A model generated the notes under the pieces. That model ran no database searches, was not told the origin of the DNA, and saw only the letters and a program-made list of their open reading frames with translations. A program made the position numbers and the translations under genes. From Opitutaceae bacterium (lineage in GTDB: Bacteria > Verrucomicrobiota > Verrucomicrobiia > Opitutales > Opitutaceae), in contig JAIXWF010000013.1 of the NCBI GenBank assembly GCA_027482185.1, forward strand, positions 744,001 to 808,000: DNA of 64,000 bases, given 5' to 3'. Position 1 is the first letter of the stretch, and each line of letters begins with the position of its first letter. Positions 1-64,000 of the stretch are shown in pieces.

Positions 1-185
1 CGGCTACGCTGCGGACGGTGTTTCAGGTGACGCTGATTTTCCGCGGCGGGGCCGGCACGTTCACGGGGGTCGGGGTGGCGGCGGGAATGTTCCATCCCAT
101 GTGGCTGGCGGTGACGTTCACCGACCTGGGCCTGGTGGCGGCGCAGAGCTGGCTGTTGCGGAAAGGATTCGGACGCGATGCGTGA
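1..185 (+). CDS. C-terminal end of a membrane protein (partial)
   Basis: The frame is open from the window edge to TGA at 183-185 and gives about 60 residues of a hydrophobic, glycine-rich protein ending in GFGRDA. Two membrane-spanning stretches are likely, around FTGVGVAAGMFHPMWLAV and FTDLGLVAAQSWLL. The start lies outside the window. The end overlaps the next start codon by 8 bases, so the two are probably translationally coupled, and a role beside the cytochrome-containing fusion is likely. I do not recognise the family from this fragment. Confidence 0.6.
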   Translation, partial: ATLRTVFQVTLIFRGGAGTFTGVGVAAGMFHPMWLAVTFTDLGLVAAQSWLLRKGFGRDA

Positions 186-2052
186 GGCGGATCCGCAAGC
201 GTCGGTCGGTTCGTGGTGGAGTGCGGTCGCGGCCATCGCGGCGACGTACGTCTATTTTCTGATTTTTGCGGAGTTCGCGTTCATCGAATTGGCGCGCACG
301 GCGGCGCCGACGACGCCGGAACTGCGGCAACTCATGACCGGCCTCGGGGCCGGCGGCGTGGTGGGCGCGGCGGGGGCGGTGTGGTGGCTGCGGCGGATCG
401 AACGCCGTCGGCTGCTGGCGATCTGCTTCGGCGGCTGCGCGGCGGCGGCGGGGCTGGCGGCCGCGGTCGGCGCGAAAGCCGGCTACGCGGCGGCGGCGGC
501 GGCGGTGGGGTTGGCCCTCGGCGGACTGACCGTGACGCTGAGCACGTGCCTGCGGGCCGCGACGGCCGGGCGCGGCCTCGGGCTGGCGATCGGGCTCGGC
601 ACGGGCGCGGCGTACGCGTTGTGCAACGTGCCCGCGGTGTTTGCGGCGAGCCCGCGGGCGCAGACCCTCGGCGCGGCGGTCGTGGCTTTGGCGGCGATGG
701 TGCTGCCGCGCGGGCTGCGGACCGAAACGGCGCCGGCGACGGCGTCTCCGGATTCCGAGTACACCCGGGCCGGCACGATCCGTTGGGTCGCGGTGCTGCT
801 GGCGCTCGTGTGGATGGACTCGGCGGCATTCTACATCATCCAGCATGCGCCGGACCTGAAGTCGGCGACGTGGGCGGGGGCGACGGCGCTCTGGGGCAAC
901 GCCGGGATGCACCTCGGTGCGGCGGTGGCGGCGGGATGGTTGCTGGATCGAGGCGGCCGCGGGGCCTTGGCGGGCGCGGCCGTGGTCGCGTTGGCGTTGG
1001 CCTGCCTGACGCTGGGCGGGCATTTGCCGGGGACGGTGCCGGCGCGCTGGTTCTACACCGCGGGAGTTTCGTTTTATTCGGTGGTGCTGGTCGAGTATCC
1101 GGCGCGGCGGGCGCGGGCCGGATTGGCGGCGCTGGTGTTTGCGGTCGCGGGTTGGATCGGATCCGCGCTGGGCATCGGCATGGCGCAGGATCTGGCGCAG
1201 GTGCCGCCGGCGTTCGTGGCGATCGCGGTCGCGGCGGTGGCGGCGGCCTTGGGGTGGCGCGGGCGGGTGCGGCCCGCGGCGGCGGGGCTGGCGGCGGCGC
1301 TGCTGTTCGCCGGCGACAGCCGCGGGGCGGAGGCCGATCCGCTCGTCGCGCGGGGGCGCGAAGTCTACATCGCGGAGGGCTGCATCCATTGCCATTCGCA
1401 GTACGTGCGGCCGAAGGTCGCGGCGGACGTCGTGAACTGGGGGCCGGCGCCGACGTTTGCGGCCGGTACGGGCGGCTTGCCGCCGTTGCTGGGCAACCGG
1501 CGGCAGGGACCGGACCTGACCAACGTCGGCAACCGGCGTTCGCCCGAGTGGAACCGGCTCCATCTCATCACGCCGCGGGCCGTTTCCCCCGGATCGCGGA
1601 TGCCGGCCTACGCGCACCTGTTCCGCGAAGGCGACGGCCGCGGCGAGGCGTTGGTCGCCTACTTGGCCTCGCTGGGGGCGGAGACCCAGGCGGAGCGGCA
1701 GACGCAGATCGCCGCGTGGCGGCCGGCGGCGCGGGAAGCGCTGGCGGCGCCCGCGGCGGCGGCGTTGTTCCGGCAGCTTTGCGCGCCCTGCCACGGGCCG
1801 GACGGGCGCGGCGACGGGCCGGTCGCGGGGCGGCTCAGTCTGCGGCCCGGCGATTGGCGAACCGGGCCGTGGCGCCATGTGCCGGCCGGGGCGGAGCCGG
1901 AGCCGGTGCTCGCGCGGATCATCAAGTTCGGTCTGACCGGCCTGCCGATGGCGGGGCACGAGTATTTGCGCGACGCGGAGATCGTTGGGCTCGCGCGGCA
2001 CGTGCGGAGCCTGCATAACCCCGCTCCCGGCCAAGCCGGGACTGCGCGATGA
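178..2052 (+). CDS. Transporter-like membrane domain fused to CcoO-like di-haem cytochrome c
   Basis: The protein has 624 residues. Residues about 15-385 form some 12 hydrophobic, Ala/Gly-rich helices resembling a major-facilitator-type domain. Residues about 395-620 form a cytochrome c region with two haem sites: C402-x2-C405-H406 and C535-x2-C538-H539. The first lies in EGCIHCHSQYVRP and is followed by GPDLTNVG and a PGSRMPAY segment. This order is typical of CcoO/FixO, the mono-haem subunit of cbb3 oxidase. The second, LCAPCHGPDG, is an ordinary class I site. The haem domain should be periplasmic. ATG at 178 overlaps the upstream gene, and the stop overlaps the next gene (ATGA). A catalytic CcoN is not visible, so whether this feeds an oxidase or acts as a redox sensor or transport partner for the following two-component system is inference. 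Confidence 0.85.
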   Translation: MREADPQASVGSWWSAVAAIAATYVYFLIFAEFAFIELARTAAPTTPELRQLMTGLGAGGVVGAAGAVWWLRRIERRRLLAICFGGCAAAAGLAAAVGAKAGYAAAAAAVGLALGGLTVTLSTCLRAATAGRGLGLAIGLGTGAAYALCNVPAVFAASPRAQTLGAAVVALAAMVLPRGLRTETAPATASPDSEYTRAGTIRWVAVLLALVWMDSAAFYIIQHAPDLKSATWAGATALWGNAGMHLGAAVAAGWLLDRGGRGALAGAAVVALALACLTLGGHLPGTVPARWFYTAGVSFYSVVLVEYPARRARAGLAALVFAVAGWIGSALGIGMAQDLAQVPPAFVAIAVAAVAAALGWRGRVRPAAAGLAAALLFAGDSRGAEADPLVARGREVYIAEGCIHCHSQYVRPKVAADVVNWGPAPTFAAGTGGLPPLLGNRRQGPDLTNVGNRRSPEWNRLHLITPRAVSPGSRMPAYAHLFREGDGRGEALVAYLASLGAETQAERQTQIAAWRPAAREALAAPAAAALFRQLCAPCHGPDGRGDGPVAGRLSLRPGDWRTGPWRHVPAGAEPEPVLARIIKFGLTGLPMAGHEYLRDAEIVGLARHVRSLHNPAPGQAGTAR

Positions 2053-2717
2053 AAATTCTCCTCGTCGAAGACGAAAGCAAAGTGGGCCGCTTCGTGGAGC
2101 GGGCGCTGGCGGAGCTGGCCTACACCGTGCGGCACGTGACGACTTGCGCGGCGGCGCGGGACGCGCTCGCGGAGTCGCCCTACGACGCGATCGTGCTCGA
2201 TCTCGGGTTGCCGGACGGCGACGGCCTCGTGCTGCTGGCGGAGTGGCGGGCGAGCGGGTTCAACGAGCCGGTGCTGATCCTGAGCGCGCGCGACGCCGTG
2301 GGCGACCGGATCCGCGGGCTGAATCTCGGCGCCGACGACTATCTGCCGAAGCCCTTCAGCGTGGACGAACTGGTGGCGCGGCTGCGTTCGCTGCTGCGGC
2401 GGCAATCCTCCGGGCCGCGCGCGACGGTGCTCGAACACCGCGGCGTGAAACTCGATCTCCTGTCCCGGATCGCGACCTTCGAAGGCCGGGAAGTGGAGCT
2501 GACGAGCCGGGAATTCGCGCTGCTGGAATTGTTCCTGCAGCATTCGCGGCGGGTGCTGACCCGCACGATGATCGCGGAGAAAGTCTGGGATGCCTCGTAC
2601 GACCTCGAGACCAACCTGATCGACGTGTACGTGCGCCGGCTGCGGCAGAAGTTCGAGCGGCCCGGCGGCGAACCGTTCATCAAGACGATCCGCGGGACGG
2701 GCTACCAACTCGCGTGA
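2049..2717 (+). CDS. OmpR/PhoB-family response regulator
   Basis: The 222-residue protein has an N-terminal receiver and a C-terminal winged helix. Phospho-acceptor Asp51 lies in VLDLGLPDGDG, and the conserved Lys lies in DDYLPKPFS near residue 101. The DNA-binding half (about 125-222) contains ELTSREFALLELF and ends in IRGTGYQLA, as in CusR/CopR-type regulators. It starts inside the stop of the cytochrome fusion (ATGA) and its own stop overlaps the kinase start (GTGA), so all three are one operon. The CusR-like appearance suggests metal or redox control, but the signal is not shown by the sequence. Confidence 0.93.
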   Translation: MKILLVEDESKVGRFVERALAELAYTVRHVTTCAAARDALAESPYDAIVLDLGLPDGDGLVLLAEWRASGFNEPVLILSARDAVGDRIRGLNLGADDYLPKPFSVDELVARLRSLLRRQSSGPRATVLEHRGVKLDLLSRIATFEGREVELTSREFALLELFLQHSRRVLTRTMIAEKVWDASYDLETNLIDVYVRRLRQKFERPGGEPFIKTIRGTGYQLA

Positions 2718-4066
2718 GATCGTTCACGGTCAGGCTCACGCTGCGTTTCGCGCTGCTCGTCACGGCGACGACGGCCGCGGTGCTGATCGCGGGCGGCTTT
2801 GTGCTCGACCACCAGGTGAACCGGGGGCTCGACGCGCTGCACGAGATCGAGGCGAAGGAACTGTCCGAATTGCTCGGCGACGATGCCGGGCTCGAGCCGG
2901 CGGCGGTGGCGAAACGGATCGCGCACGACGCGGACGCGGACGCGGCGCTCTTCGTGATCCAGGTGTCGGATGCGTCCGGCCGCGTGCTGTTCCGTTCCGC
3001 CAATCTCGGCGAGACGATCTTGCCCGCGGGGGTCGCCTCGAATCCCAACGGCGCGCTGGCTTTGCCCAACATCGGCCGCGTGCACCTGAGCCGCTTCGAG
3101 CGGGGACCGTGGCGGCTGCAGATCGGCAGCCTGCTGGCGCCGGCGGAGCGCGTGATGCGGGACTACATGCGGATGACGGTGCCGCTGATGCTCGGGGTGG
3201 GCCTGCTGAGCGTGGCGCTGGGGTATGCGTTCAGCCGCGCGACGCTGCGGCCGCTGCGGGCGATCGCGGCGACGGCGAACCGGATCCGGGCGGACAACCT
3301 GAGCGAACGCATCCCGGGCGCGACCGGACGCGACGAATTGTCGGCGCTGACGTCGTTGCTCAACCAGATGTTCGACCGGCTGCAGGCTTCGTTCGACCAG
3401 GTGGGCCGGTTTGCGGCGGATGTCTCGCACGAGCTGAAGACGCCGCTCGCGTTGATCCGGCTGAACGCGGAGCGGCTGCGCGCGCGGGTCCAGACGGATC
3501 CCGAGGCCCAGGCTGCGGTCGCGGATATCCTCGAGGAAATCGCGCAGCTGCACCAGGTGATCGACCGCCTGCTGTTCCTCGCCAAAGCGGAAAGCGGCGC
3601 GCTCAACCTCGCGCTGAAGCGCACGGAGATCGCGGCCTTTGTGCGGGCGTTTGCGGAGGACGCCGCGGCCCTCGCGGAGGACCGCGGGGCGATGTTCGCG
3701 CTGCGGCAGAACGAGGCGGCGGACCTGAAAGCCGAACCCGACCTGCTGCGGCAACTGCTGCTCAATCTGATCGCCAACGCCGTCTCGGTCTCCCCGCCCG
3801 GCGGCTTGGTTTCATTGGTATCCGCGCCCGGTCCGGGCGGTTGGAACCTGGTGGTCGAGGACGAAGGGCCCGGTTTGCCGGAAGTCCAGCTGGGCCGGAT
3901 TTTCGAGCGGTTTGTCCGTTTCGAGAGCGCGGCCGGCCAGCGCGCGGGCACGGGCCTCGGCCTGGCAATCTGCAAGAGCATCGCCGAATTGCACCACGGC
4001 ACGATCCGCGCGGAAAACCGCAGCGACCGCAGCGGATTGCGGGTGACGGTGACGTTGCCGTGCTAG
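2714..4066 (+). CDS. Membrane sensor histidine kinase (HisKA/HATPase_c)
   Basis: The 450-residue kinase starts at GTG 2714, which overlaps the regulator stop and places the first helix (LRFALLVTATTAAVLIAGGF) at residues about 10-30. A short periplasmic sensor of about 125 residues follows, then a second helix near 155-180 and a HAMP-like linker. The HisKA box has phospho-acceptor His239 in ADVSHELKTPLALIRL. The ATPase domain shows the N box (LIANAVSVSP), G1 (VEDEGPGLP) and G2 (GTGLGLAICKSIAELHHG). It is the partner of the preceding regulator. The architecture matches CusS-type kinases with small periplasmic domains. Confidence 0.93.
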   Translation: MRSFTVRLTLRFALLVTATTAAVLIAGGFVLDHQVNRGLDALHEIEAKELSELLGDDAGLEPAAVAKRIAHDADADAALFVIQVSDASGRVLFRSANLGETILPAGVASNPNGALALPNIGRVHLSRFERGPWRLQIGSLLAPAERVMRDYMRMTVPLMLGVGLLSVALGYAFSRATLRPLRAIAATANRIRADNLSERIPGATGRDELSALTSLLNQMFDRLQASFDQVGRFAADVSHELKTPLALIRLNAERLRARVQTDPEAQAAVADILEEIAQLHQVIDRLLFLAKAESGALNLALKRTEIAAFVRAFAEDAAALAEDRGAMFALRQNEAADLKAEPDLLRQLLLNLIANAVSVSPPGGLVSLVSAPGPGGWNLVVEDEGPGLPEVQLGRIFERFVRFESAAGQRAGTGLGLAICKSIAELHHGTIRAENRSDRSGLRVTVTLPC

Positions 4067-4098
4067 CTGTGAGCCGTGAGCCGCCGCGGGGCGGCGGC

Positions 4099-4158
4099 GG
4101 TTGAAAGGTGAAAGTGCGAAGGATGAGACCGGAAACCGAAGACCGGAGACCGGAGTTG
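4099..4158. repeat. Word-like intergenic repeat (GACCGGAG type)
   Basis: The spacer after the kinase gene holds GTTGAAAGGTGAAAG followed by near-tandem GACCGGA words. The 18-base string GACCGGAGACCGGAGTTG at 4141-4158 recurs exactly at 8683-8700. The GTTGAAAG word recurs at 15240-15270. Confidence 0.6.
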
Positions 4159-4261
4159 CCGGCGATGAATACCGAGCGCTGAGGGGCGTTCCGCGCGTCG
4201 CAGGACGATGGCCCGACTGGGGCCTTGCACGGGTAGGGCGGATTGCCAGCTTGGGCGCGAC

Positions 4262-4744
4262 ATGAAACGCCTTCCCCTCGTTCTTGCCCTGCTTGCCGCG
4301 TGCCTCGGCGCGCCCGCCCTCCGTGCCCAGACCGCTCCGTCCTACGGCCCCGCGATCAACCTGGAGACCGCCCAGAAGGTTCTCGCTGCCGCCACGGCGG
4401 AAGCGAATAAGAACAATTGGAATGTCGTCATCGCGATCGTCGATCCGGCGGGCCACCCCGTGGTGCTGCAGCGGCTGGACGACACGCAGTTTGCGAGCGT
4501 CGAGGTGGCCTTGGCGAAGGCGAAGTCGGCCGCCGGGTTCCGGCGTTCGACGAAGGTGTTCGAGGATCTGGTCGCGGGCGGCGGCGCCGGTTCCCGGATC
4601 TTGGCCTTGCCGGGCGCCTTGCCGATCGAGGGCGGGCTGCCGATCACGGTCGGCGGCAAGATCGTCGGCGCGATCGGCGTCTCGGGGGTGACGAGCCAGC
4701 AGGACGGGCTCATTGCCGCGGCCGGGCTGGCGGCGCTGAAGTAA
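4262..4744 (+). CDS. Secreted GlcG/HbpS-family (DUF336) protein
   Basis: The protein has 160 residues. ATG 4262 is preferred over the upstream in-frame ATG because it begins a clean signal peptide (MKRLPLVLALLAACLGAPALRAQ). The mature part is a single GlcG/HbpS domain: NLETAQKVLAAATAEANK, then VVIAIVDPAGHPVVLQR, LAKAKSAAGF, and the C-terminal GGLPITVGGKIVGAIGVSG. HbpS-type members bind haem or related cofactors, and others act as uncharacterised stress or metabolic accessory proteins. The length is normal for the family. The gene stands alone between the two-component operon and the convergent sulfatase island. Confidence 0.88.
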   Translation: MKRLPLVLALLAACLGAPALRAQTAPSYGPAINLETAQKVLAAATAEANKNNWNVVIAIVDPAGHPVVLQRLDDTQFASVEVALAKAKSAAGFRRSTKVFEDLVAGGGAGSRILALPGALPIEGGLPITVGGKIVGAIGVSGVTSQQDGLIAAAGLAALK

Positions 4745-4762
4745 GGGCGGGGCGTTCCCGCT

Positions 4763-7018
4763 TCAATCGACGACCACGGGCGCGCGGACGAGCGCGGCCG
4801 TGTGCTTTTCCACGGCGGCGCGGAGTTGCGCGACGACTTCCGGATGTTCGGCGGCGACGTTGAAACGCTCGCCGGCGTCGTGGCCGAGATGGAAGAGCAG
4901 CGGCGGTTCGTGCGTCTCGGCCTTGGGGGCGCCGTAGCCGATGCGGGTCTTGAAATGCAGTTTCCATTCGCCGAGGCGCACGGCGAAGAGTTGTTCGCCG
5001 CGGTAATAGAAGAAGGGTTCCGGCGGGCGGCTGCGTTGGCGGAAGAGCACGGGCGCGAGGTCGCGGCCGTCGTAGACGCGGTCGGCCGGGAGCGCGCCGC
5101 CGGCGAGGGCGACAGCGGTCGGGAAGAGATCGAGCATGGTGGCGGGCTCGGAGCTGACGGCGGGGCCGATCTTGCCGGGCCACCAGGCGATCGCGGGCAC
5201 GCGCATGCCGCCTTCCCAGGTGCTGCCTTTGCCGTCGCGCAAACCGCCGGCGCTGCCGCCCTGCTGTTTTTGCGTGAGCCACGGGCCGTTGTCGGACGTG
5301 AAGATCACGAGCGTGCGCTCGGCGACGCCGGCGGCGCGCAGGGCGGCGACGACGGTGCCGACGCTGGCGTCGAGTTCCTCGACGGTGTCGCCGTAGCGGC
5401 CGCCGCGGCTTTTGCCCTTGAAGGCGGGCGAGGCGAAAAGCGGCACGTGCGGGAACGTGTGCGCGAGGTAGATGAAGAACGGCTTCGCCTTGTTCGCGGC
5501 GATGAAGGCGGCGGCTTCGGCGGCGTACCGCGCCGTCAACGTGGTCTGCTCGGCCGGGCGTTCGACGATCTCGCCGTTGCGGAGGAGGGGGACGTTCCAA
5601 CCGCCGGCGGGCGGGTCGGCGAGCGAGACGGCGCCCTTCGGCGTCGTGGGCAACGCGTCCATGTCGTTTGAATACGGCAGGCCGAAGCTGAGATCGAAGC
5701 CCTGGTCGTTGGGCCGCGAACCGGGGTTGAGGCCGAGGTGCCACTTGCCGATGTGGGCGGTGGCGTAGCCGCGGGCGCGCAGGGCCTCGGCGAGGGTGAT
5801 CTCGGCGTCGGGCAGGCCGCCCTTGGAATTGGGAAACAGGACGCGCCGGCTGTCGCTGGCCATGCCGTTGCGGACCGGGTAGCGGCCGGTGAGCAGGGCG
5901 GCGCGGCTCGGCGTGCAGACCTCGGCGGCGGAATAGAAATCGGTGAAACGCAGGCCCTCGGCGGCCAGGCGGTCGAGGTGCGGGGTGCGGATCGCGGGAT
6001 TGCCGTAACAGCCGAGGTCGCCGTAGCCGAGATCGTCGGCGAAGATCACGACGACATTGGGCGGCGCGGCGGGCCGGGCGGGCGACGTGCTGGGCAATTC
6101 GGATACGCCGTAGGCGAAGGCGCGGGCCGGGCTGCGGCCGAGCAGGTGGAGATCGAACCACTCGACCATGCGGGCTTCGTCTTCGGCGAACTCGTTCCAG
6201 CGCGCGTGCGTGGCGCCGCGGCGGACGACGAGTTCGCACTTGGCGCCGAGTTCGGCGGCGCGGGCCTGGAATTTCCGGGCCTGATGCAGCGGCACGACGT
6301 TGTCGGCGTCGCCGTGCACAATGAAGACCGGCGGTTGGTCGGCGCGGAGATGGTGGAACGGCGAGAGTGCGCGGCCGAGCCGGGCGCGGCCTTCCGGCGT
6401 GAGGGCGTCGGGGCCGAAGGCGGCGGTGAGCCAGGAGAGATCGCCGACGCCGACGGCGTGGTCGTTTTCCCCGTTCCAATCGAGGAAGTCGGTCGGCGGG
6501 TGGAAGACGGCGGCGGCCTGCACGGCGCTGGAGACGCGGTCGACGGGGTCGTTGGCGGCGGGGTTGCCCGGGCCGCCGCGGGTGGCGACGGTGAGACTCA
6601 GGTGGCCGCCGGCGCTGCTGCCCGTGATGCCGATCTTGGCCGGATCGATGCCGTAGGCCGCGGCGTTGGCGCGGATGAAACGCACGGCGCGCAGGAGATC
6701 GCGGGAGATTTCCTCGACGTGGAACCGCGGCTGCGTGCCGTGGGCGACGACGAAGGTCGTGTAACCGGCGGCCGGCCAGGGACCGGCGCCTTGGTTGAGG
6801 TTGCTGGAACGCCAGGCGCCGCTGACGACGCGGATGACGGCGGCGCCGTTGGGGCGCGCCGGTTTGACGACGTCGAGGGTGAGGGCGACGCCGTCGTGCT
6901 TCGCGTAGACGACATCGCGGATGCGCTGGGATCCGGCGGGATCGTTCTGGGCGCGCAGCGGAGCGGCGGCACAGGCGAGCAAACAAAGGAACGCGAAGGG
7001 GCGGAGCGGGAAGGCCAT
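4763..7018 (-). CDS. Fusion of alpha/beta-hydrolase (esterase) and arylsulfatase
   Basis: The secreted protein has 751 residues and two catalytic domains. After a signal peptide ending near residue 23, residues about 30-300 form a BD-FAE/esterase-type alpha/beta-hydrolase with nucleophile Ser135 in GSSAGG, an HGDADNVVPL acid region and a likely catalytic His in GATHARW. Residues about 318-745 form a sulfatase: NVVVIFADDLGYGDLGCYG metal-binding start, formylglycine motif with Cys368 in CTPSRAALLTGR, GKWHLG, and TSDNGPW. The Cys would need conversion by an external sulfatase-maturating enzyme. The pairing suggests removal of acyl and sulfate groups from the same glycan. No frameshift is seen at the junction, so the fusion looks real. 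It is the first of a run of minus-strand degradative genes. Confidence 0.93.
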   Translation of the reverse strand: MAFPLRPFAFLCLLACAAAPLRAQNDPAGSQRIRDVVYAKHDGVALTLDVVKPARPNGAAVIRVVSGAWRSSNLNQGAGPWPAAGYTTFVVAHGTQPRFHVEEISRDLLRAVRFIRANAAAYGIDPAKIGITGSSAGGHLSLTVATRGGPGNPAANDPVDRVSSAVQAAAVFHPPTDFLDWNGENDHAVGVGDLSWLTAAFGPDALTPEGRARLGRALSPFHHLRADQPPVFIVHGDADNVVPLHQARKFQARAAELGAKCELVVRRGATHARWNEFAEDEARMVEWFDLHLLGRSPARAFAYGVSELPSTSPARPAAPPNVVVIFADDLGYGDLGCYGNPAIRTPHLDRLAAEGLRFTDFYSAAEVCTPSRAALLTGRYPVRNGMASDSRRVLFPNSKGGLPDAEITLAEALRARGYATAHIGKWHLGLNPGSRPNDQGFDLSFGLPYSNDMDALPTTPKGAVSLADPPAGGWNVPLLRNGEIVERPAEQTTLTARYAAEAAAFIAANKAKPFFIYLAHTFPHVPLFASPAFKGKSRGGRYGDTVEELDASVGTVVAALRAAGVAERTLVIFTSDNGPWLTQKQQGGSAGGLRDGKGSTWEGGMRVPAIAWWPGKIGPAVSSEPATMLDLFPTAVALAGGALPADRVYDGRDLAPVLFRQRSRPPEPFFYYRGEQLFAVRLGEWKLHFKTRIGYGAPKAETHEPPLLFHLGHDAGERFNVAAEHPEVVAQLRAAVEKHTAALVRAPVVVD

Positions 7019-7053
7019 GGGATGCGTTTCGATTTGGGGGCTAGGGTTCGGTT

Positions 7054-7188
7054 TTTACCACGGAGGCACGGAGCGCACAGGGAGGAGATGGCGGAGACAA
7101 AGCAGGCGCGAGCAACCGAGGCTGCACCCAAATCGCGGAAGGCTGGGCCGTTTTGCGTCGGTGTTCTCCGGATCGGCTCGGTGGTTCA
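7054..7188. repeat. ACCACGGAGGCACGGAG-type intergenic repeat, two inverted arms
   Basis: The spacer between the fusion sulfatase and the PhoD-like gene holds ACCACGGAGGCACGGAG near 7057-7073. A degraded reverse-oriented counterpart (GTGTTCTCCGG then CGGTGGTTCA) lies near 7151-7185. The same word family appears in reverse orientation at 34562-34585. It is not coding, and no other function is visible. Confidence 0.5.
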
Positions 7189-7204
7189 GCGGGGTTCTAT
7201 TGGT

Positions 7205-8638
7205 TTAGCGGAGATGGGTGTGGCTGTGCACGGGGCGGCCGGCTTCGTCGCGCAGCGTGAGCACGGCCTGCGGGCGGCCGGCGGCGGAGCGGGCGACCTC
7301 GACGGTGAGGAAACCGCCGAGCGGGGCGGCGTCCGTGTACATCTGGCGGATACGCGCCTCGGGGTCGGTGGACTGCGGATCGCCGGGTGCGCGGCCGGTG
7401 CGAGCGTTTTCGTAAATGATCGAGCCGGCGGCCCATTCCTCGAAGCCGGTGGGATGGACGGAGCGGTATTTCCAATGCCGGTCGCCGGTGAGGATCAGCA
7501 ATCCGGACGGGTCGAAGTGCTCGGCCTTCAGCCATTCCAGGAATGCGGTGCCCTCGTGACGGAAGCCGCCGAGGTTGGTGTGATTGTCGCGTTTGCGGGC
7601 GTCGTCGGGGCCGACGAGCGGCGTGGGCGAGACGATGATCTTGAAGGCGGCGTCGCTGGCTTTGAGCGTGCGTTGAAGCCAAGCGCGTTGCTCGGCGCCC
7701 CAGATGGATTTGCCGGGACCGTCGGGCTCGCGGTTGGGGCTGCGGTAGTCGCGCCCCTCGAGGAACCAGAGTTGGAGATCGCGGCCGGCGCGCACGGTGC
7801 GGTAGGTCGGCGCGGCGGGCGTGGCCGGATCGATGAGCGGGACCTGTTCGCGAAAGGTGCGCTGGCCGAGGGCGGCGCCGGGCAGACGGGCGCCGAGGAG
7901 GTCGGCGTCGTCGTAGCGGAAATCGTGGTCGTCCTTGAGGTAGAACGCGGCGGAGGCGCCGTTGAGCCGGACGAGGCGGGCGAGGGCGCCCTGCTCGTGC
8001 CAACGTTGGCGGAGTTGGGGCAGTTCGAGGGCCTGGCTGTCGTCCGGGTGGTCGTAGTAGACGTTGTCGCCGTTGCTGATCCAGAAATCGGGTTTGAACT
8101 CGCGGACGGCGTCGAGGCCCGGGTAGCCGAGGGCGCGCTCGGCGGCGGGCATTTCGCGCTGCGGGCCCTTCTGCATGTGGCCGAAGAAACGCGCGTAGTG
8201 CATGCAGGTAAGCAGGACGAAACGCACGGGCGCGTTCGCTTCCGGCGCGGCCAAGGTCCGGAAGGTGGCGGCGGGGCCCGCGACGGCCGAGGCGCGCGCG
8301 GCGCCGTAGTGGGCGCGGTAGTGGTAAACCTGATGCGGCTGCAGTCCCGTGACTCGGGTTTGGACAATGAAGTCGTTTTCCGCGCGGGCATTTTGCCACG
8401 CCGTGAAGATCGGGCGGGAGAAATCGGCGGCAGCGGAAAGCTCGAAACGCACTTCGCCGGCGGCGCCGGGAACATCGCGGTCGACGGTGCCGGGCGTGGC
8501 GGTGAGGCGGGTCTGGAGGATGACGGCATCGGGCCGCGGTTCGCCGGCCAAGGTGCCTTGGGCGAGGAAGGGAGCGGCGGGGGCGAAGGGGACGGCGGCG
8601 AGCGCGAGGAGGGCGAGGAGGAAGGCGCGGAAGGGCAT
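7205..8638 (-). CDS. Secreted PhoD-like metallophosphatase
   Basis: The protein has 477 residues from the ATG at 8638, which begins a signal peptide (MPFRAFLLALLALAAVPFAPA); longer upstream reading is poor in such features. A Fn3-like N-terminal segment (about 30-130) precedes a PhoD phosphatase/phosphodiesterase core. The metal-binding motifs are LLTCMHYARFF, FWISNGDNVYYD, LKDDHDFRYDD and LILTGDRHW. Enzymes of this family hydrolyse phosphate mono- or diesters outside the cytoplasm using Fe/Ca. Lying among sulfatases, it may strip phosphoryl groups from the same polymers or scavenge phosphate. It is about 60 bases downstream of the next minus-strand sulfatase. Confidence 0.9.
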   Translation of the reverse strand: MPFRAFLLALLALAAVPFAPAAPFLAQGTLAGEPRPDAVILQTRLTATPGTVDRDVPGAAGEVRFELSAAADFSRPIFTAWQNARAENDFIVQTRVTGLQPHQVYHYRAHYGAARASAVAGPAATFRTLAAPEANAPVRFVLLTCMHYARFFGHMQKGPQREMPAAERALGYPGLDAVREFKPDFWISNGDNVYYDHPDDSQALELPQLRQRWHEQGALARLVRLNGASAAFYLKDDHDFRYDDADLLGARLPGAALGQRTFREQVPLIDPATPAAPTYRTVRAGRDLQLWFLEGRDYRSPNREPDGPGKSIWGAEQRAWLQRTLKASDAAFKIIVSPTPLVGPDDARKRDNHTNLGGFRHEGTAFLEWLKAEHFDPSGLLILTGDRHWKYRSVHPTGFEEWAAGSIIYENARTGRAPGDPQSTDPEARIRQMYTDAAPLGGFLTVEVARSAAGRPQAVLTLRDEAGRPVHSHTHLR

Positions 8639-8640
8639 GG

Positions 8641-8700
8641 GGAGAATTGCGGATCGCGGATTTTCTGAAACCGGAATTCGGAGACCGGAGACCGGAGTTG
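8641..8700. repeat. Intergenic repeat (GCGGATTT and GACCGGAG words)
   Basis: The spacer begins with AATTGCGGATCGCGGATTTT, whose words recur in inverted orientation at 30853-30888. It ends in the 18-base string GACCGGAGACCGGAGTTG (8683-8700), shared exactly with 4141-4158. Confidence 0.6.
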
Positions 8701-8706
8701 GGGGAA

Positions 8707-10500
8707 TCAGGGGCGCAGGGTGAGGATGAGGGCGCGGACTTCCATCACGCTGCGGCCGGGGATTTCGAGGGCGCGCAGGGTGATCGGGCCGCGGCCGGCG
8801 GGCAGGTCGATGGGGCCGAGGGCGAGGGGGCGGAAATCTTTGGCGGGGGATTCGGCGGGCGGGCGCGGGAGTGTGTCCTGGTGCGTTTGCACGGGCGGAT
8901 CCCAGGCGGGGGCGACGCGGCCGGATAGTTTCCGGTCTCCGAACGCGAGTTCGACGGTCGCGCCGACGTCGGCGGCGGGCACGGTGTACATGATCTCGAC
9001 GTCGTAGGTGCCGGCGGTGCGGACTTCGACATCCCAGGCGATACGGCCTTCGGCGGTGGTCCAATTGCGGAAGAACGAGGAGTTGGGCGCGTTGGAACTG
9101 CGGAGCACGCCGCCGGCGGCGGTGCCGTCGCGGGCCGGCAGGACGGTGCGCGGCATCTCGCGGTAGCCGACGGGGAACGGCCGGTCGTCGGGCGCGACTT
9201 GATTGCGGCGGGCGGGGCCGGCGGCGGGTTTCGAGAGATGCGGCAACGCTTCGGCCTGCCAGGCGGCGAGGGCGGAGCCGAGGAGTCGGGCGACGTCGGC
9301 CTGTTGGGCGGCGACGTTGCGGGTCTGGCCGGGATCGGTGCGCAAATCGAAGAGTTCGCCGGCGGGATCAAGGCGATGCGTGGGGCTGCGGACGCTGAGG
9401 CGGCCGTTCTGGTGGGCGAAGAGCAGGCGTTCCGGCGCGACCGCGGTGCGGCCCAGCAGGAGGGGCGAGAGGTCGGTGCCGTCGAGGGGCTTGGCCGCCG
9501 GCAACGGCACGCCCGTCAGCGCGGCGAGGGTGGGGAGGAGGTCGATGGCGCCGGCGATGGGTTTGACGACGGTGCCGGGGGCGATTTTGCCGGGCCAACG
9601 GACGAGGAGCGGGGCGCGGAGGCCGCCTTCGTCGACGGTGCCCTTGCGGCCCTTCAGGCCGCCGTTCCAACGCGCGGTGTTGGGGCCGTTGTCGGAGAAG
9701 TAGAGGACGACGGTGTTCTCGCGGAGGCCGAGTTCGTCGAGGCGGGCGAGCACGCGGCCGACGTTGCGGTCGAGGTTTTCGTTCATCGCGTGGACGATGC
9801 GCGTGGTGGCGAGGTCTTCCTTGTCGCCGAGGGGGCCGCGCAGGGCGATCGGGCGGTCGCGCCATTTTTCCCAGTCGGCGGCGGGCACGGCCCAGGGGGA
9901 ATGCGGCGTGTTGTAGGGGATGTAGCAGAAAAACGGAGACGCGCGGTGGCGGCCGATGAAGTCGAGGGCGCGGTCGGTGAGGTGGTCGGCGATGTAGCCG
10001 CGGCCGCGCGCGGGCAGGCCGTTGCGCTCGAGGGCGGGGTCGAAGTACTCGGCCCAATGGCCGGAGGTGAAGCCCTCGTATTCGGCGAAGCCGCGGGCGT
10101 TGGGATGGTAGGGCCACTGGCTGCCGTTGTGCCATTTGCCGAAGGCGCCGGTGGCGTAGCCGGCGGCCTTGAACACGTCGGCGACGGTGCGCTCATCGAG
10201 GTTGAGGCGCTCCTGGCCGGTCGAGACGCCGCGGACGCCGGTGCGCGGGTGGTAGCGGCCGGTGAAGAATTCGGCGCGGGTCGGGGCGCAGACGGAGGCA
10301 ACGTAGAAGTGCTCGAAGCGCGCGCCGCTGCGGCCGAGGGCGTCGAGGTGGGGCGTGACGGCGTCGGTGTTGCCGTGGATCCCGAGATCGCCCCAGCCCT
10401 GGTCGTCGGCGAGAATGACGACGACGTTGGGTCGGGCGGCGGGAGCGGCGGCGGCGGTCAGGGTGAAGCAGCAGCTGAGAAGAACGGCAATGAGGCGCAT
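8707..10500 (-). CDS. Secreted sulfatase with C-terminal beta-sandwich-like domain
   Basis: The protein has 597 residues from the ATG at 10500, which starts a signal peptide (MRLIAVLLSCCFTLTAAAAP). The sulfatase core covers about 25-440: NVVVILADDQGWGDLGIHGN, formylglycine site Cys71 in CAPTRAEFFTGRY, FGKWHNG, PFFCYIPYNTPHSPW and FSDNGPNTARW. Residues about 465-597 are an added domain rich in beta-strand pattern (AWDVEVRTAGTYDVEIMYTV and VELAFGDRKLSGRV), probably a carbohydrate-binding or accessory jelly roll. The sulfatase family spans aryl- and glycan sulfatases; the substrate cannot be told. The gene is divergent from the next sulfatase at 10641, and the 140-base spacer may hold both promoters. 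Confidence 0.92.
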   Translation of the reverse strand: MRLIAVLLSCCFTLTAAAAPAARPNVVVILADDQGWGDLGIHGNTDAVTPHLDALGRSGARFEHFYVASVCAPTRAEFFTGRYHPRTGVRGVSTGQERLNLDERTVADVFKAAGYATGAFGKWHNGSQWPYHPNARGFAEYEGFTSGHWAEYFDPALERNGLPARGRGYIADHLTDRALDFIGRHRASPFFCYIPYNTPHSPWAVPAADWEKWRDRPIALRGPLGDKEDLATTRIVHAMNENLDRNVGRVLARLDELGLRENTVVLYFSDNGPNTARWNGGLKGRKGTVDEGGLRAPLLVRWPGKIAPGTVVKPIAGAIDLLPTLAALTGVPLPAAKPLDGTDLSPLLLGRTAVAPERLLFAHQNGRLSVRSPTHRLDPAGELFDLRTDPGQTRNVAAQQADVARLLGSALAAWQAEALPHLSKPAAGPARRNQVAPDDRPFPVGYREMPRTVLPARDGTAAGGVLRSSNAPNSSFFRNWTTAEGRIAWDVEVRTAGTYDVEIMYTVPAADVGATVELAFGDRKLSGRVAPAWDPPVQTHQDTLPRPPAESPAKDFRPLALGPIDLPAGRGPITLRALEIPGRSVMEVRALILTLRP

Positions 10501-10640
10501 GGGCGGACGGGGTGGGGGTGGGCCAAGACGACGCGGAGCGGCCGGCGGTGTCGACGCTGTTTGCGGGCCGCGCGCACGCGATTTCCGGCGTGCACCGCGC
10601 GGAGCCGGCACGCAGGCTGCGGGCCCCCTTGCTTCGCCCC

Positions 10641-12122
10641 ATGAAACTGTCCCCGCTGTTTTTCTCTTTGGCCCTGCTGGCTGTCCCGATGCGCGCGGCC
10701 GACGGCCCGGCACGGCCCAACGTGCTCTTCATCGCGATCGACGACCAGAACGACTGGGTCGGCGCGCTCCGCGGGCACCCGCAGGTGAAGACTCCGTTCA
10801 TCGATGCGTTGGCGGCGCGGGGCACGCTCTTCACGAACGCGCATTGCCAGGCGCCGCTCTGCAATCCCTCGCGCACGAGCTTGCTTACGGGCCTGCGGCC
10901 CACGACGACGGGAATCTACGGCCTGCAGCCGGGCGTGCGCGAAGTGGAGCGGACGAAGACGACGGTGACGCTGCCGCAGACCTTCACGCGGGCGGGGTAT
11001 TTCACGGCGACGAGCGGCAAGATCTACCACGACGGCTCGATGAAGCCGGCCGAACAGGCGGCGGAGTTCAATGTGTGGGGTGCGCGCGGCCCGGCGACGC
11101 GGCCGGCCCAGCGGATTTCCAAACTGCCGGGGAAACAGCACCCGCTGATGGACTGGGGTCCGTTTCCCGCCAAGGACGAAGAGGCGCCGGATTACCTGAT
11201 TGCGAGCGCGGCGATCGACGCGCTGGGCAAGGCGCCGGCGGACAAACCGTTCTTCATCGCGACGGGATTCCGTTTGCCGCACGTGCCGTGCTTTGCGCCG
11301 CAGAAGTGGTTCGATCTTTATCCGGACGCCACGCTGCAAATGCCGCCGATGCTCGCGAACGACCGGGCGGACACGCCGCGTTTTTCGTGGTACCTGCATT
11401 GGCGGCTGCCGGAGCCGCGGGCGTCGGTGCTCGAGGAGCACGACGAACTGCGTCCGCTCGTGCGCGCGTACCTCGCGAGCGTGAGTTTCATGGACTCGCA
11501 GGTCGGCCGCGTGTTGGCGGCGCTCGAGGCGAGCGGCCGGGCGAAGGACACGGTCGTCGTGCTGTGGAGCGACCACGGCTACCATCTGGGCGAGAAGGAA
11601 ATTACCGGAAAGAACACGCTGTGGGAGCGCTCGACGCGCGTGCCGTTGATTTTGGCCGGACCGGGAATCGCGGCCGGGGCGCGCTGCGGCCGGCCGGCGG
11701 AGTTGCTCGATGTTTTCCCGACGCTGCTGGAGCTCGCGGGTCTGCCCGCGCGGAGCGACCTCGACGGGCTGAGTCTGGTGCCGCAGTTGCGCAACGCGAA
11801 CGCGCCGCGCGAACGGCCGGCGTTGACGACGCACAATCCCGGCAACCACGCGGTGCGCGACGAGCGTTGGCGCTACATCCGCTACGCGGACGGCGCGGAG
11901 GAATTGTACGATGTGACCAAGGATCCGAACGAGTGGACCAACTTGGCGGCGGATCCGAAGTTGGCCGGCGTGAAGGCGAACCTCGCGCGTTGGTTGCCGA
12001 AGCAGGAAGCACCGCACGCGCCGCGCAGCGCGAACCGCGTGCTGACCTACGACGACAAGACCGGCGAGGCGGTGTGGGAAGGCGTGCCGATCAAGCGCGA
12101 CGAGGCGATCCCGCGGTTCTGA
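10641..12122 (+). CDS. Secreted sulfatase, iduronate-2-sulfatase-like
   Basis: The protein has 493 residues. ATG 10641 begins a signal peptide (MKLSPLFFSLALLAVPMRAAD), whereas the longer in-frame ORF adds a non-signal N-terminus. The core shows NVLFIAIDDQNDWVGALRG, formylglycine site Cys74 in CNPSRTSLLTGLRP, GKIYHDG, FFIATGFRLPHVP and SDHGYHLGEKE. The DDQNDW, GKIYH and DHGYHLGE elements are characteristic of the iduronate-2-sulfatase-like (S1_7-type) group. The following sulfatase begins 11 bases after the stop, so they form a two-gene operon. A substrate such as a 2-O-sulfated uronic acid polymer is possible by family resemblance only. Confidence 0.93.
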   Translation: MKLSPLFFSLALLAVPMRAADGPARPNVLFIAIDDQNDWVGALRGHPQVKTPFIDALAARGTLFTNAHCQAPLCNPSRTSLLTGLRPTTTGIYGLQPGVREVERTKTTVTLPQTFTRAGYFTATSGKIYHDGSMKPAEQAAEFNVWGARGPATRPAQRISKLPGKQHPLMDWGPFPAKDEEAPDYLIASAAIDALGKAPADKPFFIATGFRLPHVPCFAPQKWFDLYPDATLQMPPMLANDRADTPRFSWYLHWRLPEPRASVLEEHDELRPLVRAYLASVSFMDSQVGRVLAALEASGRAKDTVVVLWSDHGYHLGEKEITGKNTLWERSTRVPLILAGPGIAAGARCGRPAELLDVFPTLLELAGLPARSDLDGLSLVPQLRNANAPRERPALTTHNPGNHAVRDERWRYIRYADGAEELYDVTKDPNEWTNLAADPKLAGVKANLARWLPKQEAPHAPRSANRVLTYDDKTGEAVWEGVPIKRDEAIPRF

Positions 12123-12133
12123 TTTTCCGCCCC

Positions 12134-13597
12134 ATGAATTTCTTCAAAATTGGACTGAGCCTAGTGGCCGGTTGGATCGGCGTCGGCGTTGCGGTGGCGG
12201 CGGGCGCCGAAGCAGCGGCGAAACGGCCGAACTTCGTCGTGATCCTGTGCGACGATCTGGGCTGGGGCGATTTGTCGGCCTATGGGCATCCGCAGATCCG
12301 CACGCCGAACCTCGACCGGCTCGCGGCGGCGGGGATGCGTTTCACGAGTTGCTATTCGCCGGCGCCGGTGTGTTCGCCGTCGCGCGTCGGGTTGATGACG
12401 GGACGCAGCCCGAACCGCGCGGGCGTCTACGATTGGATTCCGGAGGCGACGGCCGCGGCTTCGGCGCAGGGCGCGCGGCACTTGGTGCATTTGCGGAAAG
12501 AAGAAACGACGCTGCCGAAATTGCTGCAGGGCGCGGGCTACGCGACCGCGCTGGCGGGGAAGTGGCACGGCAATTCGCGTTTCAACGATCCGGCGCAGCC
12601 GCAGCCGGGCGACCTCGGGTTCGACCATTGGTTTGCGACGCAGAACAATGCGGCGCCGTCGCACGAGAACCCGGTGAACTTCGTGCGCAACGGCCAGGCC
12701 GCGGGACCGCAGACGGGTTTCAGCTGCCAAGTCGTCGCGCGCGAGGCCGTCGGCTGGCTGGAAAGACAGCAGGCGGCGAAACCAGAGCAGCCCTTTTTCC
12801 TGTATGTGGCGTTTCACGAACCGCACGAGCCGGTGGCGTCGCCGGCCGACTTGGTGGCCGAGTACCGGTCCAAGGCGCGCAACGACGACGAGGCGCAGTA
12901 CTTCGCGAACGTGGCGAACATGGACCGGGCGGTGGGCGAGGTGTTGGCGGCGCTCGAGCGCCTGAAGGTGGCGGACGACACCGTCGTTTTCTTCAGCAGC
13001 GACAACGGGCCGGAGACCTTGAACCGCTATCCGGCGGCGAAGCGTTCCTACGGGACGCCGGGGCCGCACCGCGGCATGAAGCTGTGGACGACGGAGGCGG
13101 GCGTGCGCGTGCCGGGCATCGTGCGCTGGCCGCGACGGGTGTCCGCCGGGCAGATCCGGGCGGATGCGGTGAGCTCGCTCGATTTGCTGCCGACGTTCGC
13201 GGCGTTGGCGGGAGCGAAGGTGCCGGAGGGATTGAAACTGGACGGCACCGACCTGCGGCCGTTGCTGGCGGGCGGGCCCTTGGCGCGGACGCAGCCGCTG
13301 TTCTGGGTCTACTACAACGCGATCAACGAGCAGCGCGTCGCGATGCGGGACGGCAACTGGAAGCTGCTCGCGAAGCTCGACGGCGGGAAGGCGCCGCGGG
13401 CGGCGAACGTGTCGGCGGCCAACGCGGCGCGGCTGAAGGCGGCGCAGCTGACGGATTTCTCGCTCTACCGGATGACGGACGATGCCGGGGAGACGCGGGA
13501 CCTGGCGGCGACGGAACCGGAGCAGTTGAAGGAAATGACGGCGAAACTGCAGGCACTCTACGCCGAGCTGACGGCGACGATGCGGGTGTGGGAGTAG
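12134..13597 (+). CDS. Secreted sulfatase
   Basis: The protein has 487 residues with a signal peptide (MNFFKIGLSLVAGWIGVGVA) beginning at ATG 12134. Motifs are NFVVILCDDLGWGDLSAYG, formylglycine site Cys80 in CSPSRVGLMTGRSP, LAGKWHGN, FFLYVAFHEPHEP and FFSSDNGPETL, with a C-terminal substrate-shaping subdomain ending near residue 485. The CSPSR variant is the most common bacterial type. It is co-transcribed with the iduronate-sulfatase-like gene 11 bases upstream. A longer reading of this frame starting far upstream at 10355 lies antisense or out of frame to real genes and is not supported. Confidence 0.93.
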   Translation: MNFFKIGLSLVAGWIGVGVAVAAGAEAAAKRPNFVVILCDDLGWGDLSAYGHPQIRTPNLDRLAAAGMRFTSCYSPAPVCSPSRVGLMTGRSPNRAGVYDWIPEATAAASAQGARHLVHLRKEETTLPKLLQGAGYATALAGKWHGNSRFNDPAQPQPGDLGFDHWFATQNNAAPSHENPVNFVRNGQAAGPQTGFSCQVVAREAVGWLERQQAAKPEQPFFLYVAFHEPHEPVASPADLVAEYRSKARNDDEAQYFANVANMDRAVGEVLAALERLKVADDTVVFFSSDNGPETLNRYPAAKRSYGTPGPHRGMKLWTTEAGVRVPGIVRWPRRVSAGQIRADAVSSLDLLPTFAALAGAKVPEGLKLDGTDLRPLLAGGPLARTQPLFWVYYNAINEQRVAMRDGNWKLLAKLDGGKAPRAANVSAANAARLKAAQLTDFSLYRMTDDAGETRDLAATEPEQLKEMTAKLQALYAELTATMRVWE

Positions 13598-13607
13598 GAG
13601 CGATCGG

Positions 13608-13733
13608 ATGTGAGCGATCAGCGATCAGCTGTCAGTGATCAGTGATCAGCGATCAGCGGTCGGCGGTTGGCTGGCGGCGATCGTTGATCGGTTCTGGTTC
13701 CGGCTGAAAGCTGACGGCTGAGAGCTGACCGCT
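13608..13733. repeat. GATCAG / AGCTGA word repeats
   Basis: The 197-base spacer holds at least five copies of GATCAG or its variants (GCGATCAGC, GTGATCAGTG, TGTCAGTGATC) within 13608-13660. A block of AGCTGAC and GAGAGCTGACC words follows near 13705-13730. There is no coding sign. Unit length is irregular, so this is not a CRISPR array or a simple microsatellite. Confidence 0.6.
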
Positions 13734-13794
13734 TCCGCCCGAGCCGCGCGCGGATACTTGCACGCGGCGGGGGCGGCGGACATCTTCGCGCGCG

Positions 13795-15216
13795 ATGATC
13801 TCAACCCGGGCGCGCGGACTGGCTAACCTCCATGCGGGGGCGACCACGCTGGGCGTCGGGATCGTGTTCTGGGTCTACGCGGAATTCATCATGCGGTACG
13901 TGCCGGTGGTGCGGCTGAGCCGGGAAGTGAATCTGATCCCGTACTTTCTCTGCATGGTCGGGGGCATGGCCTTGGCGGCGCGCGAAGTGGTGCGGCTTGG
14001 ATCCCGCTCGCATGTGTTGGAATTCGGGGAGGCGGCGCGCTTGGCGGCACGGCAGGTCGGCCTGATGGCGCTGCTGACCTTCACCATGATGTTCGCGACG
14101 CAGGACCGCAGCATCAGCCGTCTCTTCCTCGGCACGTTTTTGGCCGGTTCGTGGTTGGGTTTGCTGTTTGCCAACCTCCAGCTGCCGCGGTGGCTGGCGA
14201 AACTGATGTTTTCGCGCGGGCATCGGCTGCCGACGGTGTTTGTCGGCCGGACCTCGGCGCTCGTGCGGTTGCAGGATTGGATCGCGAACAAGGAGAGCCT
14301 CGGCGTCGAGCCGATCGGGGTGCTGAGCACGGAGGAGCCGGCGATCGGGGCTCCGCCGCCCGTCGTGCCGCGGCTGGGGCGGCCGGAAGAACTGGCGCGC
14401 GTCCTCGCGGAGCGCGAAGTGGCGCAGGTCATCTTGCTGGCGCTGCCGGCGTCGGACGAGGAGGCGCGCGCGGTGATCGAATTGTGCCAGGAGCACGGTT
14501 GCCGCTTGCTGATCCACAACAACCTCGCCGAACGCTACACGCATCCGCTCGTGCCGGCGGTGGAAGACGGGCGCCATTTCTACACGCTGCAGGAAGAGCC
14601 GCTCGAGGATCCGCTGCACCGGCTGGTGAAGCGCGGGTTCGACGTGGCGGTGGCGTTGCCGGTCGTGCTGTTGGTGCTGCCGCCGCTGTGCGCGTGGGTG
14701 GCGCTCATGCAGCGGAGCCAGGCGCCGGGGCCGCTGTTCCACGCGCGCGAGCGCCGCGGGCAGAGCGGGCGCACGTTCCGCATGCTGAAATTCCGGTCGA
14801 TGCGCGTGGCGCCGGAGGACGCGGTGGCGGAATCGAAACAGGCGCAGGCGGAGGACGAACGCATTTTCCCCTTCGGCCGGTTCCTGCGCCGCCGGAGTCT
14901 CGACGAGTTTCCCCAGTTCTGGAACGTGCTGGTGGGCGAGATGAGTGTGGTCGGACCGCGGCCCTACATGCCGCTGCTCGACGAGGAATTCCGCCGCCAG
15001 GCGCGCGGCTACCGGACGCGGCACCTCGTGAAGCCGGGCATCACGGGTCTCGCGCAGAGCCTCGGCTACCGGGGCGAGATTCTGGAAACGGAGATGCTCA
15101 ACCGGCGCGTGTATTGGGATGTCTACTACATCACCCACTGGTCCGTCTGGCTCGACCTGCAGATCACGGTGCGGACGCTGCTGCAGGTATTCCGGCCGCC
15201 GCAGACGGCGTATTAG
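13795..15216 (+). CDS. Polyisoprenyl-phosphate hexose-1-phosphate transferase (initiating sugar transferase)
   Basis: The 473-residue membrane enzyme has four N-terminal helices (about 10-125), a cytoplasmic Rossmann-like CoA-binding-type segment (about 140-270), a fifth helix (VALPVVLLVLPPLCAWVAL, about 283-302) and a bacterial sugar-transferase core. Core motifs are PGPLFHARERRG, FRMLKFRSMR, SLDEFPQFWNVLVGEMSVVG, GPRPYMP and HLVKPGITGLAQ. This WbaP/WcaJ-type family transfers a sugar 1-phosphate from a UDP-sugar to undecaprenyl phosphate and starts an exopolysaccharide repeat. It is oddly isolated inside the sulfatase island, more than 30 kb from the export genes later in the window, and convergent with the following sulfatase. 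Confidence 0.92.
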   Translation: MISTRARGLANLHAGATTLGVGIVFWVYAEFIMRYVPVVRLSREVNLIPYFLCMVGGMALAAREVVRLGSRSHVLEFGEAARLAARQVGLMALLTFTMMFATQDRSISRLFLGTFLAGSWLGLLFANLQLPRWLAKLMFSRGHRLPTVFVGRTSALVRLQDWIANKESLGVEPIGVLSTEEPAIGAPPPVVPRLGRPEELARVLAEREVAQVILLALPASDEEARAVIELCQEHGCRLLIHNNLAERYTHPLVPAVEDGRHFYTLQEEPLEDPLHRLVKRGFDVAVALPVVLLVLPPLCAWVALMQRSQAPGPLFHARERRGQSGRTFRMLKFRSMRVAPEDAVAESKQAQAEDERIFPFGRFLRRRSLDEFPQFWNVLVGEMSVVGPRPYMPLLDEEFRRQARGYRTRHLVKPGITGLAQSLGYRGEILETEMLNRRVYWDVYYITHWSVWLDLQITVRTLLQVFRPPQTAY

Positions 15217-15239
15217 CCGGCCGCGCGGGGCGGCCGGCG

Positions 15240-15383
15240 GTTGAAAGTTGAAAGCTCGAGGTTGAAAGAAAGGAAAGTGCGGAGGCCCGGGCGGTGAACC
15301 ACTGATGTTCACTCATGGGCACTGATGGCTCGGGCGCGGGGTTCGGCCCGGGATCGTTCTCTCAACTCTCAGCTTTCAACTGT
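15240..15383. repeat. Inverted word repeats flanking an ACCACTGATG element
   Basis: The spacer carries GTTGAAAGTTGAAAGCTCG near 15240-15258 and, inverted, CTCAGCTTTCAACTGTC at 15367-15383. Between them, at 15297-15328, is AACCACTGATG then TTCACTCATGGGCACTGATG. It separates convergent genes and could form a long imperfect hairpin, which might serve as a bidirectional transcription end. Confidence 0.55.
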
Positions 15384-15392
15384 CCCGGCCGT

Positions 15393-16819
<1,427 letters not shown>

Positions 16820-16820
<1 letters not shown>

Positions 16821-18337
16821 CAGGGTTGGGCGGGGAGGGCGGCTTTCCAACCGGCGCGGAGCTGGGCGGTGAATTTCGCGACGAGCTCGGCGTGGGCGGG
16901 TTGGTTGGCGAGGTTCACGTTTTCCTGCGGGTCGGTGCGGTGGTCGTAGAGTTCGAGGGCGGCGACCTTGCTGTGGTCGTTGCGGTGGAGCCAGGCGGTG
17001 AAGCGGTGGTGCTCGGTGCGGAGCGAGTAACCCATGAGTTGCTGGCCGCCGGTGGCGGAATTGCCGGGGCGCGGGTATTGGCTGAAGGCGGCCTGCTTCC
17101 AGGCGCGGTCGGGATTTTCGAGCAGGCCCTTGAAGCTGGCGCCTTCGAGGTGGGCGGGCAGCGGGAGGCCGGCGAGGTCGGCGAGCGTCGGATAAACGTC
17201 GACGAACTCGACGATACCGTTGGTGCGTTTGCCGGCGTGCTTCATGCCCGGGACGGAAAGGAGAAGGGCGCCGTTGGTGTCGTTCTCGGTGTTGCTGTGT
17301 TTGCACCAGGCATCGTGCTCGCCGAGTTTCCAACCGTGGTCGCCCCAGAGGACGACGATGGTTTTTTCGCGGAGGCCCAAGCGGTCGAGTTCGTCGAGGA
17401 CCTTGCCGAGCTGGGCGTCCATGTAGCTGATCGCGGCATAGTAGCCGTGTTTCAATTGGCGGGCGAGGTCGTCCGGGATCGAGCCTTCGGGAATGCCGTG
17501 GTAGTTGCGCAATTCGCCGCCGGGCAGAACGGCGTACTCGGGCGCGTCCTTCGGGCGGAATTTGTTCGGCGCGAGTTGGATTTTCGCGGGATCGTAGAGG
17601 TCCCAGTATTTCTTCGGCGCGACGAAGGGCAGGTGCGGCTTGGAGAAACCGACCGCGAGGAAGAACGGTTCTTTCTTTTTGCTCAGGTCGCGGAGCGTGG
17701 CGACGGCGAGGTCGGCGGTTTTGCCGTCAGTGAACGTGTTGTCCGGAACGTCGGCGCCTTCGAAGGCGGGGCCGCGGGAATTGCGGGGTGTGGCGCCTTT
17801 TTTCTTCTTCGCGCCTTTTTCCTGCTTCGGGGCGCCGTCGATGTCGTTGGGCTGGGGGACGCGTTGGTGGAGGGCGAGATTTTCCGGCAGGCCGTAGGCT
17901 TGGGCGCGGGGCGTCTGCCACGGCACGGTCCAAGTCGGGGCGTCGTCGAAGCCGCCGTGGTAGATCTTGCCCATGCCCTGGACGAAGTAGCCGTTGTTCT
18001 TGAAGTGTTGGCCGACGGTGACGACGTCGGGCAGGGCGGTGCGGAAATGGGTTTCGAGGTCCCAGACCTTGGTGGTGTCGGGCCGCGTGCCGGTCATCAG
18101 GCTGGAGCGCGTCGGGGAGCAGACGGCCTGCTGGACGTAGGCGCGGTTGAACGTGATGCCGGCCTTGGCGAGGCGGTCGAGGTTGGGGCTCTTGATGTAG
18201 GAGGCCCCGTAGGCGCCGAACTCGGGGCGGAGATCGTCGACGGCGACGAAGAGAATATTGGGCCGGTCGGCGGCCGAAGCGGCGGCGGCGAGCAGCGAGG
18301 AAACAAAGACCGCGAGGAGGCGGGCGGGGGATTTCAT
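16820..18337 (-). CDS. Secreted sulfatase, iduronate-2-sulfatase-like
   Basis: The protein has 505 residues from the ATG at 18337, which begins a signal peptide (MKSPARLLAVFVSSLLAAAA). Core motifs are NILFVAVDDLRPEFGAYG, formylglycine site Cys73 in CSPTRSSLMTGTRP, GMGKIYHG, FFLAVGFSKPHLPF and LWGDHGWKLGEHD. A lysine-rich insert (KQEKGAKKKKGA, about residues 185-200) sits in a variable loop and is unusual for this otherwise arginine- and alanine-rich set. The stop overlaps the next sulfatase start by one base. Part of its coding sequence around VVTVGQHFK is duplicated as a relic at 19517-19551. Confidence 0.92.
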
Positions 18338-18464
18338 GGGGCGAAGAAGCTCAAGACGATCGTAGGTTCCGGGGGCGGCGGTGGCCAGTGACGCAACCAT
18401 TGCCTCCGGTGGGGCGATGGTAGGTGAGGTGAAATGCGGAAAGGGAGAGCCGGCAGGAGTGGCC

Positions 18465-19436
18465 CTACTTTTTTCCCTTCGTCTTCTGGTTTGGGGCCGG
18501 CGGAGCAGGGAGGGCGAAGGTGATCGCGCGGGCGATCGAAGCCAGAGAGACGGTGTTGTGGCTTTCGTCCGGGATCAGCGCATAGCGGACCATGATTTTT
18601 TCGGGATTCAGCTTGCCGAGGCGGTCGGCGAGATTGCGCGCGTTGCCGATCATGCCGTCGGCCTCTTCTGCGGCGAGCAGGGTGGGATCCGATCCCATGT
18701 ATCCCTCGCCGCCAGCCGATGTGATCAGGATCCGAAGCTTGAGCGCGCCTTCACGGGCCTTGGCCGAAAACGTCGGCTCGTCGGCGAGCACGGCCTTGTC
18801 GCCCTGCCAAAGCGCAGGACTGATGATAAGGTACGTGGAGTAGTGCTCAGGGTTGCGCAGCAGCGCACGCGCGACGGCGAGTCCGCCAAGGGATTTGCCG
18901 TAGAGCATATAGCGGGCGGGATCGACGGCGTACTGCGAGGCCACGAAAGGTTTGATCTCCTCTTCGATGATGCGGAGGAACGTATCGCAGCCGCCGGAGC
19001 CATTGGGGAAGCGCGCCGGTTGTTCCTTTACGGTCATGTCGATGGCGCGCCTGCGGCTGACGTCGGAGTTTTCCTCGGTCTGGTAGCAAATGCCTACGAC
19101 GATGGCAGGCTCGAACCTGCCACTGCCCCAGGTGACAGTGTCGGAGGCGGCGCGGAAGTACCAGTTGCCGTCTAGGACGAAGAGAACCGGATAGCGTTTG
19201 CCCGGCTCCGCCTTGGGGGCGGAGATCATCAGGCGGTAGGGATGGCCGTTGATTGAAGACGTGAAGTCGAACTGGCGTTCACGCGAAACGGCGACCTGGC
19301 CTTGGCTGGTGACCGCGATTTTTGCGGCGGGACTTCCGTCGGCCGCGGCGCCAAGAACCGGCAGAAGCAACGCAGCAACTACCGGCATGGCGGCACGCAG
19401 GAGAGAATGCTGATTGGTCCGGGTGGGGTTGGGCAT
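18465..19436 (-). CDS. Secreted putative esterase (Esterase_D/Fes-type alpha/beta-hydrolase)
   Basis: The protein has 323 residues from ATG 19436; an internal ATG at 19388 would also give a signal peptide (MPVVAALLLPVLGAAADG), so the start is uncertain. The fold motifs are YPVLFVLDGNWYF, VVGICYQTEE, nucleophile Ser in YGKSLGGLAVARALL, and a C-terminal DESHNTVSLASIARAI with the likely catalytic His. This matches the putative-esterase family that includes enterochelin and feruloyl esterases. A Gly- and Lys-containing tail (NQKTKGKK) ends the protein. By eye it has somewhat lower GC and less biased codons than its neighbours. It sits between an intact sulfatase and a sulfatase remnant, which suggests later insertion. 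Confidence 0.85.
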   Translation of the reverse strand: MPNPTRTNQHSLLRAAMPVVAALLLPVLGAAADGSPAAKIAVTSQGQVAVSRERQFDFTSSINGHPYRLMISAPKAEPGKRYPVLFVLDGNWYFRAASDTVTWGSGRFEPAIVVGICYQTEENSDVSRRRAIDMTVKEQPARFPNGSGGCDTFLRIIEEEIKPFVASQYAVDPARYMLYGKSLGGLAVARALLRNPEHYSTYLIISPALWQGDKAVLADEPTFSAKAREGALKLRILITSAGGEGYMGSDPTLLAAEEADGMIGNARNLADRLGKLNPEKIMVRYALIPDESHNTVSLASIARAITFALPAPPAPNQKTKGKK

Positions 19437-19516
19437 CGGATGGTGGAATCGAAATTGGAGGAGACGGGCTTCTAGTCGCAACAACGGGGTGAGACTACGC
19501 CTCAGAGTAGCGATGA

Positions 19517-19551
19517 TCCTTGAAGGGTTGGCCGACGGTGACGACGTCGGG
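19517..19551 (-). pseudogene. Remnant of a sulfatase gene
   Basis: About 32 bases match the intact sulfatase gene at 18000-18031 with one mismatch; a 25-base stretch is identical. On the minus strand it reads VPDVVTVGQPFKD, against LPDVVTVGQHFKN in the intact protein. A stop follows within about 20 bases, and no sulfatase motif lies on either side. It is too short to be functional and looks like what is left after deletion or replacement of a second copy. Confidence 0.6.
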
Positions 19552-19618
19552 AACATCGAGCAGCGAAGCGCCGAGTGGGAAGAGGGAATTCATGAAACGG
19601 CGGAACGGAGCGGGCGGA

Positions 19619-20947
19619 TCACTTCTTGTTCTTTTTCTGTTCGCGGGCTTCGGCGTTTTTGGCGTGGCGGCCGGATTCGGGACCGCGGTCGGGCACGCCG
19701 CCGGCGGGATTGAGTTTGGCGAGGACGGCGGAGAGGCGCGAGCGGGCGGCGACGGCGGCGGCGTCGGTCGAACCGGCGGGCACGGCCTTCTCCGAGAATG
19801 GCGCGTCGGACATGTCGAAGAGTTCGCCGGCGTGATTGAGTTTCCAGTTCGCTTCGCGAACCCACCACTGGCGGGCGAGTTGGTTGAAGGCCCAGCCGCG
19901 GCTGGCGTTCTTGCCGCCGCGGAGGGCGGGAAGCAGGTTCTCGCCGTCGATGACGGTGCCTTGGGGCAAAGGGGCGCCGGCGAGGGCGGCGAAGGTGGGG
20001 AAGAAGGAACTGGAGTCGACGGGGTCCGCGTTGACCGTGCCGGCGGGAACGAGGCCGGGGAAATTGACGATCATGGGGACGAGGGCGCCGCCCTCGAGCA
20101 TGTCGCCCTTGGAGCCGGCGAGGGTGCGGCCGCCGATGGTGGCGCGTTCGTAGCGGCCGGAGGCGGTGCCGTTGTCGCCGAGGAAGACGATCATGGTGCG
20201 GTCGCGCAGCTGCAGTTTTTCCAACTCGGCGACGAGCTTGCCGACGAGTTTGTCCATGTAGCGGACATTGTCGGTGTAGAGATCCTTGCTGTCGGGCGCG
20301 CTGTCGGGCGTCGGCAGAATCTCGGAATGCACGTGCGACATCGAGTAGTAGAGGAAGAACGGCCGCTCGCGGTTTTTGGCGACCCAGGCGGCGATGTGGT
20401 CGTGCATCACGTCGGGGAGATATTCGCGGTCGCGGAGATCGCGTTTCTCGCCGTTGACGAGGTAGGTGCGGCCCTTGGACTGCGTGTTCCAGTAGGTGCC
20501 GCTGCCGGTGAACTTGAGGTAGTCGTCGAAGCCGAATTCGGCGGGCCCGAGGGGAAGCTGGCCCCATTTGCCGACGGCGGAGGTGACGTAGCCGGCGGGC
20601 TTGAGCAGCGCGGGGACCATCTTCTCGGCGGTCGTGAATTCGCCGGTGGCGTCCTGGTTGGTGGCGCCGTTGCGGAAACCGTAGCGGCCGGTGAGGATCT
20701 GGGCGCGGGAGGGACCGCAGAGCGGGACGGTGTACGCGCGGGTGAAACGCATGCCGCCGGCGGCGAGGGCGTCGATATTCGGCGTCCTGTAGTTGTCGGC
20801 GCCGTAGCTGCTCACCTCGCCGGTGCCGTAGTCGTCGGCGAGGATGAAGATGATGTTGGGCTTGGCGGCGGCGGCGGGCGCGGCGAACGCGGAAGCGGCG
20901 AGGAGGGCGGCGGCGAGGCCGGCGAGGAGGGGGCGGAGCGTGGACAT
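19619..20947 (-). CDS. Secreted sulfatase in the sigma-receptor operon
   Basis: The protein has 442 residues with a signal peptide (MSTLRPLLAGLAAALLAASAFA). Motifs are NIIFILADDYGTGEVSSYG, formylglycine site Cys77 in CGPSRAQILTGRYG, VGKWGQL, FFLYYSMSHVHSE and IVFLGDNGTASG. It has a charged, low-complexity C-terminus (HAKNAEAREQKKNKK). It begins 11 bases after the TonB-receptor stop and is the last gene of the operon sigma factor, anti-sigma-like protein, receptor, sulfatase. It is therefore the sulfatase most likely induced by the ligand the receptor imports. The spacing of YGTGEVSSYG differs from the usual GWGD pattern, pointing to a distinct subfamily. Confidence 0.92.
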   Translation of the reverse strand: MSTLRPLLAGLAAALLAASAFAAPAAAAKPNIIFILADDYGTGEVSSYGADNYRTPNIDALAAGGMRFTRAYTVPLCGPSRAQILTGRYGFRNGATNQDATGEFTTAEKMVPALLKPAGYVTSAVGKWGQLPLGPAEFGFDDYLKFTGSGTYWNTQSKGRTYLVNGEKRDLRDREYLPDVMHDHIAAWVAKNRERPFFLYYSMSHVHSEILPTPDSAPDSKDLYTDNVRYMDKLVGKLVAELEKLQLRDRTMIVFLGDNGTASGRYERATIGGRTLAGSKGDMLEGGALVPMIVNFPGLVPAGTVNADPVDSSSFFPTFAALAGAPLPQGTVIDGENLLPALRGGKNASRGWAFNQLARQWWVREANWKLNHAGELFDMSDAPFSEKAVPAGSTDAAAVAARSRLSAVLAKLNPAGGVPDRGPESGRHAKNAEAREQKKNKK

Positions 20948-20958
20948 GGAGGCAGGGG

Positions 20959-23757
20959 TCAGAACCGGACCGTGACGGTCAGGTCATACTGGGGCGGCAT
21001 GACGTACGAGAAGGTGTAGACGTTGGCGCCGTTGGCGAGCGTGGTGAATCCGGTTTTGCGCAGGGCGCCGTTCTCGAGATCGGAGAGGTATTTGACGCCG
21101 GCGCGGACGCGGACCTGGCGGCCCCACAGTTTCTGGTCGCGCATGACGTAGGCGTTGGTCAGGTGGCTGCTGCCGCCGACCATGCTTTGGCCGGAGGGGA
21201 CGCCGAAGAGGTAGTCGTCGCGCCAGCTGCCGTTGACACCGACGCGCACGCCGCGGAGCGGGGTCCAGACGGCGCGGTCGAAGGCGTAATCGACGATCCA
21301 AGAGGCGGACCACGGTGAGGCGCGGGCGCCGGCGGGGCGGGTGGAGATGTCGAGGGAATCGAGCAGAAGCTTGGCGGTGGCGAGGACGGCGGGGGCTTCG
21401 TTGCCGCGGGCGACAGCGGCGTTGTAGTAGCCGCGGAAGGACGCGAGGTCGGGTTCGCCCAGCACGCGGGTACGCGCGAGGGTGAAGCGGAGCTGCAGGT
21501 TCTTGGAGGGACGGAGGAGGAGGGTCAGATCGGCGCCGGTGGAGTTTTCCGTGGAGCGGTAGTTGCGGGCGGCGCTGGCGGTGCCGGGGGCGCTGAACCG
21601 GTAGCGCGGATCGCCGGGGAGGACGTCGTTGGGATTCATCAGATCCTCCAGCTGGACGGCGCTGAGGCCGATGACGTTGTTGTAGGAGAGAACGACGTTC
21701 TTCCGGTCGATGTCGAAAACGCCGAGCGTGAAGCCGGCGCGGCCGTCAAAGAAGGAACCCTTCAGACCGATTTCCTTCGTCGTGCCCTCGATGGGACCGA
21801 AGCGGACGTTGTCGAAGGTGACGGCGTCCTGAAAACGGAAGGACTCGGAGTAAACGCCGTAGACATTGACGTCTTTGTTCAGCGCGAAGGTCAGACCGGC
21901 GGTGGCCGTGGTGGCGGAGAGGCGCAGGGCAAGATTTTCGCGGTAGTCGCCGGGCAGAGCGTCCTGGCGTTTGGGCGGCTGGATGGCTTCGCGGAACTGC
22001 CCGAAATAGCGCGAGGTGGTGTATTCGTAGAGCCGATTCCGGTCGTGGCGCAGGCCGACGAGGGATTGGAGCCGGCCGCCGAAGTAGCGGCCGCTGGCGG
22101 ACACGGAGGCGGCGGCGCTGCGGCTCCAGCTGGTGCCGCTGGCGGCGTCGGTGCCGGAGGCGAAGAAGCCGAGCATGCGCATGTCGACTTGGTCGGTGAC
22201 GGGCGGATTGCTGAACTGCACGCGGTCGTAGAGGGCGCGGGAGTAGAACGCGGGATCGTCGAGGTAGACGCGGAGGCGGCCGCGGTCGTTGGCGATGTCG
22301 ATCGTGGAGGCGGCGCCGCTCAGGACACGTTTCACGTTGTAGCCCTGGAGGCGGTAGTTGTCGACGGCGTGCTCGCGGTACTCGGCGCTGGCGACGAGCA
22401 ACTGCGTCATGCCTTTGAAGGGAGTCCACGGGTAGACGACGGAACCGCGGAAGGCGTCGGTCTCGGTGCCGAAGCGTTTGCGGTCGGAGGCGGCGTCGGT
22501 GAACGGCCGGCCGGCGGCGTCGAAACCGATCGTGGTGTCGAAGGCGTTGTCGTTGCGGTCGGACTGCTGGTTCTGGTGGTTGTAGGCGAGCTCGACGGAG
22601 ACGGGGCCGAGGCCCTGTTCGACGGTGAGGGAGTAGGTGTTGAAGGGGCGGGCCTGTTGGTCGAAGGAACCGCGGAGGTTGTAGTGTTTGGGCAGGCCGG
22701 CGTAGCGGCGGGTGCCGACGACGGCGCCGGCGGCGTTGCGCAGGGCGATGTCGTAGAAGCCGCCTTCGACGAGCGACGGCGTGCCGCCGGCGACGCCGTT
22801 GGCCGCGCCGCGGTCGATCGCGGGCAGGGCGGATTGGACGATCCACTGGCCGTCCGAGGTGTAGTAGGTGCCGGCGGCGGAGAAACCGCGGCCGCGCGCG
22901 GATTGTTCGTAAACGGAGATGCCCGCGAAGCCGCGGCGGTTGTCGTACTTGCCCTGTTCGCCCTCGACGCGGATCGAGGTGTGGCGGAACGGCTGCCAGA
23001 CGACGGCGAGCGTCTCGCCTTCGAATTTGTAGGCGGAGGCGTCCTGGAACGTTTTCTCCTGGCGGCGCACGGCGTTGAAGCGGGCGGCGAGGTTGCTCCG
23101 CAGCTTGCGGTTGACGTCGAGCTGGTAGCGGTAGGCGCCCTCGCTGTTGTAGAAGGCGGTCGCGGTGCCGAAATTCCGCAGCAGGGGGCGCTTGGTGAAG
23201 ACGGCGCCCTGGCCGCCGGGCTCGACCTCGCCGAAGATGAGCGAGTTGGAGCCCTTGCCGAAGTCGATGCGCTCGACGTTGTAGGTGTCGGACGGGATGA
23301 ACCACCGGAAATAATTCCGGCTGACGTTGTTCGTCTGGCTGAGGCCGCGGAACGAGAAATTGCCGCCTTGGTTGTCGTTTTCCATCACCGGGGCGGCGAA
23401 GACATTGGCGACAAATTGGGCGGTTTCGTCGGCGGTGAAGAGGCCGAGGTCCTCCATGAAATCGGAGGTGATCGCGTCGATGTTTACCGGCACGTCTTTG
23501 AGGGCCTGCTTGGTGCGCGTGGCAGTGAGGGTGTCGTTGGCGGACCAACCCGTTTCGCGTTCGGTCGCGATGATGAACGGCGAAAGTTCGACGACCGCCT
23601 CGGGGGCGGCCGGGCGCGGGGCGGGGGCGGTTTGGGCGGGGAGCAGCGCGGTCGCGGCAAGGGCGACGCACACGGCCAGCGGGAGTTGGGCGAACGCGGG
23701 CGGGAAGCAGGCGCGACGGGCAGCAGACAGACGACGGCGGAGGGCAGGGGTATCCAT
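20959..23757 (-). CDS. TonB-dependent outer-membrane receptor
   Basis: The protein has 932 residues from the ATG at 23757, with a long signal region ending near LLPAQTAPA (about residue 44). A TonB-box-like segment VVELSPFIIATERE leads into a plug domain (about 70-190: TATRTKQALKDVPVNIDAIT, FSFRGLSQTNNVSRNYFRW and NVERIDFGKGSNSLIFGEVE). A barrel of about 22 strands follows and ends in the terminal aromatic signature DLTVTVRF. It is paralogous to the receptor at 26210-28975. Such receptors import oligosaccharides, siderophores or cobalamin. The downstream sulfatase and upstream sigma/anti-sigma pair favour a sulfated glycan. The gap to the anti-sigma gene is only 23 bases. Confidence 0.93.
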   Translation of the reverse strand: MDTPALRRRLSAARRACFPPAFAQLPLAVCVALAATALLPAQTAPAPRPAAPEAVVELSPFIIATERETGWSANDTLTATRTKQALKDVPVNIDAITSDFMEDLGLFTADETAQFVANVFAAPVMENDNQGGNFSFRGLSQTNNVSRNYFRWFIPSDTYNVERIDFGKGSNSLIFGEVEPGGQGAVFTKRPLLRNFGTATAFYNSEGAYRYQLDVNRKLRSNLAARFNAVRRQEKTFQDASAYKFEGETLAVVWQPFRHTSIRVEGEQGKYDNRRGFAGISVYEQSARGRGFSAAGTYYTSDGQWIVQSALPAIDRGAANGVAGGTPSLVEGGFYDIALRNAAGAVVGTRRYAGLPKHYNLRGSFDQQARPFNTYSLTVEQGLGPVSVELAYNHQNQQSDRNDNAFDTTIGFDAAGRPFTDAASDRKRFGTETDAFRGSVVYPWTPFKGMTQLLVASAEYREHAVDNYRLQGYNVKRVLSGAASTIDIANDRGRLRVYLDDPAFYSRALYDRVQFSNPPVTDQVDMRMLGFFASGTDAASGTSWSRSAAASVSASGRYFGGRLQSLVGLRHDRNRLYEYTTSRYFGQFREAIQPPKRQDALPGDYRENLALRLSATTATAGLTFALNKDVNVYGVYSESFRFQDAVTFDNVRFGPIEGTTKEIGLKGSFFDGRAGFTLGVFDIDRKNVVLSYNNVIGLSAVQLEDLMNPNDVLPGDPRYRFSAPGTASAARNYRSTENSTGADLTLLLRPSKNLQLRFTLARTRVLGEPDLASFRGYYNAAVARGNEAPAVLATAKLLLDSLDISTRPAGARASPWSASWIVDYAFDRAVWTPLRGVRVGVNGSWRDDYLFGVPSGQSMVGGSSHLTNAYVMRDQKLWGRQVRVRAGVKYLSDLENGALRKTGFTTLANGANVYTFSYVMPPQYDLTVTVRF

Positions 23758-23780
23758 CGGGGGCGGGGGCTGGGGTTGAC

Positions 23781-24737
23781 TCAGGGAAGGGGGGCGCGGC
23801 GGGAGAGCGAAACGCGGAGGTCGTCGGCGTAGCTGCCCTTGAAGACGGGGTTGTCGCCGGATTCGAACGACTGGTTGATGTGCAGGCGCACGGCGACGAA
23901 CTCGGCCTGGGGCGGCAGACGCAGCTCGGTCGTCAGGCGCTGCCACGAGGCGGGATCGCGGTCGAGTTTGGTGCGGCTGCTGCGCGCCATGGCGAGGGCT
24001 TCGTCGGCCAGCGCGCTGCCGAGGCGGCCGACGCGTTCGGGGACGGATTCGGCTTCGAGGGCGTAGAGGGAAATGGCGCAGCCGTAGCTTTCCGCGTCGG
24101 GAAACTCGAGGGCGTTGAAACTGGCGGAGACTTCGAGCACGCCCTCGCCGTCGGCGAAGTCGGCGCGGTACGGCCGGAGATCGATGAGGCGGTAGACGAC
24201 GGCGATGTGGCCGCCGGCGGGCTTGGCCGCGACCTCGGCGTCGGCGCGCAGGAAGCGCAGCATCTTCGCGCCGCGGGCGGGGGCGAGGCCGTGCTGCGCG
24301 CCCACGACCTCGGCGGCGTCGCCGCGCCACAGGCCCGGTCCGAGGGGCACGCGGGAAGCGGGAACGGCGGCGGGCGATTCGAAATCCTCCGCGAGCACCG
24401 TGCGCGGCACGGGCGCGACGGGAGACACGACGGCCCAGACCATTGTCGCGGTGAGCAGGCCGAGGCAAAGACCGGCGGCGGCCTGCGGCGCCCATTGCCG
24501 CCACGTGGACGCGGGGCGGGGGGCGGCGGGCGGCGGCAGTGCGAGGCGTTCACCCGGGGCGCGCGCGGCGCCGAGCGCCGGGCCGGCGGCCAACTCCGCG
24601 TGCAGGTCGGCGTAGCGCACCCACGCGTCCAAGGCGGCGGCATCGGTCCGCAGGCGCCGGTGGAAGTCCGCGAGCTCCGCCGCGGTCGCGCGGCCGTCGC
24701 ACACGCGGGCGAAGAGATCTTCGTCGTCGTCGGTCAT
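23781..24737 (-). CDS. Membrane anti-sigma-like protein with periplasmic jelly-roll-like domain
   Basis: The 318-residue protein shares a 4-base overlap (ATGA) with the upstream sigma gene. Residues 1-75 (MTDDDEDLFARVCDGRATAAELADFHRRL, conserved as a helical cytoplasmic segment) look like a sigma-binding anti-sigma head without a clear zinc-finger HxxxCxxC. One membrane helix lies near residues 92-112 (LCLGLLTATMVWAVV). Residues about 125-318 are predicted beta-rich (GVLEVSASFNALEF, RLTTELRLPPQAEFVAVRLHIN and YADDLRVSLSR), resembling a carbohydrate-binding or LamG-like jelly roll. The position between sigma factor and receptor suggests a sensor that releases the sigma factor on ligand binding. 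No FecR domain is recognisable, and the function is inference. Confidence 0.75.
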   Translation of the reverse strand: MTDDDEDLFARVCDGRATAAELADFHRRLRTDAAALDAWVRYADLHAELAAGPALGAARAPGERLALPPPAAPRPASTWRQWAPQAAAGLCLGLLTATMVWAVVSPVAPVPRTVLAEDFESPAAVPASRVPLGPGLWRGDAAEVVGAQHGLAPARGAKMLRFLRADAEVAAKPAGGHIAVVYRLIDLRPYRADFADGEGVLEVSASFNALEFPDAESYGCAISLYALEAESVPERVGRLGSALADEALAMARSSRTKLDRDPASWQRLTTELRLPPQAEFVAVRLHINQSFESGDNPVFKGSYADDLRVSLSRRAPLP

Positions 24738-25282
24738 GGTTGCGGCAGGACGCCCTCGGTCCGCAGGCTGCGTTCGATGCAGTCCAAGAGAGAGCGGCGG
24801 ATGCGTTGGAGGGATTTGTAGACGGCGTCCGGGCTGCGGCCCTCGCGCAGGGCGAGGGATTCGACCGTTTCGTCGTCGCGGTAGTAGCCGTCGAGCGTCG
24901 CGCGCTGCGCGGGCGGGAGTTTGGCGAGGCAGTCGCGCAGTTTCTCGCCGCGGAGCGAAAGTTCGTCGGCCTGCTCGTGCGCGCGCCGGTCGATGAGATC
25001 CATGAGATCGTCGCGGGCGAAGGCCTCCCAGCGCGGCTGCCGGCGCCAGAATTCGCGCACCTTGAACCGGGCGATGCCGCAGGCCCAGGGGAGGAACTCG
25101 CGCGTGGCGTCGAACTCCGCGCGTTTGGCCCAGAGCGTGACGAGCGTTTCCTGCAGCACGTCGCGGGCGTCGGCCGCGGCGGGGACGTAGCGCAGGATGA
25201 ACCGGAGCAGGGCGCGTTCGCCGAGCATGAATTGCCGGAGAAAGGCTTCGTCGTCGGCCTGCGGACTGGGGGCGGCGTCCAT
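24734..25282 (-). CDS. ECF sigma factor (planctomycete/verrucomicrobial type)
   Basis: The protein has 182 residues. Region 2 is seen in AFLRQFMLGERALLRFILRY and DARDVLQETLVTLWAKRAEF, followed by FLPWACGIARFKVREFWRR. Region 4 is seen in LPPAQRATLDGYYRDDETVE and the helix-turn-helix REGRSPDAVYKSLQRIRRSLLDCI. The length and the sequence FLPWACGIARFKV are typical of the Rhodopirellula/Verrucomicrobium sigma-70 family. It is the first gene of a four-gene operon with an anti-sigma-like protein, a TonB receptor and a sulfatase. Autoregulation from a promoter in the 83-base spacer upstream is likely but not visible. Confidence 0.92.
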   Translation of the reverse strand: MDAAPSPQADDEAFLRQFMLGERALLRFILRYVPAAADARDVLQETLVTLWAKRAEFDATREFLPWACGIARFKVREFWRRQPRWEAFARDDLMDLIDRRAHEQADELSLRGEKLRDCLAKLPPAQRATLDGYYRDDETVESLALREGRSPDAVYKSLQRIRRSLLDCIERSLRTEGVLPQP

Positions 25283-25365
25283 GGGGGTTCACACCATATT
25301 GGCGGAAGCGGGCCGGATTTGGACAACGATCCGGCGGGAATCGCGCGCCCGGCGGCGCGGCCGGT

Positions 25366-26052
25366 TCAGAAACCGTGGCGGAGGCGTTCCTTTTCGTCGG
25401 CGAGGACGTCGTCGAGGGCCATCGCGTAGATGCGCGAGAACGTGGCGAAGCCGCAGAGGGCGTTGAGATTCGAGTCGCGTTCGGAGGCGCGGCGCAGGCG
25501 CTGCATGAGGGCGGAGTTCACGTCGTCGAGTTTCCGATACAGCTCGACGAGGCCGGCCATTTCCCAATCGGGCGTGCCGCCGTCGCGCAGGGCGAAGTAT
25601 TGCTTGAGCAGGTAGTGGCCGGCGACGCGGGTGAGCGTTTCGTCGAGGGAAGAGAACGGCACGTGCTGCAGGGCGAGCGGGCGTAGGCGGCGGGTGACGG
25701 GGCAGCCGCCGAGGGCGAGGTAGAGGCCGAACAGCGAGCGGAGCCCCGTGTTCATGTCGACGTGCGAGGAATAGGTGCGGGTGCCGACGGTGACGACGAC
25801 CTGGGCTTTGCGGAACGACGCGATGGCGCTGAAACGCGCGGCGGCGCCGTGCAGATCGACGGCGGCGGGGCAGTAGCGGTGGACGGCGGCGTCGAGCGGG
25901 CAACCGGGGCAGCGGTCGACGGCGAGGAGAGTCCACTCGGGACGGGGCTCGTCGCGGTTGGCGTCCGTCTCGACCCAGCCCTGGGCCGGCACGGAGAAGT
26001 GGAACGTCTGGCCGTCTTCGAACGTGAAGTCGTAGGTGATGGGCGAGTCCAT
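25366..26052 (-). CDS. Conserved cysteine-containing protein (DUF6901-like)
   Basis: The 228-residue soluble protein has no signal peptide. The N-terminal part is beta-rich (ITYDFTFEDGQTFHFSV). Three clustered cysteines, C48-x2-C51-x9-C61, lie in RCPGCPLDAAVHRYCP, and a further GGCP follows near residue 117. The second half is helical (VAGHYLLKQYFALRDGGTPDW and ALMQRLRRASERDSNLNALC). It resembles, from memory, a bacterial family of unknown function called DUF6901. The cysteine set could bind a metal. It lies between the sigma operon and the second receptor's terminator, with no clear operon partner. Confidence 0.75.
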   Translation of the reverse strand: MDSPITYDFTFEDGQTFHFSVPAQGWVETDANRDEPRPEWTLLAVDRCPGCPLDAAVHRYCPAAVDLHGAAARFSAIASFRKAQVVVTVGTRTYSSHVDMNTGLRSLFGLYLALGGCPVTRRLRPLALQHVPFSSLDETLTRVAGHYLLKQYFALRDGGTPDWEMAGLVELYRKLDDVNSALMQRLRRASERDSNLNALCGFATFSRIYAMALDDVLADEKERLRHGF

Positions 26053-26151
26053 GGGAGGAAGGCGGCGGCCGGGGCGGGTCGGTGCTCAGGAAGGCGAAGT
26101 GCGGCAGGGAAACGAGACCGAAGTGCGGTGGGGGCGGCCGACGCCGGACGC

Positions 26152-26183
26152 AAAAAAGCCCGCGCCCCAGGCAGGGCGCGGGC
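26152..26183 (-). terminator. Intrinsic terminator of the second TonB receptor gene
   Basis: A perfect 10-base-pair stem GCCCGCGCCC (26158-26167) / GGGCGCGGGC (26174-26183) with a 6-base loop is followed, on the minus strand, by six T (A run at 26152-26157). It lies 27 bases past the stop codon of the receptor gene. Confidence 0.88.
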
Positions 26184-26209
26184 GAGGTACGGTCCGCCGT
26201 TCGCAGCGA

Positions 26210-28975
26210 TCAGAAGCGGACCGTAAGGCTGAGGTCGACCTGGAGCGGGACGACGTAGCTGTAGCGGTAGACGTTGGTGCCGTTGGCGAGGGTCGTGAAA
26301 CTCGTCTTGCGGAGGGAACCGTTCTCGAGGTCCGCGATGTTGCGGAAACCGAGGCGGGCGCGGACCTGCTGGTTCCAGATCTTCTGGTCGCGCATGACGT
26401 AGCCGTGGACGAGGTGGGTGGCGCCGCCGGCGAGGGATTGGCCGTTGGCAATGCCGAAGAGGTAGTCGTCGCGCCAGCTGCCGTTGAGGCCGACGCGGAC
26501 GCCGCGGAGCGGCTGCCAGACATCGCGGGCGAAGGCGTAATCGACGACCCAGCTGGCGGACCACGGCGAGGCGCGGGCTCCCGTGGGCTTCTGGTCGATG
26601 TCGAGGGAATCGAGCAGCGTCTTGGCCTCGTTGAGGAGGGCCGGGGACTCGTTGCCGCGGGCGACGGCGGCCTCGTAATAGCCGCGGAAGGAATCGAGGT
26701 TGGGGAGGCCGGTGACCTTGGTGCGCGCGAGCGTGAAGCGGAGCTGCAGGCCCTTCAGCGGGCGGATGTTCAAGGTGACGTCGGCGCCGCGGGAATTTTC
26801 CGTGGAGCTGTAGTAGCGGGCGGCGGAGGCGGTGCCTTCCTCGCCGTACTTGTAGCGCGGATCGCCCGGGAGGACGTCGTTGGGATTCATCAGGTCCTCG
26901 ATTTCGGCGGTGTTGAAATCGATGACGCCGTTCCAACTCAGGGCGACGTTCTGGCGGTCGATGTCGAAGACGCCGAGGTTCACGCTGGCGCGGTCGCCCC
27001 AGAAGCTGCCCTTGAGGCCGACTTCCTTGGTCACGCCGGTGATCGGCGGGAAGCGCTCGCGGTCGAAGGTGCGGAGACCCTGGAAGCGGAACGACTCGGA
27101 ATAGACGCCGTAGAAGTTGAGGTCCTTCGTGAGAACGACGGTGACGCCGCCCGTCATGCTCGTGTTCTCGAGGCGCAATTGCTTGTTTTCAACGTACTCG
27201 CCGGGGAGGGCGTCGCCGCGCTTCGGCGGCGGGACTTCCTCTTTGTAGGGCCCGAACGTGCGCGTGCCTTCGTATTCGTAATTCCGATTCCAGTCGTGGC
27301 GGGCGCCGATGAGCGTCTGGATGCGGCCGCCGAAGTAACGGCCGCTCGTCGAGAGCGCGACGGCCGAGGACTGGCGCCATTGGGTGCCGTCGGTCGAACT
27401 CGTGCCGGACGGGAACGAGGCGAGGGACTTCGGCGTGACGGTGGGCGTGGTCGGCAGGTTGGCCGGCTTCATCGCGTCGAAGAGGGCGCGGGAATAGAAG
27501 CGCGGGTCGTCGAGGAAGAGGCGGAGGCGAATGCGGTCGGAGTTGGTGTTGAGGGTGCCGCCGCGGTCGACGTTGTAGGTGTTGTAGGTGTTGAAACGGT
27601 AGTTGGTGACCTGGTCCTCGCGGTACTCGGCGCTGCCGACGATCAGCTGCTGCATCCACTTCCACTTGTCGAATTTGTAGACGGCGGTGCCGCGGAACGA
27701 ATCGACGGTGTTGCCGAAGCGTTTCTCATCGAGCTCGGTCTCGATGTAGGGGCGGCCGTTCACGTCGACGCTGATCGTGCTGGAGAAGAAGTTGTCGTTG
27801 CGGATGGCGGTCTGGCGCTGGTGGTTGTAGGCGACCTCGACGCCGACCGGGCCGACGCGCTGCTCGACGGTGACGGACGTGGTGTCGAAGGGGCGGTTCT
27901 GGCGGTCGAAGGAGCCGCGCAGGTTGTAGTGCTTCGGGTAGCCGTTGAAACGCTTGGTGCCGACGACGGCGCCGGCGGCGTTGCGCATGGTGACGTCGAA
28001 GAAACCGCCCTCGACGAGCGAGGGGGAGCCGCCGGCGGGGCCGTTGGCGCGGTCGGCCGCGGGAAGGGAATTGCGCACGATCCATTCGCCGTCGGAGGTG
28101 TAATGGAGACGATCGCTGGTGTAGGCGCGGGAGCGGGCGGATTGTTCGCGGATGGTGACGCCGCCGAAGCCGCGGACGTTCTCGAAATCGCCCTGCTCGT
28201 ACTCGACGCGGATCATCGTTTCCTTGAACGGCTGCCACGTCGTGGTGAGCGTTTCGCCGGCGAGCTGGAACGTGGAGGCGTCCTGGAACGTGCGTTCCTG
28301 GCGGCGCACGGCGTTGAAGCGAACGGCGAGGTTGTTCCGGAGCTTGCGGTTGAGATCGATCTGGAAGCGGTAGGCGCCGTCGCTGTTGTACTGGGAAAGG
28401 AAGATGCCGAAATTCCGCATCTGCGCGCGCTTCGTGAAGACGGAGGCCTGGCCGCCCGGATCGACGTCGCCGAAGATGAGGGAGTTGGAGCCCTTGCCGA
28501 AATCGATGCGCTCGACGTTGTAGGTGTCGGACGGGATGTACCAGCGGAAGTAGTTGCGCGCGGCGGTGGAGCCGCTGAGGCCGCGGAAAGAGACGGCGCC
28601 GCTCTGGTTGTCGTTCTCGAGCGTGGGCGGGGCGAAGGCGTTGGCGACGTAGTTGGCGACTTCGTCGGCGGTGAAGAGGCCGAGGTCCTCCATGAAATCG
28701 GCGGTGATGGCGTCGATGTTCACCGGCACATCCTTGAGCGCCTGCTTGGTGCGCGTGGCGGAGAGCGTGTCGTTGGCGGACCAGCCGGCTTCGGTTTCCG
28801 TCATGACGATGAACGGCGACAGCGTCACGGTCTCGTCCTTGGCGGCGACGGCGGCGGTGGCGGATGCGGCGGCGGGCGCGGTCTGCGCGGGCAGCTGCGG
28901 CAGGGTCAGGAGGCACAGCGCGGCCGGCAGGAGCCGGGCTGCGCCGCGGAGCGGGGCCGGGGTGGGGGTAGTCAT
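26210..28975 (-). CDS. TonB-dependent outer-membrane receptor (paralogue)
   Basis: The protein has 921 residues from the ATG at 28975, with a signal peptide (PLRGAARLLPAALCLLTLPQ). It has the same plan as the receptor at 20959-23757: TLSPFIVMTETEAGWSANDT, SATRTKQALKDVPVNIDAIT, DFMEDLGLFTADE, RNYFRWYIPSDTYNVERIDF and the final VDLSLTVRF. The plug is close to the paralogue, while many barrel loops differ, so the two probably import different but related ligands. It is a single-gene transcript with a strong terminator. A TTCCAC-AA-GTGGAA palindrome lies about 60 bases upstream. Upstream on the other strand are the TldD genes. Confidence 0.93.
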   Translation of the reverse strand: MTTPTPAPLRGAARLLPAALCLLTLPQLPAQTAPAAASATAAVAAKDETVTLSPFIVMTETEAGWSANDTLSATRTKQALKDVPVNIDAITADFMEDLGLFTADEVANYVANAFAPPTLENDNQSGAVSFRGLSGSTAARNYFRWYIPSDTYNVERIDFGKGSNSLIFGDVDPGGQASVFTKRAQMRNFGIFLSQYNSDGAYRFQIDLNRKLRNNLAVRFNAVRRQERTFQDASTFQLAGETLTTTWQPFKETMIRVEYEQGDFENVRGFGGVTIREQSARSRAYTSDRLHYTSDGEWIVRNSLPAADRANGPAGGSPSLVEGGFFDVTMRNAAGAVVGTKRFNGYPKHYNLRGSFDRQNRPFDTTSVTVEQRVGPVGVEVAYNHQRQTAIRNDNFFSSTISVDVNGRPYIETELDEKRFGNTVDSFRGTAVYKFDKWKWMQQLIVGSAEYREDQVTNYRFNTYNTYNVDRGGTLNTNSDRIRLRLFLDDPRFYSRALFDAMKPANLPTTPTVTPKSLASFPSGTSSTDGTQWRQSSAVALSTSGRYFGGRIQTLIGARHDWNRNYEYEGTRTFGPYKEEVPPPKRGDALPGEYVENKQLRLENTSMTGGVTVVLTKDLNFYGVYSESFRFQGLRTFDRERFPPITGVTKEVGLKGSFWGDRASVNLGVFDIDRQNVALSWNGVIDFNTAEIEDLMNPNDVLPGDPRYKYGEEGTASAARYYSSTENSRGADVTLNIRPLKGLQLRFTLARTKVTGLPNLDSFRGYYEAAVARGNESPALLNEAKTLLDSLDIDQKPTGARASPWSASWVVDYAFARDVWQPLRGVRVGLNGSWRDDYLFGIANGQSLAGGATHLVHGYVMRDQKIWNQQVRARLGFRNIADLENGSLRKTSFTTLANGTNVYRYSYVVPLQVDLSLTVRF

Positions 28976-29033
28976 AGGTTTCCGGACCGTCGAGAAACGG
29001 CACGGACGTCCGAAAGGTTGTCCGGTTGGGCGA

Positions 29034-29047
29034 TTCCACAAGTGGAA
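29034..29047. promoter_or_regulatory. Perfect palindrome TTCCAC-AA-GTGGAA
   Basis: The arms TTCCAC (29034-29039) and GTGGAA (29042-29047) pair perfectly around AA. The site lies in the 233-base spacer between the divergent TonB-receptor and TldD genes, 59 bases before the receptor start, so it could be an operator for the receptor. No regulator for it is identified. Confidence 0.4.
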
Positions 29048-29208
29048 CCTTGCTGATATCGTTGATCGGGATGACGGACCGGTGTCAGGGCGGGCGCGAA
29101 ACGCGGGTTGACGCGCCGGCGGCGCTTATGACACAGCGTGGCGATGCCGGTTGCCGTTCAGGAAGAATGCCGCACGGTGCGCAGCGGGGGCTGGGCCCGA
29201 ACATACCT

Positions 29209-30834
29209 ATGAACCGTCGCTTCTTCATCCGCCGGGCCGGCGCCGCCGGCAGTCTGCTGCTTTTGCCGGCGTGGACGGCGGCCGCGGAGCGGCTGGCCGC
29301 CGGCGAACCGATCGCACTCGCCCGCAAGAAACGCCTGGCCGACGCCGCGCTGAACGCCGCGGTCAAGCGCGGGGCGACCTACGCCGACGTGCGCATCGGG
29401 CGCTACCTCAGCCAGTCGATCTCGACGCGCGAGACGAAGGTCGACGGCGTTACGAACGACGAAAGCCGCGGCGCCGGCGTGCGGGTGATCGCGGACGGCG
29501 CGTGGGGCTTCATGGCGACCGACCGGCTCACGGAAGATTCCATCGCGCGGGCCGCGGCGGAGGCCGTGGCGATCGCGAAGGCGAACGCGCGCCTGCAGGA
29601 CGAACCCGTCGTGCTGGCCCCCCAGGCCGGCGTCGGCGAGACGGCGTGGTGCACGCCGATCCGGATCAACCCGTTTGCCGTGCCGTTGCAGGAAAAGGTC
29701 GAGCATCTGCTCGCCGCCAACCGGGCCGCGCTCGGCGCGGGCGCGAGTTTCATCAACACGCAGCTCTACCAGATCAACGAGCAGAAGTATTTCGCGAGCA
29801 CGGACGGATCCTACATCGACCAGGACATCCACCGGCTCTGGCCGACGTTCACCGTCACGGCCACGGACCCGAAGACCGGTCGCTTCGACACCCGCAACGC
29901 CCTGAGTTCCCCGATGGGCCGCGGCTACGAATACCTCGGGGCCGATCCCGCGGGGAAACGGCCCGGCGTGACGGTGCGCTATTTCGAATCCTACGATCTG
30001 GCGGAGGACGCCGTCCTCGCCGCGCAGCAGGCGCGGGAAAAACTCGCCGCCAAGCGCGTCGTCGCGGGGCAATACGACCTCGTGCTCGACCCGACGCACC
30101 TCGGGCTTACGATCCACGAATCGGTCGGCCACGCGACCGAGCTCGACCGCGTGCTCGGCTACGAGGCCAACTACGCCGGCACGTCGTTCGCGACTCTGGA
30201 CAAATGGAAGTCCAAGGAATTCAGATACGGCAGCCCGATCGTGAACTTCTTCGCCGACCGCACCGAGGCCGGCACGCTCGGCGCGGTGGGCTACGACGAC
30301 GAGGGCGTGCCCGCCAAGCGCTGGCCGCTGGTCAAAAACGGCATTCTGGTCGACTACCAGAAGACGCGCGACCAGGCCCACATCGTCGGGCAGCGCGCCG
30401 GCGACGGCTGCTCGTTCGCGCAGTCGTGGAATGCGGTGCAGTTCCAGCGCATGCCCAACGTCTCGCTCCAGCCCGGCGCGGAGCCGCTGACCCCGGCGGA
30501 CATGATCAAGGGCGTGGAGCGCGGCATCTACATCGTCGGCCGCGGCTCCTACTCGATCGACCAGCAGCGCTACAACTTCCAGTTCGGCGGCCAGCTCTTC
30601 TACGAGATCAAGAACGGCGAGATCGTCGGCATGCTCCGCGACGTCGCCTACCAGTCGAACACCCAGGAGTTCTGGAATTCGTGCGCCGCGATCTGCGACC
30701 GCCGCGACTACATGCATTTCGGCAGTTTCTTCGACGGCAAGGGCCAGCCCTCGCAGGTCAGCGCCGTTTCCCACGGCAGCGCCACCGCCCGTTTCAACAA
30801 GGTCAACGTCCTCAACACCGGCCGGAAAATCTGA
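29209..30834 (+). CDS. TldD-family metalloprotease with Tat-like signal
   Basis: The protein has 541 residues. The N-terminus NRRFFIRRAGAAGSLLLLPA resembles a twin-arginine signal. The mature part is a TldD/PmbA-family protein: YADVRIGRYLSQSI, VDGVTNDESRGAGVRVI, and the zinc site H303-E304-x3-H308 in TIHESVGHATELDRVLGYE. A C-terminal region ends with NGEIVGMLRDVAYQSNTQEF and the conserved NSCAAICDRRDY. In E. coli TldD and TldE form a heterodimeric protease cleaving modified peptides, with zinc in TldD only. A Tat-exported TldD is atypical of that cytoplasmic model. The gene is followed 56 bases later by a TldE-like gene. Confidence 0.92.
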   Translation: MNRRFFIRRAGAAGSLLLLPAWTAAAERLAAGEPIALARKKRLADAALNAAVKRGATYADVRIGRYLSQSISTRETKVDGVTNDESRGAGVRVIADGAWGFMATDRLTEDSIARAAAEAVAIAKANARLQDEPVVLAPQAGVGETAWCTPIRINPFAVPLQEKVEHLLAANRAALGAGASFINTQLYQINEQKYFASTDGSYIDQDIHRLWPTFTVTATDPKTGRFDTRNALSSPMGRGYEYLGADPAGKRPGVTVRYFESYDLAEDAVLAAQQAREKLAAKRVVAGQYDLVLDPTHLGLTIHESVGHATELDRVLGYEANYAGTSFATLDKWKSKEFRYGSPIVNFFADRTEAGTLGAVGYDDEGVPAKRWPLVKNGILVDYQKTRDQAHIVGQRAGDGCSFAQSWNAVQFQRMPNVSLQPGAEPLTPADMIKGVERGIYIVGRGSYSIDQQRYNFQFGGQLFYEIKNGEIVGMLRDVAYQSNTQEFWNSCAAICDRRDYMHFGSFFDGKGQPSQVSAVSHGSATARFNKVNVLNTGRKI

Positions 30835-30852
30835 AGACCGCCGGTGCCGAAA

Positions 30853-30890
30853 AATCCGCCCTCCGCAATCCGCCTTCCGCAATTTTCCCC
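30853..30890. repeat. Inverted GCGGATTGCGGA-type intergenic words
   Basis: The 56-base spacer holds CCGCCCTCCGCAATCCGCC and TTCCGCAATTTTCCCC. Read on the minus strand these match the AATTGCGGATCGCGGATTTT words at 8645-8664. It abuts the TldE-like start codon. Confidence 0.45.
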
Positions 30891-32219
30891 ATGTCGCTCC
30901 TCACCGAATCCGAAGCCCGCGCCATTTTGCAGAAAACGCTTTCGTTTTCGAAAGCCGACGAATGCCAGGTCTCCCTCACGGGCGTCCGCGCCGGCAACCT
31001 CCGCTTCGCGCGCAACACCGTTTCGACCAGCGGCGGTTCCGACACGCTGAGCCTCGCGGTCACCGCGAGCCTCGGCCGGAAGTCGGGCGCCGCCACGATC
31101 AACGAATTCGACGACGCTTCCCTCGAGCGCGCGGTGCACGCGGCGGAGGAACTGGCGCGCCTCTCGCCGGAAAATCCGGAGTTCATGCCGCAGGTCGGCC
31201 CGCAGACCTACCTCGAGCCGAAGGCCTACTTCGACGCCACCGCCAATCTTACCCAGGAAGACCGCGTGCGCTGGGCCGCCGCCAGCATCGGCCATTGCAA
31301 GGAACGCAAACTCACCGCCGCCGGCTACCTCTCGGACAGCGCCCGCTTCTCCGCGCTCGCCAACTCGAAAGGCCTCTTCGGCTACCAGCGCCGCACCGAC
31401 CTCGATTTTTCCATCACCACCCGCACCGACGACGGCACCGGCTCGGGCTACGCCGTCGCCGATTACAACGACGCCTCCCGTCTCGACGCCGGCGGCGTCA
31501 CCGCGATCGCCGCGCGCAAGGCGTTGCAGTCGCGCGAGGCCCGCGCCATCGAGCCGGGCAAGTACACCGTCATCCTCGAGCCGAGCGCCGGCGTCACGCT
31601 CGTGAATCTCATGCTCGGCGCGATGAACGCGCGGCTCACCGACGAAGGCCGCAGCTTCCTGAGCAAGCCGGGCGGCGCCTCCCGCCTCGGCGAGAAGATC
31701 GTCGACGAGCGCGTCAACCTCTGGACCGATCCGCTGAACGCCGAGTTGCCCGGCAACAAATGGGGCCAGGACGGCCGCGCCCAGCGCCGCACCGACTGGA
31801 TCCAGGGCGGCGTGGTGAAGAACGTCGGCTACACGCGTTTCTGGGCGAAGAAGAAGGGCCTCGACGAAAACGCGGCGCCGTCGCCCGGCTTCGGCCGCAG
31901 CATCATGGGCGGCACGGACACGTCGCTCGACGATCTCGTCAAGAGCGTGAAGCGCGGAGTGCTCGTCACGCGGCTCTGGTACATCCGCGCCGTCGACCCG
32001 CAGACGCTCCTCTACACCGGCCTCACGCGCGACGGCACGTTCTTCGTCGAGAACGGCGAGATCAAATTCCCGGTGAAGAATTTCCGCTTCAACGAAAGCC
32101 CCGTGATCATGCTCAACAACCTCGAGGCGCTCGGCCGGCCCCAGCGCGTCGAGAACAGCCTGATCCCGCCGATGGTCCTCCGCGACTTCACGTTCTCCAG
32201 CCTTTCCGACGCCGTCTGA
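30891..32219 (+). CDS. TldE/PmbA-like protease subunit
   Basis: The protein has 442 residues and, unlike both neighbours, no signal peptide (MSLLTESEARAILQKTLSFS). Family elements are VSLTGVRAGNLRFARNTVST, SLGRKSGAATINEFDD, PGKYTVILEPSAGVTLVNLM and the C-terminal FRFNESPVIMLNNLEALGRP. The HExxxH zinc site is absent, as expected for TldE. It should pair with a TldD protein. Two TldD-like genes flank it, the second starting 11 bases after its stop. The compartments of the partners appear to differ if the Tat-like signals are used. Confidence 0.9.
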   Translation: MSLLTESEARAILQKTLSFSKADECQVSLTGVRAGNLRFARNTVSTSGGSDTLSLAVTASLGRKSGAATINEFDDASLERAVHAAEELARLSPENPEFMPQVGPQTYLEPKAYFDATANLTQEDRVRWAAASIGHCKERKLTAAGYLSDSARFSALANSKGLFGYQRRTDLDFSITTRTDDGTGSGYAVADYNDASRLDAGGVTAIAARKALQSREARAIEPGKYTVILEPSAGVTLVNLMLGAMNARLTDEGRSFLSKPGGASRLGEKIVDERVNLWTDPLNAELPGNKWGQDGRAQRRTDWIQGGVVKNVGYTRFWAKKKGLDENAAPSPGFGRSIMGGTDTSLDDLVKSVKRGVLVTRLWYIRAVDPQTLLYTGLTRDGTFFVENGEIKFPVKNFRFNESPVIMLNNLEALGRPQRVENSLIPPMVLRDFTFSSLSDAV

Positions 32220-32230
32220 ACCCCGCGCCC

Positions 32231-33865
32231 ATGAAACGCCGCCACTTCCTCCAGACCACCGGGCTCGTCACCGGCTCGCTGCTCCTGCCGCAATGGACCC
32301 GCGCCGCCGAGGGGCTCGCCGCCAAGGATCCGCTCGCCGTCGCCCGCAAGAAACAACTCGCCGACGCCGCGCTCAACACCGCGACCAAGCTCGGCGCCAC
32401 CTACGCCGACGTCCGCATCGGCCGCTACCTCAACCAATCCGTCTCCACCCGCGAGCAGAAGGTCGAGGGCGTCGCCAGCACCGAGAGTTACGGCGCGGGC
32501 ATCCGCGTCATCGCCGGCGGCGCCTGGGGCTTCTTCGCGACGGATCAACTCACGCCCGAGTCCATCGCGCGCGCGGCCGCCCAGGCCGTGGCAATCGCCA
32601 AGGCCAATGCCAAAATCCAGACGGAACCCGTCGTGCTCGCCCCGCAAAAAGGCGTCGGCGAAACGGCGTGGCGCACCCCGATCCGGGTCAACGGCTTCGC
32701 GGTGCCCCTCGCCGACAAGGTCGACCGCCTGCTCGCCGCCAACGCCGCCGCGCTCAAGGCCGGCGCCAGCTTCGTCAGCTCGCAACTCTTCCTCGTCAAC
32801 GAGCAGAAGTACTTCGCCAGCACCGACGGCTCCTACATCGACCAGGATATCCACCGCATCTGGCCGACCTTGCTCGCCACGGTCACGGACCCGAAGTCGG
32901 GCCGTTTCCAGACGCGCCGCTCGATCAGCGCGCCCAGCGGCCGCGGCTACGAATACCTCGACGCCGACCCGCGCCACAAACTCGCCCCGGTCGGCGAGAC
33001 GACCGTCCGTTACACCGATTCCTACGATCTGATCGAGGACGCCGCGCTCGCGGCGCAGCAGGCCAAGGCCAAGGTCGGCGCCAAGTCCGTGCTCGCGGGG
33101 CAATACGACCTCGTGCTCGATCCGTCGCACCTGTGGCTGACGATCCACGAGTCGATCGGCCACGCGACCGAGCTGGACCGCGTGCTCGGCTACGAGGCCA
33201 ACTACGCCGGCACGTCCTTCGCGACCCTCGACAAATGGAAGAGCGGCAATTTCCAGTACGGCAGCCGCCGCGTTAATTTCTTCGCCGACAAGACGCAGCC
33301 GGGTTCGCTCGGCGCCGTCGGTTTCGACGACGAGGGCGTGCCCACGAAGCGCTGGCCGATCATCAAGGACGGGATCTTGGTCGGGTATCAGAAAACCCGC
33401 GACCAGGCCCACATCGTGGGCCAGAAGGAAAGCGACGGCTGCAGCTATTCGCAGCATTGGTCCGACGTGCAGTTCCAGCGCATGCCCAACGTTTCCCTCG
33501 AGCCGGGGACCGAGCCGCTCACGCCCGCCGAACTCATCCGCAACGTCGAGCGCGGCATCTACATCGTCGGCGACGGCTCGTTCTCGATCGACCAGCAGCG
33601 CTACAACTTCCAATTCGGCGGCCAGCTCTTCTACGAGATCAAGAACGGCGAGATCGCGGGCATGCTCCGCGACGTCGCCTACCAATCGAACACCCAGGAA
33701 TTCTGGAATTCCTGTTCCGCGATCTGCGACCGCCGCGACTACGCCCTCGGCGGCGCCTTCAACGACGGCAAGGGCCAGCCTCCGCAGATCAGCGCGGTCT
33801 CCCACGGCAGCGCCACGACCCGGATCGACAAGGTCAACGTGATCAACACCGCCCGGAAGATCTGA
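32231..33865 (+). CDS. Second TldD-family metalloprotease with Tat-like signal
   Basis: The 544-residue paralogue resembles the protein at 29209-30834 across its length. A KRRHFLQTTGLVTGSLLLPQ signal fits the twin-arginine pattern. The zinc site is H306-E307-x3-H311 in TIHESIGHATELDRVLGYE. C-terminal elements NFQFGGQLFYEIKNGEIAG and NSCSAICDRRDYALGG match. Differences concentrate in KAGASFVSSQLF and in an insert around PRHKLAPVGETTV. Tandem duplication around the TldE gene is the simplest origin. It is cotranscribed with TldE and probably with the DUF4159-like gene 40 bases downstream. Confidence 0.92.
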   Translation: MKRRHFLQTTGLVTGSLLLPQWTRAAEGLAAKDPLAVARKKQLADAALNTATKLGATYADVRIGRYLNQSVSTREQKVEGVASTESYGAGIRVIAGGAWGFFATDQLTPESIARAAAQAVAIAKANAKIQTEPVVLAPQKGVGETAWRTPIRVNGFAVPLADKVDRLLAANAAALKAGASFVSSQLFLVNEQKYFASTDGSYIDQDIHRIWPTLLATVTDPKSGRFQTRRSISAPSGRGYEYLDADPRHKLAPVGETTVRYTDSYDLIEDAALAAQQAKAKVGAKSVLAGQYDLVLDPSHLWLTIHESIGHATELDRVLGYEANYAGTSFATLDKWKSGNFQYGSRRVNFFADKTQPGSLGAVGFDDEGVPTKRWPIIKDGILVGYQKTRDQAHIVGQKESDGCSYSQHWSDVQFQRMPNVSLEPGTEPLTPAELIRNVERGIYIVGDGSFSIDQQRYNFQFGGQLFYEIKNGEIAGMLRDVAYQSNTQEFWNSCSAICDRRDYALGGAFNDGKGQPPQISAVSHGSATTRIDKVNVINTARKI

Positions 33866-33905
33866 GCTTCCCGGCCGTCCCGCGACCCCGCGGGGTGCCG
33901 CCGCC

Positions 33906-34529
33906 ATGAGCCGCGCCGACTTCGTCTTCTCCCGCCTGCAGTACGATTCCGGCGACTGGGATCTCGTCGATCCGCGCATGCCGGCCAACCTCGTCGATTC
34001 GCTCGCCGCCTACACGACGATCAAGGTCGACCCCCGCGAGGCCGTCGTGGCGCTCGGCGGCCCGGCGCTGTTCGACGCGCCCTTCGTCTACCTCAGCGGC
34101 CACAAACTCGTGCAGTTCGGCGACCGCGAGCGCGCGAACTTCGAGACCTACGTGCGGCGCGGCGGATTTGTCTTCGTCGACGATTGCAACCACGACATCG
34201 ACGGCCTCTTCGCCAAATCCTTCGAAGCCCAGATGGCTGCGTGCTTCGGCCCCGCCGCCCTCGCGAAAATCCCGAATTCCCATCCGCTCTACCGCGCTTT
34301 CTTCCGGTTCGACGGGCCGCCGACGACCTCGTTCGAACTCAACGGCTGGGGCGACGACCTCGTGCACGACTACCTCAAGGCCGTGGAAATCGACGGCCGC
34401 ATCCGCGTGCTCTACAGCAACAAGGACTACGGCTGCGAATGGGACTACGACTACCGCAACAAACGCTTCCTCGCCGAGGACAACACCAAGTTCGGCGTCA
34501 ACATCGTCGCCTACGCCCTCGGCCTGTGA
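33906..34529 (+). CDS. DUF4159-like protein
   Basis: The 207-residue protein has no signal peptide. It starts DFVFSRLQYDSGDWDLVDPR and contains DAPFVYLSGHKLVQFGDRER, RRGGFVFVDDCNHDIDGLFA, and a C-terminal GVNIVAYALGL. These are hallmarks of DUF4159, a Rossmann- or GATase-like family of unknown function often found beside MoxR/DUF58 (Bat) genes. Here it sits between the TldD set and the MoxR cluster, ends in an intrinsic terminator, and so belongs transcriptionally to the former. Length is normal for the stand-alone form. Confidence 0.85.
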   Translation: MSRADFVFSRLQYDSGDWDLVDPRMPANLVDSLAAYTTIKVDPREAVVALGGPALFDAPFVYLSGHKLVQFGDRERANFETYVRRGGFVFVDDCNHDIDGLFAKSFEAQMAACFGPAALAKIPNSHPLYRAFFRFDGPPTTSFELNGWGDDLVHDYLKAVEIDGRIRVLYSNKDYGCEWDYDYRNKRFLAEDNTKFGVNIVAYALGL

Positions 34530-34531
34530 AA

Positions 34532-34560
34532 CCCGGCGATCGCGCCGGGCGGTTTTCTTT
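34532..34560 (+). terminator. Intrinsic terminator after the TldD-DUF4159 operon
   Basis: A perfect 7-base-pair stem CCCGGCG (34532-34538) / CGCCGGG (34543-34549) with a 4-base loop is followed by CGGTTTTCTTT. It lies two bases past the stop codon. Confidence 0.75.
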
Positions 34561-34587
34561 GTGCACTCCGTGTCTCCGTGGTTCACC
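34556..34587. repeat. CTCCGTGTCTCCGTGGTTCAC intergenic element
   Basis: TTTGTGCACTCCGTGTCTCC followed by GTGGTTCAC overlaps the tail of the terminator. It is the reverse complement of the ACCACGGAGGCACGGAG element at 7057-7073, with one difference in the shared 17 bases. Confidence 0.5.
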
Positions 34588-34620
34588 TTCGTCTGAGCCC
34601 GCCGTATCCTCTCTCCCGCC

Positions 34621-35628
34621 ATGCCCGCTCCCGAAATGACCGAAGCCGAAGTCGCCGCCTTGCTCGCCCGCGTGCCGTTGCTGCGCGCCGAGATCGGCAA
34701 GGCCGTCGTCGGCCAGCAGGCCGTCGTCGAGGAATTGCTCGCGGCCTTCGTCGCCGGCGGCCACTGCCTGCTCGAGGGCCTGCCCGGCCTCGGCAAGACG
34801 CTGCTCATCCGCACGCTCGCCCAGGCCGTTTCCCTCACGTTCCACCGCATCCAGTTCACGCCCGACCTGATGCCGTCCGACATCGTCGGGACCGAGGTGC
34901 TCGAGGAAGACCACGCGACCGGGCGGCGATTCTTCCAGTTCAACCGCGGCCCGATCTTCGGGCAGCTGATCCTCGCCGACGAAATCAACCGCACGCCGCC
35001 GAAAACGCAGGCCGCCCTGCTCGAAGCCATGCAGGAAAGCGCCGTCACCTACGGCGGTAAAACGTATCCGTTGGAACGGCCGTTCTTCGTCCTCGCGACG
35101 CAGAATCCCATCGAGCAAGCCGGCACCTACCCGCTGCCCGAAGCGCAACTCGACCGTTTTCTCCTCTACCTCACGATCGACTATCCGGCGGAGACGGAAG
35201 AACTCGCGATGCTCGAGCGCACGACCGGCGCGCCGCCCGCGCGGATCGAGCCGGTGATGTCCGCCGCGGAAATCCTGCAGCTGCAGGCCCTCGCGCGCCA
35301 GGTCGCGGTGAGTCCCGAATTGCTGTCCTACATCAACCGCCTCGTCCGCGCCACGCGCGACCGCAGCCATCCCGTGATCGGGCGCTGGCTGCGCTGGGGC
35401 GCAGGCCCGCGCGCCGGCCAGGCGCTCGTGCTCGCCGCCAAAGCGCGCGCGCTGCTCGCGGGGCGCTTCGCGGCCACGTTGGCCGACGTGCACGCCCTCG
35501 CCGCGCCTGTCCTGCGGCACCGCCTGCTTCCGACCTTCGAGGCCGAGGCGGAAAACATGACGCGCGACCGGATCGTGCGCGATCTCATCGCTGCCCTGCC
35601 GCCGCCGGCCAGCCCGCTGCGGGGCTGA
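34621..35628 (+). CDS. MoxR-family AAA+ ATPase
   Basis: The protein has 335 residues. Walker A is GLPGLGKT with Lys59, Walker B is LILADEINRTPPKTQ with Asp120-Glu121, and sensor 1 is VLATQNPIEQAGTYPLPEAQ. The C-terminal lid contains VRATRDRSHPVIGRWLRWGA. MoxR proteins act as chaperone-like ATPases with DUF58/VWA partners. The next gene is DUF58, six bases after the stop. ATG 34621 is the first start after the terminator and repeat. Confidence 0.95.
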   Translation: MPAPEMTEAEVAALLARVPLLRAEIGKAVVGQQAVVEELLAAFVAGGHCLLEGLPGLGKTLLIRTLAQAVSLTFHRIQFTPDLMPSDIVGTEVLEEDHATGRRFFQFNRGPIFGQLILADEINRTPPKTQAALLEAMQESAVTYGGKTYPLERPFFVLATQNPIEQAGTYPLPEAQLDRFLLYLTIDYPAETEELAMLERTTGAPPARIEPVMSAAEILQLQALARQVAVSPELLSYINRLVRATRDRSHPVIGRWLRWGAGPRAGQALVLAAKARALLAGRFAATLADVHALAAPVLRHRLLPTFEAEAENMTRDRIVRDLIAALPPPASPLRG

Positions 35629-35634
35629 GCGCCT

Positions 35635-36570
35635 ATGGCCGACGCCGTCACTCCCGGGACGGGACCGCGGGCGCGGACCGCGCTGCAGGGCCTGGCCCTC
35701 ACGGCCCGGCACCTCGTCGCGGGCGCGGCCGCGGGCTTCCACCGCAGCCGGCGGCCGGGCCGGGCGCAGGAATTCAGCCAGTACCGCGCCTACCAGCCCG
35801 GCGACGAACCCCGGCATATCGACTGGAAACTCTTCGCCCGCTCCGACCGCTACTTCCTGCGTGAAAGCGAAACGGATACGCGGTCGGCGCTCGACCTCGT
35901 GGTCGATGCGACGGCGTCTATGCGGCATCGCGCGCCGGGTTCGGGGACGGTGGAGAAGTTTGCCGCGGCGCGCGCGCTCGCGGCCGCGCTGGCGTTTTTG
36001 GCCGAGGGCCAGGGCGACCCGGCGGCACTGCACCTCGTCGGCGACGGCGCCGTGCGTTCGCTGGCGACCGCCGGCCGCCGCGCGCCCGCCGACGCGATTC
36101 TCCGGACTTTGGCCGCGGCGGAGCCCGCCGGCCGGTGGCCCGCCGATCCGGCGGCCCTCGCGACCGCGCTGCGGAAGACGGAACACGATGCCGCCAGCGC
36201 GGCCCCGGGCGCCGCGGCGCGGGTCACCGTGGTGATCACGGACGGGCACCAGCCCGGCGGCGAGATCCGGGCCGCGTTGCGGCCGCTGCGGGTCCGCCGC
36301 CACGAAGTGGTGCTCCTGCGGCTCGTGGCGCGGGACGAGCGCGAGTTTCCCTACCGCGGCCAGGTGCGATTCGAGGAATGGGAGACCGGCCGCACCCTCG
36401 AGGCCGACGCGGGCGCGATGAGGAGTCACTTTCTCGCCATCGCCGATGCGGACCGCGCGGCCTGGCGGCACGAATGGGGCGCGGATCGATTCGAGACCGT
36501 GGAGCTCGACCCGGACGGCGAATTGGAACTCGGCCTGCGCGCGTACCTGCGGCGGCGGATGGGACGCTGA
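35635..36570 (+). CDS. DUF58 protein (BatD/MoxR partner)
   Basis: The 311-residue protein carries the DUF58 core: GRAQEFSQYRAYQPGDEPRH, then IDWKLFARSDRYFLRE, then a VWA-like half (TDTRSALDLVVDATASMRHR and ARVTVVITDGHQPGGEIRAAL) with an imperfect MIDAS pattern. DUF58 proteins are usually membrane-associated adaptors of MoxR, but no clear helix is seen here. It is tightly coupled to the MoxR gene upstream and the BatA-like gene 8 bases downstream. It may act in envelope stress, motility or complex assembly. Confidence 0.92.
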   Translation: MADAVTPGTGPRARTALQGLALTARHLVAGAAAGFHRSRRPGRAQEFSQYRAYQPGDEPRHIDWKLFARSDRYFLRESETDTRSALDLVVDATASMRHRAPGSGTVEKFAAARALAAALAFLAEGQGDPAALHLVGDGAVRSLATAGRRAPADAILRTLAAAEPAGRWPADPAALATALRKTEHDAASAAPGAAARVTVVITDGHQPGGEIRAALRPLRVRRHEVVLLRLVARDEREFPYRGQVRFEEWETGRTLEADAGAMRSHFLAIADADRAAWRHEWGADRFETVELDPDGELELGLRAYLRRRMGR

Positions 36571-36578
36571 CGGCCGCC

Positions 36579-37808
36579 ATGCTGCATCTCGGATTTCCCG
36601 CAGGACTCTGGGCGCTCGGCGCGCTGGCCGTGCCGCTGTTGATCCATCTGGTGCGACGCCCCCTGCAGGTGGTGCGCGTCGGGCAACTGCCGATGCCGCC
36701 GGGGCCGCCGCGGCGGCTGGCCGTGTGGCGTTGGCGCGAGGCCTTGAAGCTGCTGCTGCGGTGCGCGCTGCTGGCGGTTATCGCCCTGGCTCTGGCGCAG
36801 CCGGAATGGCGGCCGGCACAACCTGAACCCGTGCGTTTGGCGCTGCGGGTCCCCGGCAGCGCGTGGAGCTCGGAAACCGACGCGGCGTGGCGGCGATTGC
36901 GCGCCGACGGGGCGGCCGCGCATTGGCTCGCCGCCGATTTCCCGGAGAGCACGGAAGCGGAACCGAAGGCGGCTGAGTTTTCCGGGCCTTGGTCGTTGCT
37001 GCGGGAATTGGATGCGCGGGTGCCCGCGGGCTCGCGCGCGGTTGTTTTCGGCCCGACGGACGCGACGCGTTTCGCCGGATCGCGGCCGACGCTCGCGCGT
37101 TTGCAGGTCGACTGGTGGCCGACGGACCCGGCTTCGCCGCCGGCCCGCGGCGCCGGATCGGCGGCGCCTCCGCGGGTGGCGGTGCTGGCGGCACCTGATC
37201 GGGCCGAAGACCGACGTTTCGTGCGCGCGGCCCTGGGGGCGGTGGCGGCGATCGAAACCGTGGACGCGCCGGATTGGATTGTGCAACTCGGCGACGTGGC
37301 TCTGCCGCCGGCCTTGGCGGCGAGGGTGGAAGCCGGGGCTGTTTTGGTCCGCGATGCGGGCGGGCCCCCGTTAGTCTCCGACGGCGAACGAACGTTTTCG
37401 CCGGGTCCGGCGCGGATGACGCTGCGGCAACGCGCGGCCGCGCCGGCGGACGGGAGGGTCCGGTTGCGCGACTCGGCCGGCGAACCGCTCTGGACCGAAA
37501 CGCGGCAGGGCGCAGGATGGGTCTGGCACTGGGCGCTGCGTTTCCATCCGGATTGGACCGATTGGCCGCTGCACGCGGAGTTTCCCGGTTGGTGGGCGGA
37601 GATCCTGCGCCCGGGACCGGAGGCGTCCGCCCCGTTGTCCGCGAGGCAGGCAGCCCCGGCTTTCGCCGCAGCCGCTGCCACCGACAGTCCCGCCCTGCCG
37701 CCGCTCGCCGGATTCGACCTCCGGCTCGCCTGCTGGTGGACAGCGCTGTTGTTGTTCGCGGCGGAACGCGCGTGGACCTGGGCGCAGGCCAGGAGGGCCG
37801 CGGCATGA
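36579..37808 (+). CDS. BatA-like membrane protein
   Basis: The protein has 409 residues. The N-terminal double-helix domain typical of BatA (LGFPAGLWALGALAVPLLIH, then LVRRPLQVVRVGQLP, then LLLRCALLAVIALALAQPEW) spans residues 1-75. The middle (about 80-365) is an alanine- and proline-rich extracytoplasmic region without a recognisable VWA domain. A C-terminal helix is near residue 385-405 (LACWWTALLLFAAERAW). ATG 36579 is 8 bases from the DUF58 stop. The stop overlaps the next gene (ATGA). The family accompanies MoxR and DUF58 in Bacteroides-type aerotolerance loci, but the exact role is unknown. Confidence 0.85.
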   Translation: MLHLGFPAGLWALGALAVPLLIHLVRRPLQVVRVGQLPMPPGPPRRLAVWRWREALKLLLRCALLAVIALALAQPEWRPAQPEPVRLALRVPGSAWSSETDAAWRRLRADGAAAHWLAADFPESTEAEPKAAEFSGPWSLLRELDARVPAGSRAVVFGPTDATRFAGSRPTLARLQVDWWPTDPASPPARGAGSAAPPRVAVLAAPDRAEDRRFVRAALGAVAAIETVDAPDWIVQLGDVALPPALAARVEAGAVLVRDAGGPPLVSDGERTFSPGPARMTLRQRAAAPADGRVRLRDSAGEPLWTETRQGAGWVWHWALRFHPDWTDWPLHAEFPGWWAEILRPGPEASAPLSARQAAPAFAAAAATDSPALPPLAGFDLRLACWWTALLLFAAERAWTWAQARRAAA

Positions 37809-40027
37809 CGCGGCGGGATTTGGAACTCCGGGCCGCGGCCTGGCGCCGGCACGCGGCGGTGAAGAGCGGACTGTGGTGCGCCGCGGCCGCAGCCCTTGGG
37901 GCGGCGCCCTGGGTGGGTCTGGCGCCGGTTTGGCGCGGGGCGGGGGCCTTGGCGGCGATCGCGGTCGCGGCCTTCTTCCTGCGGCGGAGTTGGTCGCGCG
38001 TGGATGAGGGGGCGGTTGCGGCGCACTTGAACCGGGAAGTTTCGGAGCTCGAGGAAAGCGCGGGCCTGTGGTTGCGCGATCCGGCCGCCCTGACGTTGGT
38101 GGAACGGTTGCAACTCCGCCGGCTCGACGCGGCGTGGCGGGCTCGCGCGGACCGCGCCCGGTTGGGCTATCCGCAGGTCCGCCGTTTGCGCGTTCCGGCG
38201 GCCGCGGCGGTCGCGGCGCTGGCCCTGCTGTTGGCCGGGCTGCGGACGCCGGCGCCGATGGTCCCGGCCGGCGGCGGGCCGGCGACGGTCTTGCCGGCCC
38301 CGCCCGGGCCTCCGGTGGCACCCACCTTGCGGCGCGGTGAACTTTCGATTGTGCCGCCGTCCTACCTCGGCCAGCCCGCTCGCGTCGTCGCGGGACTCGA
38401 TGCCGAGGTCCCGGAAGGATCGCGGATCGATTGGCTCCTGGAAATTGAGGGCGACGCGGCCGCGGTGCGGCTGGTTGGTCCGGGCGGCGAGGATTCTGTG
38501 CTCCTGGAGCGCCGCGGCCGGGGGTATGCGGGGACGGCGCGACTCGAGGAAACGCGGATCTACCACGTGGCGGTGACCCGCGGCGACGGGAGCGAAACGG
38601 CTTTGCCCGGACTGCATGCGATCAAGGTCGTGCGCGACGCGGCGCCGCGCGTGGCGTGGGTGGAGCCGGCGGCGTCGCGCACCACGGTCGCGCCCGGCGG
38701 CGGGCCGGTGCGGATCGTGCTCGCCGCGACCGACGACCACGCCGTCGGCGACGCGAAGCTGGTGGCGACGGTCGCGAAGGGAACCGGCGAGGGGGTTAAG
38801 TTCCGCGAACGGGAACTGCCGCTTCCCCGCGCCGCGGCGGCCGGGACGCGGAGCGAGTTCGGCCTCGGGCTCGACTTGGCCGCGCTCGGTCTGGAGCCGG
38901 GCGACGAGCTGTATTTCCATGCGCTCGTCTCCGACCGCCGGGAACCGCGGCCGAACACCGCCCGGAGCGAAACCCGCACCCTCGTGCTGCAGGGACCGGC
39001 GACGGTACCGGCCTCCGCCGGGGCGCCCGTGGCCGGCGTCAACCTCGTGCCGCAGTACTTCCGCAGCCAGCGTCAGTTGATTATGGATACGGAGAAACTC
39101 CTCGCGGAGCGGCCGCAGCTGGCCCCGGAACGGTTCCGCGCGCGGTCCGAGGACATCGGCCTCGACCAGAAACTCCTGCGGCTGCGCTACGGCCAATTTC
39201 TCGGCGAGGAATTCGAGCCGGTCGCGCTCGGCGCGCCGCCCGAGGCCCGCGGGGCGGCGTTTGCGGCGCGGATCCGCTCGCCGGACCGCGAAGGGCAACG
39301 GCGGGACGCGGCGGTCGAGCGGGCGATCGAGGCCCAGCACAACCACGCGCCCGCGCCCGACCGCGAGGGCCGGCCGCCCACCGCGGAGGAGATCGCGGCG
39401 CCGTTCGTGCACCGGCACGATGCGCCCGAATCCGAGACGCTCTACGAGGACAAGGTGAAGGCGGCGTTGCGCGCCGTGCTCGCTGCGATGTGGGAGGCCG
39501 AGGGGCACCTGCGGGCGGGCCGGCCGGATGCGGCGCTGCCGGCGGAGAACCGCGCGCTCGAACTCCTGAAGGCGCTGCAGCAGGCCGACCGCATCATTGT
39601 GAAGCGGGTCGGATTCGAGACCGCGCCCGTCGATGTGGATGCGCGGCGGCTCCGCGGCGAACTGGACGGGATTCCGGCCCGGGCGAACGCCGACGCCCCG
39701 GTGCGCCTGCCGGCGGCCGGCGAACCGGAAGTGCGCGCGGCGCTGGCGGCAGCCGATTGGCGGGCGTTGGCGCCGGAATTGCAGGCGGCGGTGGGCGCGC
39801 GGCTGGAGCGGGCCACCCGCGAGGATCCGGAGCGTTTTCTTGCGGCGTTGGCGGCGTGGCGCGAACCCGGCGGCGGGGTGTCGGCGGACGCAACCGTGCG
39901 CCGCGCCCTGGTGCGGCTGTTGCCCGCCGCGGCGCCGGTTCCGGTCCGGTCCGCCGATGCCGACCCGGAACGCACGGCCCGCTATTTCCGCGCGCTCGGC
40001 GACAGCCGCGAGGAGGCCCCGCGATGA
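37805..40027 (+). CDS. Large membrane protein of the Bat cluster (DUF4175-like)
   Basis: The protein has 740 residues. Two N-terminal helices (about 20-60) and one at 115-137 (AAAAVAALALLLAGLR) precede a long extracytoplasmic part. Residues about 175-400 contain beta-rich Ig-like repeats (ELSIVPPSYLGQPARVVAGL and HAIKVVRDAAPRVAWVEPAA), and the rest is helical and charged (LRAVLAAMWEAEGHLRAGRP). The layout resembles DUF4175-type proteins found in MoxR clusters. It overlaps both neighbours by 4 bases, so the cluster is one operon. I place it by context and layout rather than by a firm family match. Confidence 0.7.
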   Translation: MTRRDLELRAAAWRRHAAVKSGLWCAAAAALGAAPWVGLAPVWRGAGALAAIAVAAFFLRRSWSRVDEGAVAAHLNREVSELEESAGLWLRDPAALTLVERLQLRRLDAAWRARADRARLGYPQVRRLRVPAAAAVAALALLLAGLRTPAPMVPAGGGPATVLPAPPGPPVAPTLRRGELSIVPPSYLGQPARVVAGLDAEVPEGSRIDWLLEIEGDAAAVRLVGPGGEDSVLLERRGRGYAGTARLEETRIYHVAVTRGDGSETALPGLHAIKVVRDAAPRVAWVEPAASRTTVAPGGGPVRIVLAATDDHAVGDAKLVATVAKGTGEGVKFRERELPLPRAAAAGTRSEFGLGLDLAALGLEPGDELYFHALVSDRREPRPNTARSETRTLVLQGPATVPASAGAPVAGVNLVPQYFRSQRQLIMDTEKLLAERPQLAPERFRARSEDIGLDQKLLRLRYGQFLGEEFEPVALGAPPEARGAAFAARIRSPDREGQRRDAAVERAIEAQHNHAPAPDREGRPPTAEEIAAPFVHRHDAPESETLYEDKVKAALRAVLAAMWEAEGHLRAGRPDAALPAENRALELLKALQQADRIIVKRVGFETAPVDVDARRLRGELDGIPARANADAPVRLPAAGEPEVRAALAAADWRALAPELQAAVGARLERATREDPERFLAALAAWREPGGGVSADATVRRALVRLLPAAAPVPVRSADADPERTARYFRALGDSREEAPR

Positions 40028-41757
40028 AGCGCCGTTCCGATGTGCTGCTCGCCGGCGCCGCCCTGCTGGCGCTCGTTTGGCTCGGTTGGGCGCTGGCGCG
40101 TCCGGCCGCGACCGCGTCCGCGCGGCATTCTGAGGCAGTGCTTTGGACCGACGGTGCGGTGGTGACGGGCAAGGACGCGACGGACGGCGCGCCGCACTTC
40201 GCCCTTGGGGCGGTGTCCGCGCCGGCACAGGCGAGGCGCATTCCGGATCTCGCCTATCTGCGCCGCGCTCTGCCGGCACTGCGCCGGCTCGACGTGCGCG
40301 GCGACGGATTGGAACCGGCGGAATTGGCGGCGACGCACGGACTCGAGCTTTCCTGGCGGCGGCCCGAGGCGAGGCCGGAGCGGCCGGTGCTGCGCTTGCT
40401 CTCCGTTCCGCGGACGCTGGCGCGCGGCGAGAGGCTGGTGGTGCGGGGACGTTGGGCCGGATTGAAACCGCTGGAGCCCGTGCCGGTCGCGCTGGAAGGG
40501 CCCGACGGCGCCGTCGCCACCGTTGCCGTGACCGCGGACGCTGCCGGGACCGCGGAGTTCGTCCTGCGTTCGGCACCGGCAGCGGCGGCGGGACGTTTCG
40601 AGTGGGGGCTGCGGGCCGGAACCGGCGGCGAGGCGGTGACGCTCGGGGTCGCCGTGCGGGAAAGCGCGCGGCCGACGGTGCTGCTGTTGCCCGGCTCGCC
40701 CTCGCCCGAGTTCGCCCGGCTGCAACGGTGGCTGGCGGACGAAGGCGCGCCCGTCACCGCGCACACCCGGGTGAGCGAGGATCGCTATCGCACGGTCGCC
40801 GCCAACGGCGCCCCGGCCGATTTGCCGGCAATCGAGGCGGACGGTCTGGCGCGGTTCGACGCGATCATCGCGACCGAGACCGCGTTGGCGGATCTGGCGG
40901 AGTCCGGGCGCGAGGCGCTCGCGACCGCGGTCGGGCAACACGGGGTCGGTCTGCTCGTTGTCGGCGATCCCGCCGCGGGCCGGAGGGAGACGGACCTGTT
41001 GCCGTGGACCGTGCCGGCACCACCGGCGGATGCCGGCACCCGCCTCGCGCGGCTGCGGCTTTTGCCGGAAACGGATTTGGCGGAGGCGGTCGCGATCGGG
41101 GAAACAGAATTGCCCGCCGTCGCGTTGGCCCGGCCGGTGCTGGCAGACTCCCGGGGGCGCGTGCTCGCGGCGGCGCGGCCCCGGGGACGCGGCCGGCTCG
41201 TCCGTAGTGCGATGTCCGATACGTGGCGCTGGCCGCTCGCCGGCCAGGAGGAAATTTACGGCGCCGTGTGGCGCGGGTTGATCGCGGCGGCGGCCCGACC
41301 CGCCCCGGCGGCCCGCGGCGTCTGGGACGTGCCGGGCGAGGCGCCGGTTTTTGCGGGGGAGTCCGTGCGCCTGCGTTGGCAGGGTCCGGCGGCGGCCTGC
41401 CCGGGTGAAGTCGCGGTGACCGGCGGCGCCGCGCCGGAACCGGTGCCGTTGCCGACCACCGTCGCCGCGGACCGGCAACAGGCGGCGGCGGTGTTCTGGC
41501 CGGAACGCGCGGGTTGGTATCGCATCGGCGGTCCGGCGTCCGACGGTGGCACCGAATTGTATGTCCATCCGGCGGCGGCGCTCGCCGAGTGGCGGGCGGA
41601 GCGCCGGCGCGAGGCCATGGCGGCGCGGATCCGGGAGAATCCGGCCGGAGGCGCGGCAGCGTCGGCCCTTGGGACGACCTTGGCGGGACCGTGGTGGGCG
41701 GCGGCGGTTTTTCTGGGGTTCGCAAGCTGGCTGTGGGCCCGCGAGCGCAAGGGATGA
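40024..41757 (+). CDS. Membrane-anchored protein with glutamine-amidotransferase-like fold, Bat cluster
   Basis: The 577-residue protein has an N-terminal helix (VLLAGAALLALVWLGWAL) and a C-terminal helix (GPWWAAAVFLGFASWLW), with a beta-rich region (about 120-210) and an alpha/beta core around VLLLPGSPSPEFARLQRWLA, DAIIATETAL and GLLVVGDPAAGR. Such a class-I-GATase-like, catalytically dead domain between helices is often seen in proteins encoded beside MoxR/BatA. The catalytic Cys-His pair is not evident. It overlaps the preceding gene by 4 bases and ends the Bat operon. Confidence 0.7.
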   Translation: MKRRSDVLLAGAALLALVWLGWALARPAATASARHSEAVLWTDGAVVTGKDATDGAPHFALGAVSAPAQARRIPDLAYLRRALPALRRLDVRGDGLEPAELAATHGLELSWRRPEARPERPVLRLLSVPRTLARGERLVVRGRWAGLKPLEPVPVALEGPDGAVATVAVTADAAGTAEFVLRSAPAAAAGRFEWGLRAGTGGEAVTLGVAVRESARPTVLLLPGSPSPEFARLQRWLADEGAPVTAHTRVSEDRYRTVAANGAPADLPAIEADGLARFDAIIATETALADLAESGREALATAVGQHGVGLLVVGDPAAGRRETDLLPWTVPAPPADAGTRLARLRLLPETDLAEAVAIGETELPAVALARPVLADSRGRVLAAARPRGRGRLVRSAMSDTWRWPLAGQEEIYGAVWRGLIAAAARPAPAARGVWDVPGEAPVFAGESVRLRWQGPAAACPGEVAVTGGAAPEPVPLPTTVAADRQQAAAVFWPERAGWYRIGGPASDGGTELYVHPAAALAEWRAERRREAMAARIRENPAGGAAASALGTTLAGPWWAAAVFLGFASWLWARERKG

Positions 41758-41806
41758 GCAGGTTTCCCGCTGGAGCCGCGCCGCGCGAAGGCCCACGTTG
41801 GCGGCC

Positions 41807-43051
41807 ATGAAAACCCGTCGCGATTTCGTGCGTTGCGCAGTGGTGGGCGGCTTGGCGGCCGCCGCCGGTCCGGTCCGGGGAGCGGAACCCGCCGCCGGCG
41901 CGACGACGACGCGCGACGCGTGGTGCGGTTGGGCGTCGCGGCTGGCGGAGCCGCTGCTGACCGCGCTCGCGGAGCGCCGGCTGAAGGCGACGATGCCGGT
42001 GGAGAGCCACCCGACGTCCAAGGATCGCCCGCAGTTCACCTACCTCGAGGGTTTCGGCCGACTGCTCGCGGGCTTGGCGCCTTGGCTTGAACTCGGCGCG
42101 GAGGCTTCGGCGGAGGGCCGCACCCGCGCGCGTTGGGCGGAGGCGGCCCGGGCGGGAATCGACGCGGCGACGGATCCGGCGTCCCCCGACTTCATGAACT
42201 TCTCCCGCGGCCGGCAGCCGTTGGTGGACGCCGCGTTTCTTGCCCAGGCGATGCTCCGGGCGCCACGGGAACTTTGGCAGAAACTCGACGCGCGGGTGCA
42301 GCGCAACGTGCTCGCGGCGCTCGTCTCCTCGCGGCCGATCCCGGCGGGCGAGAACAATTGGAAACTCTTCGCGACCACGGTCGAGTTGTTTCTCCATCGC
42401 GCCGGCGCGCCGCGCGACGACGGACGCCTCTTCGAAGGCCTGCGCAAGCACCGCGACTGGTACGTGGGCGACGGCATGTACGGCGACGGTCCGGAGTTCC
42501 ACTGGGATTACTACAACGCCTTTGTGATCCAGCCGATGCTCGTCGAGGCGCTCGACGTCGTCGGCGACGAAGCCGACGAATGGCGCAGCCTGCGGGCCAA
42601 GGCGCGCGAGCGCCTGACGCGGTTTGCGGCGATCCAGGAACGCTCGATTGCGGTCGACGGCACTTATCCGGCGATCGGCCGCTCCCTGGCTTACCGTTGC
42701 GGCGCGTTCCAGGGTTTGGCTCTGGCGGCGTGGCGCGGGCTGTTGCCGCGCGAAGTGTCGCCGGCGCAGGCGCGGGTCGCCCTGACGCGCGTGATCCGGC
42801 GCACGCTCGAGGCGCCCGGGACTTTCGATGCACGCGGTTGGCTGCAGATCGGGTTGGCCGGACACCAGCCGGGCCTCGGCGAAGCCTACATCTCGACGGG
42901 CAGCCTCTATCTGTGCAGCACCGCGCTGCTGCCGCTGGGACTGCCGGCCGACGCGGCCTTTTGGCGCGACGCCGACGTTCCGACCACGTGGGAAAAAATC
43001 TGGCGCGGCGACAACCTGCCGGTGGACAAGGCGATCAAGAGTCCGCGGTGA
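41807..43051 (+). CDS. Tat-exported DUF2264 protein
   Basis: The protein has 414 residues. The signal region KTRRDFVRCAVVGGLAAAAG fits a twin-arginine leader. The mature part is an (alpha/alpha)-barrel-like DUF2264 domain: TYLEGFGRLLAGLAPWLEL, GENNWKLFATTVELFLH, DWYVGDGMYGDGPEFHWDYY and RGWLQIGLAGHQPGLGEAYI. DUF2264 proteins are linked to plant or algal polysaccharide use and resemble glycoside hydrolases or lyases of the GH88/GH105 fold class, without proven activity. It lies 49 bases past the Bat cluster and converges on the GspB-like gene. Confidence 0.88.
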   Translation: MKTRRDFVRCAVVGGLAAAAGPVRGAEPAAGATTTRDAWCGWASRLAEPLLTALAERRLKATMPVESHPTSKDRPQFTYLEGFGRLLAGLAPWLELGAEASAEGRTRARWAEAARAGIDAATDPASPDFMNFSRGRQPLVDAAFLAQAMLRAPRELWQKLDARVQRNVLAALVSSRPIPAGENNWKLFATTVELFLHRAGAPRDDGRLFEGLRKHRDWYVGDGMYGDGPEFHWDYYNAFVIQPMLVEALDVVGDEADEWRSLRAKARERLTRFAAIQERSIAVDGTYPAIGRSLAYRCGAFQGLALAAWRGLLPREVSPAQARVALTRVIRRTLEAPGTFDARGWLQIGLAGHQPGLGEAYISTGSLYLCSTALLPLGLPADAAFWRDADVPTTWEKIWRGDNLPVDKAIKSPR

Positions 43052-43066
43052 GGGTGGCGCCGCGGC

Positions 43067-43894
43067 TCAGAAGTATTTCGTGTAGGTGACGCCGTTGGCG
43101 TCGGAAAACACGAGGCTGTTGGCGCCGACCGTGATCAACCGGACCCCGAGGGTGCGTTCGACGATGTCGTTCACGCGGTAGACGCGGTCGTTCATCAGCA
43201 CGCGGCTTTCGCTGCCGGAGGCTCGGATGCCGGTCACCTTGATGGCCTCGACAAACGTCGTGATGCGTTCGTCCGGGCGCGGGGCGCCGGCCGGGACGGT
43301 GGCATAGGGCAGGGAGACGGCGGCGGAAGAGACGGGCGGCGCGAACTCCGGGGCCGGCCGCGGCGCGGGCGCCGATTCGGCGGCCGGCAACCTCGCGGCG
43401 GACGGCAGGATGGCGGCTTGGGTCGCCGCTGCCGGCAGCGGCGCGGCCTCGGGCGGAGGGATCGAGAGAGTAGGGACGGGCTTGGCCGGAGGGGGCGTGG
43501 AAGCGGCGCTCGAGACTAGGGGGGCGGCAGGGGCCGGTGCGGCCTGAGAAGAAGTGGCGGTGGGGAGCGGTGCGGCCGGGGGCGGCGTTTCCGGTTTCGC
43601 GGCGGCGACCGGGGCGAGCTGGGCCGCGGTTTTGGCCTCGCGGGCGGGCGCCGCGGCTACCGGCGGCTTCGCGGGTTCCGGGCGGTTGAGCAGGAAAACG
43701 GTGATCACCACGGACACCGCGACCAGCGCGACGGCCCCGGCGCCGATCAGGACCATCGAGTTGGCGCTGCGAGCCGGGCGGCGTTTGGCGACGGCCGGTC
43801 CGCCGGCACCCGCGGCCGCGCCGGGTTCCGGCTCGGTCGTGCCGTCGCTGCGCAGGCGCTGCGCTTTCTTGAGGGCTTCGTTGATGAGACTCAT
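43067..43894 (-). CDS. GspB-like single-pass membrane protein
   Basis: The 275-residue protein starts with the signature MSLINEALKKAQRL of the GspB/PilP-related family, followed by one membrane helix (MVLIGAGAVALVAVSVVITVFLL, about 47-69). A long Pro/Ala-rich linker covers about 75-205. The C-terminal domain (ITTFVEAIKVTGIRASGSES then RVLMNDRVYRVNDIVE) is like that of secretion accessory proteins. GspB works with the ATPase GspA/ExeA to place the secretin through peptidoglycan. The ATPase partner is the next upstream gene in the same direction. No other type II secretion genes are in the window. Confidence 0.88.
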   Translation of the reverse strand: MSLINEALKKAQRLRSDGTTEPEPGAAAGAGGPAVAKRRPARSANSMVLIGAGAVALVAVSVVITVFLLNRPEPAKPPVAAAPAREAKTAAQLAPVAAAKPETPPPAAPLPTATSSQAAPAPAAPLVSSAASTPPPAKPVPTLSIPPPEAAPLPAAATQAAILPSAARLPAAESAPAPRPAPEFAPPVSSAAVSLPYATVPAGAPRPDERITTFVEAIKVTGIRASGSESRVLMNDRVYRVNDIVERTLGVRLITVGANSLVFSDANGVTYTKYF

Positions 43895-43922
43895 GGCGGC
43901 AGGGGGACGGACGGCGCAGCGT

Positions 43923-44738
43923 TCAATCGGTGAGTTTCTCCATGTCCCGCACCGCGCGGCGCACGTCCCAATAGTTGACCTCGTCGGATTCGCGGATGAA
44001 TGCGGCGAGGAGGGCCTTGTCGCAGAGATTGTTCACGATGCGCGGAATCCCGCCGCTGCCCTTGTGGATCGCGCGCAGCGCCCACCGGGTGAAACTCGGG
44101 CGGCCGTTGCCGCCCGCGAGCGAAAGCCGGTGGTGCACGTAGTGGGCGAGATCGGTGCGGGTGAGCGGATGCAGTTCGTAATGGACGAGAATGCGCTGGC
44201 GCAGCTGGCGCAATTCCTCGCGGGCCAGCACATCTTTCAGCTCGGGTTGGCCCATGAGGACGATCTGCAGGAGCTTCTGTTTGTCGGTCTCGAGATTGGA
44301 GAGGAGGCGGATCTGCTCGAGGACCTCGAACTTGAGGTTCTGCGCCTCGTCGATGATCAGGACGATGTCGCGGCCGCGCTGGATCCGGTCGAGGAGCACG
44401 GTGTTCACCTGGGCGACGAGATCGTTCTGGCTGCGCGCGAGCTTCGTCTCCCCGAGCTCGGTGAGGATCGCCTTCAGCATCTGCGTCTCCGTGATGCGCG
44501 GGTTGAGAATGAGCGCCGTGTCGTAGTGCGAAGGATCGAGCTCGTTGAGAAAGCGCCGGCAAAGTGTCGTCTTCCCGCAGCCGACCTCGCCGACGAGGAC
44601 GATGAAGCCCTTTTTTTCGCGCACGCCGTACTTCAGATGCTGGAGCGCTTCCTGATGGGTCGGACTGAGGTAGAGAAAGCGCGGATCCGGGGTGATATTG
44701 AACGGCATCTCCCGGAACCCGTAAAAGCTCTGATACAT
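43923..44738 (-). CDS. ExeA/GspA-like AAA ATPase
   Basis: The 271-residue ATPase begins at the ATG for MYQSFYGFREMPFNITPDPR, the classic ExeA start; the longer reading adds an unrelated tail. Walker A is VGEVGCGKTT and Walker B is IVLIIDEAQNLK, followed by a sensor (LQIVLMGQPELKDVL) and the C-terminal lid (GSGGIPRIVNNLCDKALLAA). It lacks the peptidoglycan-binding C-terminal domain of full-length ExeA. A related ATPase occurs in exosortase/PEP-CTERM polysaccharide loci, so a role with the exopolysaccharide genes is also possible. The gene is 28 bases upstream of the GspB-like gene. Confidence 0.9.
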   Translation of the reverse strand: MYQSFYGFREMPFNITPDPRFLYLSPTHQEALQHLKYGVREKKGFIVLVGEVGCGKTTLCRRFLNELDPSHYDTALILNPRITETQMLKAILTELGETKLARSQNDLVAQVNTVLLDRIQRGRDIVLIIDEAQNLKFEVLEQIRLLSNLETDKQKLLQIVLMGQPELKDVLAREELRQLRQRILVHYELHPLTRTDLAHYVHHRLSLAGGNGRPSFTRWALRAIHKGSGGIPRIVNNLCDKALLAAFIRESDEVNYWDVRRAVRDMEKLTD

Positions 44739-44865
44739 GCGGACCGGGACCGTGGCCGGCCGGTCCGGAAAACGCACGCCAAATTCCGCGGCGGCGAGCG
44801 GCGGCGCCGGCTTTGAATTCTCCTTTACTCCCGCGGCCGCGGGGCCGTTGATCGGCCCGCGCTTC

Positions 44866-45147
44866 GTGAATCCGCACCGCCTTGTCATCCCGCTCTACGT
44901 GCTCGCCATGGCGCTCCTCGCCCTCGGGGCCGGGGCTTGGTTCGTGGATGCCCGGGCGGAGTACCGCCAGCTGAAGCAGACCGAGGCGGCGATCCGCCTG
45001 AAGCTCGCCGCGGCGGAGCAGCGCCTCCTCGAACAGGAACGCATTCTCCAGCGCCTGCGCAACGACCCGGGGTTTGTCGAGAGCGCGATCCGGCGCCGGC
45101 TGAGCCAGGCCCGGCCCGGCGAGGTCGTCTTCCGCTTCGAGGACTGA
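44866..45147 (+). CDS. FtsB/DivIC-like septum formation protein
   Basis: The 93-residue reading from GTG 44866 has a short tail, one helix (IPLYVLAMALLALGAGAWF), a coiled coil (YRQLKQTEAAIRLKLAAAEQ and RLLEQERILQRL) and the terminal RRRLSQARPGEVVFRF typical of FtsB/DivIC. An in-frame ATG at 44737 would give 136 residues, but that start overlaps the divergent ExeA start by two bases and adds a Ser/Gly-rich tail. The region 44739-44865 therefore holds either the extension or the promoters of both genes. FtsB links FtsL and FtsQ in the divisome. Confidence 0.75.
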   Translation: MNPHRLVIPLYVLAMALLALGAGAWFVDARAEYRQLKQTEAAIRLKLAAAEQRLLEQERILQRLRNDPGFVESAIRRRLSQARPGEVVFRFED

Positions 45148-45206
45148 AATCGCCGCGGGCCGCGCTTGCCGGACGGGGTCCGGGCTGTTTGCGTATCCTG
45201 ACTTTC

Positions 45207-46631
45207 ATGACGAACGACCCGCTGATCGAAAGCTTCCGGAAGGCCGGCCAGGGCCATGTTTTCGCGTTCCTTGCGACGTTGCCGCCGGCGGAACAGCGCC
45301 GCCTGCTCGACGAGGCCGCGGAAATCGATCTGGCGGAAATTGCGCGCCTGACGCGGACCCTGCTGGCGCCCGGCGGGTCCGCGGCGGTCGACCTCGCGGG
45401 CCTCGCCCCCGCGCCGTACGAGCGCCGGCCCGAAAACGGCGGCGACGCCGCCGCCTGGGGCCGCGCCAAGACCGCCGGCGAGGACATGCTTCGCGCCGGC
45501 CGCGTCGCCGCGTTCACGGTCGCGGGCGGGCAGGGGACCCGGCTCGGGTACGACGGCCCCAAGGGGACCTTCCCGGTCACGCCGCTGAAGCAGAAGACGC
45601 TCTTCCAGGTGTTCGCGGAAAAGATCCGCGCCGCCGGCCTCCGCTACGGCCGGCCGCTGCACTGGTTCATCATGACGAGCCACGCGAACCATGCGGCGAC
45701 CGAAGCGTTCTTCGCCGAGCACCGCCACTTCGGGCTCGATCCGGCGCGCGTGCATTTCTTCCGCCAGGGCCGGATGCCGGCGGTCGACCTGCAGGGTCGC
45801 ATTCTGCTCGAGACCCCGGGCTCGATCGCGATGTCCCCCGACGGCCACGGCGGATCCCTCCGCGCGCTCGAGCGCTCCGGTGCCCTCGATCTCATGCAGC
45901 GCGAGGGCATCGACACCCTGAGCTACTTCCAGGTGGACAACCCGCTGGTGCGTGCGATCGACCCGACGTTTCTCGGCTGGCATGCGCTGCAGCGCTCCGA
46001 GATGTCGAGCAAGATGGTGCCGAAAGCCTATCCGGAGGAAAAGGTCGGCCTCTTCTGCGCCCAGGGCGGCAAGACCGTGGTCGTCGAATACTCCGACCTG
46101 CCGATGGCGATGCAGCAGGAGCGCGACGCCGCGGGCCGGTTGCGCTATCTCGCGGGCAGCATCGCGATCCACCTGCTTGACCGCGACTTCATCCGCCGCA
46201 TGGCCGCCGGCGGCGAAGGCGTGTCCCTGCCGTTCCACCGCGCCGACAAGAAGATCCCGACGGTCGACGCCGCGGGCCGGCCGGTGAAGCCGGACAAGCC
46301 CAACGGCGTGAAGTTCGAGCTCTTCGTGTTCGACGCGCTGCCGTTCGCGCGGAATCCCGTCGTGATCGAGACGCGGCGCGAGGATGACTTCTCGCCGGTG
46401 AAGAATGCCACCGGCGTCGACTCGCCGCAGACCTGCCGCGACGACCAGCTGCGGCAGTACGTGCGCTGGCTCCGCGCCCAGGGGGCGGCGGTCGCCGCCG
46501 ACTCGACCGGGCTCCCGGCCTTCGGGATCGAGGTGTCGCCCCTTTTCGGATACGACGAGGATTCGTTCGCCGCCGCCTGGAAGAAACTTTCGCCCGTCCC
46601 GCCGATCGCCGAAGGCCTCTACCTCGGGTGA
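45207..46631 (+). CDS. UDP-sugar pyrophosphorylase (UDPGP/UAP1-type)
   Basis: The protein has 474 residues from the ATG at 45207. It shows the nucleotidyltransferase motif AGGQGTRLGYDGPKGTFPV, WFIMTSHANH, YFQVDNPLVRAIDP, KFELFVFDALPFA and VVIETRREDDFSPVKN. This is the eukaryote-like family of UTP-glucose / UDP-N-acetylglucosamine pyrophosphorylases rather than the bacterial GalU or GlmU type. It makes a UDP-sugar from UTP and a sugar 1-phosphate. The next gene, a phosphohexomutase, supplies the sugar 1-phosphate. A role in envelope or exopolysaccharide precursor synthesis is likely. The longer in-frame start at 44937 lies inside the FtsB-like gene and is rejected. Confidence 0.92.
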   Translation: MTNDPLIESFRKAGQGHVFAFLATLPPAEQRRLLDEAAEIDLAEIARLTRTLLAPGGSAAVDLAGLAPAPYERRPENGGDAAAWGRAKTAGEDMLRAGRVAAFTVAGGQGTRLGYDGPKGTFPVTPLKQKTLFQVFAEKIRAAGLRYGRPLHWFIMTSHANHAATEAFFAEHRHFGLDPARVHFFRQGRMPAVDLQGRILLETPGSIAMSPDGHGGSLRALERSGALDLMQREGIDTLSYFQVDNPLVRAIDPTFLGWHALQRSEMSSKMVPKAYPEEKVGLFCAQGGKTVVVEYSDLPMAMQQERDAAGRLRYLAGSIAIHLLDRDFIRRMAAGGEGVSLPFHRADKKIPTVDAAGRPVKPDKPNGVKFELFVFDALPFARNPVVIETRREDDFSPVKNATGVDSPQTCRDDQLRQYVRWLRAQGAAVAADSTGLPAFGIEVSPLFGYDEDSFAAAWKKLSPVPPIAEGLYLG

Positions 46632-46686
46632 GACGGCCGTCCGCCGCCCGCCGTCCCGCGCCACCCGCGTCCGCCGCCCCTTTTCC

Positions 46687-48636
46687 ATGAACACGCTCGC
46701 CCTCATCCGCCAAGCCGCCCAAGCCGGGCATCTCATGCCTTCCACGGCCGAGAACCTCGCCGCCTTCCTCGCCGCGCAGTTGCCGGCCTGGGCGGCGGAC
46801 AGCATCGCGGAGCTCGTCGAGCGCGGGGAGTGGGCCGAGCTGAACGACCGTTTCTACCGTTACCTCGAATTCGGCACCGGCGGCATGCGCGGCCGGACCA
46901 TCGGCACCGTGCCCGCCCGGGCCGAGACGGGGACGCCGGACGACCGCGGTTCGCCGGCGCACGCCGCGATCGGCAGCAATCTGCTCAACGATTTCACGCT
47001 CATCCGCGCCGTGATCGGGCTCTACCGCTACACCGCGAAGTACGTCGCGCAGCAGGGCGGCGCCGCGCGGCCCAAGCTCGTGATCGCGTGCGACGTCCGC
47101 CATTTCTCCCGGCATTTCTCGGACCTCGCGGCCTCGACCTGGACCCGCCTCGGCGGCGAAGCCTTCGTGTTCGACGGACCGCGGCCGACGCCGCAGCTCA
47201 GCTTCTCCGTCCGCTGGCTCAAGGCCCAGGCCGGCGTCGTCATCACCGCGAGCCACAATCCGCCCCACGACAACGGCTTCAAGGCCTACTTCGACGACGG
47301 CGCGCAGGTGGTGCCGCCGCACGACAAGGGCATCGTCGCCGAGGTCAACGCCGTGCCGCTTGCCGAGATCGGTCCCTTCCTCGTCCCGCAGTTGGCCGGC
47401 GTGACCACCCTCGGCCGCGAGGCCGACGACGCCTACCTCGCCGTCGCGGCCAAGGCCGTGCTCGACCCCGAGGTGTTCCGCCGCACCAAGCTCAAGGTCG
47501 CCTTCACCAATATCCACGGCACCGGCGCGGTCCATTCGCTGCCGCTGCTCATCCATGCCGGCTGCGACGTCCGGCCCGTGCCCGAGCAGCTCGATTTCGA
47601 CGGGCGCTTCCCGACCGTGAAGTCCCCGAATCCCGAGAATGCCGAGGCCCTCGCGCGCGCGGTGGCGCTGGCGGAACGGGAAGGCTGCGACGTCGTCCTC
47701 GCCACCGATCCCGACGCCGACCGCATGGGGTGCGCGGTGCGCAACCGCGCCGGCGGGATGGAACTGCTCACCGGCAACCAGATCGGTTCGCTGCTCGCCG
47801 AGTATCGGCTGGCCAAATACAAGGAGCTCGGCTGGATCCCGGCCGCGGGCTCCGCGGCGGTGTGCATCGTTAAGACCTTCGTCACGACCCAGCTGCAGGA
47901 CGCGATCGGCCGCGGCCACGGCGTCAAGGTCATCAACACCCTCACCGGCTTCAAGTGGATCGCGGCCAAGATGCGCGGCTACGAGCAGAAGGTCCGCGCC
48001 GCGCTCGGCCCCGGCTTCGACTACGAGGGCGCATCTTTCGCGGACCGCGCGCGCCTGCTCCAGCAGCACAGCACGTTCTACGCGTTCGGCACGGAGGAGA
48101 GCTACGGCTACCTGCCGAACGACTACCTGCGCGACAAGGACGGCAACTCCGCCTGCCTCATGTTCGCGGAGGTCTGCGCGTGGGTGAAGAGCCGCGGGCT
48201 CACCGTGCCCGAGTACCTCGACGAGATCTATCTGCGCTACGGCTTCTACCTCGAGGGCGTGATCAACATCTACTACGAGGGCGCGAGCGGGAACGCGAAG
48301 ATCAAGCGCATCCTCGACACCTACCGCGCGCAGCCGCCGGCGGCGTTCGGCGACGTGCAGGTCGTGCGGTTCCAGGATTTCGGCCGGGAGAAAGTGTACG
48401 ACGCCGACGGCGAACTGATCCCCGCGCAGGACCTCTACATCGTCACGCTGTCGAACGGCTACTCGTTCGCCGCGCGCGGCAGCGGCACCGAGCCGAAGAT
48501 GAAATTCTACCTTTTTGCCCACGAAGCGGTCGCCGCCGCCGCCGATTTGCCGGCGGTCAAGGCCCGCGTGAAGGCTTCGCTGGCGGCGCTCAGCCGCCTG
48601 ATCGAAGCGGAAGCCAAGGCCCGGGCTGAGGGATAA
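46687..48636 (+). CDS. Phosphoglucomutase/phosphomannomutase family enzyme
   Basis: The 649-residue enzyme is in the size range of the long (PGM2-like) subfamily. Phosphoserine loop Ser189 lies in VVITASHNPPHDNGFKAYF, the Mg site ATDPDADRMG runs over residues 339-348, and a substrate loop is in GTEESYGYLPNDYLRDKDG. The phosphate-binding tail is RGSGTEPKMKFYLF. It interconverts hexose 6- and 1-phosphates and would feed the UDP-sugar pyrophosphorylase encoded 55 bases upstream. Long PGMs also accept pentose phosphates. The gene closes this operon; the next 360 bases are non-coding. Confidence 0.94.
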   Translation: MNTLALIRQAAQAGHLMPSTAENLAAFLAAQLPAWAADSIAELVERGEWAELNDRFYRYLEFGTGGMRGRTIGTVPARAETGTPDDRGSPAHAAIGSNLLNDFTLIRAVIGLYRYTAKYVAQQGGAARPKLVIACDVRHFSRHFSDLAASTWTRLGGEAFVFDGPRPTPQLSFSVRWLKAQAGVVITASHNPPHDNGFKAYFDDGAQVVPPHDKGIVAEVNAVPLAEIGPFLVPQLAGVTTLGREADDAYLAVAAKAVLDPEVFRRTKLKVAFTNIHGTGAVHSLPLLIHAGCDVRPVPEQLDFDGRFPTVKSPNPENAEALARAVALAEREGCDVVLATDPDADRMGCAVRNRAGGMELLTGNQIGSLLAEYRLAKYKELGWIPAAGSAAVCIVKTFVTTQLQDAIGRGHGVKVINTLTGFKWIAAKMRGYEQKVRAALGPGFDYEGASFADRARLLQQHSTFYAFGTEESYGYLPNDYLRDKDGNSACLMFAEVCAWVKSRGLTVPEYLDEIYLRYGFYLEGVINIYYEGASGNAKIKRILDTYRAQPPAAFGDVQVVRFQDFGREKVYDADGELIPAQDLYIVTLSNGYSFAARGSGTEPKMKFYLFAHEAVAAAADLPAVKARVKASLAALSRLIEAEAKARAEG

Positions 48637-48754
48637 GGATCACGGCTGCAGCCAGTTGTGCCGGGCCGTCTCGCTTCGGCCCCGGCGCAAAGCCGCTAGG
48701 TGCGTTCGTGCGGGAAGGTGAATTGTTACGTTTCCGCGCGTATTTTCATTGAGA

Positions 48755-48880
48755 CCCGAGGGCCGACCTTTTCTTAATTCTTCAGCTGGTTACCTGCTCG
48801 GCGCCTGACACGACGAGCGAAAAACCATCTCTGGGAGCCCGGTAGGCATTGGCGTGCGAACCGGGCTCCCTTTGTTTTTT
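48755..48880 (+). ncRNA. Possible small RNA
   Basis: The terminator lies more than 190 bases beyond the mutase stop, so it may end an independent short transcript. An AT-rich promoter-like stretch TTGTTA (48724-48729) with TTTCAT about 16 bases on would start a transcript of about 120-130 bases. Segments GCCGA and TCGGC flank a loop, and GCTCG/CGAGC can pair, before the terminal stem. It matches no RNA family I can name. The alternative is a long 3' untranslated region of the mutase operon. Confidence 0.3.
48833..48880 (+). terminator. Strong intrinsic terminator
   Basis: A perfect 11-base-pair stem GGGAGCCCGGT (48833-48843) / ACCGGGCTCCC (48860-48870) with a 16-base loop is followed by TTTGTTTTTT. 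Confidence 0.85.
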
Positions 48881-48999
48881 CGGCGTCCGCCCCCGCCGCC
48901 GACGCAGCCCGAATTCGCGGAAGTGGGTGTCCGGTGCCGGTTTCTACGCCCGAAATCGGACTTGGTTTTTCCGGTGCCGACTTCAACTCTCCTGCAAAT

Positions 49000-50361
49000 A
49001 TGAAGATTTGCTGTATTGGCGCCGGTTACGTGGGTGGCCCGACGATGGCGATGATCGCTCTCAAGGCGCCGTCGATCGAAGTGCGCGTGGTGGACATGAA
49101 TGCCGCCCGTATTGCGGCCTGGAATTCCGAGACGCTGCCGATTTACGAACCCGGCCTCGACGACGTCGTGCGCCAAACCCGCGGCCGCAATCTCTTCTTC
49201 TCGACCGATGTCGTCGGGGGCATCAAGGCGGCGGACATTATCTTTGTCGCGGTCAATACCCCGACGAAGAACTACGGCGTCGGCGCCGGCCGCGCGGCCG
49301 ATCTGCGTTTCATCGAGTCCGTCGCCCGCACGATCGCGGAACACGCCAACGGTCCCAAGATCATCGTCGAGAAGTCCACGATCCCGGTGAAGACCGCGGA
49401 GACGATCAAGGACATCCTCGCCGCCAATTCCCGCGGCCACAAGTTCGAGGTCCTCTCGAATCCCGAATTCCTCGCCGAGGGCACCGCGGTGGCCGACCTG
49501 ATCGCGCCCGACCGCGTCCTCATCGGCGGCGAACGCACCGAAGGCGGCCAGCGCGCCCTCGAAACCCTCGTCTCGGTCTACGCGCATTGGGTGCCGCGCG
49601 AGCGCATCATCACCACGAATCTCTGGTCCTCGGAACTCTCCAAGCTCGTCGCCAACGCGTTCCTCGCCCAGCGCATCTCCTCGATCAATTCCATCTCCGC
49701 GCTCTGCGAGGCGACCGGGGCCGACGTCGACGAAGTCGCCAACGCCATCGGCAAGGATTCGCGCATCGGCCCGAAATTCCTCAAGGCCTCCGTGGGCTTC
49801 GGCGGTTCCTGCTTCCAGAAGGACATCCTGAACCTCGTCTACCTCTGCGAACACTTCGGCCTGCCCGAGGTCGCCTCGTACTGGGAGCACGTCGTGAAGA
49901 TGAACGACTGGCAGAAGCACCGCTTCGCCTCGAAGATCGTCCGCTCGCTCTTCAACACCGTCGCCGACAAGCGCATCGCCGTGCTCGGCTTCGCGTTCAA
50001 GAAGGACACGAACGACACCCGCGAATCCGCCGCCATCGCCGTCTGCCGCGACCTGCTCGCCGAGCAGGCCAACGTCATCGTGTACGATCCCAAGGTGCCG
50101 GCCGACGAGATCCGCGCCGATGTCCTCGGCAAGGGCAAGGACGACCCGCGTCTCAAGATCGCGACCTCCGCCTACGAGGCCGCCGCCGGCGCCCACGCCC
50201 TGGCGGTCGTGACCGAGTGGGACGAATTCAAGCAGCTCGATTTCGGCCGGATCTTCGCCGGCATGCACCAGCCGGCCTTCGTCTTCGACGGCCGCAACAT
50301 CCTCGATCTCCCGAAGCTCAAGGCCATCGGCTTCCGCGTCTCCGCCATCGGCAAGGCGTGA
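49000..50361 (+). CDS. UDP-glucose 6-dehydrogenase
   Basis: The protein has 453 residues. The NAD-binding Rossmann motif [13 protein letters not shown] is at the N-terminus, followed by a [20 protein letters not shown] region and the catalytic [10 protein letters not shown] with Cys271. A C-terminal UDP-binding domain shows [18 protein letters not shown] and [11 protein letters not shown]. It oxidises UDP-glucose to UDP-glucuronate with two NAD+. The length and the motif spacing resemble animal- or plant-type UGDH rather than short bacterial Ugd. It stands after a terminator and probably has its own promoter. UDP-glucuronate would serve exopolysaccharide synthesis. Confidence 0.95.
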
Positions 50362-50367
50362 GTCCGG

Positions 50368-50386
50368 CGCGGGGTTGTGCCCCGCG
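50368..50386. terminator. GC hairpin after UDP-glucose dehydrogenase gene
   Basis: A perfect 7-base-pair stem CGCGGGG (50368-50374) / CCCCGCG (50380-50386) with loop TTGTG lies 6 bases after the stop. No U tract follows, so termination is uncertain. It separates convergent genes. Confidence 0.35.
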
Positions 50387-50439
50387 TCCCGCCTCGCCTC
50401 CGTCGCCGCCGCGCCCTTCGGGGCCGGCGGCGATCGCGT

Positions 50440-51153
50440 TTATTTGCTCGTGCGTTCGAACTCCTTGCGGAGCGAATCGGCGATGATGTTCTTCACGATC
50501 ACGACCTGCGATTCCTTCTTGCCGCCCTGGCGGACCTCGAGCTTCAGCTGGATCTCGTCGCTCGAAACGCCGAGCTGGGAAACCATCGGGTCGAGCACGG
50601 CCTTCGCGCCGGGCGCGATCGTCAGTTTCGGCGGGCGCACCGCGAAATTGCCGAGATAGGAATTCACTTCGGTGACCTCGACTTCCAGCGGTTCCGTCCC
50701 GCGGTTCTCGAGCTGCACGCGCAGCGTGACCGGGGGCATCGGGCTGCCGGCCGCGCGCCGGGCCTTGGCAATGCGCATGTACTCCGCCATCGCCTCTTTC
50801 TGCTCTTCCTCGGAGTCGCCGTAGCCGCCGATGTTGTAGACTTCGGAAAACGCGCCGGCGTCGTCCTTCTTCCGCCGGCCGCCCATCTCCATCGCTTCGC
50901 CGCCCTTGGTCCGGCCGGGACCGCGCGCGCCCCGGTCGAAACCGCGGGATACCGTCGCCAACGCGCCGAGCTTGCCCTCCAGGAAAGTCGCCTCGCCGCG
51001 CATGGCCACGGGACGTTCGAGCGGCTGCGACGCCACCGCTTCCTCCATCATGAGATCGCGGGGACCGTTGTTCGAGCCGCAGCCCGCGAGGGCGAGGGCG
51101 GCGGCGAGCAGCGTGCAGCGGAGGGCGGCGGGGGAGGGCGCGGGATGGGACAT
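50440..51153 (-). CDS. Lipoprotein of unknown function
   Basis: The 237-residue protein has a lipobox LAGC with Cys25 after a signal region (LLAAALALAGC). Residues about 30-125 are low-complexity and charged (GFDRGARGPGRTKGGEAMEM). The C-terminal part (about 140-237) is beta-rich (VTLRVQLENRGTEPLEVEVT and APGAKAVLDPMVSQLGVSS), similar to small extracytoplasmic beta-sandwich domains that stabilise other proteins. It is divergent from the ECF sigma module, sharing a 120-base spacer, which could place it under control of that sigma factor. No family is recognised. Confidence 0.75.
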   Translation of the reverse strand: MSHPAPSPAALRCTLLAAALALAGCGSNNGPRDLMMEEAVASQPLERPVAMRGEATFLEGKLGALATVSRGFDRGARGPGRTKGGEAMEMGGRRKKDDAGAFSEVYNIGGYGDSEEEQKEAMAEYMRIAKARRAAGSPMPPVTLRVQLENRGTEPLEVEVTEVNSYLGNFAVRPPKLTIAPGAKAVLDPMVSQLGVSSDEIQLKLEVRQGGKKESQVVIVKNIIADSLRKEFERTSK

Positions 51154-51273
51154 GGGCGGAACGTTCGGACGCCTAGCCGAGGCGAAGGTTGCGCCGAACG
51201 CAAGGGTCGGCCGGGCGCGGCCGAATCTTTCTGGCCATTCGCGCGTCTTGCCCCACACACCGATGCTGCCTGC

Positions 51274-51822
51274 ATGGATAATTCCGCTCCGACCGATCTT
51301 GTCGAACTGGTCCGCCGCGCCCAACGGGGCGACGAGGCGGCCCAGCGGCAACTCATCGTGGCGTACCAGCACCGGGTGGCCGGGTTCGTCTTCGCCATGA
51401 CCAGCCGCAGCGATTACGTCGAGGACCTCTGCCAGCAGGTCTTCATCAAGATGATCCGGGCGCTCGACCGGCTCCAGGCGCCGGCGCAGTTCGAATCGTG
51501 GCTTTTCCGTCTCGCGCGCAACACGTGCATCGACCAGCTGCGGCGCCAGAAACTCCGCCGCATTTTCCTGCCGTTCGGCGAGGAGCACGAAAACATTCCC
51601 GAACCGCCCGGCGCGGTCGACTCCGAGGAACTCGATGCGCTGCGCCATGCCCTGGCCCAGCTCCGGCCCCAGGACCGGGCCCTGCTCGCCCTCGTCCAGG
51701 AGGGCCGCAGCCACGCCGAAATCGCCGAAACTCTCGAAACCAGCGTCGCCGCGGTGAAAGCTCGCCTCCACCGCGCCCGCGAGCATCTTCGCGAGCACTA
51801 CACTCCGCCCCATGAAACCTGA
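51274..51822 (+). CDS. ECF sigma factor
   Basis: The protein has 182 residues from the ATG at 51274. Region 2 includes DYVEDLCQQVFIKMIRALDR and FESWLFRLARNTCIDQLRRQ. Region 4 includes LRPQDRALLALVQEGRSHAE and IAETLETSVAAVKARLHRAR. It is of general RpoE type, unlike the planctomycete-type sigma factor at 24734. An 11-base overlap with the next, membrane-anchored gene points to a sigma/anti-sigma pair. Confidence 0.93.
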   Translation: MDNSAPTDLVELVRRAQRGDEAAQRQLIVAYQHRVAGFVFAMTSRSDYVEDLCQQVFIKMIRALDRLQAPAQFESWLFRLARNTCIDQLRRQKLRRIFLPFGEEHENIPEPPGAVDSEELDALRHALAQLRPQDRALLALVQEGRSHAEIAETLETSVAAVKARLHRAREHLREHYTPPHET

Positions 51823-52180
51823 AGATCACGCTTGGAAAGCGTTGCGCGACCACGCCGGCGCGCAGCTCCGTTCGGACTTCGCCGCCCGGGTGGTCCGTGC
51901 CGCCCAGGGACCTTCCGAGGCCTCGTGGCATGCGCTCCGCCGCCGCGGCGCCGCCCAGCTGCGTCCGGGCTTCGCCGACCGCGTCCTCCGCGCCGCCCGC
52001 AACCTGCCCGGCATGCCGTCGTTCCTCGACCAGTTCGCCTTCAGCGCCGGCACCGCGATCGTGTGCATCGCCGCGACCCTTTTCCTGCACTCCCGCAGCG
52101 AGGCCCGCGAGAACGAGAAGAATCTCGCCCGCTGGCAGCAGATCGCCCTCGAGGCGCACCAGAACGAGCCGCGCCTATGA
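51812..52180 (+). CDS. Small membrane protein with duplicated motif, probable anti-sigma factor
   Basis: The protein has 122 residues. Two consecutive copies of a 26-residue helical motif (AWKALRDHAGAQLRSDFAAR then VVRAA, and SWHALRRRGAAQLRPGFADR then VLRAA) occupy residues about 6-64. A membrane helix follows near 72-92 (FSAGTAIVCIAATLFL) with a short outer tail. It overlaps the sigma gene by 11 bases and the next gene by 4. Context and layout suggest an anti-sigma factor whose cytoplasmic head is duplicated. No zinc-finger motif or known anti-sigma domain is recognised. Confidence 0.7.
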   Translation: MKPEDHAWKALRDHAGAQLRSDFAARVVRAAQGPSEASWHALRRRGAAQLRPGFADRVLRAARNLPGMPSFLDQFAFSAGTAIVCIAATLFLHSRSEARENEKNLARWQQIALEAHQNEPRL

Positions 52181-52812
52181 CCCAGCGCGTGTTCCTCGCC
52201 CTGTTGACCATCGGCGTTTTCGCCGCGGGTTATGCCGTCCGCACGCTGACGGAACAGGGCGCGGCCGTGCCGCCGCCCCCGGCGGTGCTGAACCGCGAAT
52301 ACGCCCCGGGCGCCGCGCCGCCGGCCACCGAGCGGGGCAAACGCGAGCTCGACCGCGCCAAGCTCGTCGCCGAGATCCAGAAATTGCGCCCGCAGATCGA
52401 CGCGTTCAGCACGCAAGTCGACGAGATCCAGGCCGAATTCGACCGCGAGTTCAACGCCCTCCTGAATCCCAAGCAGCTCGAGAAACGGCAGTCGTACATG
52501 AAGCGCCGCGCCGAACGCGAATCCAAGCGCCTCGCCGACCGCGATCCGCTGTCCGACGAGGAAATCCAGCGCGAACGCGAACGTCCCTTCGATATCTATT
52601 GGCTCGTGACCGTCACCCCGCTGCTCGACCGGCTGACCAAGGAATACGAGCTCGACGCCCCCCAGCAAAACGCCACCCGTGCCTTGCTGGCTTTGCGGCG
52701 CAACAAATTCATCGCCCTGTTCGACGCCACCCCGCACCCGAGCATCCGGCTCAGCCGCCTCGCGCCGTTGCTCGAACGCGTCGCCGGCACGGCTCCCAAG
52801 GCGGCCAAGTAA
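52177..52812 (+). CDS. Membrane-anchored coiled-coil protein, third gene of the sigma module
   Basis: The 211-residue protein has an N-terminal helix or signal anchor (VFLALLTIGVFAAGYAV), a Pro/Ala linker and a long charged helical region (LVAEIQKLRPQIDAFSTQVD and LEKRQSYMKRRAERESKRLA). The C-terminal part (YWLVTVTPLLDRLTKEYELD, FDATPHPSIRLSRL) is helical and faces the periplasm. The arrangement is reminiscent of small periplasmic stress sensors such as CpxP/Spy but the LTxxQ motif is not seen. ATG overlaps the preceding stop. It is likely to modulate the sigma/anti-sigma pair; this is inference. Confidence 0.7.
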   Translation: MTQRVFLALLTIGVFAAGYAVRTLTEQGAAVPPPPAVLNREYAPGAAPPATERGKRELDRAKLVAEIQKLRPQIDAFSTQVDEIQAEFDREFNALLNPKQLEKRQSYMKRRAERESKRLADRDPLSDEEIQRERERPFDIYWLVTVTPLLDRLTKEYELDAPQQNATRALLALRRNKFIALFDATPHPSIRLSRLAPLLERVAGTAPKAAK

Positions 52813-52858
52813 GGCCGGGGCTTGACCGCCGGGGGGCGGCACTGTGTCACTGTGGCGC

Positions 52859-54268
52859 ATGGTCCCCAGCGTCCTCATCGTCGACGATGAAAAACACACC
52901 CGCGAGGGTCTGCAGCAGGCGCTGGCCGAAAACTACGACGTAACCGTCGCCGCGAACGCCGAGGAAGCGTTCAACTTGCTCGACTCCCAGCCGTTCGACG
53001 TCGTTGTCACCGACCTCCGGATGCCCGGCAAGTCGGGTCTCAAGGTCATCGACAAAGCCCTCGCGCTGCCGCAACGCCCGGCCGTCCTGATGATGACCGC
53101 CTACGGCAACGTGGAGAGCGCCGTCGAGGCGATGAAGCGCGGCGCCGTCGATTTTCTGACCAAGCCCGTCAACATCGAGCGGCTCGAGGTCCTGATCCAG
53201 CGCGCCCTCAAGACCAAGACGCTCGAGGTCGAGGTCCAGCAGTTGCACGAGCGGCTGGACGAGAAGTTCCGCGTGGAGGGCATCATCGGCACGTCGCAGA
53301 AGCTGAAGGATGTCATCGACAAGATGCGCCTCGTCTCGCCTTCGCGGGCCACGATCCTCATCGAAGGCGAATCCGGCACGGGCAAGGAGCTGATTGCCCA
53401 GGCGATCCACCAGACCGGCACGCGCGCCCGCGCGCCGTTTGTCGCGGTGCACTGCGCGGCGCTGTCGGACAATTTGCTCGAGAGCGAACTGTTCGGCCAC
53501 GAGCGCGGCTCGTTCACCGGCGCGACGGAGCGGCGCATCGGGCGCTTCGAATCCGCCGACGGCGGCACGCTGTTCCTCGATGAGATCGGCGAGATCTCGT
53601 CGTCCACGCAGGTGAAACTGCTGCGTTTCCTCGAGACCAAGGCGATCGAGCGCGTCGGCGGCTCCAAGCCGATCGAACTCGACGTGCGCCTCGTGGCCGC
53701 GACCAACCGCAACCTCGAGGCCATGGTCCGCGAGGGCAAATTCCGCGAGGACCTCTTCTTCCGCCTCAACGTCGTGCGCCTCACGATGCCGCCGCTCCGC
53801 GAGCGGCCCGAGGACATCCCGCTCCTGCTCGCGCACTTCATCCGGCTCTTCTCCGAGGAAAACGGCGTCCCGCCGCTCACCGTCGAGGCCGGCGCGCTGC
53901 GAACTCTCCAGGCCTACGCGTGGCCCGGCAATATCCGCGAGCTGCGCAATTTCTGCGAAAACGCCGTCGTGCTGCGCCGCGGCGGCAGTTTCACCGAGTA
54001 CGACCTGGAGCCCAAGTTCCGCGGTCCGGTGCTCGCGCTGCCGGCCCCGGGAGCGGCGGCCGCCGGCGCGGCCGAAGCCCCGGCCCGCGCGGCCGTTTCG
54101 TCCGGACCGTCGCTGTCCGTGGCGGAAAACGAGAAACACCTCCTGCGCGAGGCCCTGCTCAAGGCGCGGGGCAACCGCACCCGGGCCGCGGAGCTGATGG
54201 GCGTCAGCCGGCGCACGCTCCATCGCAAGCTGGCGCAATGGCCGGAGCTCGACGTCACGGACAAATGA
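52859..54268 (+). CDS. NtrC-family sigma-54-dependent response regulator
   Basis: The protein has 469 residues from ATG 52859; a GTG at 52844 would add five residues. The receiver has Asp52 in [11 protein letters not shown]. The AAA+ domain has Walker A GESGTGKE with Lys176, the sigma-54 contact loop [17 protein letters not shown], Walker [11 protein letters not shown] and RAT-like [11 protein letters not shown] linker and the Fis-type HTH ([20 protein letters not shown]) end the protein. No cognate kinase is adjacent. The downstream genes make exopolysaccharide export proteins, and related regulators control such loci. Confidence 0.94.
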
Positions 54269-54317
54269 CCGCCCGCCTGCCGTTTCCCGTTTCCGCCGCG
54301 CCGGCCGGCGCCGCCCG

Positions 54318-56105
54318 ATGAAGCGCCCGCGGACGGCGCAGGAGCTGATCCACTGGCTCGAGGTCGGCGCCGGCGCCCGCTGGATCGGGCTCGCGGCCGT
54401 GTTCGCCGGGACGCTCGCGTTGTCCCTGCTCGTCGCGTGGAAACAATTCCACGGGCCCGCCTCCGAAACCACGCTGCTCCAGGCCGACGTCGGCCGGCAA
54501 CTCGCGCGCGGCGCCGGGTTCACGACCCAGGTCAATTTTCCCCGCACCGCGGCCGTGCTGGCCGCGGACGGGCGGCGCTTCGACCCCGCCCGGCCGTATC
54601 CGGAACTTCACCACGCGCCGCTCTACCCGCTGGCGATCGCGGGCGCCCTGCGGCTGCTGCCCGAGGGGCCGCGCGCGGCGCTGTTCGCCTCGCCGCCCGT
54701 GCCGCCCGACGGGTTCGGCGCCGACTACCTCCTGCTCGGGCTCAACCTCGCTTTGCTCTGGCTGGCGGCCGGGCTGAGCTACCTGCTGGGCCGGCGCCTT
54801 TTCGAGCCCCGGGTCGGCTGGCTGGCCGCGCTCGGGCTGCTGGTTTCCGTGCCCGTCTGGCAGCAGACGGTCGCGGTCGACGGCACCCCCTTGCCGATGG
54901 TGCTGCTGCTGCTGGCGTTTCTGGCCTGGCACCGCATCGAGGTGCGCGCCGACGAAGGCGTTGCCCCCGGGGCGTTGTTCGGGCTCGGCGCCTGCTGCGG
55001 GCTGCTGTTTCTCACCGACTACGCGGCCGGCGCCCTCGGAGTCGTGGCGGCCGGTTACGGCTTCCTGCGCTTCGCGGACCGGCGGCGCTGGCTCGCGTTG
55101 GCCCTGGTCGCCGCCGGGTTCGTGCTGGTCGCCGGCCCTTGGATTGCGCGCAACCTGGCGCTGACCGGCCACCCCGTCGCCCTTGCCGCGGACAATCTTG
55201 CTTTGAAGGCCGGCGACGGCACCGCTGAGCCGGCGATCGTGCGCGCGACCCTCGCGGCCGAGGCGCCGCCGGTCGACCTGAAGAAACTCGGCAACAAGAC
55301 GCTCACCTACCTGCAGGACAACCTGAAGTCCCGCCTGTGGTCGGGCGGCGGCATGTGGCTGACCGCGTTCTTCGTCGCGGGCTGGCTGTACCCCTTTCGC
55401 GACCGGACGGCGAACCGCGTCCGTTGGCTGTTCACCGCCGCGCTGCCGGTGCTGCTGCTGGCGCAGGCGGTGTTCAACTCCGGCGAAGGCGAGCGGTTGG
55501 TGATCGTCTGGGCGACGCCGCTGCTGCTCGTGTTCGGCGCGGGCTTTTTCTTTGTGCTGCTCGGCAGCAATCCGCGGCTCTCGGCGTGGCCGCGGGCGGC
55601 GGCGGCGGGCCTGCTCCTGCTCCAGGCGCTGCCGCTGGTGCACGACGCCCTCGAACCGCGCCGGCTGCATTTCCACTACCCGCCGTATTTCCCCGGGCTC
55701 TTCCAGGGCATGAAGCAGGAAATCCAGCGCCGCGCCCCGGACGGCCGCTTCGGCATCATGGCCGACGTGCCCGCCGGCGTCGCGTGGTACGGGGACACCC
55801 GGGCGTGGGCCCAACCGCCCCGCCTGCGCGATTTCTACGCGATCTCGCTGGATCAGCCCGTGGGCGAACTGCTGCTCACGCCGCGCACGCTCGACCGGCC
55901 GTTTTTCTCCGAACTCAACGCCCGGCCGCTGCTGCCCGGTTCGCTGAGCGCGATTCCCAACCGCTTCGGGGAATGGGGCGAGATTTACGCCGGCCTGCTC
56001 ACCGGCAATTTCCCGCGCGAATTCCCGCTCCGCAATCCCCAGAAGCTCTCCGAAAACCTCTTCGTCCTCCTCAATCCGGCCCTGCCGCAACCGAGGGGAA
56101 AGTAA
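54318..56105 (+). CDS. Polytopic membrane protein, ArnT/GT39-like glycosyltransferase
   Basis: The 595-residue protein has about 11-12 helices beginning with WIGLAAVFAGTLALSLLVAW. The first loop (SETTLLQADVGRQLARG then FDPARPYPELHHAPLYPLA) has the Asp and His pattern of GT-C dolichyl-phosphate-mannose/ArnT-type transferases, which use polyisoprenyl-phosphate sugars. The C-terminal soluble part (about 470-595) is periplasmic. It is encoded 49 bases after the regulator and 56 before the outer-membrane barrel gene, consistent with extracytoplasmic glycan modification in the exopolysaccharide locus. Confidence 0.8.
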   Translation: MKRPRTAQELIHWLEVGAGARWIGLAAVFAGTLALSLLVAWKQFHGPASETTLLQADVGRQLARGAGFTTQVNFPRTAAVLAADGRRFDPARPYPELHHAPLYPLAIAGALRLLPEGPRAALFASPPVPPDGFGADYLLLGLNLALLWLAAGLSYLLGRRLFEPRVGWLAALGLLVSVPVWQQTVAVDGTPLPMVLLLLAFLAWHRIEVRADEGVAPGALFGLGACCGLLFLTDYAAGALGVVAAGYGFLRFADRRRWLALALVAAGFVLVAGPWIARNLALTGHPVALAADNLALKAGDGTAEPAIVRATLAAEAPPVDLKKLGNKTLTYLQDNLKSRLWSGGGMWLTAFFVAGWLYPFRDRTANRVRWLFTAALPVLLLAQAVFNSGEGERLVIVWATPLLLVFGAGFFFVLLGSNPRLSAWPRAAAAGLLLLQALPLVHDALEPRRLHFHYPPYFPGLFQGMKQEIQRRAPDGRFGIMADVPAGVAWYGDTRAWAQPPRLRDFYAISLDQPVGELLLTPRTLDRPFFSELNARPLLPGSLSAIPNRFGEWGEIYAGLLTGNFPREFPLRNPQKLSENLFVLLNPALPQPRGK

Positions 56106-56161
56106 TTGCTTCGGCCGTTTGTTTGCGCCTACGGTCCGCGCAGTTTTTTTTCCGGCTTCCG

Positions 56162-57337
56162 ATGACCATTTTCTCCCGCGCCCTTTTGCTTGTCGGCCTG
56201 ACTGCGGCTTTGCCGGCGTGGGCGGTTTATGCGCCCGTTCCCGACCGCGAGCAGGGCAAGATCAACGTCTCGGCGCGCGCCGGCATTTCCCACGACAGCA
56301 ACCTTTTCGGTGCGGCCTCCGGCGAGATCGGTTCGACGATCTTTACCTTCGCCCCGCAGGCCAGCTTCAACCTCTCGCTCACCGAGCAGACGTTTGCCTC
56401 GGCGTCGTACGGTCTCGTGTTGGACCGTTTCACGCATCGCCCGGGCGACAAACTGCTGGACAGCCACGACCTTACCGTCCGCTTGGCCCATGCGTTCACG
56501 CGGTCGACGACGGTCGATGTTTTCAATGCCCTCACGGTTGCGCGGAATCCCGAGTCGCTGCTCAACGGCGTGCCGTTGAACCCCGACCAGTCCTACCTGC
56601 GCAACCAGATCGACGGCCGCTTCACTTTCCCGCTCAACGCCAAGGTCTCCGCCACTCTCAAGGCGCGTTCGGTCTATTTCGATTACCGCAACGCCGCCCT
56701 CGGCCGTTCCCTCGACCGCATCGAAAATATCTACGGCGCTTCCGCCGAATTCGCGTATCTGCCGGAAACCAAGCTCGTCGGCGAATACCGCCGCCAGGAT
56801 GTCTTCTACCGCAAGCAGGGCGAAACGAAGAACAAGGTTTCCGACTACCTCATGGCCGGCGTCGATTACGAGGTGGCCCGCAAGCTCTCCGTCAGCGGCC
56901 GCGTCGGCGCCGAATGGCGCAGCCGCCGCGCCGAGGCCGGCACGACTTCCCCGTACGCCGAGGTTTCCGGCAAATACGACTACGCGCCGAAATCCTTCCT
57001 CGTCGCCGGCTACGCCTACACCCTCGAGGAAACGTCCGACCTCGCGCGTTTCACCGACACCAAGGTCAACCGCTTTTTCACGAACGTGCAGCACGCGGTC
57101 TCGGCCCTCGTCTTCGCTTCCGGCTCCTTCACGTACGAACCTTCGCAACTGCAGGGCCGCCGCGGCTTCGGCGACGTCGACGAAGAGACGTTCCGTTTCG
57201 GCGCCGCGCTCAGCTACCTTCCGAACAAGAACTGGACGGTTTCCGCCAGCTACGACGTGGACCGCACCGATTCCGACGACGCCGTGCGCGACCTGCGCCG
57301 CCAGCGTTGGGCCCTGAACGCGACGTACGCGTTCTGA
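56162..57337 (+). CDS. Outer-membrane beta-barrel protein of the exopolysaccharide locus
   Basis: The 391-residue protein begins with a signal peptide (SRALLLVGLTAALPAWAVY). It shows alternating amphipathic strands (INVSARAGISHDSNLF, FTFAPQASFNLSLTEQTFA, TVSASYDVDRTDSDD) and a terminal aromatic residue (ALNATYAF). It is similar to the BBP2-type barrels encoded next to Wzc/Wza genes. It may form or support the exit pore for the polysaccharide. The HDSNLF motif near residue 44 is typical. It lies 25 bases upstream of the Wzc-like gene. Confidence 0.85.
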   Translation: MTIFSRALLLVGLTAALPAWAVYAPVPDREQGKINVSARAGISHDSNLFGAASGEIGSTIFTFAPQASFNLSLTEQTFASASYGLVLDRFTHRPGDKLLDSHDLTVRLAHAFTRSTTVDVFNALTVARNPESLLNGVPLNPDQSYLRNQIDGRFTFPLNAKVSATLKARSVYFDYRNAALGRSLDRIENIYGASAEFAYLPETKLVGEYRRQDVFYRKQGETKNKVSDYLMAGVDYEVARKLSVSGRVGAEWRSRRAEAGTTSPYAEVSGKYDYAPKSFLVAGYAYTLEETSDLARFTDTKVNRFFTNVQHAVSALVFASGSFTYEPSQLQGRRGFGDVDEETFRFGAALSYLPNKNWTVSASYDVDRTDSDDAVRDLRRQRWALNATYAF

Positions 57338-57362
57338 ACCCGGCCCGCGCCCGTCTCCGGAA

Positions 57363-59534
57363 ATGGCTTTTTCCCCCGCCAGCAAGGAGCACGCGTCGCT
57401 CGCCGACTTCGTGCAGATTCTGCAGCAGCGCCGTGCCCTCATCGCGCTGATCCTCGCCTTGGTGGTCGTCACGGCCATGGCCGTGACCGCCTTTCTGCCC
57501 CGGTGGTACCTCGCGACCACCAAGGTGCGCGTCGAGAAACCGGAAGGGGAGGTGAAGCTGTTCCAGGCCCAGAGCAACAACAGCTACGACCCGTACTTCC
57601 TGCAGGATCAATTCAAGATCATGCAGTCGGAAAAGATCATCTACCCGGTGATCGAGCGCCTCGCTCTCGGGGCCAAACTCGCGCCGTCCATCGGCGCTAC
57701 CACGGTTCTGCCGCCGTCGATCGCCTACCGCTACCTCGTCGACAAGATGCTGCGGATCGAGTCGCAGCGCAGTTCCTCGCTGATCGAGATCAACGTCTTC
57801 GCCCAGGATCCGCAGCTTGCCGCCGACATCGCCAACGAGATCGCGCGCACCTATTCGCTCGACCGCGTCAACCTCGCGACCTCCGAGCAGCGCGAAGGCC
57901 TCGCGCACCTGCGGCAGGAACTGACGCTGCAGGAACAGAACGTCACCCGCCAGCGCGACGCCGTCGAGAAGCTGCGCAAGGACCTCAATATTTCCGGCGT
58001 CGACCTGAACGCGCGCTACTCCGACATGGAAATCGAGCGCCTGCGCCAGATGCAGAACACGCTCATCGCGCTCAGCGTCGACGCCATCGGCCGCAAGACC
58101 CGCTGGGAGCGCTTCAAGTCCATCCCGTCCGACGACCGCCTGAGCGTCGTCAACTCCGAGCTCATTCCCGACCAGAACATCCAGAACCTGCTCCAGGCCT
58201 ACCTCGTCGCGGACCAGAAAGTGACGCAGCTCAAGGCCCGCCTCGGCGAGGCGCACCCGGACCTCGTCTCGGCCGTCGAGGCCCGCGCGAAGATGAAGGA
58301 CCAACTCGACGGCCAGCTCCGCGGCTATGAGAGCTCCCTGGAAATTGCCTACAAGGAAGCGGAAGCCCGGGTGGCCGAGTTGAAGAGCCAGCTCGCCCAG
58401 GCCCGCGTCGACCAGATCCTTTCCGCCCGCGAACGCATGCGGCCCTTCGAGGAGGCGGCGCAGAAACTCGAGGACGAAACCCGCCTGCTCACGACGCTGA
58501 AGCTGACCCTGCGCCAGCGGGAAATCGATTTCCAGGTCCCGAAGAAGACGATCGAGATCCTCAACACCGCGGAGCCCGCGCGTTTCCCGAGCCGGCCGAG
58601 CTGGGTGCTCAACTTCACGTTCGCGGTGCTCTTCGGCGGCCTCCTCGCCGTCGGCGTCGCGGTGATGCTCGAGTACTTCGACACCAGTTTCCGCAACGTC
58701 GCCGACGTCGAGACCCGCCTGCGCCTGCCCGTGCTCGGCGTGATTCCGTTTTCCCGCGATCCCGCCGCGATGGACGACACTGATCCCGCGGAGCTCGAAC
58801 CCTTCCGGGTCCTGCACACGAACCTCAACCTCACGATGAAGCCGGGTGCGCCGCGCGCCCTGGTGATTTTCTCCGCCGGCCCCGGCGAGGGCAAATCGAC
58901 CACGCTGCATCGGCTGGCCAGATTGATGGGCGCGAGCGGCGAGCGCGTGGTCCTCATCGACTCCGACCTGCGCCGCCCGACCCAGCACCGTCTGGCCGGC
59001 CGGAGCAAGGAGCCCGGGCTCAGCGAGATTCTGGTCGGCAGCCGCACGGTCGATGACGTCGTCCAGCGCAACATCGCCCCCGGGCTCGATTTCATTCCCT
59101 GCGGCGGCGGCAGCGGTTTCACGCTCAGTTTGATCTACGGCAACCGCCTGCGCGAACTCATCGCCTTGCTGAAGGGGCGCTACGACCGCATCGTGTTCGA
59201 TTCGCCGCCGATCATCGGCGTCAGCGACGCCAGCGTGTTGGTGAGCGCGGTCGACGATGCCGTGCTGCTCATCCAGCACCGGCGCAATCCGCAGAGTATG
59301 GTCCTGCGCGCGCAGCAGATCGTGGAAGGCCTCAAGACGCCGTTGCTCGGCGTGGTGCTGAACCAGGTGCCGGCCAACGCCGGCGGCGACTACGGGTACT
59401 ACACGAACAACTACGCCTATTACAGCGACGGCACCGGCGGCCGCTCCCGCCGCTCCGCGAAGTCTGCGCCCGGCCCCGCTCCCGGTCCCGCCGGCGGCGA
59501 CCGGCTCGTGCTGGGCGAACCCGACCGCAAGTGA
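57363..59534 (+). CDS. Wzc-like polysaccharide co-polymerase and BY-kinase
   Basis: The protein has 723 residues. The Wzz domain lies between helices near 28-48 (LIALILALVVVTAMAVTAFL) and 415-440 (LNFTFAVLFGGLLAVGVAVM), with a large periplasmic coiled coil between. The cytoplasmic BY-kinase has Walker A SAGPGEGKSTT (Lys511), Walker A' VLIDSDLRRP and Walker B IVFDSPPI. A C-terminal tyrosine cluster (GDYGYYTNNYAYYSDG) should be autophosphorylated. It sets chain length and drives export of a Wzx/Wzy-type polysaccharide. Polymerase, flippase and Wza-like export genes are not in the window. Confidence 0.94.
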   Translation: MAFSPASKEHASLADFVQILQQRRALIALILALVVVTAMAVTAFLPRWYLATTKVRVEKPEGEVKLFQAQSNNSYDPYFLQDQFKIMQSEKIIYPVIERLALGAKLAPSIGATTVLPPSIAYRYLVDKMLRIESQRSSSLIEINVFAQDPQLAADIANEIARTYSLDRVNLATSEQREGLAHLRQELTLQEQNVTRQRDAVEKLRKDLNISGVDLNARYSDMEIERLRQMQNTLIALSVDAIGRKTRWERFKSIPSDDRLSVVNSELIPDQNIQNLLQAYLVADQKVTQLKARLGEAHPDLVSAVEARAKMKDQLDGQLRGYESSLEIAYKEAEARVAELKSQLAQARVDQILSARERMRPFEEAAQKLEDETRLLTTLKLTLRQREIDFQVPKKTIEILNTAEPARFPSRPSWVLNFTFAVLFGGLLAVGVAVMLEYFDTSFRNVADVETRLRLPVLGVIPFSRDPAAMDDTDPAELEPFRVLHTNLNLTMKPGAPRALVIFSAGPGEGKSTTLHRLARLMGASGERVVLIDSDLRRPTQHRLAGRSKEPGLSEILVGSRTVDDVVQRNIAPGLDFIPCGGGSGFTLSLIYGNRLRELIALLKGRYDRIVFDSPPIIGVSDASVLVSAVDDAVLLIQHRRNPQSMVLRAQQIVEGLKTPLLGVVLNQVPANAGGDYGYYTNNYAYYSDGTGGRSRRSAKSAPGPAPGPAGGDRLVLGEPDRK

Positions 59535-59634
59535 GCGGAGCGGTCCGCGGCGCACCGTATCCGTTATCCAGATTCGAAAAACGGGACGTGGCGGAGCGCG
59601 AAAACCCGCCGCCAAAAATCCTGCAAAATAGCTG

Positions 59635-59662
59635 TTGACGGATGCGGCGCCGGGCCTACTTC
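59635..59662 (+). promoter_or_regulatory. Likely sigma-70 promoter of tRNA-Gly
   Basis: TTGACG at 59635-59640 is followed after 16 bases by TACTTC at 59657-59662, which would start transcription 8-12 bases before the tRNA. The -35 is good and the -10 is weak. An A-rich stretch lies just upstream. Confidence 0.4.
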
Positions 59663-59676
59663 TTACCCCCTCGTTT

Positions 59677-59752
<76 letters not shown>

Positions 59753-59759
59753 TTTCGCT

Positions 59760-59791
59760 AAAGCGCCTCGGATTGTCCCGAGGCGCTTTTT
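59760..59791 (+). terminator. Intrinsic terminator of tRNA-Gly
   Basis: The stem AAAGCGCCTCG (59760-59770) / CGAGGCGCTTT (59779-59789) is perfect over 11 base pairs with an 8-base loop. The right arm and following bases form TTTTT. It lies 7 bases after the tRNA. Confidence 0.9.
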
Positions 59792-59969
59792 CGTGCCCCA
59801 AGGTTGCGCAGTCCAATGGGTTCTGCGGCCGCGAATCCTTCATGCCGCGAACGGCGATCGCCGGGGTTGCCGAAAAAGTCCGTCGCTGGGGCTCCGGTTT
59901 GCGCTCCGGTTCCGGGTGAGACGGCCGCCACGGCGGCGATGGCCCGCGCGGAGGTCCGCGCCCGCGCCT

Positions 59970-61034
59970 TCAACCCCGTGCGGCCGCGCCGCCGGCCGGC
60001 CGGGCCGCCGGCGACGTCGCGGGTGCGTCGCGCCTCGGTTCCGCTTCAACCCAGCGACCGGGGAACAGCAGCATGCGCGGCCAGGGCGGGGCGCCCGTTT
60101 CGTTTCCGTTGAGTTGGCTGACGACGAGGTCGACCGCGTTCGCCGCCACCATGTCGTAGGATTGGTCGACTCCTCCGATCTCCGGCGCGGTCGGCAGCCA
60201 GTGGAGATTGATCACGGGCAACGCCGCCGCCGCCGCGGGGGCCTGCGCGCGCAGTTTTTCGACGACGGCGTGGGCGCTCACCACCACGGCGTCGGGCCGG
60301 CTCGCCTTCAGGCGGCGCGCGACAACGCGCGGCTCGTCCGGCAGGCCGATCCAAAGCAACTCCGCCGCGTCCTTGCGGCTCGGATGAAACACCGCGAACG
60401 CCGCTTCCCACGCTCGGCGCGCCCGCTCGTTGACCGCCGCTTCCAGGATCGCCATCGGCCGCCGGCTCCCGGCCGCGGCCAGGCGTTCCAGGGCCATGCG
60501 CATCGCTAGATAGTGATGGTGCCCGGCGTGGTGGAGTTCCGGGTTCCATCGGGCGCTGCCGATCACCGCCGGCGCGAAACAGGACCACTCCAGATCGAGC
60601 GTCACATCCGTCTCGTGCATCACGGGCGAAAGGAGCAGGCCGGTAATCCCCCGCGACTTGATCACCTGCGACAAACGCCGGTCCGTCATGCCGCGCTCGG
60701 CCGTCCAGAACTGCTCCAGCCCGTAGCCCAACGCCTCGGCCCGCGCCTTCGCCCCGAGGAAGACGCGCCGGAGAAACGGATCCTTGGCCGACTCGGCCCG
60801 CGGCGTGTGCACCCACACGAACGCGATGCGCTCCCCGGCCGCCACCGGCCGCGAATTGCGGATATGCGACATCAACGCCGAGAAACGCGGGTTCGGCCGG
60901 TACCCCAGTTGCGCGGCGACCTTTTGGACCGCGGCCCTCGTCTCCGGCCGAATCCGCGGGTCGTCCCGCAGCGCATACGACACCGTGGCCAGGCTGCAGT
61001 CGGCGGCGCGGGCGATTTGTTGCAGCGTGATCAC
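59970..61034 (-). CDS. LacI-family transcriptional regulator
   Basis: The 354-residue regulator starts at GTG 61034, directly before the helix-turn-helix ITLQQIARAADCSLATVSYA. It is followed by the hinge QKVAAQLGYRPNPRF and a periplasmic-binding-fold effector domain: VWVHTPRAES, GITGLLLSPV, RPDAVVVSAHAVV and VAANAVDLVVSQL. The tail (RRDAPATSPAARPAGG) is low-complexity. It is divergent from a GH95-like gene. A LacI-type operator TTGAAGGGTTTCAA lies in the shared spacer, so sugar-controlled repression of the glycosidase genes is likely. Confidence 0.93.
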   Translation of the reverse strand: MITLQQIARAADCSLATVSYALRDDPRIRPETRAAVQKVAAQLGYRPNPRFSALMSHIRNSRPVAAGERIAFVWVHTPRAESAKDPFLRRVFLGAKARAEALGYGLEQFWTAERGMTDRRLSQVIKSRGITGLLLSPVMHETDVTLDLEWSCFAPAVIGSARWNPELHHAGHHHYLAMRMALERLAAAGSRRPMAILEAAVNERARRAWEAAFAVFHPSRKDAAELLWIGLPDEPRVVARRLKASRPDAVVVSAHAVVEKLRAQAPAAAAALPVINLHWLPTAPEIGGVDQSYDMVAANAVDLVVSQLNGNETGAPPWPRMLLFPGRWVEAEPRRDAPATSPAARPAGGAAARG

Positions 61035-61093
61035 GGCAAGGGGAGGGGGCGCCCTAGGCCATGCGCCGGCCGCAACGAAGGCAACCTTGCGAA

Positions 61094-61107
61094 TTGAAGG
61101 GTTTCAA
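61094..61107. promoter_or_regulatory. LacI-type operator TTGAA-N4-TTCAA
   Basis: TTGAAGGGTTTCAA has perfect 5-base arms and resembles operators of LacI-family proteins. It lies 60 bases upstream of the regulator start and 123 upstream of the GH95-like start. Confidence 0.5.
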
Positions 61108-61115
61108 GGGAACGG

Positions 61116-61128
61116 CGGTAGCCTACCG
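61116..61128. promoter_or_regulatory. Palindrome CGGTAG-C-CTACCG
   Basis: Perfect 6-base arms surround one central base, 8 bases beyond the LacI-type site. It may be a second half of the control region for the divergent genes or a small hairpin. Confidence 0.3.
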
Positions 61129-61230
61129 TTCGGCGCCACCCAAACGTTACCGGCGCCCCCAATCCCCGGGCTCGATTCCGCCCCGCTTGTCTGTCGCCTG
61201 CCACCCAGCCCCCAGGTGCCCCTTCCGCCG

Positions 61231-62022
61231 ATGAACCTCTTTCGTCTGACCGTGCTCGCCGCCCTTGCGGCGTTGGCCGACGCCGGCGCCGCCGATCCGG
61301 CCGACTCGCGGCTCCGGCTTTGGTATGACCGCCCGGCGCAGTATTGGGAAGAGGCGCTGCCCGTGGGCAACGGCCGGATCGGCGCGATGGTTTTCGGCGG
61401 CGTGCACCGCGAGCACCTCCAGCTGAACGAGGAAACCATCTGGTCGGGCGCGCCCACACCCAAGTTGGCGGACCCGACCTTCCGCGAAAAGCTGCGGCGT
61501 CAGCGCGAGTTGATCTTCGCCGGGCAGTTCGGCGCGGTCGACGGCTTCAAATTGACGGAGGCCGAGAAGCGGGCGCTCGGTCTCGGCGAACCGCGGCGGA
61601 TTCCGGGGACGTCGACCGCGCGCCACGCCTACCAGCCGCTCGGCGACCTGTTCCTCCATTTCGACCACGGCGCGGCCCGCGAGGAAAACTACCGCCGGGA
61701 ACTCAACCTCGATACCGCCGTGGCCACGACCCGCTACTCGGCCGGCGGCGTCGCGTTCACGCGCGAGGTTTTCTCGAGTTTCCCCGCCAATGCCCTGGTC
61801 GCCCGCGTCGCCGCCGACCGTCCCGGCGCGCTCTCCTTCGCCGCGGTCCTCGATTACCGGCGCGACGTGAAGGACGACATGTACAGCTACGACGCCGAAC
61901 TCGGCGCCAAGGTCGAGAGCGTCACGGCCCCGCCGCGCCCAACCTGGACCCACCTCGGCGGCAACCGCTTCGCGTGGCGCGGATGCAGACATCCCGACGG
62001 AGTACCCAACACGTTCCCATGA
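61231..62022 (+). CDS. Truncated GH95-like alpha-L-fucosidase or galactosidase (N-terminal domain only)
   Basis: The reading frame has 263 residues from the ATG at 61231, with a signal peptide (MNLFRLTVLAALAALADAGA). LRLWYDRPAQYWEEALPVGN, GRIGAMVFGGVHREHLQLNE and ETIWSGAP match the N-terminal beta-sandwich of GH95 enzymes, followed by HAYQPLGDLFLHFDH and FTREVFSSFPANALVARV. GH95 proteins normally have 750-800 residues; the (alpha/alpha)6 catalytic domain is missing. The last 30 residues (after AELGAKVESV) do not look like GH95, and TGA falls within an ATGA overlap with the next gene. It is probably a pseudogene or deletion product. Confidence 0.75.
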   Translation: MNLFRLTVLAALAALADAGAADPADSRLRLWYDRPAQYWEEALPVGNGRIGAMVFGGVHREHLQLNEETIWSGAPTPKLADPTFREKLRRQRELIFAGQFGAVDGFKLTEAEKRALGLGEPRRIPGTSTARHAYQPLGDLFLHFDHGAAREENYRRELNLDTAVATTRYSAGGVAFTREVFSSFPANALVARVAADRPGALSFAAVLDYRRDVKDDMYSYDAELGAKVESVTAPPRPTWTHLGGNRFAWRGCRHPDGVPNTFP

Positions 62023-64000
62023 AGCCCCTGCACCGATCGTTCGCGTTCCTCTGCCTGGTCGGTGCGCTGCGTGGCTTCGCCGCCGAGCCGTCCGTGGTCG
62101 GGCCCGCCGCGCGGCTTTCCCTCACGCCGACGGGCGAGGTCGAAGTCGCGATGGCCGACGGCGCGGTCGCGCGGTTTGCCCCGGTTGTCGCGGTGCTGTC
62201 GGCGCGTTCCGATCCGAATCTCGAAATGCGCTGGGGGCAATTTCCCGAAGCCGCGATGAAGCTGAGCGACACGGGTTCGATCTACAATGTGCTCACGTGG
62301 GGCCGGAAAAACACCGCCGCCAAGAACGCGACCCAGCACGTCGAGGACGGTTTCGATCCCGCCATCGATCGCGGTTACGGCGGCGGCCGCACCGCCAATC
62401 TGTTTGCCGCCGGAAAACTCCAGACCCTGCGCGCGAGCACCGGCCGATCCGACGGGAACAAGATCGCGTGGGAATTCCCCGCGGACGACACCGCCGCCGT
62501 CCGGGCGGAGCTCGATCTGCCGTCCGACGGCACCGCCCCGCGTCTGCGTCTGACGACGACGGTCAAGGCGGATGGCTGGTATTCGTTTGGCTATGTCGGG
62601 GCACCCGAGACGCCTGCGGCCGAGGTCGCGGAACTCTGGCAGCCGTTGATCTACAACGAACGCCGCTTTCCGCATGAGTCGTTTCTCGAGGCCGCGTACC
62701 GCTGCCCGCTGCCGACCACGCTCGTCACCCGCGGCGGAATCACGACGGGCGTGCTCGCCGATCCGGCGGAGTATCCGTTCCAGCCGCTGCCGAATTTCGC
62801 CAATTCGCGCTTCGGCGTGGCCCTGCGCAACGCCCGCGGGCTCGCGCAGCCGATGCTGTTCGCCCCGCTCCTCGGCGGCGCCGGTTCGCGGATGAAGGCC
62901 GGCGAGACGCGCGAGTTCGTGATGCGGCTCGTCGTTGCCCGGGCGAATCTCTCCGCCACCTATGAACGGGTGGCCCGGTCGCTCTACGGTTTCGCCGATG
63001 TGCGCCACAACGCCCTCGGTTCGCTCAACGCCACCTTCGAGCGCATGCTCGAATTCGGCCTGAGCGACTACGCCAAGTTCAATGCCGACCTGCGCGGCTT
63101 CGCCTACGACACCGACGTGCCCGGTGCGGTAAAGAATGTCTCCGCCCTGCATCCGCTCGGCCTTGCGCTCGTCACCGACCGTTCGGAAATCTACACGCGG
63201 CTCGCGCGCCCGCTGATGGAGTTCTTCGTTTCGCGCGAACGCTTCCTCTTCACGACCGATCCCAAGGTGAAGGGCCAGTCGGCTTCTTCGCGCCTCGGCG
63301 GACTGGGCGCGCCGCTCACCGAATACGCGAATCTCTACGCGATGTCGGGCAAACGCACCCCGTTCTTCCGCACCGCGGCCGAGGGTTTGTTCGGCCGGGA
63401 CCGTGTGCTGAATCTCGAGGGCAATATCCGCGGCGACAATTGGTCCAATGCCCTCGGCCTTTACCGCGCGACCGGGGAAAAGCGCTGGCTCGACCACGCC
63501 GTCAAGGACGCCGATGCCTATCTCAAAACCCGCGTGGGGGTGCGCGCGGCGGACTATTCGGACCCCGATTCGCGCGGGTTGTTTTTCTGGACGGCGTTCA
63601 CGCCGCAGTGGATCGAGTTGTTCGAACTCTACGAGGAAACCAAGCTGCCACGCTTCCTCGAGGCGGCCCACGCCGGTGCCCGCGACTACGCGCAGTTTGT
63701 CTGGCTCGCGCCGCGCATCCCCGCCGGCGAGGTGCGCGTCAACGAAGACGGCCTCGCCCCGGCCTACCGGTCCGGACCGCGTTTCCCTCGGATCAAGGCC
63801 GAGCCCGAAACCGTGCCCGCGTGGCGCACGTCCGAGATCGGCCTCACCAGCGAGTCGGCCCCGACCAGCAAGGGTGCGCGCGGCATTCTCCTTGCCTGCT
63901 ACGCCCCGTGGATGCTGCGCATCGCCTCACTCACGAACGACGCGTTTCTCCACGACATCGCCCGCTCGGCCATCATCGGCCGCTACACCAGTTTTCCCGG
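62019..64000 (+). CDS. Large secreted protein with glycosidase-like (alpha/alpha)-barrel region (partial)
   Basis: The frame from ATG 62019 is open to the window end, giving about 660 residues with no stop. A signal peptide (HRSFAFLCLVGALRGFAAE) is followed by a beta-rich half (about 25-320) and a helical half. The helical half has elements such as TEYANLYAMSGKRTPFFRTA, EGNIRGDNWSNALGLYRATG, EKRWLDHAVKDADAYL and SRGLFFWTAFTPQWIELFEL, similar in style to unsaturated-glycan hydrolases or heparinase-like folds. Family and substrate are not recognised. The start overlaps the truncated GH95 stop by 4 bases. An antisense open frame of 594 codons here is a GC-bias artefact. Confidence 0.8.
   Translation, partial: MKPLHRSFAFLCLVGALRGFAAEPSVVGPAARLSLTPTGEVEVAMADGAVARFAPVVAVLSARSDPNLEMRWGQFPEAAMKLSDTGSIYNVLTWGRKNTAAKNATQHVEDGFDPAIDRGYGGGRTANLFAAGKLQTLRASTGRSDGNKIAWEFPADDTAAVRAELDLPSDGTAPRLRLTTTVKADGWYSFGYVGAPETPAAEVAELWQPLIYNERRFPHESFLEAAYRCPLPTTLVTRGGITTGVLADPAEYPFQPLPNFANSRFGVALRNARGLAQPMLFAPLLGGAGSRMKAGETREFVMRLVVARANLSATYERVARSLYGFADVRHNALGSLNATFERMLEFGLSDYAKFNADLRGFAYDTDVPGAVKNVSALHPLGLALVTDRSEIYTRLARPLMEFFVSRERFLFTTDPKVKGQSASSRLGGLGAPLTEYANLYAMSGKRTPFFRTAAEGLFGRDRVLNLEGNIRGDNWSNALGLYRATGEKRWLDHAVKDADAYLKTRVGVRAADYSDPDSRGLFFWTAFTPQWIELFELYEETKLPRFLEAAHAGARDYAQFVWLAPRIPAGEVRVNEDGLAPAYRSGPRFPRIKAEPETVPAWRTSEIGLTSESAPTSKGARGILLACYAPWMLRIASLTNDAFLHDIARSAIIGRYTSFP

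Follow-up and report, generated by a model that had tools for sequence, protein, structure and literature searches.

The DNA analyzed here is a window of 64,000 nucleotides from an Opitutaceae bacterium. Between positions 19619 and 25282, its minus strand carries four genes in close succession. The first encodes an ECF sigma factor of the Sig-70_gvs1 subfamily (24734–25282, 182 residues; PF04542, 3.3e-12; PF08281, 8e-7; TIGR02989). The second codes for a one-helix anti-sigma factor of 318 residues (23781–24737), assigned by an AlphaFold2 model, fold matches, and homology of its N-terminal head. Next come a TonB-dependent receptor (TBDR) of 932 residues with a plug domain (20959–23757; PF07715, 3.3e-8, residues 86–182) and a sulfatase of 442 residues, SULF_A (19619–20947; PF00884, 4.4e-51). 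SULF_A contains the sequence CGPSR, which fits the formylglycine-type motif C-X-P-S-R. The compact arrangement proposed by an earlier sequence-only reading was reproduced in full: the sigma and anti-sigma genes share the four bases ATGA, and gaps of 23 and 11 bases separate the anti-sigma gene from the TBDR gene and the TBDR gene from SULF_A.

Judged by spacing, the operon may extend beyond position 19619 into three more minus-strand genes. These are an esterase-family gene (called at 18465–19436; PF00756, 1.1e-17 over 18465–19556, with an ATG at 19556, upstream of the called start, that fits too), a second sulfatase, SULF_B (16820–18337; PF00884, 6.9e-40 over 16820–18400), and a third one, SULF_C (15393–16820; PF00884, 4.7e-47), which overlaps SULF_B by one base. 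Scans of 14500–29200 for sigma-70 promoters (0 found, 0.8 expected) and for terminators (13 found, 12.2 expected) were uninformative. On the other side of the sigma gene lies a second TBDR gene (26210–28975, minus strand; PF07715, 1.1e-5), a paralogue of the receptor in the operon. A second TBDR is also found upstream of the sigma gene in the loci L227 and L234, and it possibly serves the same substrate cluster as the operon.

Several other genes of the window deserve mention. A DUF6901 gene (25366–26052, minus strand; 6.5e-57) separates the sigma gene from the second TBDR. The minus-strand gene at 4763–7018 encodes a single protein in which an esterase (BD-FAE) at the N-terminus is combined with a sulfatase domain at the C-terminus. 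Three consecutive TldD/PmbA-type genes occupy 29209–33865 on the plus strand (two were checked against Pfam), and by eye the outer two resemble close paralogues. A large protein without a Pfam match begins at 62019 on the plus strand and continues beyond the window end (62019–63998). A relative of this protein (1221 bits) is encoded directly after the sigma/anti-sigma pair of the locus L058, and L244 and L245 encode further relatives some 3.6 kb downstream.

The AlphaFold2 model of the anti-sigma protein (mean pLDDT 80.5, pTM 0.62) contains three helices within residues 3–57, a single membrane helix at 83–104, and beta strands from 112 to 313. This model agrees with the small head, single membrane helix, and beta-rich outer domain read from the sequence, and the limits predicted there are close. 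The outer part (approximately residues 107–318) starts right behind the membrane helix and is predicted to be a CBM22-like beta-sandwich. A structure search with the model returned CBM22-type folds and Fbs1 as the closest matches, and the predicted domain shows the beta-sandwich fold of CBM22/CBM4/CBM61-type carbohydrate-binding modules. Sequence comparison was less informative. A Pfam and NCBIfam scan at E up to 1 gave no match, hence none to FecR (PF04773). The N-terminal domain of RsgI, a Pfam family, likewise gave no match at this threshold. No CBM family is among the 13 families listed for 34 relatives. A profile search of the PDB matched Xyn10C (4xun) weakly at E 0.59, and a PDB search with the single sequence produced one meaningless match (E 0.78). 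Of the CBM and LamG folds suggested for comparison, the model supports a predicted CBM22-type beta-sandwich; LamG found no support, with no profile match and only legume lectins low in the Foldseek results (E 2.2e-3 and worse). A hidden FecR domain was also rejected, because the FecR profile match is absent and a CBM-type beta-sandwich is predicted in its place. This is the replacement of FecR that had been proposed from the sequence.

The sigma factor matches TIGR02989 over the entire profile (positions 1–158 of 158) with 144.4 bits, compared to a curated cut-off of 124.55. The system of the window is not an isolated one. A survey of 150 genomes from its taxonomic family at E up to 1e-30 placed gvs1 sigma factors in 36 of them with at least 97 matches, which is a lower bound as at most 23 candidates were scored per genome. 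From these and related searches we sampled 27 regions through protein matches, 80 through sigma matches, one other gvs1 locus of the same genome, and the window itself. One locus (L214) was probably misread and was excluded from later steps. A partner frame is present at 106 of 108 sigma loci, and the remaining two lie at contig ends. The four-base sigma/partner overlap recurs in 83 of these 106, a count from a script that gave preference to overlapping starts and to frames containing a hydrophobic stretch. A search that started instead from the anti-sigma protein covered 387 genomes of the phylum, scoring five candidates in each, and turned up relatives in at least 17 of them. At 12 such loci a sigma-like frame lies directly upstream in 11 cases, three of them by weak similarity (31–37 bits), and the twelfth is at a contig edge. 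By these sequence relationships, the system of the window forms a single branch within a large family of paired sigma and anti-sigma factors.

Most long partners in this family look different from the anti-sigma protein of the window. Among 67 of them (E up to 0.01), 62 contain FecR, 41 Laminin_G_3, five CBM96, one F5/8, and four PSCyt1/PSCyt2/PSD1. FecR matches were found in three of 34 short partners, a set that includes the protein of the window. A simple FecR motif count (59 of 104) disagreed with these Pfam numbers and was dropped. Two of the sampled proteins, L206:4028–7561 (minus strand, 1178 residues) and L210:4567–7521 (minus strand, 985 residues), consist of a head and membrane helix fused to PSCyt1, PSCyt2 (DUF1549), and PSD1 (DUF1553), so that here the sigma regulator itself is a planctomycete-type cytochrome protein.

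The heads of both classes are related. An alignment of 20 no-FecR heads with 36 long-partner heads, leaving out two further short heads of A6, gave an hhalign E of 5.2e-18, and 20 column shuffles gave 0.057–0.76. Because the heads are homologous, the anti-sigma protein of the window is a FecR-free member of the gvs1 partner family; it also has one membrane helix and is encoded by a gene adjoining that of the sigma factor. We discarded the idea that the no-FecR form is a single clade: parsimony on a sigma tree requires eight label changes, at least three of them forced by well-supported branches. The tree was a quick one of 104 rows with weak deep branches, and its labels came from protein length and our own lists. 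Since the no-FecR label changes at least eight times on this tree, the swap between FecR and no-FecR forms has probably occurred several times.

The 6.4 Mb host genome illustrates this diversity. It has 45 Sigma70_r2, 18 FecR, and 17 STN matches, and three sigma genes above the gvs1 cut-off: that of the window, L072 with a no-FecR partner, and L105, the partner of which has FecR but no LamG match. No STN match lies beside any of the three. L072 (G000 C3:1448000–1467000) is the second no-FecR pair of this genome. Behind it come genes for a DUF1552 protein and a DUF1592-type cytochrome protein, then two that resemble sulfatase genes, and one for a TBDR.

The sequence-only reading had staked its proposal on finding the same gene order elsewhere, and this order is indeed kept. 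Nine orthologous loci were compared: the window, L055, L056, L057, L208 (judged by length and motif, the same contig as L227), L193 (by the same criteria, that of L229), L231, L233, and L234. Eight loci of relatives in a named collection belong to metagenome-assembled Opitutaceae, Opitutae, and Verrucomicrobia. A TBDR follows the anti-sigma gene in all nine orthologous loci, with the qualifications that it is a 217-residue piece in L234, a frame split in two in L208/L227, and a different TBDR in L233. SULF_A is present in five of the six loci with sufficient downstream sequence (window, L055, L057, L208, L233) and is absent from L234; L056, L193, and L231 end shortly after the TBDR. SULF_B stands right behind SULF_A in L055 and L057. 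Similar genes follow SULF_A in L233 and L227, and that of L233 is a Chondroitinas_B gene (PF14592, 1.2e-46). A UxuA gene lies upstream in L229. In L234:7451–9631, the sigma and anti-sigma genes are split over several frames, a fragmentation that may reflect decay or metagenome assembly errors. Because sigma factor, anti-sigma factor, and TBDR recur together in further Opitutae genomes, the four-gene arrangement is not a matter of chance. The system is real; it is conserved and has clear bounds.

Upstream of the sigma gene, the putative promoter TGTCCAA-N15-GCCAATA (25297–25325, minus strand) ends 14–15 bases before the ATG. This element is conserved exactly in six of seven orthologous loci with readable upstream DNA, and in the seventh (L234) it occupies the corresponding position with a single mismatch; L231 and L233 begin within the anti-sigma gene. 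No other common upstream block was found in the six best orthologues. Shuffled upstream regions, which keep only single-base content, shared 5-mer pairs among at most three of six. With spacers of 14–16 bases, the element has one copy per genome in six of seven genomes, always at this site, and a reversed control none. The seventh genome (G020) holds no exact copy, and its homologous locus L058 retains TGTCCAA only. Allowing one mismatch adds one site in the host genome and four in G201, where the reversed control has one. The extra site of the host genome falls inside a frame on the opposite strand that by eye resembles a tRNA synthetase gene. We took it as a chance occurrence and rejected a wider regulon.

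ECF promoters have this 7-N15-7 spacing, and we infer that the element is recognized by the sigma factor of the operon itself. As a private promoter-like element, it would imply self-activation, in keeping with the earlier proposal that the receptor/sulfatase operon switches itself on. Alternatively, the bipartite element could be the operator of another regulator, with the sigma pair controlling genes elsewhere. In favor of this alternative, its distance of 14–15 bases from the ATG would make for a very short leader. Yet the ECF-type spacing, the different pairs at the same place in two other no-FecR sigma clades, and the single exact copy in each of six genomes make this explanation very unlikely. 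In the L059 and L138 clades, five of five members share their element, which is weaker than apparent given their close kinship. In the L063 clade, two of three do so, no better than shuffles. Long-partner clades share elements in four of 11, three of six, three of seven, two of four, and three of four members, counts that equal the shuffle maximum of two to three or exceed it by one; in the clade with L105, three of six have a similar first half. Distinct elements per sigma clade suggest that the ligand of each sensor could be tied to one locus.

What does the sensor read? One possibility is that the TBDR relays the signal, its plug or short N-terminus touching the CBM-like domain, which would then recognize protein instead of sugar. 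TBDR genes are indeed enriched near no-FecR partners. When loci with 700 or more bases of downstream DNA are counted, the start of a TBDR falls no more than 300 bases from the anti-sigma gene in 11 of 24 no-FecR loci, two of 63 long-partner loci, and none of 10 others (no-FecR versus long: Fisher p 4.9e-6, a test that ignores kinship, with nine of the 11 coming from two clades). Against such a relay, no STN domain was found on the operon TBDR (profile, E up to 1), and none of the 17 STN matches of the genome is at this locus, whereas 15 of them adjoin 15 FecR matches that each adjoin a sigma gene. By coordinates these are putative FecIRA-type sets (nine of the 15 STN matches above and six below the Pfam cut-off). 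In addition, no TBDR was found near several no-FecR loci, among them L058, L138, L067, L073, and L180. We therefore regard receptor-relayed signaling as unlikely.

Our preferred reading is that the operon forms a self-activating glycan switch, a conclusion we hold to be probable with some reserve. Without ligand, the three-helix head would tether the sigma factor to the inner membrane, as suggested by head homology and gene pairing. Class I anti-sigma domains, which contact sigma through helices 1 and 4, offer a precedent (PMC7406223). A sulfated, perhaps uronate-rich oligosaccharide would reach the periplasm through basal TBDR and bind to the CBM22-like outer domain. Binding would end the grip of the head, and the likeliest route is regulated intramembrane proteolysis of the kind known for RsgI and FecR; RseP and ClpXP are described for the RsgI precedent (PMC12203970), and cleavage by RseP for FecR (PMC8144685). 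The freed sigma factor would then read the element ahead of its own gene, raising sigma, anti-sigma, receptor, and sulfatase together as one transcript. Because the receptor lacks an STN domain, it would serve as cargo rather than as sensor.

A switch of this architecture could also sense the envelope (peptidoglycan, lipopolysaccharide, or a damaged or sulfated product), which would make the operon a stress or remodeling response. The common fold does not reveal the ligand, and in the RsiV–lysozyme case (PMC5014341) an anti-sigma factor binds a protein directly. However, the window encodes at least seven Pfam sulfatases (4763–7018 and those at 8707, 10641, 12485, 15393, 16820, and 19619, with part of the genes scanned), an esterase, and receptors, and L233 adds Chondroitinas_B. 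The surroundings thus resemble a nutrient locus, and envelope sensing appears improbable.

Returning to the glycan switch, its parts are known in kind and their combination appears to be new among the literature found. No earlier account of a sigma/anti-sigma/TBDR/sulfatase set was among the matches listed. PMC10434189, which mentions FecR, LamG, and sigma factor, does so for separate Bacteroides genes only. PMC8857213 presents Verrucomicrobiota as specialists for sulfated glycans, and among the matches listed the choice between their many sulfatases is little studied. The locus supplies a testable sensor (residues 107–318) and a sigma–promoter pair with a genome-unique element, a possible orthogonal switch. 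More tentatively, and with somewhat more doubt than belief, we consider that one-helix glycan receptors of Verrucomicrobiota may generally take the place of SusD, hybrid two-component systems, and FecA-type regulation. A common head would carry an exchangeable outer domain (CBM22-like, FecR plus LamG, CBM96, F5/8, or an entire planctomycete-type cytochrome c/DUF1549/DUF1553 protein), each with a private sigma factor and a private promoter for one sulfated-glycan locus. The window would represent the STN-less, FecR-less form, with the receptor out of sensing.

Comparison with known systems places this operon among several relatives. Like FecI-FecR-FecA, it groups an ECF sigma factor, a membrane anti-sigma factor, and a TBDR. 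In contrast to that system, and as had been claimed, the anti-sigma factor lacks FecR and the receptor lacks STN, while by coordinates 15 sets of the FecIRA type exist elsewhere in the genome. Bacteroidota SusC/D loci also couple ECF sigma/anti-sigma pairs to glycan-linked TBDR control (PMC10766802). The distinction from SusCD was borne out by the absence of SusD_RagB (PF07980, the one SusD family searched) from the whole genome, with a positive Bacteroides control. ECF52 and ECF53 likewise connect sigma control to predicted carbohydrate-binding or glycosyl-hydrolase domains, but there sigma and anti-sigma are fused in one protein (PMC10766802), whereas the window has two genes. RsgI/sigma-I of Clostridium thermocellum (PMC12203970, PMC10766802) resembles our system in that a membrane anti-sigma factor with an extracytoplasmic substrate sensor controls polysaccharide-degradation genes via its own sigma factor. 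By these sources, RsgI differs in its Gram-positive host and autocleaving periplasmic domain; the anti-sigma factor of the window is without a Pfam match (E up to 1), and its neighbors are an outer-membrane receptor and sulfatases. The long FecR/LamG partners of the same taxonomic family share the sigma subfamily, the homologous head, one membrane helix, and outer lectin-type domains. Most of these carry FecR, whereas the anti-sigma factor of the window places its predicted CBM22-like domain directly after the helix.
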